This document shows positions 1-34,610 of a stretch of 34,610 nucleotides of DNA, in pieces. How positions within the stretch are numbered: the first letter of the stretch is position 1; each line of letters starts with the position of its first letter. The translations under genes and the position numbers were made by a program. This DNA is from an uncultured Bacteroidota bacterium (GTDB lineage Bacteria; Bacteroidota; Rhodothermia; Rhodothermales; UBA10348): contig CALEEY010000126.1 of assembly GCA_937877085.1 (NCBI GenBank), positions 1 to 34,610 of the forward strand, given 5' to 3'. A model generated the notes under the pieces. That model saw only the letters and a list, made by a program, of their open reading frames with translations, had not been told where the DNA came from and made no database searches.

Positions 1-346
1 CTTCGATTTCCATCTCAATGTTGATGGTCTGAATCTCCGAGCCAACTAAGGTTATATCCCTTTCAAAATCCTTGAATCCGACAAAGGACGCTTTCATCTG
101 GTACTTTCCGGGTTCAATCCTAGAAATACCATAAAATCCATCGGTGTCCGTGGCAGCACCCGATAAACCTCCGTTAGCATCCGTCAATATCACATTGACG
201 CCGGGTAAGGGTTGCCCGTCAGACGCATCGGTAATAAATCCACGAACGGTAGCCGTTTGAGCGCTGGCGGATGCGACAACAATCAGCAGCACAGGCAAAA
301 TCAAAAGTGACTTTACCAGACGAGAAATAGATGACAAATGATTCAA
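1..346 (-). CDS. Secreted protein with carboxypeptidase-regulatory-like domain, probably a TonB-dependent receptor (partial)
   Basis: Only the N-terminal part, about 115 codons, is in the window; the gene runs off the left edge. The reading frame encodes a hydrophobic signal peptide ending in ASASA-Q, followed by a beta-sandwich of the CarboxypepD_reg-like type (GFITDASDGQPLPGVNV, then TDTDGFYGISRIEPGKY and SFVGFKDF). In Bacteroidota this domain usually precedes the plug and barrel of a TonB-dependent receptor, but it also occurs in other secreted proteins, so the full function is open. No in-frame ATG exists. The frame is open back to a TGA at 366-364, and TTG at 346 or 337 is the likely start. 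An ATG at 360 lies in another frame and stops after five codons. The gene lies 84 bases downstream of the DUF4249-type gene on the same strand and may belong to that locus. Confidence 0.7.
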   Translation of the reverse strand, partial: MNHLSSISRLVKSLLILPVLLIVVASASAQTATVRGFITDASDGQPLPGVNVILTDANGGLSGAATDTDGFYGISRIEPGKYQMKASFVGFKDFERDITLVGSEIQTINIEMEIE

Positions 347-382
347 GAGTCTAATTTCATTATATCAAGGTAGTTTACGGAC

Positions 383-409
383 TAATACCGAGGTATTAAA
401 ACTGTTTTA
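383..409. promoter_or_regulatory. Two adjacent inverted repeats upstream of the partial gene
   Basis: TAATACC-GA-GGTATTA (383-398) is directly abutted by TAAAACTGTTTTA (397-409). A TATAAT match reads on the minus strand at 364-359, some 13 bases before the probable TTG start, with no good -35 element. The repeats may be an operator or a structured leader between the DUF4249-type gene and the next gene. This is pattern only; no regulator is known. Confidence 0.35.
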
Positions 410-430
410 GGGCAAAATACATACTCTTTT

Positions 431-1294
431 TCAGTTCGGGACCTGCCCATTGAGCAATCCCAATTTATTAAGGGTGTCCGAATCGAGCAGCCAAGCGAAT
501 TCAAATACCCCTACAGAGGCAAAAAAACCGTGTGCGCGGTCCAAATTTCCGTCGATCTCTTTACTGGTCCACTCCTTGCTAAACAAGGTCATTTCCATGG
601 AGACCCTTCGTACCGTTACGCCTTTTGTATTGATATTGAGATCCAGCCCGTTCATGATGATATACCGATCCGTACTGAGGTCAATATCAAACTCCCAGCC
701 GCGTGCCGTCGCCGAACCCGGATCTCCATAGGCAACGCGGATTACTTGCACCCCGGAGTCATCGGGAGGACCTACTTCATAGCGTACATATACAGCGGTA
801 GGTTTCTGTGTCACGCCTAATAACGTGAAGTGTTGGGATACATTCAGGGAGTCCCCGACCGGGCTATCCACGATTACTTCGGGCCGAAGCGGAAGCTCGG
901 AAACGGCTTCGGCGCCCGGAGCCCCATGGCGACTGACAAGAAGAGAATACACGTGGCCAAGCGTGGGGCGGAACTCGGCCACAAACAAATGGCCTTGAGA
1001 TCCATCATCGAGTACGACCGAAGAATCTCTCCAAACTTCGAAGGTGCCGTCGTTTCGGTCGATGGTAGTAACCTGCACACCTTCCAAAGATAGTGGATCC
1101 GATAGAATCGTGGGGCGAAGCAAATCGACTCGAACCTTTTGCAGCGATGTACGCATATCCAGATATCCATAAATGGCGTAAATGTCTTGTCCTTCATCGG
1201 CAATTGGGTCAATAGCATTCTCGCAACCAAGCAGCGTTATCAACGCAGCGGCAGCACACACCAAGGGTCCTATGGTACGATAGAGAATTTTCAT
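431..1294 (-). CDS. DUF4249-type outer-membrane lipoprotein
   Basis: This 287-residue protein begins with a lipoprotein signal peptide; the lipobox is LLGC with Cys24 as the predicted lipidated residue. The mature part starts with an IYGYLD segment followed by beta-rich sequence with repeated V-x-V and Y-x-L strands, which resembles DUF4249 proteins. Those proteins are encoded next to TonB-dependent receptors in Bacteroidota, and the partner role is inferred. Its ATG overlaps the stop of the upstream receptor gene by four bases (ATGA, 1291-1294), so the two are almost certainly co-translated. Substrate is unknown. The family call rests on context and general sequence character more than on a diagnostic motif. 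Confidence 0.65.
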   Translation of the reverse strand: MKILYRTIGPLVCAAAALITLLGCENAIDPIADEGQDIYAIYGYLDMRTSLQKVRVDLLRPTILSDPLSLEGVQVTTIDRNDGTFEVWRDSSVVLDDGSQGHLFVAEFRPTLGHVYSLLVSRHGAPGAEAVSELPLRPEVIVDSPVGDSLNVSQHFTLLGVTQKPTAVYVRYEVGPPDDSGVQVIRVAYGDPGSATARGWEFDIDLSTDRYIIMNGLDLNINTKGVTVRRVSMEMTLFSKEWTSKEIDGNLDRAHGFFASVGVFEFAWLLDSDTLNKLGLLNGQVPN

Positions 1295-3669
1295 CGGACA
1301 TCGACTCGTATCCCTACGGAAGGGATAATGGGGAGTTGATCGATCCGGCTCCCCGTAAAAATGTTGTACTCAAAGATGTTATTGCGGTCGTAGACATTGA
1401 TGACTCCAGCCATCGCCGTTAATTCGGCTCCTGGGAGCGCAAAGGAACGCTCAATAGTAATATCTAAGCGGTGATACGTGGGGAGCCGGGAATCGTATAG
1501 CTCGGCTCGAGAGACAAACGTATGCCCAACGCTCGTTGCAAAATCCGTGTTTCTGGGATCAATGGAGTCCTTCAAGTCGGCATAGTATCCATTTACCTGA
1601 GTAAAAGGTAATCCCGATCCAAATTGCCACCTCACGCTAACCTTGTTGGAGCCCATTCTGTATTGCGCCATCGCTTTCAATTGGTCCCGTCGGTCATGCG
1701 GGGGATTGAAGGTGTTTTCATCCAAAAGAGTTGCCTGACCAAAATTGGGGCGAAATACGCCGCTCGCACGTTGGGCATCTCGGTGATATTCCACCTTTGA
1801 CTTGCTATAGGACACCGAAAAGAAAAAGTCTTGGCTCGTGACCTCAACTTTCGTGTCGATTCCCTGGGCGTAGCCGTCCACTTTTGAAAATTCGGCTACC
1901 TTATTTACCGCATTCCCGAAGACAGGGAAAGATATGTCAGACAAGTTTTTCCGGTACGCCTCAAAGGTGAGCTCAAGCCACGGTCTGGGTCGACCTTTCC
2001 ACCCACCGATCAGATGTACCGCCTTTGGAACCGGGGTATTGTTAGGGGAAGCAGACCAGACGGTAAAAACATCAGAAACGTCTTGCTCGTTGTTTAGGCC
2101 CACTATTTGTTGATGATAAACCCCTCCTGCCAAACTGAATTGGTGGTGACTACCCGATCCGTTGGGCAAATAGGTGATCCTTCCACGCGGCGCAATGGTA
2201 TTTTTTAGCCCTCGCGAAAATATTTCCAATCGGACTCCCGGTTCCAATCGAAATTTCTTTCCCAGGTTAAATTGGCTCTCAAAATAGGAGCCGACGCTGG
2301 TCACCCCAGAATTGCCTTCCGTCCCCAGCGATCCCAGTTTGTACTCAAAAAAGTTGGTGTTGCCGAAGATTCCGAAGTTTACTTGGCTGGGTCCCAGGAG
2401 ATAGACGAAACCAATACTCATGTTCAAATCCGAAACGTCCGACGTCCTTAACTCGTCGCGGGTCGGACGATATCTGCTTTCCAGGCTGGAATAGTACACC
2501 GCCAACTCCGTCATTACCGCGTTTTCTGGAGGGATATACGTGTATTTCCCTCCAAACGCCCGGTTTTTCCATGTCGACTTACGAAAAGTGGGATCCGACG
2601 GGTCGGAACTCGTTCCGAGGTTGCCTTCGTCCGAGGTGGTAAGCGCCGTAATCGTTAAACTGCTGGTTTGATTTAAATACGAATGGAGTTTGGCGTAACG
2701 ATCTCCAAATCTAAACGGCAGCTCCTGCCCTAGAAGTTGAGGGCTTATCCGGTCTATAACGGACTCTCGGGCCGAAAGAATGAGCGACGTATCGCCTGGG
2801 CGAACGGGAATAGAAACATTAAATCCGCTTAAAAACGGTGCAATCGAGGCAGAATAGGTTAGCTTTTCCTTGCTCCCATTCACCGTCTTGATGTCAATAA
2901 CCGACGAGATTCTGCCACCGTAACGCGCACCGAAACCGCCTGCATAGACATCGGCATAGGATATAATGTCGGCTGGAAAGGCACTGTAAAATCCGACGAT
3001 GTGAAACGGCTGAAAAATCCTCATGCCGTCAACCAAAACCAGGTTTTGTGTCGGTGTCCCGCCCCGAATAAACAATTGGCCACCTCGATCTCCGGTTGAA
3101 ACCACGCCCGGCAACGTCAATAAATATCCCGCAAGATCGTAGGACACGTCGGGCATGGGTACCCGCGTGAGATCTTCCGGGCGAACCGTCTCAAGACCCG
3201 CTACAAACTTGTTGAGGTCTTGACGTTGGGTCTCAACGAGCACCTCCTCCAAAAAAGTACGTGTGGGCTGCAGCAGCACATCGTATGGCTCTTGCTGAGG
3301 TAGTTGAAGCGTGTCCGATCTGGATTCGTAGCCAAGAAACGACGTCTGTACGACGTATGTGCCCTTTTCAATGTGCTCAAACGAATACCGGCCGCTCGCA
3401 TTTGTAATACTACCAAAGACTATCTCGCCGTTGCGAATAATGGCTACGGTGGCCCCGGGTAAGCCGATTCTTGATTCCGCGTCGAGAATACGGCCGTATA
3501 AGGAGGGATCCGTTGCGCTCGCATGCGTTGCCCCCTCGGCCAGCCCTGAAATGGTCACCACCTGAAACCGCCCAGCAAACGCCGTAGGTACCGTCGTCGA
3601 ACATTGTAGTACGAGTACGATACCCAGAACGGTAAGCTTTTTGGAGAAAAATGGCTTGGTGAGTGTCAT
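1291..3669 (-). CDS. TonB-dependent outer-membrane receptor
   Basis: This 792-residue protein has a signal peptide (about residues 1-32), a CarboxypepD_reg-like domain (about 57-135, with GRILDAESRIGLPGATV and GRYSFEHIEKGTY), a plug domain (about 160-262, with LFIRGGTPTQNLVLVDGM and FGARYGGRISSVIDIK), and a beta-barrel filling the rest. The family imports large or scarce ligands such as metal chelates, vitamins or oligosaccharides across the outer membrane using TonB energy. There is no SusD-type neighbour; the partner is instead a DUF4249-type lipoprotein encoded with a four-base overlap, so a polysaccharide-utilisation role is less likely. The C-terminus ends in V-R and not in the aromatic residue common in outer-membrane barrels. 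The nearby histidine-triad protein hints weakly at metal-related uptake, but the ligand cannot be read from sequence. Confidence 0.9.
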   Translation of the reverse strand: MTLTKPFFSKKLTVLGIVLVLQCSTTVPTAFAGRFQVVTISGLAEGATHASATDPSLYGRILDAESRIGLPGATVAIIRNGEIVFGSITNASGRYSFEHIEKGTYVVQTSFLGYESRSDTLQLPQQEPYDVLLQPTRTFLEEVLVETQRQDLNKFVAGLETVRPEDLTRVPMPDVSYDLAGYLLTLPGVVSTGDRGGQLFIRGGTPTQNLVLVDGMRIFQPFHIVGFYSAFPADIISYADVYAGGFGARYGGRISSVIDIKTVNGSKEKLTYSASIAPFLSGFNVSIPVRPGDTSLILSARESVIDRISPQLLGQELPFRFGDRYAKLHSYLNQTSSLTITALTTSDEGNLGTSSDPSDPTFRKSTWKNRAFGGKYTYIPPENAVMTELAVYYSSLESRYRPTRDELRTSDVSDLNMSIGFVYLLGPSQVNFGIFGNTNFFEYKLGSLGTEGNSGVTSVGSYFESQFNLGKKFRLEPGVRLEIFSRGLKNTIAPRGRITYLPNGSGSHHQFSLAGGVYHQQIVGLNNEQDVSDVFTVWSASPNNTPVPKAVHLIGGWKGRPRPWLELTFEAYRKNLSDISFPVFGNAVNKVAEFSKVDGYAQGIDTKVEVTSQDFFFSVSYSKSKVEYHRDAQRASGVFRPNFGQATLLDENTFNPPHDRRDQLKAMAQYRMGSNKVSVRWQFGSGLPFTQVNGYYADLKDSIDPRNTDFATSVGHTFVSRAELYDSRLPTYHRLDITIERSFALPGAELTAMAGVINVYDRNNIFEYNIFTGSRIDQLPIIPSVGIRVDVR

Positions 3670-3804
3670 CGGACAATAAAAAATACAACCAGCCGTGATG
3701 GCTTCGGGGCTCAGAAAAAGTTAGACGACGGGAATGCTCCTTTCAATTCAATTGGCTGAAAATACACTCGATTGGTAAATGGATCAGAATCCAATTAGTT
3801 TTGG
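3670..3804. promoter_or_regulatory. Divergent intergenic region between receptor gene and small-protein genes
   Basis: This spacer should hold the promoter of the minus-strand receptor operon and the promoter of the plus-strand small genes. Visible structure: AGCC-GTGAT-GGCT near 3694-3706 in the receptor leader, and nested repeats ATTGG...CCAAT (3771-3795) around GGAT-CAGA-ATCC (3781-3792). No convincing -35/-10 pair was found on either strand. Confidence 0.3.
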
Positions 3805-3921
3805 ATGAAGTATTATAAGGGGATGCCTTTTCGAAGAGTATCCGTTTTTCAAAAGTACCCTGTTGCGGAAGATCACCTGGTTTTTAATGCCAACCCGAAC
3901 GCCCTCTGGCCAAATCAATGA
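3805..3921 (+). CDS. Possible 38-residue small ORF translationally coupled to the next gene
   Basis: An ORF from ATG 3805 (or ATG 3823) ends in a TGA that overlaps the ATG of the next small gene as ATGA (3918-3921). The encoded peptide is basic and aromatic at first (MKYYKGMPFRRVSVFQKY) and ends in ALWPNQ; it has no signal or membrane segment. The start-stop overlap is the same arrangement used between real genes in this window, which suggests a leader peptide or coupled small protein. A chance ORF of this size is also quite possible. Confidence 0.3.
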   Translation: MKYYKGMPFRRVSVFQKYPVAEDHLVFNANPNALWPNQ

Positions 3922-4154
3922 AGAAAAAAGCACGATTTTACATACTTTTGGCCATGAGCATCTTTTTAACCATGGTATTGATTGATTCTTTTGGAGTCTT
4001 CGACGATCAAACGTTCAACGAAGTGCCCCATGGTAGTCATACCCACTACGTTCCTAAAGATTGCGATCCTCCACTACCCGTAAGCGATTCGCCCACTCGG
4101 CGTCCATCGGCTAACGAGCACATCGACTGCACCGGACAGTACGTCCCCAACTAG
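3918..4154 (+). CDS. Small membrane-anchored or secreted protein with a single histidine-triad motif
   Basis: The 78-residue product has a basic start (MKKKARFY) and one hydrophobic segment at about residues 8-22, which could be an uncleaved anchor or a signal peptide. A short soluble tail of about 50 residues follows, predicted to be outside the cytoplasm. The tail carries VPHGSHTHYVP, an H-x-x-H-x-H pattern (His38, His41, His43) with two cysteines (Cys49, Cys71) and a further His68. The pattern is nearly the same as the zinc-binding histidine triads of streptococcal Pht proteins, so metal binding is a reasonable inference, but there is no wider similarity that I can see. It is convergent with the acetyltransferase gene, and the two share CTAG as both stop codons. 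I do not recognise a named family. Confidence 0.65.
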   Translation: MKKKARFYILLAMSIFLTMVLIDSFGVFDDQTFNEVPHGSHTHYVPKDCDPPLPVSDSPTRRPSANEHIDCTGQYVPN

Positions 4155-4642
4155 CGGTTGGACAGCAACGTGATGGCGGACCGGTCGAGACGCATGGTGG
4201 TCCAATCCGAAAGTGGAGCGGCCCCAAGTTGTTTGTAAAACGAAATGGCTGGTTCATTCCAGTCCAAAACATTCCAGTCCAATCTCATACACCCCCTTTC
4301 TTCTGCTATTTGGGCCAGTTGTTTGAAGAGCGCGAAGCCAATTCCGCGTCCTCTACATTCCTCTTCAACGAACAAATCTTCTAGAAAGAGGCCGAAGTTT
4401 GTTAAAAACGTGGAATAGTTGTGAAAGAACAAGGCAAAACCAACGCACCTACTCGATGCGTCGTCAAAGGCGACTAATGCCTCAATTTTAGGGGACGCAT
4501 GTGGGGCCAATTGCTGTCGGAGAGCATTTTCGTCAGGGCGCGAGGCATTTCGGAGTCGTTCATAATCGGCCAAGCCGTTAATCAGGCGAACTAAGTCTGG
4601 GGCGTCGTCAGGGACGGCTGGACGGATTGAAAAAGAAGGCAT
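4151..4642 (-). CDS. GNAT-family N-acetyltransferase, diamine/polyamine type
   Basis: This 163-residue cytoplasmic enzyme has the complete GNAT fold. It shows an N-terminal SIRPAVPDDAPDLVRLI segment, a LEDLFVEEECRGRGIG acetyl-CoA loop (RGRGIG at 97-102), and the C-terminal DWNVLDWNEPAISFYKQLGA. The combination of Y-S-T-F, LEDLFV and WNVLDWNEPAI-FY matches the spermidine/spermine N1-acetyltransferase subgroup, so a small amine or amino acid is the probable acceptor. The exact substrate is not determined by sequence. The gene starts 14 bases after the M1 peptidase stop on the same strand and is probably its operon partner. Its 3' end overlaps the convergent small gene by four bases. Confidence 0.85.
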   Translation of the reverse strand: MPSFSIRPAVPDDAPDLVRLINGLADYERLRNASRPDENALRQQLAPHASPKIEALVAFDDASSRCVGFALFFHNYSTFLTNFGLFLEDLFVEEECRGRGIGFALFKQLAQIAEERGCMRLDWNVLDWNEPAISFYKQLGAAPLSDWTTMRLDRSAITLLSNR

Positions 4643-4656
4643 TTTGGAATGGAGTG

Positions 4657-6711
4657 CTAGCGAGTAATTACGAAGGACTGGAGTCGAGCCGTTGAGCCCT
4701 GAGCAACGCGTATGTGGTAGATTCCGGCTGGAAGGCCCGAACCATCCACGGCAACATCGGTCTCGCCATCCCCTATCCGCTGGATGGATTGTGACCTTAC
4801 CACCCTGCCCAACAAGTCGAAGACCGTCAACTGTATCGGGGTTTCCGATTGGGTCGATTCTATGTGAACGTTGATCGCACCCGCCGAAGGGTTGGGGTAC
4901 ACAGAGACATTGAACGGGGCCCCTAGATTGGAGCCGTCATCAACGGACACTTTCACTGGCGATTCGCCCCTTAATATCCATCGATCGGGATCGACTCTAA
5001 CGGATAACGCCTCTTCTGGTACGTCTATCGTGTAGATTTGGACATCCTGGATGTTTTCCACCTGGACACGATACGTCTTGTTAGCCGTCGTTATTTCGAG
5101 CCAAACGGGCATTTCGAATACCGGAACGGTGGACTCGTCTGCAGCCTGAATTTGACTCAGCGTGATGCGAACCTGGGGATTGGTGGCCGTGCCCACATTA
5201 GTCCAATTCACATCGTACGTGGGGTATCCTGTACCAACGTACACCCACTGATCAAAAAACGTTTGAAACGACCGTCCAGATACCTGTTCGACCACGTGTT
5301 GAAAGTCGGAAGTGGTTACCGATCCGTAGGCGAAAGCAGGGGTAGCGGTATAGGTTCTTAATATTTGCTTGAATACGTCATCCCCAACAATGCCTCGAAT
5401 CATCCGAAGCACCATATATCCCTTGGCATAGACACCGTTGAAATCGAACAGTTCAGCAACCTCGGTCGTGTCCTGTTGAACCAATGTCCCGCGTTCCAAA
5501 AGAGCCCTTTGGTAGTAAATATTGCCCAAAACCCTCTGAAGGTTGGCATATTTAGCGTCGGTATCATAGACCAAAAACTCGCTCATGGTGGCAAAACCCT
5601 CGTTGAGCCACAGGTCGGACCACGACTTGGGGGTCAATTTGTCGCCAAACCATTGATGAGCCAACTCGTGCGCGATTAGTTCGGCTCCAATGTTGCCCAT
5701 CGAGCTGAGGGTTTGATGCTCCATCCCGCCTTTAAAGGTGACGTGGGCATGTCCGTACTTTTCTTTGGCAAAGGGATAGGGTCCCAGCCAGTCTTCAAAA
5801 ACAGACATCATTTCAAGCGCAAGTCTCCAACCACTGCTCGGGCTAATCCCTTGAAAAGCATCGGCACCCTTGTACACAAAATGTTGGATGGGGAAGGCAC
5901 CTGGGCCATAGAGTGTTTCCAACGCAGACGAGCGAGTGTACGTCTGTTTATACTCGTCGTATTCTCCAATTGCAAGGGAAACTAGATAGGTGGAAATGGG
6001 ATATCGATGGATCCAATCGAACGTAGCCGATCCGTCCATGTGGAGAGTCTTACTGAGAAGCACCCCATTGGAAGCGACCGTCATCGGGGACGGGACTCGA
6101 ACCGTTATCCGAACGGAATCAGCCTTATCTGCCAACTGATCGTCGGCCGGCCACCATTCCTTAGACCCGTATGGCTCAGACAACGTCCATATAGTGTTTG
6201 GCTTTCCGGGCACATTTTGAATACTGGTAAAGGCCCCAAAACCGGTTGAAATAGGGTTTCCATGGTAAACAATATCCAATTCCAGCGTCGTTCCTCGTAA
6301 CAATTTGGTCTTTAACACCACCGTTATTTTATCGTTTTGGTGGGATGCGGCCAAAACCTGCCCAGATGTCAAACTAACAAAGTCGAGTGCGAGGTTGGTC
6401 GATAGGTCGAATTGAAGAGAATCGGTATCTGCGAGGGCTGTCCCAACAATTCGGTTTCGACCTAATAAAATGGGATTACGCAGCCCATTGAGGTTTAACG
6501 TCAGGTGGTAATAAGAAACGTCAAAACGATCGGCTAGGTGGGATGGGGCCTTGACGCCCACCTGTTTCGAAGAAACTTGGCGCGCACTTGGGTGCGCTGT
6601 TATGGGGAAATCTTGTCCCCATACGACCGCTGAGGGGAAAATTCCAAGGCCGCACATCGCTAATAGAATGCTTAAAAGCCGTAGAGCGTGGGGCCGAACA
6701 GTCTGAATCAT
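4657..6711 (-). CDS. Secreted M1-family zinc aminopeptidase with type IX sorting domain
   Basis: This 684-residue protein has a signal peptide (about 1-32), an N-terminal beta-saddle (about 60-250) and a zinc-peptidase domain. The motif HELAH (348-352) with Glu371 gives the HExxH-x18-E zinc site, and Tyr428 in VYAKG is the probable transition-state tyrosine. The substrate motif reads GGMEH (328-332) where many family members have GAMEN. The C-terminal 85 residues (VYPNPSAGAINV, then LFDLLGRVVRS-like strands and LPAGIYHIRV) form a Por-secretion type A sorting domain, so the enzyme is expected to cross the outer membrane by the type IX system and be released or attached at the surface. It removes N-terminal residues from peptides, presumably for nutrient gain. 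The acetyltransferase gene follows closely downstream. Confidence 0.92.
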   Translation of the reverse strand: MIQTVRPHALRLLSILLAMCGLGIFPSAVVWGQDFPITAHPSARQVSSKQVGVKAPSHLADRFDVSYYHLTLNLNGLRNPILLGRNRIVGTALADTDSLQFDLSTNLALDFVSLTSGQVLAASHQNDKITVVLKTKLLRGTTLELDIVYHGNPISTGFGAFTSIQNVPGKPNTIWTLSEPYGSKEWWPADDQLADKADSVRITVRVPSPMTVASNGVLLSKTLHMDGSATFDWIHRYPISTYLVSLAIGEYDEYKQTYTRSSALETLYGPGAFPIQHFVYKGADAFQGISPSSGWRLALEMMSVFEDWLGPYPFAKEKYGHAHVTFKGGMEHQTLSSMGNIGAELIAHELAHQWFGDKLTPKSWSDLWLNEGFATMSEFLVYDTDAKYANLQRVLGNIYYQRALLERGTLVQQDTTEVAELFDFNGVYAKGYMVLRMIRGIVGDDVFKQILRTYTATPAFAYGSVTTSDFQHVVEQVSGRSFQTFFDQWVYVGTGYPTYDVNWTNVGTATNPQVRITLSQIQAADESTVPVFEMPVWLEITTANKTYRVQVENIQDVQIYTIDVPEEALSVRVDPDRWILRGESPVKVSVDDGSNLGAPFNVSVYPNPSAGAINVHIESTQSETPIQLTVFDLLGRVVRSQSIQRIGDGETDVAVDGSGLPAGIYHIRVAQGSTARLQSFVITR

Positions 6712-6922
6712 GGTGGTGTCTCCGAGGGACTATCGTTTTCTAAAAGAATCAGACGGCCTCGACGCGGTTTTTAACCCTAAAGGCTTCATGTGCCTTGTTG
6801 TCCAAAGTACGAAACCTAACGTATTCAAATGAACACGGAAATCGATTTTCCGGAAGAAGTGAACCTCTAGTGTAGGATGGCCGTTAAGAAGGTCATTCCC
6901 TTATTGACTCTATTGCTGACCT
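6712..6922. promoter_or_regulatory. Divergent intergenic region between M1 peptidase and YceI genes
   Basis: The region must hold promoters for both flanking genes. The clearest structure is the inverted repeat CGGAAA-TCGAT-TTTCCG at 6836-6852, which is a candidate operator. I found no convincing -35/-10 pair, tRNA or ORF. Confidence 0.3.
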
Positions 6923-7507
6923 ATGAGACGCCTTTTACTTTCTTTCCTCCTACCTCTTTTAGTTCTCCCTGCGTTTGCTCAAAATTCGGCCGACCCCAAC
7001 CCTGAGTTGGTTCGATTCGATCGAAATCATTCCACCCTTGGCTTTAATGTCCCGATTGTTATGGGGCTTTCGAAAGTAACTGGAAAATTTACCGACTTCT
7101 CCGCAGACCTTATTTGGAAGGCTGAAGACTTGGAAGCCTCGTCTGTACAGCTGAAAATCAACGTTGAATCCATTGATACGGGAATTGAAGCTCGAAATAA
7201 TCATCTGAAATCCGACGCGTTTTTCGACGTGGCTCTGTATCCAACCATCACTTTTGCGAGTTCCAACATCCGCAAAAACGGAGACGACTATTTGGTTGAT
7301 GGCACGATCGTAATGCATGGGATCGCACGCGAAATCACGATTCCTCTGAACGTCCGTACGTTTACCGAGGGGGAGCAATCATGGACCTCGTTTCGAGTGA
7401 TCACGACATTAGATCGAACCGACTTCGGAATGAATTGGAAACACAGCAACGCCGATTTCTTTGTTGGTAATGAGATTGAAACCGATATCGTCCTGCTTAC
7501 TCGATAA
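6923..7507 (+). CDS. YceI-family periplasmic lipid-binding protein
   Basis: The 194-residue product has a signal peptide with predicted cleavage after Ala19 (LPAFA-QN) and a mature YceI lipocalin-like barrel. Typical features are FDRNHSTLGFNVPI near the start, KVTGKFTDFSADL, the central IDTGIEARNNHLKSDAFFDV and YPTITFASS segments, and DRTDFGMNW near the end. Family members bind isoprenoid or amphiphilic molecules in the periplasm; the ligand and physiological role here are unknown. The gene is monocistronic in appearance. Its last 11 bases overlap the end of the convergent BFD-like gene. Confidence 0.9.
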   Translation: MRRLLLSFLLPLLVLPAFAQNSADPNPELVRFDRNHSTLGFNVPIVMGLSKVTGKFTDFSADLIWKAEDLEASSVQLKINVESIDTGIEARNNHLKSDAFFDVALYPTITFASSNIRKNGDDYLVDGTIVMHGIAREITIPLNVRTFTEGEQSWTSFRVITTLDRTDFGMNWKHSNADFFVGNEIETDIVLLTR

Positions 7508-7694
7508 TGGATGCATCGAACGTGGTTCGACCATCTTTGAGCATTTGACGGACATACGGGATGCACAATCTGCAGGATAAACCAAAGGGGCGGGCTTTCT
7601 GAAGATCTTCGACCGAGGTAATACTCTTATCGATCGCTGTTTTTTTCAGCAATTCGAAAGTCACTTGCGAACAAATACACTGTGTTACGGCCAT
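7497..7694 (-). CDS. Stand-alone BFD-like [2Fe-2S]-binding protein
   Basis: The 65-residue protein has a C-x-C pair near the N-terminus (Cys6, Cys8) and a C-x-x-C pair (Cys41, Cys44), separated by a helical region ending in an S-V-E-D-L-Q-K-A-type segment. This matches the Fer2_BFD fold of bacterioferritin-associated ferredoxin and of the small domains in nitrite reductase and related oxidoreductases. A role as an electron carrier, possibly in iron release or redox sensing, is inferred. No bacterioferritin or reductase gene is in the window. It is transcribed divergently from the tolC-like gene and converges on yceI with an 11-base overlap. Confidence 0.72.
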   Translation of the reverse strand: MAVTQCICSQVTFELLKKTAIDKSITSVEDLQKARPFGLSCRLCIPYVRQMLKDGRTTFDASIIE

Positions 7695-7704
7695 CGAATG
7701 GGGT

Positions 7705-7726
7705 GGTAACGAACAACCCCGTTACC
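7705..7726. promoter_or_regulatory. Inverted repeat between BFD-like and TolC-like genes
   Basis: GGTAACG and CGTTACC form 7-base arms around an 8-base spacer, and a further GTTACC lies at 7740-7745. The site sits just upstream of the BFD-like start (7694) in a divergent spacer and could be an operator for one or both genes. No T-run follows on either strand, so a terminator is unlikely. Confidence 0.4.
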
Positions 7727-7840
7727 TGTCTGTATTAATGTTACCAATCAGAATGACTGAGCGTCCATTACTTCTTAGTACCAGCTACCGTTCCTGTCCG
7801 CCTCCCCGCCATGCAACCCTTCCCTAACCCTACCGTTTTT

Positions 7841-9235
7841 ATGGCGAAATTTACTTACTTCTTACTTAGTGCGTTGCTAATCGGTCCGTTATCCGCGCGG
7901 GCTCAGGACACTCTCAAGGTGTCCCTTTCGACGGTCATGACCCAGTCGGTGCAGATTAGTCCTGAAATAAGGGCCAAAAATGCAAAAACGGACTTTGCAG
8001 AAGCGCGATTTAGTCTTGCCCGGGCTTCACGTTTTTTAACGGATTTTACGGCCACATCGGCGCACTCGACCGCCCCCGGACTGAGCAACCCCAACAACAC
8101 GGAAGGCTCTAAACTTTACCTTGATCCGGATGTCCGAAACGACTGGGAAAACGTGTCCATGTTCAACCGGATCGAATTTTCGGCTATTCAACCGCTACTG
8201 ACGTGGGGAGAAATTGGGAGGTCAATAGATGCTGCAGAAGCGGGTGTAAAAGTCGAAGAAGCGGCTGCGAATGAAACGACAAGCCAGGTGGCCGAAAGAG
8301 CCGCAGGGTTGTATTTCGGGTTAAAATACGCCGAAGCACTGGCCAGTTTGACGACTGAAGCCGGAGACATTGTCCAGCGAGCCCTCAAGGAGATCAACCG
8401 AATGATTGACGAGGGCGATGCAGGAGTCGACGACGCCGATCTGTTCCAAGTCAAGATTACAGAGCAGGAATTTTTGCAGCGTGTCGTGGAAGTGGAAGAA
8501 AGCCGTAAAACCGCCCGTTCAGCGCTATCCAGAATGATGTTTCTTCCAGATGGCCAGACGGTAGGCCTGGAATCCAAGGTATTGGATCCAGTGGATATCG
8601 CTTTGGAATCGCTCGAGTCTTTTCAGGCGAAAGCACTCGCATTTCGGCCCGAATTGGCCCGCGTATCTGCTGGAATTGACGCCAGAGCGGCTTTGGTAGA
8701 CGTCGCTAGGTCCAATTTGTATCCAAAGCTGTTTTTGGGTATTACTGGGCGATGGTCGTACGCGCCCGGCCGTGAGCGGCAACCCAATCCGTATGTGAGT
8801 GATCAGTTATTGTCACGAAAGCTGGAGGCTGGCTTTGGTTTTAGGCAAAACCTAAATTTTGGGCAAACGCGTGCTAAAATCGCTCAGGCCAAAGCAGAAT
8901 CGGACGAAGTCAACTTTCAAGCCGATGCGGCCAGACAATTAGTCCTCTTTGAAGTGGAAGAAGCCTTTCGAAATGTAATCGTCGCCCGGTCTGCCATGGA
9001 AGCCCGAGAGCAAGGCCTCCAAATCAGCAAAGATTGGTTGCGACTCGAGGAAGTCAATTTTGACTTAGAAGTCGGAGATACTGAAAATCTGGTTAAAGCC
9101 GTAAAAGAGAATCTTTCTCTGCGAGCCGCCCGGCAGGAGGCCGTTTATAAATACAATGTGGCCATTATTAAATTACTCAGTAAGTCAGGTGTTTTACTCC
9201 AAACGTTGGAGGCCGGCACGTTAGTTGGACTATAG
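7841..9235 (+). CDS. TolC-family outer-membrane efflux/export channel
   Basis: From the ATG at 7841 the product is 464 residues with a clean signal peptide (MAKFTYFLL... to LSARA-Q); an upstream in-frame ATG at 7811 would add ten residues ahead of it and is less likely. The mature protein has the two long alpha-helical repeats of TolC, rich in Ala, Glu and Arg (for example ARFSLARASRFL in the first half and AKAESDEVNFQADAARQL in the second), with short beta segments between them. TolC trimers form a channel-tunnel across the outer membrane for small-molecule or protein export. No inner-membrane pump or adaptor is adjacent. Instead an MlaC-type gene follows 56 bases after the stop, suggesting a role linked to lipid or toxic-solvent traffic. 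Confidence 0.88.
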   Translation: MAKFTYFLLSALLIGPLSARAQDTLKVSLSTVMTQSVQISPEIRAKNAKTDFAEARFSLARASRFLTDFTATSAHSTAPGLSNPNNTEGSKLYLDPDVRNDWENVSMFNRIEFSAIQPLLTWGEIGRSIDAAEAGVKVEEAAANETTSQVAERAAGLYFGLKYAEALASLTTEAGDIVQRALKEINRMIDEGDAGVDDADLFQVKITEQEFLQRVVEVEESRKTARSALSRMMFLPDGQTVGLESKVLDPVDIALESLESFQAKALAFRPELARVSAGIDARAALVDVARSNLYPKLFLGITGRWSYAPGRERQPNPYVSDQLLSRKLEAGFGFRQNLNFGQTRAKIAQAKAESDEVNFQADAARQLVLFEVEEAFRNVIVARSAMEAREQGLQISKDWLRLEEVNFDLEVGDTENLVKAVKENLSLRAARQEAVYKYNVAIIKLLSKSGVLLQTLEAGTLVGL

Positions 9236-9291
9236 GTAGTAAAACTAATTGAAAACAGCCTATTTGGGCTTAATTCGTGTTACTCGAAGCT

Positions 9292-9912
9292 ATGTTGTAT
9301 CAGAATCTATACAGTCGGTTACGCCAATTGACGCTTACAGCAGTCATACTGCTGGCAAGCTTAACTCCACTTGTTGCAACAGCCCAGAAGGCTGAAGCGG
9401 ACATTCGCGCCATGCTTGAGCAACGGGATAAAGACCTTAAGAAGCTGCTAGGCGCAAGTGGCGAAGTACCCGCTGCCAAAAAAGATCAACTTCGGAATCT
9501 GGTGAACGGCCTGATTGATTTTGATTCCATGGGAGAAGCTGCTCTGGGAACGTATTGGGGGCCGTTGACCACCGTTCAAAAAACGGAATTTATTCGGGTT
9601 TTTAGCGAAATCGTTCGGGAGCAATCCTTGGCCGATGTGGAAATTTATCGGGCTTCCATCCGATATGACGCCATTGTTGCCAAGAAATCAACGGCCTTGG
9701 TCACCACGACCACCACGTATAAAAACGTGCCTACCATTGTAGAATATGATTTCCTGTTAAAGGGATCGACGTGGCGGGCCAAAGATATTATCATTGATAA
9801 GGTTAGCACGGTCGAGGGGTACAGCAGGAGCTTTCAGTCTGTGATTCGAAAAAGGGGATTTGATGCCCTAATGACCAGCTTAAACAAGCGTTTAGCGAAA
9901 ACCAGATCCTAA
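9292..9912 (+). CDS. MlaC/Ttg2D-family periplasmic phospholipid-binding protein
   Basis: From ATG 9292 the product has 206 residues; a GTG at 9277 would add five. A signal peptide (about 1-31, ending ATAQ) is followed by the all-residue pattern of the MlaC fold: an N-terminal helix with a LVNGLIDFDSMGEAALG segment, LTTVQKTEFIRVFSEIVRE, a run of beta strands with VTTTTTYKNVPTIVEYDF, and WRAKDIIIDKVSTVEGYSRSF. MlaC proteins carry phospholipid between the outer membrane and the inner-membrane MlaFEDB complex. The complex itself is not encoded in the window. The position just after a TolC-like gene suggests one transcript. Confidence 0.87.
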   Translation: MLYQNLYSRLRQLTLTAVILLASLTPLVATAQKAEADIRAMLEQRDKDLKKLLGASGEVPAAKKDQLRNLVNGLIDFDSMGEAALGTYWGPLTTVQKTEFIRVFSEIVREQSLADVEIYRASIRYDAIVAKKSTALVTTTTTYKNVPTIVEYDFLLKGSTWRAKDIIIDKVSTVEGYSRSFQSVIRKRGFDALMTSLNKRLAKTRS

Positions 9913-9981
9913 CGTCAATTCCTGACCAAGTAAGAACAATCAATTCGAGGTTGCGTTTGCAGGGGGTTAAAAACCCTGTGA

Positions 9982-11016
9982 TTGATCTTGGATACCTTGG
10001 AAGGATACGTTCTACACACGTACGGAAGTGAACGCTATCTCCGGCACGCAGTCGCGTCGGTGCACACGTTACGTCGCCACGATTTGAAGCGGCCCGTTGC
10101 CTTGTACGCAGATGAAAGTCAGATAGCGCGATTAAAAGAAACAGGGCTGGATCGTTTATTTGAGGTGCTTGAAGTCCTGCCGCCAGCCAATCGGTCGATT
10201 GTGGGCTTCAAACATCATCTGTCCTCCTTCAAGCCATTTGAAAAATGCTTATTCGTGGACTCAGACATTGTGTGGTGTCGAAATCCCGATCCTATGTGGA
10301 GGAAGCTTCAAGCCTACCCGTTTACCGCAACCGGTCTTGAAAAGGCCGATGCTTGGTTTGGCGGACCAAAAGGACTTGGGATTATTCTCGATCGTTTGCT
10401 CGATCGCAGGCGTCGGACAATGAAGCGCTTCGACCTGACCTATCTACCGCGGATTCAAGCCGGTGTCATTTATGCTTCGGATAATGACACGACCAGCCAC
10501 GTAACGGCCAAAGCTAGAGAGTTCTTGTCCAGGCGGTCAGAAACCCATTTCCGGAGCCGATTGGACGAAGGACGTAGTGAAGAAAGCTGCGAATGGAGCA
10601 TCGCCATGGCCATGAGCTCTTCAGATCTTCCAATCATTCACTGGTTTCAAGGGCAAGACAGCCCTCAAATGGACTATATAGAGGGTTATGTAGAGCACGA
10701 CACCGATTTTATGGACGTTCGTTGTCTCTATTATACCGATGCGTTTATTCATGGCCTGAGAGGACTCCCAAATGCTACGTTGCGTAAATTTTTGGTAGAA
10801 GTCCTTTCAAAGCTTCCGGGTCGTGGCGACTATATGTGGGTAACTCCTTACGCCCTCCATTTTGGCTGGATGCGTCACAAACAGCCATTTTTTGACTTGT
10901 CCGATCGCATCTGGGAGGCTTTGGTGGAGGAGAGAGAAGTAAAAGGAGGCCCGGTAATTGGCGATGGCTTCGATGTTCCGTCTGAAATCATGGAATCGAT
11001 TGGGGAGCAAAACTAG
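9982..11016 (+). CDS. Glycosyltransferase-like protein with a DxD motif (GT-A fold)
   Basis: The 344-residue soluble protein starts like retaining GT-A enzymes (YVLHTYGSERYLRHAVASV) and carries CLFVDSDIVW with the metal-binding DxD at Asp93-Ser94-Asp95. A QAGVIYASD strand occurs where the family has an acceptor-side loop. The donor sugar and the acceptor are unknown, and I cannot assign a CAZy family with certainty; GT8-like is the nearest fit. No in-frame ATG lies near the start: the frame opens right after a TGA (9979-9981) with TTG codons at 9982, 9988 and 9997, so a TTG start is probable. The gene converges on the membrane-barrel fusion gene and shares CTAG as the stop of both. Confidence 0.7.
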   Translation: MILDTLEGYVLHTYGSERYLRHAVASVHTLRRHDLKRPVALYADESQIARLKETGLDRLFEVLEVLPPANRSIVGFKHHLSSFKPFEKCLFVDSDIVWCRNPDPMWRKLQAYPFTATGLEKADAWFGGPKGLGIILDRLLDRRRRTMKRFDLTYLPRIQAGVIYASDNDTTSHVTAKAREFLSRRSETHFRSRLDEGRSEESCEWSIAMAMSSSDLPIIHWFQGQDSPQMDYIEGYVEHDTDFMDVRCLYYTDAFIHGLRGLPNATLRKFLVEVLSKLPGRGDYMWVTPYALHFGWMRHKQPFFDLSDRIWEALVEEREVKGGPVIGDGFDVPSEIMESIGEQN

Positions 11017-12746
11017 GTTCTGATGGCTAGATGCCATAAAAAGGTTATCTGATCCAGGTGAAACAGTGCCCAACCGGTGAATATCAAGGAGCCTAGGATC
11101 AAAGGGTTGAATACCCAAATGAGTAGGGCCACTCCAGGACCGATCCGAGCTACTTTATACAGATCGAAGGCCGTACGAATCGTTGCCCAATACGCGCATC
11201 CAATCCAAGTCCCACCCAAGAGCATAACGGCCCACAGGGGAACGTTTCCGACGGACTCAAAGGTCATGGCGATGGGTAGAATAAATAATACTTGCCACCG
11301 TGGCCAGACAGCTAGCATGAGCGCCTGACTCGGATACAGTGGACTGCGCCTGCCCGAGGCCATAATCCATAGTCCCATCCATAAGGCCATGGAAATGAGA
11401 GCACCACTTCCCATCAAAATGGCCAGAACGAACGGGGCGTCGAGCACAAGGGTCAATGAGGAACGCATGGTAGAGTCCATCATCGCAAACATGTGCAAAA
11501 CGAGTTTGGTATCCCGGACGGAGGTAATAACGTGCGTGGCTATTAGCCCGATAGACAGTCCTGTTATGGTCAAAATGGCTGTCGAGGTGATAGGCAAAAC
11601 TTCTCTCGCCTCCCGAACTGCATTTCTATAAAATCCATGCGCGAAGAAATACCTCGGAATGGTAGATCTAAATCGAGGCGAACCTGTGTAGATGACTGCC
11701 ATCATGGACAGTAAAAGCCAACCTACCAAGGCAAACCAGTGCAGAGGTCGTAACGGCGGGTTCCCCCGCTCAAAAACAAACGTCTCTTGCACCCCTAAGT
11801 ACACACCTCGCATGACGTACAGGGCAGGGCGAGGATCTTTCGCTCGATTATAGAGACCATAATTTCGACCGTAGGGATCTGGAATCTGTTGTTGGCTGAA
11901 AATTTCGTCTTTCCAACGGTGCACGAACACCAAAGGCACGCCCGTATCCTTTAATCCCGCAAAAACATTCTCCAGAAACCTCGCCTGGAATTGAGGGCTT
12001 CCTTCAATTAGCGTACCCGCTTCCCGGCCCGCTATCACGCTGGTGCCTATCCGGGCAAATCCAGCTGGGGTTTCGTGCGAAGACCGCCAGCGCTCCAATA
12101 AGGTGTGTGGTTGCTCGATGTCTAGAGCGTCCAGCAAAACGAAATCCACGTTCGACGAGCAGGCATCGGTTTCGATAAATGAGGTAACATAATACGCTTG
12201 CCCCCCGGCTGCGCGAATTTTGTCGCGTACTCTTTTTAGACCCTCGCACGCCCCTGCCGAACTAGTATCCGAATTACGAGCGAGGCCTATTGGACCTGCC
12301 GATCGGTGGCCCTTACCAGCCTCTAACAAGAGGTTGACCAAAGAATCCGCAACCGAAAGCGAGTCGGCCAACGACTTCGCATTCAACCCAAAAAAGGGTA
12401 GTTCGCGATAAAACACGATTCCAAGGGAATCGGCCATTGAAAGGAGTCCGGCATCGAACAGGTTGCCGGTTCGGATCATATTGACTCCCATCAACTTCAT
12501 TTCAAGCAGATCTTGGGCCGCTTCCTGATAGTCCCCAGGAATTTCCCAGGCAACGCCTTTCCCGGGCGTGATTCCCTTGCCCAATTCCAGAAGGGAAGGA
12601 GCCGTTATTTGGACGAGTTCTTCCCGAGCCTGACGTAAGGAGTCCTCCGCCTGACCTTGAGGATCCACAATTTGCCGTCCCCAAACAGGGCCGAGCGAGA
12701 TCAGCGCTAGTGCGATTAGAGCTATGAATCGGAAAGCAATTTTCAT
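11013..12746 (-). CDS. Fusion of a periplasmic glycosidase-like barrel with a polytopic Yip1-like membrane domain
   Basis: From ATG 12746 the product has 577 residues with a signal peptide (MKIAFRFIALIALALISL...). A TTG at 12791 would give a longer and less plausible start. Residues of about 30-310 look like a TIM barrel of the GH2/GH5 type: MGVNMIRTGN, LGIVFYRELPFFG, FVLLDALDIE, VFVHRWKDE and YGLYNRAKDPRPAL resemble the strand ends and the C-terminal edge of such enzymes. The usual catalytic N-E and E pair is not clear. The last 240 residues have about six membrane helices, including a stretch with APFVLAILMGSGALI that resembles Yip1-type domains. The topology suggests a barrel held at the periplasmic face of the inner membrane. 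Function is unknown. Confidence 0.6.
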   Translation of the reverse strand: MKIAFRFIALIALALISLGPVWGRQIVDPQGQAEDSLRQAREELVQITAPSLLELGKGITPGKGVAWEIPGDYQEAAQDLLEMKLMGVNMIRTGNLFDAGLLSMADSLGIVFYRELPFFGLNAKSLADSLSVADSLVNLLLEAGKGHRSAGPIGLARNSDTSSAGACEGLKRVRDKIRAAGGQAYYVTSFIETDACSSNVDFVLLDALDIEQPHTLLERWRSSHETPAGFARIGTSVIAGREAGTLIEGSPQFQARFLENVFAGLKDTGVPLVFVHRWKDEIFSQQQIPDPYGRNYGLYNRAKDPRPALYVMRGVYLGVQETFVFERGNPPLRPLHWFALVGWLLLSMMAVIYTGSPRFRSTIPRYFFAHGFYRNAVREAREVLPITSTAILTITGLSIGLIATHVITSVRDTKLVLHMFAMMDSTMRSSLTLVLDAPFVLAILMGSGALISMALWMGLWIMASGRRSPLYPSQALMLAVWPRWQVLFILPIAMTFESVGNVPLWAVMLLGGTWIGCAYWATIRTAFDLYKVARIGPGVALLIWVFNPLILGSLIFTGWALFHLDQITFLWHLAIRT

Positions 12747-12793
12747 GGGGACAAAATAGGGCGCGCGAGCCACTCCGGAGAACGATTTCAATT

Positions 12794-12835
12794 AAAAAAG
12801 GAGAGGCGCGGCCCCCTTTGGGGACCGCGCCTCTT
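12794..12835 (-). terminator. Intrinsic terminator of the dcw operon
   Basis: GAGGCGCGG (12803-12811) pairs with CCGCGCCTC (12825-12833). The stem continues, after one C-A mismatch, as CCCC/GGGG around a three-base loop. On the minus strand the stem is followed after three bases by six T residues (A-run 12794-12799 on plus). It lies about 145 bases after the ftsZ stop and some 50 bases before the ATG of the fusion gene, so it separates the two transcripts. Confidence 0.88.
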
Positions 12836-12894
12836 TCATACCTACCCTACCAATCCCTATCTCACGTACAGCCTACGCTCGTTAGGAATTTACT

Positions 12895-12936
12895 GGCCGC
12901 GCTCACGGCCTGAATTGAGACTGGAGGACTCAATTC
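12895..12936. other. Two short hairpins in the ftsZ 3' untranslated region
   Basis: GAATTGAG (12912-12919) and CTCAATTC (12929-12936) are perfect 8-base arms, and GGCCG (12895-12899) with CGGCC (12906-12910) form a second small hairpin. Neither is followed by a T-run. They lie between the ftsZ stop and the terminator and may protect the mRNA or be processing sites. Confidence 0.4.
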
Positions 12937-12977
12937 GGGAAGGTCGGACTAGCAACTCAAAACAGAACGGAAACCCC

Positions 12978-14246
12978 TTAATCCATCATTTTTCGAAGGA
13001 ATGCAGGTATCTCTTTGTCAACAGACGCGTTGCCGTCTACCGGCTGAATATCTTCCTTGTTCAAAAGACGTACACGAGTCGAACCGGTGATGGCTCCACC
13101 GTCTCCCCCAACGGGTTCAACCGTCAGTTGGGCACCCCTGCGTTCAAAAGCAGGTTTATCAAGGTCTCGGAGGCTGCCTTCACCCTTATAGCTAACGCTT
13201 GGAAATTCGAGGCCACCGCGTGGACTGAGTTCCACCCGCTTGCCCGGAATTCTCTGCTCAGGAACGATACTTTTTTCAAAACCGGTCGCGATAACAGTAA
13301 TTCTCAAATCCTCGCCCATCTTATCGTCAATCACGGTACCGAAAATAATTTCGACCTCATCACCCGCTTCCTGCTGAATAATGCGAGTGGCCGCCGTGGC
13401 TTCGCGGATTCCAAGAGATCTGCCAGCCGTAATATTTACAAGCACGTTTCGGGCGCCTTTAATAGATAAACCATCAAGTAAAGGACTTGAAAGGGCTTCT
13501 TTGGCCGCTCTTTCGGCTCTATTCTCCCCGCTGGCCGTTGCGGCCCCCATCATGGCCGTGCCCCCATTACTCATGGTGGTTTTCACATCTGCGAAGTCTA
13601 GATTTATAAGACCGTGAACGGTAATGAGGTCCGAAATTCCCCTCGTTGCATTGTACAGGACGTCATCCGCCGTTTCGAATGCTTCCAACATAGACGTGTC
13701 AGCATCCGCAATGTCCAATAAGCGTTCGTTCGGAATGATGATGAGCGTATCTACGTTCTTTTTGAGTAGATCTACGCCTGCACCAGCGAATTTCGACCTT
13801 TTGGGGCCTTCGCATTCAAAAGGTCTGGTCACGATGGCTACAGACAAAATACCTAGGTCTTTGGCGATTGCGGCCACTATTGGGGCCCCTCCCGTACCGG
13901 TACCACCGCCCATTCCCGCGGTAATAAAGACCATATCAAATCCCCGAAGGGCGCTTTCAATTTCCTTACGGCTTTCTTCTACGGCTTCCGCTCCAATACT
14001 CGGACGCGCACCGGCTCCAAGTCCTTTTGTAAGTCCTCTACCTGCTTGGATCTTGTAAGGAGCTAGATTATTGTCTAACGCCTGCGAATCCGTGTTAATG
14101 GCGTAAAACTCTACGCCCGTAATACCCTTGTTAATCATGTTGTTAACGGCATTGCCTCCGCCGCCGCCAACACCGATTACGCAAATTTTTGCTTCTTCAT
14201 TTTCTGCATCATCAAATGAGAAATGAGTGCTGAATAAGTTCTCCAT
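12978..14246 (-). CDS. ftsZ: Cell division protein FtsZ
   Basis: This 422-residue tubulin homologue forms the cytoplasmic GTP-dependent Z ring. It has the nucleotide-binding [14 protein letters not shown] near residues 25-38, the tubulin signature GGGTGTGG (113-120), and the T7 synergy loop NLDFADVK (215-222) that supplies the catalytic Asp. A variable linker of about 85 residues follows, and the C-terminal peptide [11 protein letters not shown] is the site that binds FtsA. An AGAGGA Shine-Dalgarno-like element precedes the ATG by four bases (14251-14256), one of the few clear ones in the window. The 76-base gap from ftsA is the largest in the cluster and may hold an extra promoter, although no clear -35/-10 pair is visible. 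ftsZ is the last gene of the dcw operon. Confidence 0.98.
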
Positions 14247-14322
14247 GTAGTCCTCTAGTCGTTCTGTTTTGGCTGTATATAAATCGCATCGAATGAGCCG
14301 TTCGACGGATTCGTTGGTAAGG

Positions 14323-15597
14323 TCAGAGTTCGTTGAACCAACCCATCATGGACCTTTTAATCTTTTCGACCATGTTATCCCCACCTCCAGATGGGTTTGA
14401 CGTGTCGATCTGATCGGTCCGAAATGGGGTGCTTCCTATCATTTCCGGTCTGAGCCCGTATAACACGAGCCCGACCGCTGTTGCAAATTTGGGGTCAGAT
14501 ACTTCCTTGACAAGGCCGGCGGTGAGTCCCATGGGCCGTCCAATCCGAGTTTCCAATCCCAAAATTTCGGCTGCGAGTTCGGCAGTTCCCGGTATCAGGG
14601 AACCACCTCCAGTCAATACGGCACCAGCGGAGAGGTGCCGTGAGAACCCGCTTCTTTTAATTTCAATGGAGGCTATCTCAAGGATTTCCTCCATACGAGG
14701 TTGTATGATTTGAGCCAGCGTACTACGCCCGACCCGTTTTTCCGTACGACCTCCCACTCCCGGAATAGCAATTTCCTCTTCCGGTGCCATTTCGGCCATA
14801 GCAATTCCAAATTCGCACTTCAGGGCTTCGGCCTGATCGCGCATCACACCTAATCCCTTCCGAATGTCGTCGGTAACTTTATTTCCGGCCACAGCTACGA
14901 CAGCCGTGTGGCGAATGGTATTGTCCTCAAACACGGCGATATCCGTGGTTCCGCCACCAATATCAATAAGCGCTACTCCTACCTCTTTTTCATCCGAGTG
15001 AAGGACTGCAAAGGACGACCCCAGGGGTTCTAATACGATGTCGGCGACCTGATAACCCGCCTTTTCAACACACCGGTAAATATTTTTTGCCGCGGAAACC
15101 AGCCCCGTAATAATGTGAACATTGGCTTCAAGCCGAACCCCACTCATGCCCACGGGGTCGGCCACGCCGTCTTGCCCGTCGACAATAAATTCCTGCGGGA
15201 TAACGTGCAAAATCTCACGATCCGCAGGCATGGCAACATGCGTCGTATCCTCCAGAAGGCGTTGGACATCGGCTTCGGTAATCTCTCCATCCCGGTTCGA
15301 AATGGTCACCACACCGCGAGACTGGAAACTTTGAACATGGTCCCCGGCGATACCTACAATTACATTTCGGACCGAAACTCCCGCCATTCGCGAGGCCTCT
15401 TCTATGGCTTCGCGCACGGCATTGACGGTCTTGTCAATATTTACCACCACGCCTCGGTTCAGCCCATCTGATTCGGCCACGCCAACACCCAAAATGTTGA
15501 CTCGGCCCAAGTCGTCGGACGTAGCCACAACGGAGCACACTTTTGTGGTTCCGATGTCCAATCCAACAACAATTCGGTTATTACTGGTGTCTTTCAT
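14323..15597 (-). CDS. ftsA: Cell division protein FtsA
   Basis: The 424-residue actin-like ATPase anchors FtsZ to the membrane and recruits later divisome proteins. The N-terminal phosphate loop [14 protein letters not shown], the central [13 protein letters not shown] phosphate-2 segment and the adenosine-contacting GGGSLIPG are all present. The C-terminus [15 protein letters not shown] is an amphipathic membrane-targeting helix of the FtsA type. The start ATG overlaps the ftsQ stop by one base (TAATG). Length and motif order match the family. Confidence 0.97.
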
Positions 15598-16367
15598 TAG
15601 TTACTGATGTCTTTTTCAGGGCGCCGATGCTCCTGTTTGGTGACGACCTGGCTTGCAAATCGCAAATCGATAGTCGTGTACTCTATATCTTGATGCCGTA
15701 ACACTTCCTGCTCCCAAAAAGCGTCCAGAATCTTAAATTTGTCGGCAAATTCGGATTCCCCCATGAGAACGGGGATGGAAGCGTGTTTTCCAATAGGAGT
15801 CGTCCTGATTTCAAATCCGGTGTCGATGCGTCGCATTTCCGAAAGAACAGCGTCGGAGGCTGGGCTCAAATTCGGCAATTCGAACAGCATGTCTTTTACG
15901 ACTTGGTCCGAAACGGGAATCATTGGATTATATCCTTCTAGCTCTCCTGAAATAATCGGAACAGCGTACCACATCACATCGGTTATAGGCATTCTAAAGC
16001 CATTCCGATCGTAATAAAACCCGATTTTTCCGTTGCTCTCAAGCGCCTGCGCCACAGGATATCTCTCCAAAACTCGAATGTCTAAAAGGCCGGTTGGAAG
16101 TCTGGAAACATGAGCTTCCATGATCCAGGGGTGCCTTCTAATGCGGTCTTCCAAGATCTGAGGATCCAAATCGAACAATACCGCCCCGGTATCGACCCGG
16201 ATTAAATCCCGAACCTCTTGTTCACCAGCATTTACAAGACCTTGAATCTGGATTTCAGCAAGCGTCACTTTACTAAGCCAGTTCCATCCCGAATACCCGA
16301 CCGTTCCGATTCCCAATACAAATAGGAATCCGAATATGTTTTTCCACAGGGAAGCGCGTTTTGCCAT
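15597..16367 (-). CDS. ftsQ: Cell division protein FtsQ/DivIB
   Basis: The 256-residue bitopic protein has a short cytoplasmic start, a single membrane segment at about residues 11-29, and a periplasmic POTRA domain (about 35-105, with IQIQGLVNAGEQEVRDLI and HPWIMEAHVSRLPTGLLDI). The following beta domain has RFASQVV near its end. FtsQ links FtsA/FtsZ to FtsL/FtsB and the septal synthase. Both borders are one-base TAATG overlaps with murC and ftsA, so translation is probably coupled. Sequence divergence in this family is high, and its position between murC and ftsA strengthens the call. Confidence 0.92.
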   Translation of the reverse strand: MAKRASLWKNIFGFLFVLGIGTVGYSGWNWLSKVTLAEIQIQGLVNAGEQEVRDLIRVDTGAVLFDLDPQILEDRIRRHPWIMEAHVSRLPTGLLDIRVLERYPVAQALESNGKIGFYYDRNGFRMPITDVMWYAVPIISGELEGYNPMIPVSDQVVKDMLFELPNLSPASDAVLSEMRRIDTGFEIRTTPIGKHASIPVLMGESEFADKFKILDAFWEQEVLRHQDIEYTTIDLRFASQVVTKQEHRRPEKDISN

Positions 16368-17791
16368 TAGTTTGCCTCCTGTAGTCGGTTATAGATTTGT
16401 CGATTTAACCGCCAAATGTCGCCAGCACCTAGGGTCAAAATCACGTCCCCTGGTTTGGACAAGCGCAGTACAAATTCGACTAAATCGTCTTTTTGTGGCA
16501 CATATTCGACGTGAGGATGGCCCGCTAAGTGCGCACCTTTTGCAATCATCTCCCCCGAAATGCCCTCCATGGGCTTTTCGCGAGCTCCGTACACGTCCAT
16601 AATGACCGCCACGTTGGCATCGAAAAACGAGCCGGCAAAATCGTTGCAAAGGTCGCGCGTGCGAGAGTACAAGTGCGGTTGAAAAACGGCTATAATGCGC
16701 CGGTCCGGCCAACATCCAGCCGCACCTTGAAGCGTAGCCTTGACCTCCGTGGGGTGATGGGCATAATCGTCAACTACCAACACGCCACCGGCCTCACCAA
16801 TTTCTTCCATGCGCCGCTGTACGCCGCTAAATCCGGCCAGTCCTAATGCGATCGAGTCGAATGCCATGTCTAACTCTAATCCAACAGCAATGGCGGCCAA
16901 CGCATTGAGGACATTGTGTTGCCCAGGTGCCGCCAGAGCGACCTGTCCCAGTCTGGCCTCGCCATCGTACACGTCGAAGGTCATATTTCGACCGTCCTGA
17001 CGAATTTTTTCGGCTCGGATTTGAGCTTGCCGAAGCGTGCCATAGGTCACCACTCGCCGGTCGATTCTACCCAAAATAGAGCGAACGTTTTCATCGTCGA
17101 GGCACACAATGGCCGCCCCAAAAAACGGCACGCTGGATGCGTATTGAACGAAAGCATCCTTGATGTCATCCAAATCTTTATAGCAGTCCAGATGGTCGGC
17201 ATCAATATTGGTGATGACCGCAAGCGACGGGGTAAGTCGCAAAAACGTTCGATCGTACTCGTCGGCTTCAATTAGGATGATATCGCCGTCCCCGGAAACC
17301 GCATTCGATCCAAACGCCGAAACCTTTCCTCCTACAATGATGGTCGGATCAAACTCGCCGGCATTTATAACGTGGCCGGCCATGGTAGTCGTGGTCGTTT
17401 TTCCGTGCGTTCCAGCGATCCCTATCCCGAATTTCATCCGCATCAATTCCCCTAGCATTTCCGAGCGCCGAATAACCGGAATGTGTTGCCTGAACGCGAA
17501 TTGAGTCTCCGGGTTGATGTCGGCATTTACCGCTGAGGAATGAACCACCACACATGCGCCTGCGGCGTTCGGTCCATCGTGACCTAGATAAATATCCGCA
17601 CCTAGGTCCTGGAGATGCATAGTTACCTCAGAGCTAGCCAGGTCGGACCCCGTCACTTTGTACCCTCGCATCAAGAGCACTTCGGCAATGGAGCTCATAC
17701 CGATACCCCCAACGCCCACCATATGGACGTGTGACATCTTCCCAAACGTGGGTTGACGACGGGTCTCTGCGGTATGGAAAAGGGTTTTCAC
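16367..17791 (-). CDS. murC: UDP-N-acetylmuramate--L-alanine ligase MurC
   Basis: The enzyme adds L-alanine to UDP-MurNAc, the first amino acid of the peptidoglycan stem peptide, in the cytoplasm using ATP. The 474-residue sequence shows the UDP-binding HMVGVGGIGMSSIAEVL, the ATP loop GTHGKTTTT (127-135), the ITNIDADHLD segment and the DDYAHHPTEV motif of the C-terminal domain. The start is GTG 17791, which overlaps the murG stop as GTGA; an ATG at 17737 lies 18 codons further in. Placement after murG and before ftsQ is the usual order, although ddl and murB are missing. Confidence 0.97.
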   Translation of the reverse strand: MKTLFHTAETRRQPTFGKMSHVHMVGVGGIGMSSIAEVLLMRGYKVTGSDLASSEVTMHLQDLGADIYLGHDGPNAAGACVVVHSSAVNADINPETQFAFRQHIPVIRRSEMLGELMRMKFGIGIAGTHGKTTTTTMAGHVINAGEFDPTIIVGGKVSAFGSNAVSGDGDIILIEADEYDRTFLRLTPSLAVITNIDADHLDCYKDLDDIKDAFVQYASSVPFFGAAIVCLDDENVRSILGRIDRRVVTYGTLRQAQIRAEKIRQDGRNMTFDVYDGEARLGQVALAAPGQHNVLNALAAIAVGLELDMAFDSIALGLAGFSGVQRRMEEIGEAGGVLVVDDYAHHPTEVKATLQGAAGCWPDRRIIAVFQPHLYSRTRDLCNDFAGSFFDANVAVIMDVYGAREKPMEGISGEMIAKGAHLAGHPHVEYVPQKDDLVEFVLRLSKPGDVILTLGAGDIWRLNRQIYNRLQEAN

Positions 17792-18918
17792 TGGTTGTGA
17801 AGCTCCGCTATCATTAAAACATCTTCTGCAATCCGTTCGGCCGCGTGGGGACGCGCCAAGTGGGCCGCTTGCTTCGACATCGCCAAAAGGCGTCCATTCG
17901 CATCTAGCAACTGCTTGATGCGGTCCAAAAGCTCACTTTTTAGCAAACTCTCTGGCAGCAATTCACAGGCGCCTTGTTTTTCGATGCTAAGGGCATTTTT
18001 CGTTTGATGATCTTCGGTCACATTGGGTGACGGAACCATTAGCGACGGCGTTCCGGTTAGCATGAGCTCGGCGCAAGTCGATGCACCAGAACGACATACA
18101 GCTAAATCGGCCGCTGCAAATGCCATATCCATACGGTCGATATACTTCAAAAGCCTAAGCCGTGGGTGCGCCGATACGCTCTCAGAAAAACGGTCAAAAT
18201 AGCGATCGCCGGTCTGCCAGATAATGCCCAGTCCCGGTATGGCCAACAGGCCGCTCAATTGAGTAGCAACGGCTTCGTTGATCGCTAAACTCCCCCCTGA
18301 ACCGCCAAAAATCAGAACGATCTTGTCGGCGCGTTCCAAGTCAAAAAAGGCCCTCCCTTCGCTCTTACTCGCTTTGGATAGATCCGCTCGGACGGGATTA
18401 CCGTTCATGTGAACTTTGCCTTTGACCTTTTGGGGACGCGCTTCTTCAAAGGCAAGATGGATGCTGTGTGCAAAGCGCGAGGCCAATCGATTAGTCAGCC
18501 CCATAAATGCATTTTGCTCCTGAACTACTATGGGGCGAACCAAATAGCGTGCGGCCAAGAGCACAGGTAGAGCCACAAAGCCACCCGTTCCAACAACCAC
18601 ATCGGCGTCGAATTGCTGAATGAGTTGGGTCGATTCTCTCAACCCCTTAGCTACCCGAAACGGCATTAATAGGTTTTGAGCAGTCAACTTCCGTTGTAAT
18701 CCCTGAACGGTAATCGGACTAATAGGATATCCCGCCTCCGGTACAATGCGCCATTCAATCTTGTCTGGAGACCCCGCGAATGAAATGGATGCACCGGGTC
18801 GTTTCGCCCGAATCGCGTCTGCAATAGCAATAGCCGGATACACGTGCCCACCGGTGCCTCCGCCCGTCATCAGAATTCTTGGATTCCGTCTTTTTGATAT
18901 AATGGCTGCGTTATTCAA
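17788..18918 (-). CDS. murG: UDP-N-acetylglucosamine transferase MurG
   Basis: MurG adds GlcNAc to lipid I to make lipid II at the inner face of the membrane. The N-terminal loop MTGGGTGGHVYPAIAIAD and the donor-side FGGSGGSLAINEAV are diagnostic; RSGASTCAEL and a HQTKNA motif follow in the C-terminal domain. A start at ATG 18993 would give an atypical long extension lying inside ftsW. The better start is TTG 18918, giving 376 residues, close to the family's usual length, and overlapping the ftsW stop by eight bases. TTG is unusual, but no ATG fits. Confidence 0.95.
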   Translation of the reverse strand: MNNAAIISKRRNPRILMTGGGTGGHVYPAIAIADAIRAKRPGASISFAGSPDKIEWRIVPEAGYPISPITVQGLQRKLTAQNLLMPFRVAKGLRESTQLIQQFDADVVVGTGGFVALPVLLAARYLVRPIVVQEQNAFMGLTNRLASRFAHSIHLAFEEARPQKVKGKVHMNGNPVRADLSKASKSEGRAFFDLERADKIVLIFGGSGGSLAINEAVATQLSGLLAIPGLGIIWQTGDRYFDRFSESVSAHPRLRLLKYIDRMDMAFAAADLAVCRSGASTCAELMLTGTPSLMVPSPNVTEDHQTKNALSIEKQGACELLPESLLKSELLDRIKQLLDANGRLLAMSKQAAHLARPHAAERIAEDVLMIAELHNQ

Positions 18919-20050
18919 CGTGACGCGAAATATTGAGCAAAATGCCAACCATGGCTCCATTGGCCAGCATCGAAGTACCCCCATAGGACACAAAGGGGAG
19001 CGGCAAACCGGTTACAGGCAAAAGGTTGGAAGAAACGCCTGCATGGACAAACCCATACATGGTGAGCATGACCACGATGCCCACACTTAAAAACAGACCG
19101 AGCGGATCGGGGGCATGCCTCGCAATTCGTAGTAGCCCTCTGAACAAGATGAGGATGTACAAAAACAGCAAGAAAAACGCTCCCACAACTCCATACTCTT
19201 CTGCGATGATCGCAAAAATGAAATCATTGTAGGGAGCAGGCAAAAAGTCTCTTTGCGCACTTTTCCCTGGGCCGAGACCCGTTAGTCCTCCATTTGCAAT
19301 GGCTAAAAGTGCCTGTTCTGCTTGATATCCTTCGTCTTGATTGTCGAAAACCTGCTCGGCAACCGTGTTAGGGAATAGCTTAATCCCGACGAAGGATTCC
19401 ACGCGAGCCGCCCGTTGTGGGGACGTTAGCAACATTATGTAGGCTAACAGCAAGCCGACCAGTCCGACGAGTATGATCTGGCCAATGTTTATCCTACCCA
19501 CAAAACACATGACCATCACGGCCGTCAGGATAACCAAGGACGTGGACAGGTCAGAAACGCCGATCGCAATGATCGTGACCCCAATCCACGACATGATGGG
19601 AATGAAGGATTTGGAAAACGACTTGATGTATGCTTGCTTTTGCGTCAACAAAACCGACACATAGAGCAAAAGGGCTACGCGCGCGAAATCGGAAGGCTGA
19701 ATTTGCAATCCGCCAATGGCTAACCACCTAGCCGCACCTCCCGAAACCACCCCCACAGCTTGGGTCAGAAGTAGCAACCCAACCGCCACAATAAGCGCGA
19801 TTTTGCTCAGTTTAGCCAAAAAGTGGTAATTGATAACAGAGAAAAAGCCCATCACAGTTAGAGCAATAACCACTCTAAATGAGTGCTTAAAAAGGAATCG
19901 CTCGGTATTGCCATCGGAGGCAGTGGCCGCGAAATAGGCGATGGCGCTATAAACGGCCACGATTCCCACAGCACTGAGCAGCAGCACGCTCCAGAGGACA
20001 AATTTGTCCACTGGTCCCGACCCCTGGCCCTTGAGTGTAAGAATCTGCAT
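18911..20050 (-). CDS. ftsW: Septal peptidoglycan polymerase FtsW (SEDS family)
   Basis: This 379-residue protein has about ten membrane helices and is the glycosyltransferase that polymerises lipid II with FtsI. The signature NDFIFAIIAEEYG holds the probable catalytic Asp276, and the C-terminal GLPLPFVSYGGTSM is typical. The conserved QPSE-x-x-K stretch of SEDS proteins reads QPSDFAR (118-124), so Glu is Asp121 and Lys is Arg124. I recall similar Asp at this position in other Bacteroidota FtsW proteins, so it may be lineage-specific. The gene starts 12 bases after murD. Confidence 0.96.
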   Translation of the reverse strand: MQILTLKGQGSGPVDKFVLWSVLLLSAVGIVAVYSAIAYFAATASDGNTERFLFKHSFRVVIALTVMGFFSVINYHFLAKLSKIALIVAVGLLLLTQAVGVVSGGAARWLAIGGLQIQPSDFARVALLLYVSVLLTQKQAYIKSFSKSFIPIMSWIGVTIIAIGVSDLSTSLVILTAVMVMCFVGRINIGQIILVGLVGLLLAYIMLLTSPQRAARVESFVGIKLFPNTVAEQVFDNQDEGYQAEQALLAIANGGLTGLGPGKSAQRDFLPAPYNDFIFAIIAEEYGVVGAFFLLFLYILILFRGLLRIARHAPDPLGLFLSVGIVVMLTMYGFVHAGVSSNLLPVTGLPLPFVSYGGTSMLANGAMVGILLNISRHVE

Positions 20051-20062
20051 CAGCTGTTTGGT

Positions 20063-21433
20063 TTATAGGTTGGAAACTGCTCGTTTAAACAGGTCTCCTC
20101 TATGCTCATAGGAGTCAAACATGTCGAATGAGGCGCACGCTGGACTCAACAGCACCACGTCTCCAGGTTTGGCCAACAAATGAGCTAACTTGACCGCATC
20201 TTCGAGGCTTTCGGCGATCACACTGTCCGAAACACACGGACCGAGTTCCAATGCCATTTTTTCTGCCGCCTCGCCAATCAAAATCAATGACCTAACCCGA
20301 CTTGAGACGAGCGGCTTGAGCGATGAATAATCGTTTCCCTTGTCGCGTCCTCCGGCAATCAGGACGACCGGCTCTGAAAAGCTTTCAAGCGCAAACCAAA
20401 CAGCGTTCACGTTGGTAGCTTTGGAATCGTTCACATATCGAACGCCTTCGACCTCTCTGACGTGCTCCAGTCTGTGCGGGACCCCAGCAAAAGTGCGTAG
20501 ACTCTCTCGGACCACATCACTTCTGACCTCCATCACGCGAGCCGCAACCGCTGCTGCCAGCGAATTGTACACGTTGTGACGGCCTCTCAAGGCCAGTTCA
20601 TCCACATACATAATTTTCTCTTCTTGTTGATTTGCAGCCAAAAACAAGGCATTTCGCTCGAAATACCCCCCCTTGTCTACAGGTCCGTTTATTGAAATTG
20701 AATATTGATCAGGGCCGTTTTTCGCTTCTTTGCTCATCTTTTCCCTCAGATACTCGTCGTCGAAGTTGAAAATGACGACATCTTCGGACGTTTGATTTTC
20801 GCAAATACGCATTTTGCTTTCTGCGTATCTCTCAAATTGGTACTGGTAACGATCCAGGTGATCGGGGGTGATATTCAGAAGAATGGAAACGGCGGGCCTA
20901 AATTGATCGATGTGATCAAGTTGAAAACTAGACACTTCCAGGACCACCACATCTGCAGAAACGCATTGATCACAGACTCCAGAAAAAGGCGTCCCCACAT
21001 TGCCGCACACCCAGGTTGTTCGTCCACTATTTCTGAAAAGGTGCCCGATCAGCTCGGTGGTGGTCGTTTTCCCATTGGATCCGGTAATGGCAACAATCGG
21101 TGCTTTACAGAACCAACTAGCCAGTTCGATTTCCGAAACCACCGGCGTACCCGACGCTAAGGCAGACACTACCGGCGCAGAATGACTTGGAACACCAGGA
21201 CTCACCACAACAAAATCTGACTCTACCGCCTTCCCCGTATGACCGCCGTCCTCCCACAATACTCCCCACGTTTGTAGCTCATGCTTTTTGTCTTCCGAAA
21301 TAATCCCGTATTCCGAAACAAATACAGTGGCCCCGTGGCGTGACAAGAGTCCAGCGGCAGCCATCCCACTTCGGGCGGCGCCCAAAATGGAAACGGTCTT
21401 CCCTTGCACATATGTCATACCGCGAGCGTTCAT
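20063..21433 (-). CDS. murD: UDP-N-acetylmuramoyl-alanine--D-glutamate ligase MurD
   Basis: MurD adds D-glutamate to UDP-MurNAc-L-alanine in the cytoplasm. The 456-residue sequence has an N-terminal nucleotide fold (VSILGAARSGMAAAGLL), the ATP loop GSNGKTTTT (118-126), LNITPDHLDRY in the central domain, and VPHRLEHVREVEGVRYVNDS followed by SKATN in the C-terminal domain. The ATG overlaps the mraY stop by four bases (ATGA, 21430-21433). The gene order mraY-murD-ftsW is standard. Confidence 0.97.
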   Translation of the reverse strand: MNARGMTYVQGKTVSILGAARSGMAAAGLLSRHGATVFVSEYGIISEDKKHELQTWGVLWEDGGHTGKAVESDFVVVSPGVPSHSAPVVSALASGTPVVSEIELASWFCKAPIVAITGSNGKTTTTELIGHLFRNSGRTTWVCGNVGTPFSGVCDQCVSADVVVLEVSSFQLDHIDQFRPAVSILLNITPDHLDRYQYQFERYAESKMRICENQTSEDVVIFNFDDEYLREKMSKEAKNGPDQYSISINGPVDKGGYFERNALFLAANQQEEKIMYVDELALRGRHNVYNSLAAAVAARVMEVRSDVVRESLRTFAGVPHRLEHVREVEGVRYVNDSKATNVNAVWFALESFSEPVVLIAGGRDKGNDYSSLKPLVSSRVRSLILIGEAAEKMALELGPCVSDSVIAESLEDAVKLAHLLAKPGDVVLLSPACASFDMFDSYEHRGDLFKRAVSNL

Positions 21434-22587
21434 CGGATTCGAAGTACTAGGAGGGTTGCTATGACAGTTACAGCGGTAATGAGCCAGAATCGAAGTACGA
21501 TCTTAGCTTCGTGGGTACCATTCGCTTCAAAATGATGGTGGATGGGCGCCATTTTAAAAACTCGCTTACCCACCCCGGTCCGTAACCTGGTGTATTTGAA
21601 CCAGGAGGTTTGGATAATCACCGAAAGGGTCTCCATGAAAAACACGGCGCATAAAAGAGGTAACAACAACTCTTTTTTTACCATGAGGGCCATCGTCCCA
21701 ACGGCAGCGCCTAAAGAAAGAGCTCCCGTGTCTCCCATAAAGACGGACGCCGGAAATCCGTTGTACCACAAAAAACCAAAACACGATGCCGCCAGCGAAG
21801 CTGCGAAAATGGTCAACTCTCCAGCGCCCGGTAACAGCATTTCATTCAAGAAATCCGCAAAAATGGCGTTCCCGGCTATGTAGGCCAGTGCGGTTAGGCC
21901 GAGGGCCACGATGCCTGTAACTCCGGCCGCCAAGCCGTCCAGTCCATCGGTCAGATTGACGGCATTGGATAGAGCGGTAAGAATAAACACCACTACCGGG
22001 ATGTAAATCAGCCATCCTAGGTCAACACCGGCAATAAGCCCGTCCAAAATGTTGTAGTCGAGGGTCTCGTCGGCCACAAACGGCAGATACGTAAGCGTCC
22101 TGATATCGCTAAATTGGGGATGGAAGTACAAAATCGAACCCACGAGCAAACCCAAAGAGATCTGTCCGATTAGTTTGATTCGGGCTGGAAGACCTGATTT
22201 ATCTTTCTTAACTACTTTGATGTAGTCGTCGGCGAATCCAAAAGCGCCCATCCAAGCTGTCGCGAGCAGGATCAACCAAACATATACTTCTCCGATCGCC
22301 CCCCACAGCAGGGTAGAGGTCAAGACCGAAATGAGGATGATGAGTCCTCCCATGCTGGGAGTCCCTTTTTTATGGGAGTGGTCTACCACACCCGAATTCT
22401 CTCCCTCTCGAACCTGCTCTCCTAGTTGCTTTATCCGCAACCACTGGATGATCCGCCTCCCAATGAAAAGCGAAATCAATAACGCCGTTATGGCAGCCAA
22501 GGCAGCCCGTACGGTGATGAATTCAAACACCCCAAATCCAGGTGGTTGATACGTGCGTTCTAAGTAGGTGAAAAAGTAGTAGAGCAT
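21430..22587 (-). CDS. mraY: Phospho-N-acetylmuramoyl-pentapeptide-transferase MraY
   Basis: MraY transfers phospho-MurNAc-pentapeptide to undecaprenyl phosphate, giving lipid I. The 385-residue protein has about ten membrane helices and the cytoplasmic-loop motifs KKGTPSMGGLIIL, FADDYIKVVKKDKSGL, NAVNLTDGLDGLA and FMGDTGALSLG, ending with APIHHHFE. All are hallmarks of the family. A murF gene, which usually sits between murE and mraY in proteobacteria, is absent; murE stops only three bases after this start is passed on the same strand. Confidence 0.98.
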   Translation of the reverse strand: MLYYFFTYLERTYQPPGFGVFEFITVRAALAAITALLISLFIGRRIIQWLRIKQLGEQVREGENSGVVDHSHKKGTPSMGGLIILISVLTSTLLWGAIGEVYVWLILLATAWMGAFGFADDYIKVVKKDKSGLPARIKLIGQISLGLLVGSILYFHPQFSDIRTLTYLPFVADETLDYNILDGLIAGVDLGWLIYIPVVVFILTALSNAVNLTDGLDGLAAGVTGIVALGLTALAYIAGNAIFADFLNEMLLPGAGELTIFAASLAASCFGFLWYNGFPASVFMGDTGALSLGAAVGTMALMVKKELLLPLLCAVFFMETLSVIIQTSWFKYTRLRTGVGKRVFKMAPIHHHFEANGTHEAKIVLRFWLITAVTVIATLLVLRIR

Positions 22588-22590
22588 GTT

Positions 22591-24096
22591 TTATGAGTTA
22601 AATCCAGCCGGTTGGCCTAGAATTAATTGTTGGCCAATCGAACTAAAAGCCCGCATGGCTTCCACTCTGTCATCAAAATGAATCTTCTCGGTGCCTATCA
22701 CTTGGTACGTTTCATGCCCTTTCCCAGCTAAAACCAAGGTGTCCCCTGTGGCCATGCGCTTGATGGCCGTGGAAATCGCTTCTCGACGATCCACAATCCA
22801 AAGCGCGTCTTTGGCTCTCTTTACGCCCTTCCTAATGTCTTCCAGAATGGCAGCGGCATCCTCTGTTCTTGGGTTATCGCTGGTCACCACCACGTGATCT
22901 GCCAGTTTTTCAGCTATAGCTCCCATCTCTGGACGCTTTCCTCTGTCACGATCTCCCCCACATCCAAACACACACCAAAGGGAACTGCCCTCGGTTAAAC
23001 TTTCGCGAACGGTACTTAATACATTTTCCAATGCGTCGGGCGTGTGGGCGTAGTCAAGAATTACCGTCGAGCCAGATTCTGTTTGAAAGGTTTCCATTCT
23101 TCCCACCACCGGTGGGCACATCGCCAAGCGATTCCGCACCAACGTACCGTCCATCCCAAGCGATAAACAGGCTGCATAGGCTGCAGCCAAATTGGCAGCA
23201 TTAAAGGTCCCTGCCAGTTTACAGGTGGTGGTTACGCCATCGAGTTCAAGCACTAACCCAGAAAGCGTATTGGATCGAATGGAGTACCGGATGTCTGCGG
23301 CCGCCGACTGGCCGTAGGTGGTAATCCTCGCCCTCGAGTCCGATACCATGTACTGTCCTTTCTCGTCATCCACATTGGTTACCGCCCCAGAACCTACGTT
23401 TAGCCCATCAAAAAGCCGTTTTTTGCTTGCTCCGTAGCTCTCAAACGTTTTATGATAGTCCAGATGGTCGCGGCTTAGGTTCGTAAAAATGGCAACATCG
23501 ATATCCGAAGTCCTAAATCTGGATTGATCAATGGCATGAGAGGAGGCCTCCATGCTGCACGCTGTCATTCCCAACTCGAGCATTCCCGACAGTAATTCGT
23601 GAAATACAATGGCGGATGGCGTGGTATGGGAGGCGTCCACATTCACGTTTCCGTACCGATATCCAGTGGTTCCGAGGAAACCAGCAGGCGTTCCGGTATG
23701 GTTTAAAACCCAGGCAATGAGCGTTGCAACCGTCGTCTTGCCATTCGTCCCGGTTGTCGCAATAACATGAAGCTTTTCGCCGGGATCGCCCTGCATCAAG
23801 GATGCCATTTCGGCTAATGCCCCATGAGAATGGGTGACGTGGGCAAATGCGGGGCCGTTTTCAATCGCAGATTCCGGCCCCGCTTCGCTCACAATAGCGA
23901 TAGCTCCGTTTTTTACAGCCTTGTCAATGAACAGATGGCCGTCGGCTTGCACGCCCCTCAGGGCAACAAAACAGTCCGATGGTCCGACTTCCCGGCTATC
24001 AATAGCCAGCCGGTTGAATTGGATATTCAGCGGGTTCGAGCAACTCACTAGGAGTCCCTTTTCTTTTAGTCGATCTATGCATGCTGAAAAATGCAC
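22591..24096 (-). CDS. murE: UDP-N-acetylmuramoyl-tripeptide synthetase MurE (probably meso-diaminopimelate-adding)
   Basis: MurE adds the third residue of the stem peptide. The 501-residue sequence shows the UDP domain with DSREV, the ATP loop TGTNGKTT (115-122), a YGASKKRLF segment with the carbamylated-lysine position, HTPDALENVL and the GKGHE motif (458-462). The specificity motif DNPR (407-410) indicates meso-diaminopimelate and not lysine. The start is GTG 24096; no ATG is available. An AAGGA element lies upstream, but eight A residues separate it from the start region (plus-strand T-run 24101-24108), a run prone to slippage. Confidence 0.97.
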   Translation of the reverse strand: MHFSACIDRLKEKGLLVSCSNPLNIQFNRLAIDSREVGPSDCFVALRGVQADGHLFIDKAVKNGAIAIVSEAGPESAIENGPAFAHVTHSHGALAEMASLMQGDPGEKLHVIATTGTNGKTTVATLIAWVLNHTGTPAGFLGTTGYRYGNVNVDASHTTPSAIVFHELLSGMLELGMTACSMEASSHAIDQSRFRTSDIDVAIFTNLSRDHLDYHKTFESYGASKKRLFDGLNVGSGAVTNVDDEKGQYMVSDSRARITTYGQSAAADIRYSIRSNTLSGLVLELDGVTTTCKLAGTFNAANLAAAYAACLSLGMDGTLVRNRLAMCPPVVGRMETFQTESGSTVILDYAHTPDALENVLSTVRESLTEGSSLWCVFGCGGDRDRGKRPEMGAIAEKLADHVVVTSDNPRTEDAAAILEDIRKGVKRAKDALWIVDRREAISTAIKRMATGDTLVLAGKGHETYQVIGTEKIHFDDRVEAMRAFSSIGQQLILGQPAGFNS

Positions 24097-24133
24097 TACG
24101 TTTTTTTTCCTTCTGAATTAAAGTCATGAAAGT

Positions 24134-26221
24134 CTATTTCGACGAAAGCGTCGCGGTCTCAGGCAGTACACCACCGGGCTCCGGCCATTGCTCCTCCACC
24201 ATGCCGTGGCCCTTTACTTCTGCTTTTACACCCAATTGGGCTAGCCAAGAAATCGCGTCTCTAAGGGAGAGCCCAACCAGATCCGGCATATTTTTGGGAA
24301 GCATCGGGACGCGGACGGACGCTACTCGAACCGGTATTCCCGGCTCAGCGATCACACCCGGCATAATATTTTGCTTCGTTACAATCTCATCAAAAGAAGC
24401 ATTTCGATCGACTCTCAATCCCAACGCACCTAGTGATCGTGAAGCCAAAGCCGATGGCAAACCGTCCAAGGAGGGTATGAGCGCCCGTTCCTCGCGCATT
24501 TGAAGCGAGTCCCGATGGATAAAGGGGGACATTTCCGGCATACTAGCGAGCCATCTTTCCGTAGTCCGCTTGAAAACGGGAGCGGCTACGGTTCCGCCGT
24601 AAATGCTTGTTCGGGGCGCATCCATCAAAACCAGAACAACAATTTGGGGGTCTTCGACGGGGTAAAATCCTACGAAAGTGGCCCTATAGTCCCGATTGGC
24701 ATAGTTTCCGCCTCTGGCCGTTTTGGCCGTCCCTGTCTTCCCGGCTATCCGAAGGCCACGCACCACAGCCTGGTTGGCCGTTCCGCCCACGCCCACCACA
24801 GATTCGAAGGCCGGCATGATGGTAGCGGCCGTTTCTTTTTTAAAGGCTCGGCGGATCGAGTCGGTTCGCGCGGTCCAAATAGTATGCCCGTCAGCGTCCC
24901 TTTTTTCTTGCACAAGGTAGGGTCGCTTCAACACCCCTCCATTGGCCAACGCGGCGTAAGCGAGGGTAATTTGGAGGGGAGTTCCTTGGATTCCATAGCC
25001 ACGACTCATGCCCGAAAGGGTGCTCCGGCTCCATTTGTTAATGGTCATGACTCTGGTGCTTAGAGCTTCACCGGGAAGCTCGAGGTACGTCGGTTGATTG
25101 AATCCTAGATTGACCGCTTGTTTATAGAATTCACCTGGATCAGTGAGCTCAGAAACCAGTGCCGTTCCAATGTTGCTCGAAACCTTGATGACTTCGCTAA
25201 ACGAAATTTTCCCGTGAGGAGAGGTATCGCTGAGATCGAATCCGTGCAGCCGAATGGTGCCTGTTGTACCTGTGTCGATAATGGTGTCCATGGTCACAAC
25301 TCCAGACTCGATGGCCGCAACCGCAGGAAGCACCTTCATGGTCGAACCTGGCTCAATCACATCGGATATGGCGTGATTTCGTAGCTGTGTTTCGTTGGCA
25401 AAAACACCTTGATTTAGGTCGAACGTAGGGTAATTGGCCATCGCCCGAATAGCACCGGTTTTCACATCGATGGCAATGGCCGTTCCCCAGTTTGCCCCCG
25501 ACTCCAATACCCCGCGCTCCAATTCCTCTTCAAGGATGGCCTGTTGATTCAGATTAATGGTGAGTACCAGGGACGTTCCGTGCACTGGTTCTTGAATCAA
25601 ACCGCCTGGAATGGGTCTCAATACGCCTTTTCTATCCCTTTTGGCTGTTCTTTGGCCTGATATTCCCGCCAATTCATCGTTGAATTCTTTTTCTAGGCCA
25701 GTCAATCCGTTGTCAGTGCCCATAAAACCGACGATGTGCGCGGCGGTTGGGCCGTAGGTATACTTCCGCCGCGTTTCCCGGTTGATGATCACAAAGGGGT
25801 ATTCCTCAAGCAAACGAACATCTTTATCTGAAAAGGTCGAATTTCGAACGAGCTGAGTAAACATTCGGCTGCGGCTACGCTCAACTTTACTCTTTAGGGA
25901 CGCCACGCTTTGCCCTGTCATGGCTGAAAAATGCTCGAAGAAGGTTTCAGAATCCGTGCTGTACCGGTTGGCGGTAGGATCGACGGCTATATCATACTTC
26001 TCGATGTTGATGGCCATTGCCCGACCCTCAGAATCCAATATCAGGCCACGAGTTGGCGGCAGCGTTTGATAGGAAGTGGACTGCACGGCCACCTTTTCCC
26101 GCAGTTCCGGTCCGTCAAGAACCGAAATTTTCAAAACCTGAAAAGCAACAAGGATCGGCAGGAGACTCACTAACGTGATCACCACATACATCCTCGCAAA
26201 AATTTGCTCTTTTGGTTCCAT
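24134..26221 (-). CDS. ftsI: Septal transpeptidase FtsI (PBP3-type) with a C-terminal PASTA domain
   Basis: This 695-residue class B penicillin-binding protein crosslinks septal peptidoglycan in the periplasm. A membrane segment (about 11-32) is followed by the dimerisation/pedestal region with RGLILDSEGRAMA and RRKYTYGPTAAHIVGFMG. The transpeptidase domain has STMK with nucleophile Ser293, SSN (348-350) and KTG (495-497). The last 52 residues (from about 644, MPDLVGLSLRDAISWL) form one PASTA domain. It is encoded three bases after ftsL and precedes murE after 37 bases. Confidence 0.97.
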   Translation of the reverse strand: MEPKEQIFARMYVVITLVSLLPILVAFQVLKISVLDGPELREKVAVQSTSYQTLPPTRGLILDSEGRAMAINIEKYDIAVDPTANRYSTDSETFFEHFSAMTGQSVASLKSKVERSRSRMFTQLVRNSTFSDKDVRLLEEYPFVIINRETRRKYTYGPTAAHIVGFMGTDNGLTGLEKEFNDELAGISGQRTAKRDRKGVLRPIPGGLIQEPVHGTSLVLTINLNQQAILEEELERGVLESGANWGTAIAIDVKTGAIRAMANYPTFDLNQGVFANETQLRNHAISDVIEPGSTMKVLPAVAAIESGVVTMDTIIDTGTTGTIRLHGFDLSDTSPHGKISFSEVIKVSSNIGTALVSELTDPGEFYKQAVNLGFNQPTYLELPGEALSTRVMTINKWSRSTLSGMSRGYGIQGTPLQITLAYAALANGGVLKRPYLVQEKRDADGHTIWTARTDSIRRAFKKETAATIMPAFESVVGVGGTANQAVVRGLRIAGKTGTAKTARGGNYANRDYRATFVGFYPVEDPQIVVLVLMDAPRTSIYGGTVAAPVFKRTTERWLASMPEMSPFIHRDSLQMREERALIPSLDGLPSALASRSLGALGLRVDRNASFDEIVTKQNIMPGVIAEPGIPVRVASVRVPMLPKNMPDLVGLSLRDAISWLAQLGVKAEVKGHGMVEEQWPEPGGVLPETATLSSK

Positions 26222-26224
26222 GTT

Positions 26225-26755
26225 CTACTCTACAATGAGAGGATTTCCTTTGGGCAGGCGCCCTTCCAAGCCTAATTCCCTCGCTTTTTCAAAAAAGGCG
26301 GCGGGTCCTGTTAACTCCTCCTCTTCGGCCCTCAACTGGTTCAATCGCAAGTTCATCGTCTGATTTTCACGCCGCATATTCTGTACATCTTTCATCAAGG
26401 CCTGAGTGGTCAGCACGTGTCCGACATACAGCGTGAAAAGGGTCAAAACCGAAAGCAAAACGGCAGCGAATCGCGCAGTCGAAAGCGTATTTAAAAAGGT
26501 TTCGGCCTCTGGATGCGCACTTTTCTTTACGTCATTGGTGGTAACGAGGTCGTTCCATCCGATATTGGTCCTTTCTCCCTTGAATCGACCAGGCTTCTTC
26601 GAGGACACCGATTGTGGCTTTATCACCGTGTGGGAAACGGCTTTCCGAGTGGCCTTCTTCGGCGCGCGCTTGTTGTCCGCAGAATCGCCCTTAACGAATC
26701 GAACGTCTTTCTTTTTAGCTCCTTTTTCTGGCTTGTTTGATCGGGATGAAGCCAT
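26225..26755 (-). CDS. ftsL: FtsL-like bitopic divisome protein
   Basis: The 176-residue protein has a long basic, Lys/Ser-rich cytoplasmic part (1-90), one membrane helix (about 94-113) and a periplasmic coiled coil (about 117-150, with MRRENQTMNLRLNQLRAEEE). This is the architecture of FtsL, which joins FtsB and FtsQ and activates FtsWI. The cytoplasmic tail is longer than in Escherichia coli. Sequence conservation is low in this family, so the call rests on topology and on position between rsmH and ftsI. Confidence 0.85.
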   Translation of the reverse strand: MASSRSNKPEKGAKKKDVRFVKGDSADNKRAPKKATRKAVSHTVIKPQSVSSKKPGRFKGERTNIGWNDLVTTNDVKKSAHPEAETFLNTLSTARFAAVLLSVLTLFTLYVGHVLTTQALMKDVQNMRRENQTMNLRLNQLRAEEEELTGPAAFFEKARELGLEGRLPKGNPLIVE

Positions 26756-26783
26756 CTGATCGGTTGTTAAGTCCTAATTAAAA

Positions 26784-27770
26784 TCATAGTGTCGTGTTAT
26801 CCAGTCTTTCCGCAATTCTAAGCCTTGCGCTTCGACTTCTCGGGTTGACTTCCTGCTCGGCTTGGTCTGCCGAAATGGGCTTTCGATTGATCTCGGCCCA
26901 CGGCGTAAGCTTGTTGCCAAACATGTCTTTTTTAACCTCACCTTCGAGATTACCTGTCCGTAAAAAGTGTTTTGCCCTTCTATCCTCTAGCGAGTGGTAG
27001 CTTATAATCGCTAGCCTCCCACCAGTCGATATCAAGTCGACCGAGTCCATTAGCACCTGGTCCAGCACGTCCAACTCCCGATTCACAGCAATCCTAATCG
27101 CTTGAAAAACTCTGGCCAATGTCTTGGCTTCTTGTCCTCTAGGTGCTGCCCAGCGCACCACATCTGCCAGTTTCTCCGTCGTAAGAATGGGCCGCGCCTT
27201 GACCAGGTCCCGAGCTATGCGTCTAGACTTAGGCTCTTCTCCGAAGCGAAATAAAATGTGCATCAAGTCCGACTCTTCCATTTCATTCACCAATTCGGAA
27301 GCTCCAAATGGCTGGTCCTTATCCATTCTCATGTCTAGGGGACCTTTCATCCGGTGGCTGAACCCTCGCTCAGCTTCATCCAATTGATGGGAGGAAACAC
27401 CGAGGTCCAGAAGTATTCCGTCCACGTTGTCAATCCCTGCCGAGCCCAAAAGGAGCGCCATATCGCCGAAGTTGCCCTTGAGGATTCTGAGGCGACCAGA
27501 GGCTAACTCAGGAGCGAGTCGTTTGGAGGCTTCAGAAATGGCTTCTTCATCTTGATCGATGGCGATCACAGAGCCTGATGCAGACAGGGCATCTAACAGG
27601 GCGGCCGTATGACCCCCGCCCCCTAAAGTGCCGTCCACATAGACTCCGTCCCTTTGAGTTACGAGTCCTTGAATAACAGTATTACAAAGAACAGGCGCGT
27701 GATAGCCCGAAGCGTAATTCAACCCAGGCTCCGTGTTATCACGCGCATTTAATTTTTCCGTTGGATTCAC
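26784..27770 (-). CDS. rsmH: 16S rRNA (cytosine-1402-N4)-methyltransferase RsmH (MraW)
   Basis: RsmH methylates the N4 of C1402 in 16S rRNA using S-adenosylmethionine. The 328-residue sequence has YHAPVLCNTVIQGL, the SAM motif YVDGTLGGGGHTAALL (44-59), DGILLDLGVSSHQLDEAERGFS and AIISYHSLEDRRAKHFLR, all diagnostic. The start is GTG 27770, seven bases after the mraZ stop. The product is not a wall enzyme but is the regular second gene of dcw clusters. Confidence 0.98.
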   Translation of the reverse strand: MNPTEKLNARDNTEPGLNYASGYHAPVLCNTVIQGLVTQRDGVYVDGTLGGGGHTAALLDALSASGSVIAIDQDEEAISEASKRLAPELASGRLRILKGNFGDMALLLGSAGIDNVDGILLDLGVSSHQLDEAERGFSHRMKGPLDMRMDKDQPFGASELVNEMEESDLMHILFRFGEEPKSRRIARDLVKARPILTTEKLADVVRWAAPRGQEAKTLARVFQAIRIAVNRELDVLDQVLMDSVDLISTGGRLAIISYHSLEDRRAKHFLRTGNLEGEVKKDMFGNKLTPWAEINRKPISADQAEQEVNPRSRSARLRIAERLDNTTL

Positions 27771-27777
27771 ATAAGTG

Positions 27778-28221
27778 TTAGGACCCCATAACCTTTTCGG
27801 CTAGGGTTTCCTGATCGTCTGTATGTTCCAGCAAATAGGTGGCGAAATGCTCCGGATTCCACAGTTCAATTCGATCCATGGCACCAATAATGAGCACCTT
27901 GTCTCCTATTCCAGCATAATCCGAAAGCGCTTTTGGAAGTGAAATACGTCCTTGGCCATCTAGAGAAACCTCTTCAGCCCACATCAAAATCATTCGAACT
28001 AGATGTCTAGCATCGCGATTGTTGGTGTTAAGATTGCCGTATTCTTCTTCCTTGATTTTCCATTCATCCATCGGATAAACGTAAATGCACTGCTCAAACC
28101 CTTTCGTCAATGTGAACGTACCTAGGGCATCCGGACTTAATGCAGATCGCATTTTAGCCGGAATGGCAGTCCGTCCTTTTGCATCGACGGAGTATTCAGC
28201 CTGTCCTTTGAAACGTGCCAT
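27778..28221 (-). CDS. mraZ: Transcriptional regulator MraZ
   Basis: This 147-residue protein has two SpoVT/AbrB-like halves, with YSVDAKGRTAIPAKMR near the N-terminus and VSLDGQGRISLPKAL in the second half, each with the D-x-x-G-R core. MraZ is an oligomeric ring-forming regulator of its own operon that binds direct TGGG-type repeats near the promoter. Such repeats are present upstream here. mraZ is the first gene of the dcw operon and starts with ATG. Confidence 0.97.
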   Translation of the reverse strand: MARFKGQAEYSVDAKGRTAIPAKMRSALSPDALGTFTLTKGFEQCIYVYPMDEWKIKEEEYGNLNTNNRDARHLVRMILMWAEEVSLDGQGRISLPKALSDYAGIGDKVLIIGAMDRIELWNPEHFATYLLEHTDDQETLAEKVMGS

Positions 28222-28298
28222 AGTGGTGGAAAGAGGTTCGCTGCACGGAGTTTATCCGCTTGAAAGTGGGTTCAGAAGGGGTTCACAGATGGGAATTC

Positions 28299-28315
28299 TC
28301 CCCACTTTTCCCCAC
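28299..28315 (-). promoter_or_regulatory. MraZ-box-type repeats, proximal pair
   Basis: Reading toward mraZ, GTGGGGA occurs at 28315-28309 and 28305-28299 with a 10-base step (GTGGGGA-AAA-GTGGGGA). A degenerate third unit (TCCCA) lies one step further. TGGG repeats separated by five bases are the reported MraZ target. They sit just downstream of the candidate -10, a place from which binding could repress initiation. Confidence 0.78.
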
Positions 28316-28324
28316 TTAGTCGGT

Positions 28325-28352
28325 AATGTACGTTTTTACCCGCGAAAGTCAA
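28325..28352 (-). promoter_or_regulatory. Candidate promoter of the dcw operon
   Basis: TTGACT (28352-28347) and TACATT (28330-28325) are spaced by 16 bases, a sigma-70-like pair directed at mraZ. TACATT differs from consensus at two places. The predicted start is about 100 bases before the mraZ ATG, just before the proximal MraZ repeats. The group's own promoter consensus may differ, so confidence is moderate. Confidence 0.5.
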
Positions 28353-28382
28353 GCATTTTTGACAGGTTAAAACCCTTCAAAT

Positions 28383-28449
28383 TGTGGAAAAACCCCTAAT
28401 TTTGACATTGTGGGGGCTCGTGGGGAGAAATTGTGGACAGTGTGGATAA
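28383..28449 (-). promoter_or_regulatory. DnaA-box-like sites upstream of the dcw promoter
   Basis: On the minus strand TTATCCACA (28449-28441) is an exact match to the strong DnaA box, and TTTTCCACA (28391-28383) fits TTWTNCACA. CTGTCCACA (28440-28432) is a weaker third copy directly adjoining the first. The orientation is the same for all three. This could allow replication-linked control of cell division genes. Confidence 0.5.
28410..28425 (+). promoter_or_regulatory. MraZ-box-type repeats, distal inverted pair
   Basis: GTGGGG at 28410-28415 and 28420-28425 has the same 10-base step as the proximal pair but the opposite orientation, with weaker TG-rich units continuing to about 28445. The two pairs lie about 95-110 bases apart on either side of the promoter. 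Confidence 0.5.
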
Positions 28450-28568
28450 CTATGCCACAAAAATGCCCCTCATCCGGCTTTAAATGGCGCGGATTCGTGC
28501 GAAGGGGGAAAGGTGGGGGTCAGGACCAATCATCCTGATAAACAAAAAACCGAGATGCAGGACAGGCT

Positions 28569-30266
28569 CTACATTTTTGCAGAGGCTAGATGGCGCTTTT
28601 TCTTCTGGCTGGGTCCTTTTGGTTTTTCCAGGCTATTGGTGTCGGTAGCATGTGCTATGCACGCCTTAACAAAGGCATTGAACAAGGGGTGGGGATTACC
28701 CACCGTGCTCTTGTACTCTGGATGAAACTGAACTCCGATGAAAAACCTAAGATCAGGCAATTCGACAATCTCTACCAGGTCTCTTTTGGGATTTACACCG
28801 GTAAACAACATGCCACTTTCGGCCAATTTGTAGCGCAAAACGTTGTTGAGCTCATAGCGATGACGATGGCGTTCTTTTACCGTTTTTCGACCGTAAATCT
28901 CGCTTGCTTTGGAGCCTTCCTGGATTTTGCACGTGTACGATCCAAGGCGCATGGTGCCGCCTTTTTCAGAAATCGCCTTTTGTTCTACCATCAAGTCAAT
29001 TACCGGATGGCTCGTTTCGGCATCAAATTCGGTAGAATGCGCCGTCTTCCACCCGCACACGTTGCGAGCGAATTCGATGACTGCACACTGCATTCCGAGA
29101 CATATCCCAAAAAATGGGACATTGTTTTCCCTTGCGAAACGAATGGCTTCGACCTTTCCGGCGATCCCTCTCTCTCCAAAACCTGGAGCAACTAGAATAC
29201 CCGAAACGTCGCCCAATAAACTTTCGACGTTTTCAGGGGTGATGTCATCCGAAAGAATTTGGTCAAGTTGAACTTCGACCCCATTGGCTGCACCAGCCAG
29301 AATAAAACTTTCACAAATGGACTTGTAAGCGTCCTGATGCAAAATGTATTTCCCTACCAACGCAATGCGAACCGTCCCTTCGGGTTCTTTCAACTGACGT
29401 AAGAAACGAACCCAACCGTCCATGTCTGGCGCATCGAGCAGCCGAGCGCCAAAGTCTTCCACCATGCGAAGTCTCTCGACCGCAATCGTATCCAGACCCT
29501 GCTCTTTCATGAGCAGAGGAACTTCATAAATAGATTCGGCATCGAGCGCAGCAATCACCGCCCGTTGCTCCACGTTACAAAACAACGCAAGCTTCCGTTT
29601 AACATCGTCTGGAAGTGGCCTATCCATTCGGCAGACCAAGATGTCGGGTTGAAGCCCAAAGGAAAGAAGGGTTTTTACCGAATGCTGGGTCGGTTTCGAT
29701 TTTAGCTCGCCCGCGGCTTCTAAATACGGTACCAGCGTAAGGTGGATGTTCAGGGTATTGCGAGGCCCCAGTTCGTATCTCAATTGACGAATGGCTTCGA
29801 GGTAAGGCTGTCCCTCAATGTCTCCAACGGTTCCACCAATCTCCGTTATGATAACGTCATAGTCCTCCGTCTCTCCCAATTTCAGCATCCAGTGCTTGAT
29901 CTCGTCAATAATATGCGGAACCACCTGTACTGTTTTTCCGAGATAGGCACCATTTCGTTCCTTGTTGATTACCTCCAGATACACTCGTCCCGTCGTGACG
30001 TTGTTGGCTTGGCTGGTTGGAACGCCTAAGAATCGTTCGTAATGACCCAGGTCGAGGTCCGTTTCGGCACCGTCGTCTGTGACGTAGACTTCCCCGTGTT
30101 CATAGGGGTTCATCGTGCCCGGATCCACATTGATGTATGGATCAAATTTTTGAATGGTCACTCTCAGGCCGCGATTTTCAAGCAATCGACCGAGTGAGGC
30201 ACAAATTATTCCTTTTCCAAGCGAAGATGTAACTCCGCCTGTGACAAATACATACTTCGTTTGCAC
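28569..30266 (-). CDS. pyrG: CTP synthase PyrG
   Basis: PyrG makes CTP from UTP, ATP and glutamine in the cytoplasm. The 565-residue protein has the synthetase domain ([14 protein letters not shown] at the start, with the [19 protein letters not shown] stretch) and a class I glutamine amidotransferase domain from about residue 295. The nucleophile is Cys389 in FFGICLGMQ, with His515 and Glu517 in QFHPE. A basic tail of about 20 residues ([16 protein letters not shown]) exceeds the usual length. The start is GTG 30266. It is on the same strand as the dcw genes but is separated from mraZ by the dcw control region. Confidence 0.98.
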
Positions 30267-30424
30267 GGTTCCCGAGGGTTATTGGGGTGAGCCGAGAACT
30301 TCCTGAACGAGGCTTTCCGACCGCTCCGTTGTTACTACCGCCAGGTTGTTACTACCGCGAGGGTGTTTTGGCCGCCAGGATAGGCACGCCGCTTCGATAG
30401 AGGTGCCCGACCAAAATACAACGC
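30267..30424. other. pyrG upstream spacer with a 17-base tandem duplication
   Basis: This gap between the methyltransferase stop and the pyrG GTG holds no supported gene. Its main structure is a tandem duplication at 30328-30361. It probably contains the pyrG promoter, but I saw no clear -35/-10 pair. Confidence 0.5.
30328..30361. repeat. 17-base tandem duplication
   Basis: GTTGTTACTACCGCCAG (30328-30344) is followed directly by GTTGTTACTACCGCGAG (30345-30361), with one mismatch. Two copies only; a recent slippage or duplication event is the simplest explanation. Confidence 0.85.
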
Positions 30425-31237
30425 TTATGGACGATGTGCCACCACTGTTAGCCCCGTTCCCGTGTCGTTTTTTGATGAAATGTCCAAAGTGTTGAGAATC
30501 AACGCCAAAGGCAGAAAAACCACGTAGTAAAACGGAAGCAAAAGTCCCAAAACAAAATGCTTATTTAGCATAATCATGGGCCATTTGATGGAGATCTTCC
30601 AAGCCATCCTTCCAAAAAGACCATACCCAAACGAGATATCGTCAATCACAAAACCGGCCCCTGTCAACTTTCGCGTAATTTCTTCTACGCTATACCCATC
30701 GCGAACATGTTCTCCGATAAAACCGGTATCGCCCTCGTTCGAAACGTCCGATCCCCCTTGATCCGATGGTGTGTTGATAATGACATGCCCACCGGAACGC
30801 AACACCCGAAAAAAATGCTGAAAGGCTCGTTCGTCTTCCTCAATGTGCTCCATTACATCGACGGAAAGCACGAGATCGTATGGTCCAGAGGCTTGTAACC
30901 GAGTGAGGTCATCGAGCGAATAGGTAACGCGCGTATCCATTCCGGCGAGTTGGGAAAACACTTTTGCCCGCTCCAGATAGGTTGGCTTGATATCCACAGC
31001 GTGAATGCGAACCTTCGAATATTTTTTTGCCACCCAGTAGGCGAATTGTCCAAATCCGGTTCCCGCGTCCAACATCCGGATAGACCCTTCTCGTCCTTTT
31101 AAAACAGAATGAATGGCCCGACGCACGTACCATGCGCGAAGAAAAAACAATTGCAACAAGGCAAAGAAAATTCGGGTCGGCCAATATTTGCCGTCGATCA
31201 TCCCCCCAAATTTGTCCTTTACCGGATCGTAGTCCAT
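30425..31237 (-). CDS. Class I SAM-dependent methyltransferase
   Basis: The 270-residue protein has motif I MLDAGTGFGQFAYW (55-68), an acidic end to strand 2 (AVDIKP), LVLSVDVMEHIEED for motif II and LRSGGHVIINTPS for motif III. The C-terminal region holds a strongly hydrophobic stretch (about 225-260, with VLGLLLPFYYVVFLPLALIL), so it is probably membrane associated. The acceptor may be a lipid-linked sugar or polyprenol given its neighbours, but this is inferred. It starts five bases after the GT4 gene and probably ends that transcript. Confidence 0.85.
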   Translation of the reverse strand: MDYDPVKDKFGGMIDGKYWPTRIFFALLQLFFLRAWYVRRAIHSVLKGREGSIRMLDAGTGFGQFAYWVAKKYSKVRIHAVDIKPTYLERAKVFSQLAGMDTRVTYSLDDLTRLQASGPYDLVLSVDVMEHIEEDERAFQHFFRVLRSGGHVIINTPSDQGGSDVSNEGDTGFIGEHVRDGYSVEEITRKLTGAGFVIDDISFGYGLFGRMAWKISIKWPMIMLNKHFVLGLLLPFYYVVFLPLALILNTLDISSKNDTGTGLTVVAHRP

Positions 31238-31242
31238 GGCTA

Positions 31243-32373
31243 TTAATCCTTCAAAAAATTAGAAATAAAGGTTTCCCATGTGAAGCTGTCCCTCGCTCGA
31301 ATGGCCCCAAGCGTAAGCCGTTCCGCATGGTCGTCCTCATAAAACGTATCGATAGCTTCGGCCAGCGCTTTCGGATCTTCAGGCTTCACTACCCATCCGC
31401 TGACACCATGTTCAATCATTTCAGGTAATCCGCCAACCCCGGTTACAATGGATGGCTTGCCAAATTGAAGGGCTGTTTGAACTACGCCACTTTGTGTGGC
31501 ATTTCGGTACGGCTGGACCACCACATCCGCGGCAGAAAAAAAGTACTTTACATCCGAATCTGAAATATAGTGGTCCCTGATATCTATGCGATCTGAAAGT
31601 CCCAGGCGCTTAATCATCAGATCCACTTCAGATTGGCCTTCGTACCACTCTCCAGCTACCAAAAGCTTTACCGGACGCGAGGTTTGTCCTAACGCCTGAA
31701 TGAGGATGTCCAAGCCTTTGTATTTCCGCACCAGTCCAAAAAAGAGAATCAAGGCATCCGTTTCGTTTAGTCCAAGATGGTGCCGGGCTTCTTTCTTCTC
31801 GATCGATGTCCCAAATTGATTGTATACCGGATGTGGATTTACGTCGATCGGGCGCCGAAGCCCCAGTGCTTCCATATCCCGCTTGACCGCTTTTGAGAGT
31901 GCAATCAAGCGATCGCACCTCGACAAAAAAGCGTGACTTAGGAAGGATCCAAGCGGCTGCCGTTCGTGGGGAGATGCATTGTGCACGATCGCACTAACCG
32001 TAATGCCTTGCTTTTTTAACAGGTTAGCCATCCGAACAAACGCAGGCGCAAAAAAAGGCATCCAATACATAAAAACCACTTCATCGACCCCAAGGCCAAT
32101 TAGCTGCCGCGCTGCCTTTCCCCAACTCATCGGATTCATTGAATCGATCGAGATTTGCGTGTTCAGCTGTATCACGGCATCCTGCGCATACTGAGTTTTT
32201 CCAGGGAATAAAAATCCGGGATATTGCCGCGAAAACGAAACGCCGGTTACATCCGCGCAGCCTGAGGATTCTAAGTTGACATGAAACTGCTCGGTAAAGT
32301 GCGCAATTCCTCCTCGATAGGGAGGATAGGGGCCTATGACAGCCAACTTCCGCCTTTGATCAGGCCGGATCAC
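31243..32373 (-). CDS. GT4-type (GT-B fold) glycosyltransferase
   Basis: The 376-residue protein has two Rossmann-like halves. The N-terminal half starts AVIGPYPPYRGGIAHFTEQ, and the donor half shows ILFFGLVRKYKGLDILIQAL and GVVQTALQFGKPSIVTGVGGLPEMIEHGVSGW with the conserved Glu, a pattern typical of retaining GT4 enzymes. Sugar and acceptor cannot be named. The start is GTG 32373, overlapping the GT2 stop as GTGA. It lies with a GT2 and a methyltransferase, suggesting one glycan or glycolipid pathway. Confidence 0.88.
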   Translation of the reverse strand: MIRPDQRRKLAVIGPYPPYRGGIAHFTEQFHVNLESSGCADVTGVSFSRQYPGFLFPGKTQYAQDAVIQLNTQISIDSMNPMSWGKAARQLIGLGVDEVVFMYWMPFFAPAFVRMANLLKKQGITVSAIVHNASPHERQPLGSFLSHAFLSRCDRLIALSKAVKRDMEALGLRRPIDVNPHPVYNQFGTSIEKKEARHHLGLNETDALILFFGLVRKYKGLDILIQALGQTSRPVKLLVAGEWYEGQSEVDLMIKRLGLSDRIDIRDHYISDSDVKYFFSAADVVVQPYRNATQSGVVQTALQFGKPSIVTGVGGLPEMIEHGVSGWVVKPEDPKALAEAIDTFYEDDHAERLTLGAIRARDSFTWETFISNFLKD

Positions 32374-33395
32374 CTGGTTATCCCGAAATTCGGCTGCCCG
32401 GTAACTAGCTGCCCGAAATTCGGCTGCCCCGTCATTCGCGCGCTGGGGCTTACTTCTCCAGCTATTTGAATGGTATCTAGACGTTCCATTCGAGGAATAA
32501 TGATCATTTGACCAATCAAACCAACGCTAAACATTTGAACCCCAACCAAAATGAGCATAACTCCCAGTAGGAGCAGCGGACGATCGCCAATCGGTTGATG
32601 GTAGAAGATTTTCTCAATCGAAATCCAAGTACTAATAATAAACCCACCAAAAAATGCCAGTGTCCCTAACGATCCGAAGAAATACATGGGCCGAGAAGCA
32701 TATCGGGTCATAAACGTGACCGTCAGTAGATCCAGAAATCCTTTCAAAAAGCGCTCTAAACCGAATTTGGTAGACCCGTACTTACGGGGATAATGCTTTA
32801 CAGCCTTCTCTGTGATACGCGTATATCCTTGCCAAGCGGCCAACAAGGGAATATATCGGTGTAATTCGCCGTGCAAGCGAACACTTTTAACAACTTCCAA
32901 CCGGTACGCTTTTAGGCCGCAGTTAAAATCGTGCAGGGGAATTCCAGTAATTCGGCGCGTTACAAAGTTAAAAAACCTGCTTGGAACACGTTTAGACGCA
33001 GGATCTTTTCGATCCTGCTTCCAGCCACTTACCAAATCGAATCCGGAATCCAGAACGGAAATCAATTCTGGAATTTCTGCAGGATCGTCCTGGAGGTCTG
33101 AATCCATGGTTACGACATATTTGCCGTCTGCGCGGTCAAATCCGATAGCCAAGGCGGCCGACTTCCCGTAATTCCGGCGCAATTTTACCCCTGCAAATCG
33201 AGCATCAAGCGTATGAGCCGCTTCGATAGCCGCCCAGCTTTGATCCGAGGAGCCGTCGTCAATAAACCAAGCATTAAACCGTAGTTCAGCCCTATCGCAT
33301 GCCTCCCGAATACGATCCACCAGCTCGGGAATGGACTGCTCTTCGTCCAATACCGGAATGACAATGGTGACATCGACTGCGGTTGTTTCTGGCAT
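32370..33395 (-). CDS. Polyisoprenyl-phosphate GT2 glycosyltransferase (DPM1/DPG-synthase-like)
   Basis: From ATG 33395 the protein has 341 residues; a TTG at 33407 would add four. The GT2 domain has VTIVIPVLDEEQSIPEL, FIDDGSSD (44-51), RNYGKSAALAIGFDRADG and the MDSDLQDDP (97-105) metal and donor site. Two C-terminal membrane segments (about 237-259 and 273-300) place it with enzymes that transfer a sugar to polyprenyl phosphate. The C-terminus carries a tandem repeat of TGQPNFG at 322-328 and 332-338, beyond the usual end of the family. The gene follows gyrB by only 14 bases and overlaps the GT4 gene by four. Confidence 0.93.
   Translation of the reverse strand: MPETTAVDVTIVIPVLDEEQSIPELVDRIREACDRAELRFNAWFIDDGSSDQSWAAIEAAHTLDARFAGVKLRRNYGKSAALAIGFDRADGKYVVTMDSDLQDDPAEIPELISVLDSGFDLVSGWKQDRKDPASKRVPSRFFNFVTRRITGIPLHDFNCGLKAYRLEVVKSVRLHGELHRYIPLLAAWQGYTRITEKAVKHYPRKYGSTKFGLERFLKGFLDLLTVTFMTRYASRPMYFFGSLGTLAFFGGFIISTWISIEKIFYHQPIGDRPLLLLGVMLILVGVQMFSVGLIGQMIIIPRMERLDTIQIAGEVSPSARMTGQPNFGQLVTGQPNFGITR
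32382..32429. repeat. 18-base exact repeat at a 30-base period, coding in the GT2 tail
   Basis: CCCGAAATTCGGCTGCCC occurs at 32382-32399 and 32412-32429. Each copy contains CCGAA-A-TTCGG, a small inverted repeat. The period of 30 bases keeps the frame and produces the TGQPNFG repeats in the GT2 protein, close to the start codon of the GT4 gene. Confidence 0.9.
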
Positions 33396-33409
33396 GAACC
33401 GGTTCAATT

Positions 33410-34610
<1,201 letters not shown>

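Follow-up and report, generated by a model that had tools for sequence, protein, structure and literature searches.

A histidine-triad small-protein family of the class Rhodothermia with paralogues in copper gene clusters and fusions to cupredoxin domains

The 34,610-nucleotide stretch of DNA analyzed here (the window; contig CALEEY010000126.1 of an uncultured Bacteroidota bacterium of the order Rhodothermales) encodes a small protein with one predicted membrane helix and a histidine triad (HxxHxH) in its tail. The gene is conserved throughout the class Rhodothermia, and the triad is conserved with it. Paralogues of the gene stand in copper and thiol-redox gene clusters, and four family members are fused to azurin-type cupredoxin domains; both observations are new here. 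Whereas the gene, its conservation across the class, its motif, the copper clusters around paralogues and the fusions are observed directly, we infer the periplasmic orientation, metal binding, the fourth ligand, the identity of the metal, its delivery and the direction of transfer. With about even confidence, we read the family as membrane-anchored periplasmic proteins that would bind and deliver metal, with copper as the metal of the paralogues and copper or zinc as that of the ancestral copy in the window.

The small gene and its conservation

The open reading frame (ATG start, TAG stop; Table 1) encodes MKKKARFYILLAMSIFLTMVLIDSFGVFDDQTFNEVPHGSHTHYVPKDCDPPLPVSDSPTRRPSANEHIDCTGQYVPN, in which a basic N-terminus leads into a single hydrophobic helix that is followed by a tail with HGSHTHY. 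An earlier reading made from the sequence alone (the sequence-only reading) had described 78 residues, a hydrophobic segment, the motif VPHGSHTHYVP, two cysteines (Cys49 and Cys71) and another histidine (His68), and this description matches the sequence exactly.

Among 60 genomes, 56 (the window's own genome counted) match the window protein at E below 1e-5. A looser tally at E ≤ 1 gives 57 through one weak match (G044, E 0.136), and the four genomes without a strong match are incomplete assemblies (70–84%). The pN/pS of the gene is 0.081 against G003 and 0.161 against G001, both of the same genus as the window; these values, which are ratios of proportions with nearly saturated synonymous sites, indicate purifying selection. 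A value of 0.89 against L055 was discarded because of a wrong start codon there (303 vs 234 bases). With only 78 codons, in a window full of ORFs of like length, the frame could be a chance ORF, but the gene is kept in 79/79 genomes of its order and its pN/pS is 0.08–0.16, and we therefore reject this explanation as having practically no probability. The opposite strand of the gene holds stop codons in the one frame tried.

Table 1. Features of the window around the small gene.
Feature	Position	Strand	Evidence or remark
Lipoprotein-like ORF after the TonB receptor gene	431..1294	-	Pfam (E ≤ 0.1) and NCBIfam (E ≤ 1) searches without a match
TonB-dependent receptor, divergent (CarboxypepD_reg-like and Plug)	1291..3669	-	Pfam; ortholog adjoins family gene in several of the order's families
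Intergenic region between small gene and TonB receptor gene	3670..3917	.	conserved piecewise within genus
Small His-triad protein CDS	3918..4154	+	78 aa plus stop; homologues, pN/pS
Basic N-terminus into hydrophobic helix (predicted membrane anchor), residues 3-24	3924..3989	+	AlphaFold helix; K/R before helix 60/60
Beta-hairpin with triad, residues 33-46 (strands 33-38, 41-46)	4014..4055	+	AlphaFold, block pLDDT 96-97
Histidine triad H38-G-S-H41-T-H43	4029..4046	+	invariant in 60/60 aligned members
Cys49, probable disulfide partner of Cys71	4062..4064	+	tail Cys counts
Cys71, probable disulfide partner of Cys49	4128..4130	+	tail Cys counts
GNAT acetyltransferase, convergent, downstream of small gene	4151-4642	-	
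M1 peptidase	4657-6711	-	
YceI protein	6923-7507	+	

Distribution of the family

A profile built from 60 aligned rows, chosen for likeness to the window protein, matched 114 of the 165 genomes searched in the class, all of which are at least 90% complete save the window's own at 89.96%. Every genome of the window's order has the family (79/79), as do 35/86 genomes in the rest of the class, distributed over family codes f18 (18/67), f17 (6/6), f16 (0/2), f47 (3/3), f48 (1/1) and f49 (7/7). An even sample of the phylum, in which up to 13 candidates were scored for each genome, gave matches in 69/392 genomes. Beyond the class, none of the 392 yielded a credible member. The single match there (G225, E 0.0014) is weak; the protein has 265 aa, lacks the triad, looks MOSC-like by eye and was not accepted as a member.

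On named GTDB contigs, 126 stretches fit the motif pattern and 109 were confirmed. Eighty of the 109, which served for names only, carry titles that include Bacteroidetes/Bacteroidota, Rhodothermales, Rhodothermaceae, Rhodothermia, Balneolales, Balneolaceae or with named genera (Fodinibius, Aliifodinibius, Balneola, Gracilimonas, Salinibacter, Salinivenus, Longimonas, Roseithermus and Rhodothermus, along with Salinibacteraceae bacterium). Fifteen stretches on viral contigs fit the pattern, none of them a relative by tblastn, and plasmid records gave no match to a query that was one of the paralogues. As far as seen, the family is confined to the class Rhodothermia, with the class named after the record titles.

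No Pfam or NCBIfam model matches the family above cut-off, and no paper on it was found in the open-access literature, with papers elsewhere possible. The suggestion of an undescribed small-protein family, made from the single sequence, is thereby supported: the family is apparently undescribed. The counts below that refer to 119 loci cover the loci fetched as regions (from 111 genomes), which leave out matches in G045, G298-G302, G304, G307, G311, G018, G023 and G026.

Architecture of the protein

The AlphaFold2 model of the window protein (mean pLDDT 96.4) has a helix at residues 3–24 and strands at 33–38, 41–46, 67–69 and 75–77, the last two short. Mean column identity among the 60 aligned members is 28%, and the sole invariant columns are H38, G39, H41, H43 and P63, with Y44, P46, P59, G73 and V76 near-invariant. 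The sequence-only reading had staked its proposal on a motif that is neither lost nor freely variable, and the motif behaves in this way: the first histidine is kept in 116/119 loci and the second and third in 119/119 each. The three replacements of the first histidine are all by lysine (L229, L231, L232) and surfaced only in this wider set. In genus g13 we observed a tandem second module without histidines (QNGKTYYIPDD-like; L097 9764-10189, L098 9678-10202, L100 9814-10227), which indicates that the module can apparently exist without the putative metal site.

A lysine or arginine precedes the hydrophobic helix in 60/60 members, which by the positive-inside rule suggests that the tail lies outside the cytoplasm. 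The cysteines of the tail are consistent with this orientation. Their number is 0 in 86 loci, 2 in 30 and 3 in 3 but never 1 (119 loci), and the pairs sit at +11/+33 (23), +28/+43 (6) or +14/+36 (1) from the first histidine. Because they occur in pairs that are gained or lost jointly at differing sites, the tail cysteines probably form a disulfide, which suggests an oxidizing compartment and an extracytoplasmic, presumably periplasmic, tail. Candidate positions for a fourth ligand, again counted from the first histidine over the 119 loci, are +10 (D 97, N 10, E 4), +12 (D 91, N 19, E 4) and +29 (E 102, Q 8).

A Foldseek search with the model of this very small module returned 85 matches at E ≤ 10, none at E ≤ 0.001, and no Pht chain among the best 50 of the 85. 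VIA-align, limited to Foldseek's own matches, gave none at Z ≥ 2.

Paralogues in copper and thiol-redox clusters

Eight genomes carry the family at two separate loci, and three more hold two matches in one ORF. In seven of the eight (G199, G242, G244, G248, G249, G250, G251), one copy stands in a copper/thiol-redox cluster, a set of metal or redox genes that are largely co-oriented. The remaining genome (G057) has the copy L223 (9553-9867) 238 bp upstream of a gene for a COG0523/CobW-type GTPase (10105-11193); this copy may be a zinc-linked paralogue. Single copies in similar clusters were found in five further genomes (G254, G255, G256, G257, G280), all of family code f18, which includes Fodinibius. 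Linkage was scored as a match to a seed protein within 5 kb of the family gene.

The clusters contain genes with the Pfam names DUF411, Copper-bind, Cytochrom_C_asm/CcmF_C, AhpC-TSA (TlpA-like), DsbD_TM, Cu-oxidase, SCO1-SenC, P-II, AcrB-type RND pump and E1-E2 ATPase. Of their P-type ATPases, one has CPH and a His-rich start, one CPC, and one CPC with CxxC. One of the 12 cluster copies (L241) has TlpA-like and CcmF neighbors only and no copper gene proper. In L229 (9894-10139), L231 (9874-10119) and L232 (9695-10063), the lysine variants read KGSHAHYVP and have an RND pump and a P-II-like gene as neighbors; in these three loci and L108, the P-II family gene (~105 aa) adjoins a heavy-metal-type RND pump.

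Any seed match within 5 kb was found in 17/119 loci. Family code f18 contributes 13 of its 25 loci, namely the 12 cluster copies and L234 with one weak TlpA match. As the copper seeds were drawn from L108, L225, L226, L229 and L232 (5/12 clusters) and the COG0523 seed from L223, these loci match by construction and their self-matches are not independent. Six loci that supplied no seed (L231, L235, L236, L246, L247, L248) match several copper seeds. In the tree of the family, which is based on few columns, the 25 f18 rows form one set (SH-aLRT 95) that holds all 12 cluster copies together with 13 others, and the copper association is therefore derived and possibly goes back to a single event.

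A DUF411 gene stands beside 8/12 cluster copies. DUF411 occurs in 132/165 class genomes, including 39/49 f18 genomes without the family, and is thus independent of it. A DUF411 gene also occurs in the genome of the window, on a different contig (L302, contig C206, 2276-2416).

Fusions to cupredoxin domains

In four loci (L225, L236, L246, L247), a complete family module, a linker and an azurin-type domain form one ORF, with the module as the N-terminal membrane anchor; the other 115/119 loci have no such fusion. The azurin seed matches inside the ORF in all four, and a PF00127 (Copper-bind) match was obtained in L225 and L236. The AlphaFold model of the L236 protein (mean pLDDT 77.8) matches azurins and auracyanin (best Foldseek E 2.5e-8). 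In L229 and L231, azurin is encoded by a separate lipoprotein-like gene 45 bp away.

Neighborhood of the ancestral copy

The TonB receptor next to which the sequence-only reading had placed the gene is indeed there, with Plug and carboxypeptidase-regulatory-like domains. Among 60 loci, 29 have a divergent receptor within 500 bp and 20 a convergent GNAT gene within 200 bp; no pairing with a receptor was seen in the other 31, some of them cut short by a contig edge. A tree built from 46 receptor proteins places 26 of the 28 adjacent receptors in one group, together with a split-ORF copy from G005. This ortholog group spans family codes f1, f2, f4 and f11, with a support of only 80 for the group as a whole, and the two other adjacent receptors (f15) group with a paralogous receptor. 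Because the 26 receptors are orthologous across four family codes, the pairing is old in part of the order and more than accidental; the notion that the neighbor reflects mere kinship was revised after this tree. The G005 copy (L054) consists of two ORFs, 496 and 283 aa long, possibly through a frameshift or an assembly error.

Four histidines are invariant in 26/26 adjacent receptor orthologs, which is too little to name a ligand. The receptor has no solved relative at E ≤ 0.001, and its matches in NCBIfam are all far below cut-off. In f1, the family gene usually stands alone between oppositely oriented neighbors, and many genomes have the receptor and lipoprotein pair twice in tandem, in two old paralogous groups (window 1291-3669; L052-L071). 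At their 3' ends, stop codons included, the small gene and the GNAT gene overlap by four bases (CTAG, 4151-4154), which leaves no space for a terminator between them. Upstream, near relatives share the blocks 'AATTG..GAAAATAC' and 'GTATTAT'; no palindrome was recognized by eye when near relatives were compared over the intergenic region, and a consensus scan of that region gave no sigma-70-type promoter match.

The ancestral copy has no copper-cluster neighbors. Outside f18, a seed match within 5 kb was found in only 4/94 loci, to a COG0523 GTPase (L090, L223) or to a P-type ATPase at 4.4–5.0 kb (L238, L257), and any function given to the ancestral copy is therefore carried over by homology. 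Elsewhere in the window, a 65-aa ORF (7497-7694) matches a BFD-like [2Fe-2S] domain below threshold (24.4 bits vs 26), and 12978-28221 holds an ordinary co-oriented division and cell-wall run recognized by sequence (FtsZ, FtsA, FtsQ-like, MurC, MurG, FtsW, MurD, MraY, MurE, FtsI, RsmH, MraZ).

Relation to streptococcal Pht proteins

The sequence-only reading had called the triad Pht-like. A profile of the family matches PhtA (2cs7) in the PDB at E 5.1e-4 and PhtD (9p1v) at E 7e-4 over the whole chain, with a best single stretch of 0.037; the matched stretches cover about 15 residues. The likeness is local (YIVPHGDHYHYIPK in 2cs7 vs EVPHGSHTHYVPKD in the family). In the window sequence and its AlphaFold model, the triad lies on a beta-hairpin, as in Pht, and the predicted hairpin layout resembles that of PhtA, in which zinc is bound by His194/197/199 at strands 188-193 and 196-201 (PMC3842936).

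Beyond this stretch the two diverge. PF04270 (Strep_his_triad) scores 17.7 bits against the window protein (cut-off 27), over residues 36-48 only, and 17.2 bits on the genome, also below cut-off; as 7/14 control genomes give sub-threshold matches at E ≤ 1, such a score means little alone. TIGR01363 reaches 11.5 bits against the window protein (cut-off 33) and at best 15.3 among the seven entries given, in which the window protein appears twice. The Pht motif set out in PMC3842936 ([DEH]-G-hydrophobic, 12-16 residues, a strand, HxxHxH and two hydrophobics), combined with a two-hit rule, was found by its authors in Firmicutes only; it matches 0/119 family loci, and its strand-plus-triad half alone matches 34/119. 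According to the same paper, Pht zinc is held by the triad and a Glu or Asp 20-21 residues upstream. In the family, positions -20 and -21 from the first histidine lack D and E in 119/119 loci and fall within the predicted membrane helix. Pht proteins have several triads, whereas each of 60 family members has one, and the phylum, context and partners of the family all differ. We therefore do not count the family as a member of Pht, and kinship beyond the 15-residue motif finds no support. We take the two to represent the same local solution, with no evidence that they share descent.

Proposed function and alternatives

The family members would span the inner membrane once, with a cytoplasmic N-terminus and some 50 residues of tail in the periplasm. 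This tail may form a small beta module in which the hairpin presents HGxHxH as a putative transition-metal site, with Asp +10, Asp +12 or Glu +29 as the candidate fourth ligand. A metal ion could thus be bound on the periplasmic side of the inner membrane, either for transfer to periplasmic or membrane metalloproteins or as a reserve for them. For the f18 paralogues, the likely partners would be the cupredoxin, multicopper oxidase, Sco/TlpA-type assembly factors and copper efflux; the ancestral copy in the window would probably play an equivalent housekeeping role for copper or zinc, possibly together with the divergent TonB receptor. The proposal of a metal-binding or metal-sensing peptide in the periplasm or at the surface, made from the single sequence, stands in that the tail appears to lie outside the cytoplasm (K/R 60/60, paired cysteines) and probably binds metal. 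Zinc as the assumed metal does not fare as well, with most paralogues pointing elsewhere and copper genes as their neighbors.

The main rival, which we consider unlikely, makes the protein a Pht-like zinc scavenger of the periplasm that supplies zinc uptake; the divergent TonB receptor would then admit zinc through the outer membrane. COG0523 GTPases are linked to zinc, and a gene for one follows L223 in G057 at 238 bp and lies 2.6 kb from the core copy L090; an orthologous receptor is divergently paired with the gene in several families. Near-identical triads of Pht bind zinc, as stated in PMC3842936, and the profile match to PhtA 2cs7 (E 5e-4, 15 residues) points the same way. However, seven of the eight two-locus genomes have a copper/thiol-redox copy and one has a copy beside COG0523, the acidic ligand of Pht is absent from the family, and the TonB pairing was not seen in 31/60 loci. 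Moreover, no ZnuA or Zur genes were noticed among the neighbors read, nor was a palindromic operator seen in the shared upstream region.

The histidines might instead stabilize the small fold or bind a structural metal, in a module that tethers partners to the membrane or arranges them there and serves as a mere cupredoxin anchor in the fusions. This we regard as improbable: the module is indeed the N-terminal anchor of the fused proteins, the prolines, Gly73 and Val76 are conserved too, one histidine is missing from three members and the second repeat of one lineage has none, yet the three histidines are more conserved than any other tail position except G39 and P63, and in L229 and L231 azurin is independent of the family anchor because it is a separate lipoprotein-like gene. 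About as improbable in our view is a thiol or heme helper in cytochrome c or oxidase maturation, placed between a TlpA-like thioredoxin and CcmF and acting on heme or on a partner's redox state instead of on free metal. CcmE carries heme and is a small beta protein of the periplasm with an N-terminal anchor and a functional histidine. TlpA-like, CcmF or DsbD genes lie near several paralogues, the L241 gene stands between TlpA-like and CcmF genes in a genome in which no DUF411 was found, and TlpA reduces ScoI and COX II in Bradyrhizobium (PMC6696091). Against such a helper, CcmE is not replaced, being present in 163/165 class genomes, the family has no CcmE-like HxxxY, and L229, L231 and L232 stand with an RND pump and P-type ATPases with no CcmF or TlpA within 5 kb.

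The preferred reading of membrane-anchored metal delivery can be extended, tentatively, to a joint account that we find possible but on balance doubtful. The family would be copper carriers found class-wide in Rhodothermia, with a Pht-type hairpin that probably arose independently of Pht and acts as donor or store. They would have been duplicated into copper-resistance and oxidase-assembly clusters and fused to cupredoxins as donor-acceptor pairs, and the ancestral copy would be a cuproprotein-assembly factor universal in the order, unnamed in any annotation, that receives copper via the TonB receptor.

The gene is kept in 79/79 order genomes of environmental bacteria, yet no Pfam or NCBIfam model covers it above cut-off. 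The paralogues suggest a testable role with copper or zinc, and a cupredoxin is a possible direct partner in view of the fusions. Should the metal site prove real, two distant lineages would have adopted one short hairpin to handle metals, perhaps different ones, and the hairpin would offer a compact module in which to compare the choice of zinc or copper by histidine triads.

Comparison with other known systems

CcmE resembles the family in outline, in that the family is likewise small and N-terminally anchored; CcmE has an HxxxY motif, which the family lacks. A replacement of CcmE by the family was rejected, as CcmE coexists with it in 113/114 carriers, G294 being the sole carrier without a match.

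The Sco/TlpA/PCuAC assembly factors resemble the family in context, with a SCO1/SenC gene next to one paralogue and TlpA-like genes next to several, and in kind, in that the family is small, probably periplasmic and has a putative histidine metal site. They differ from it in that no likeness of the family to them was found by Pfam or NCBIfam, and the family has neither CxxxC nor Met ligands as in PCuAC.

DUF411, which we take to be the CopG family of copper-resistance proteins, is a direct neighbor of the family in the copper clusters, although it is the commoner of the two in the class (132 vs 114 of 165). CopG works with the Cus pump (PMC8872213) and, as the title of a paper cited there indicates, has a different, Cys-rich site. 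Anchored cupredoxins such as azurin and auracyanin differ from the family, whose module is not itself a cupredoxin, yet four of its members are fused to such a domain.
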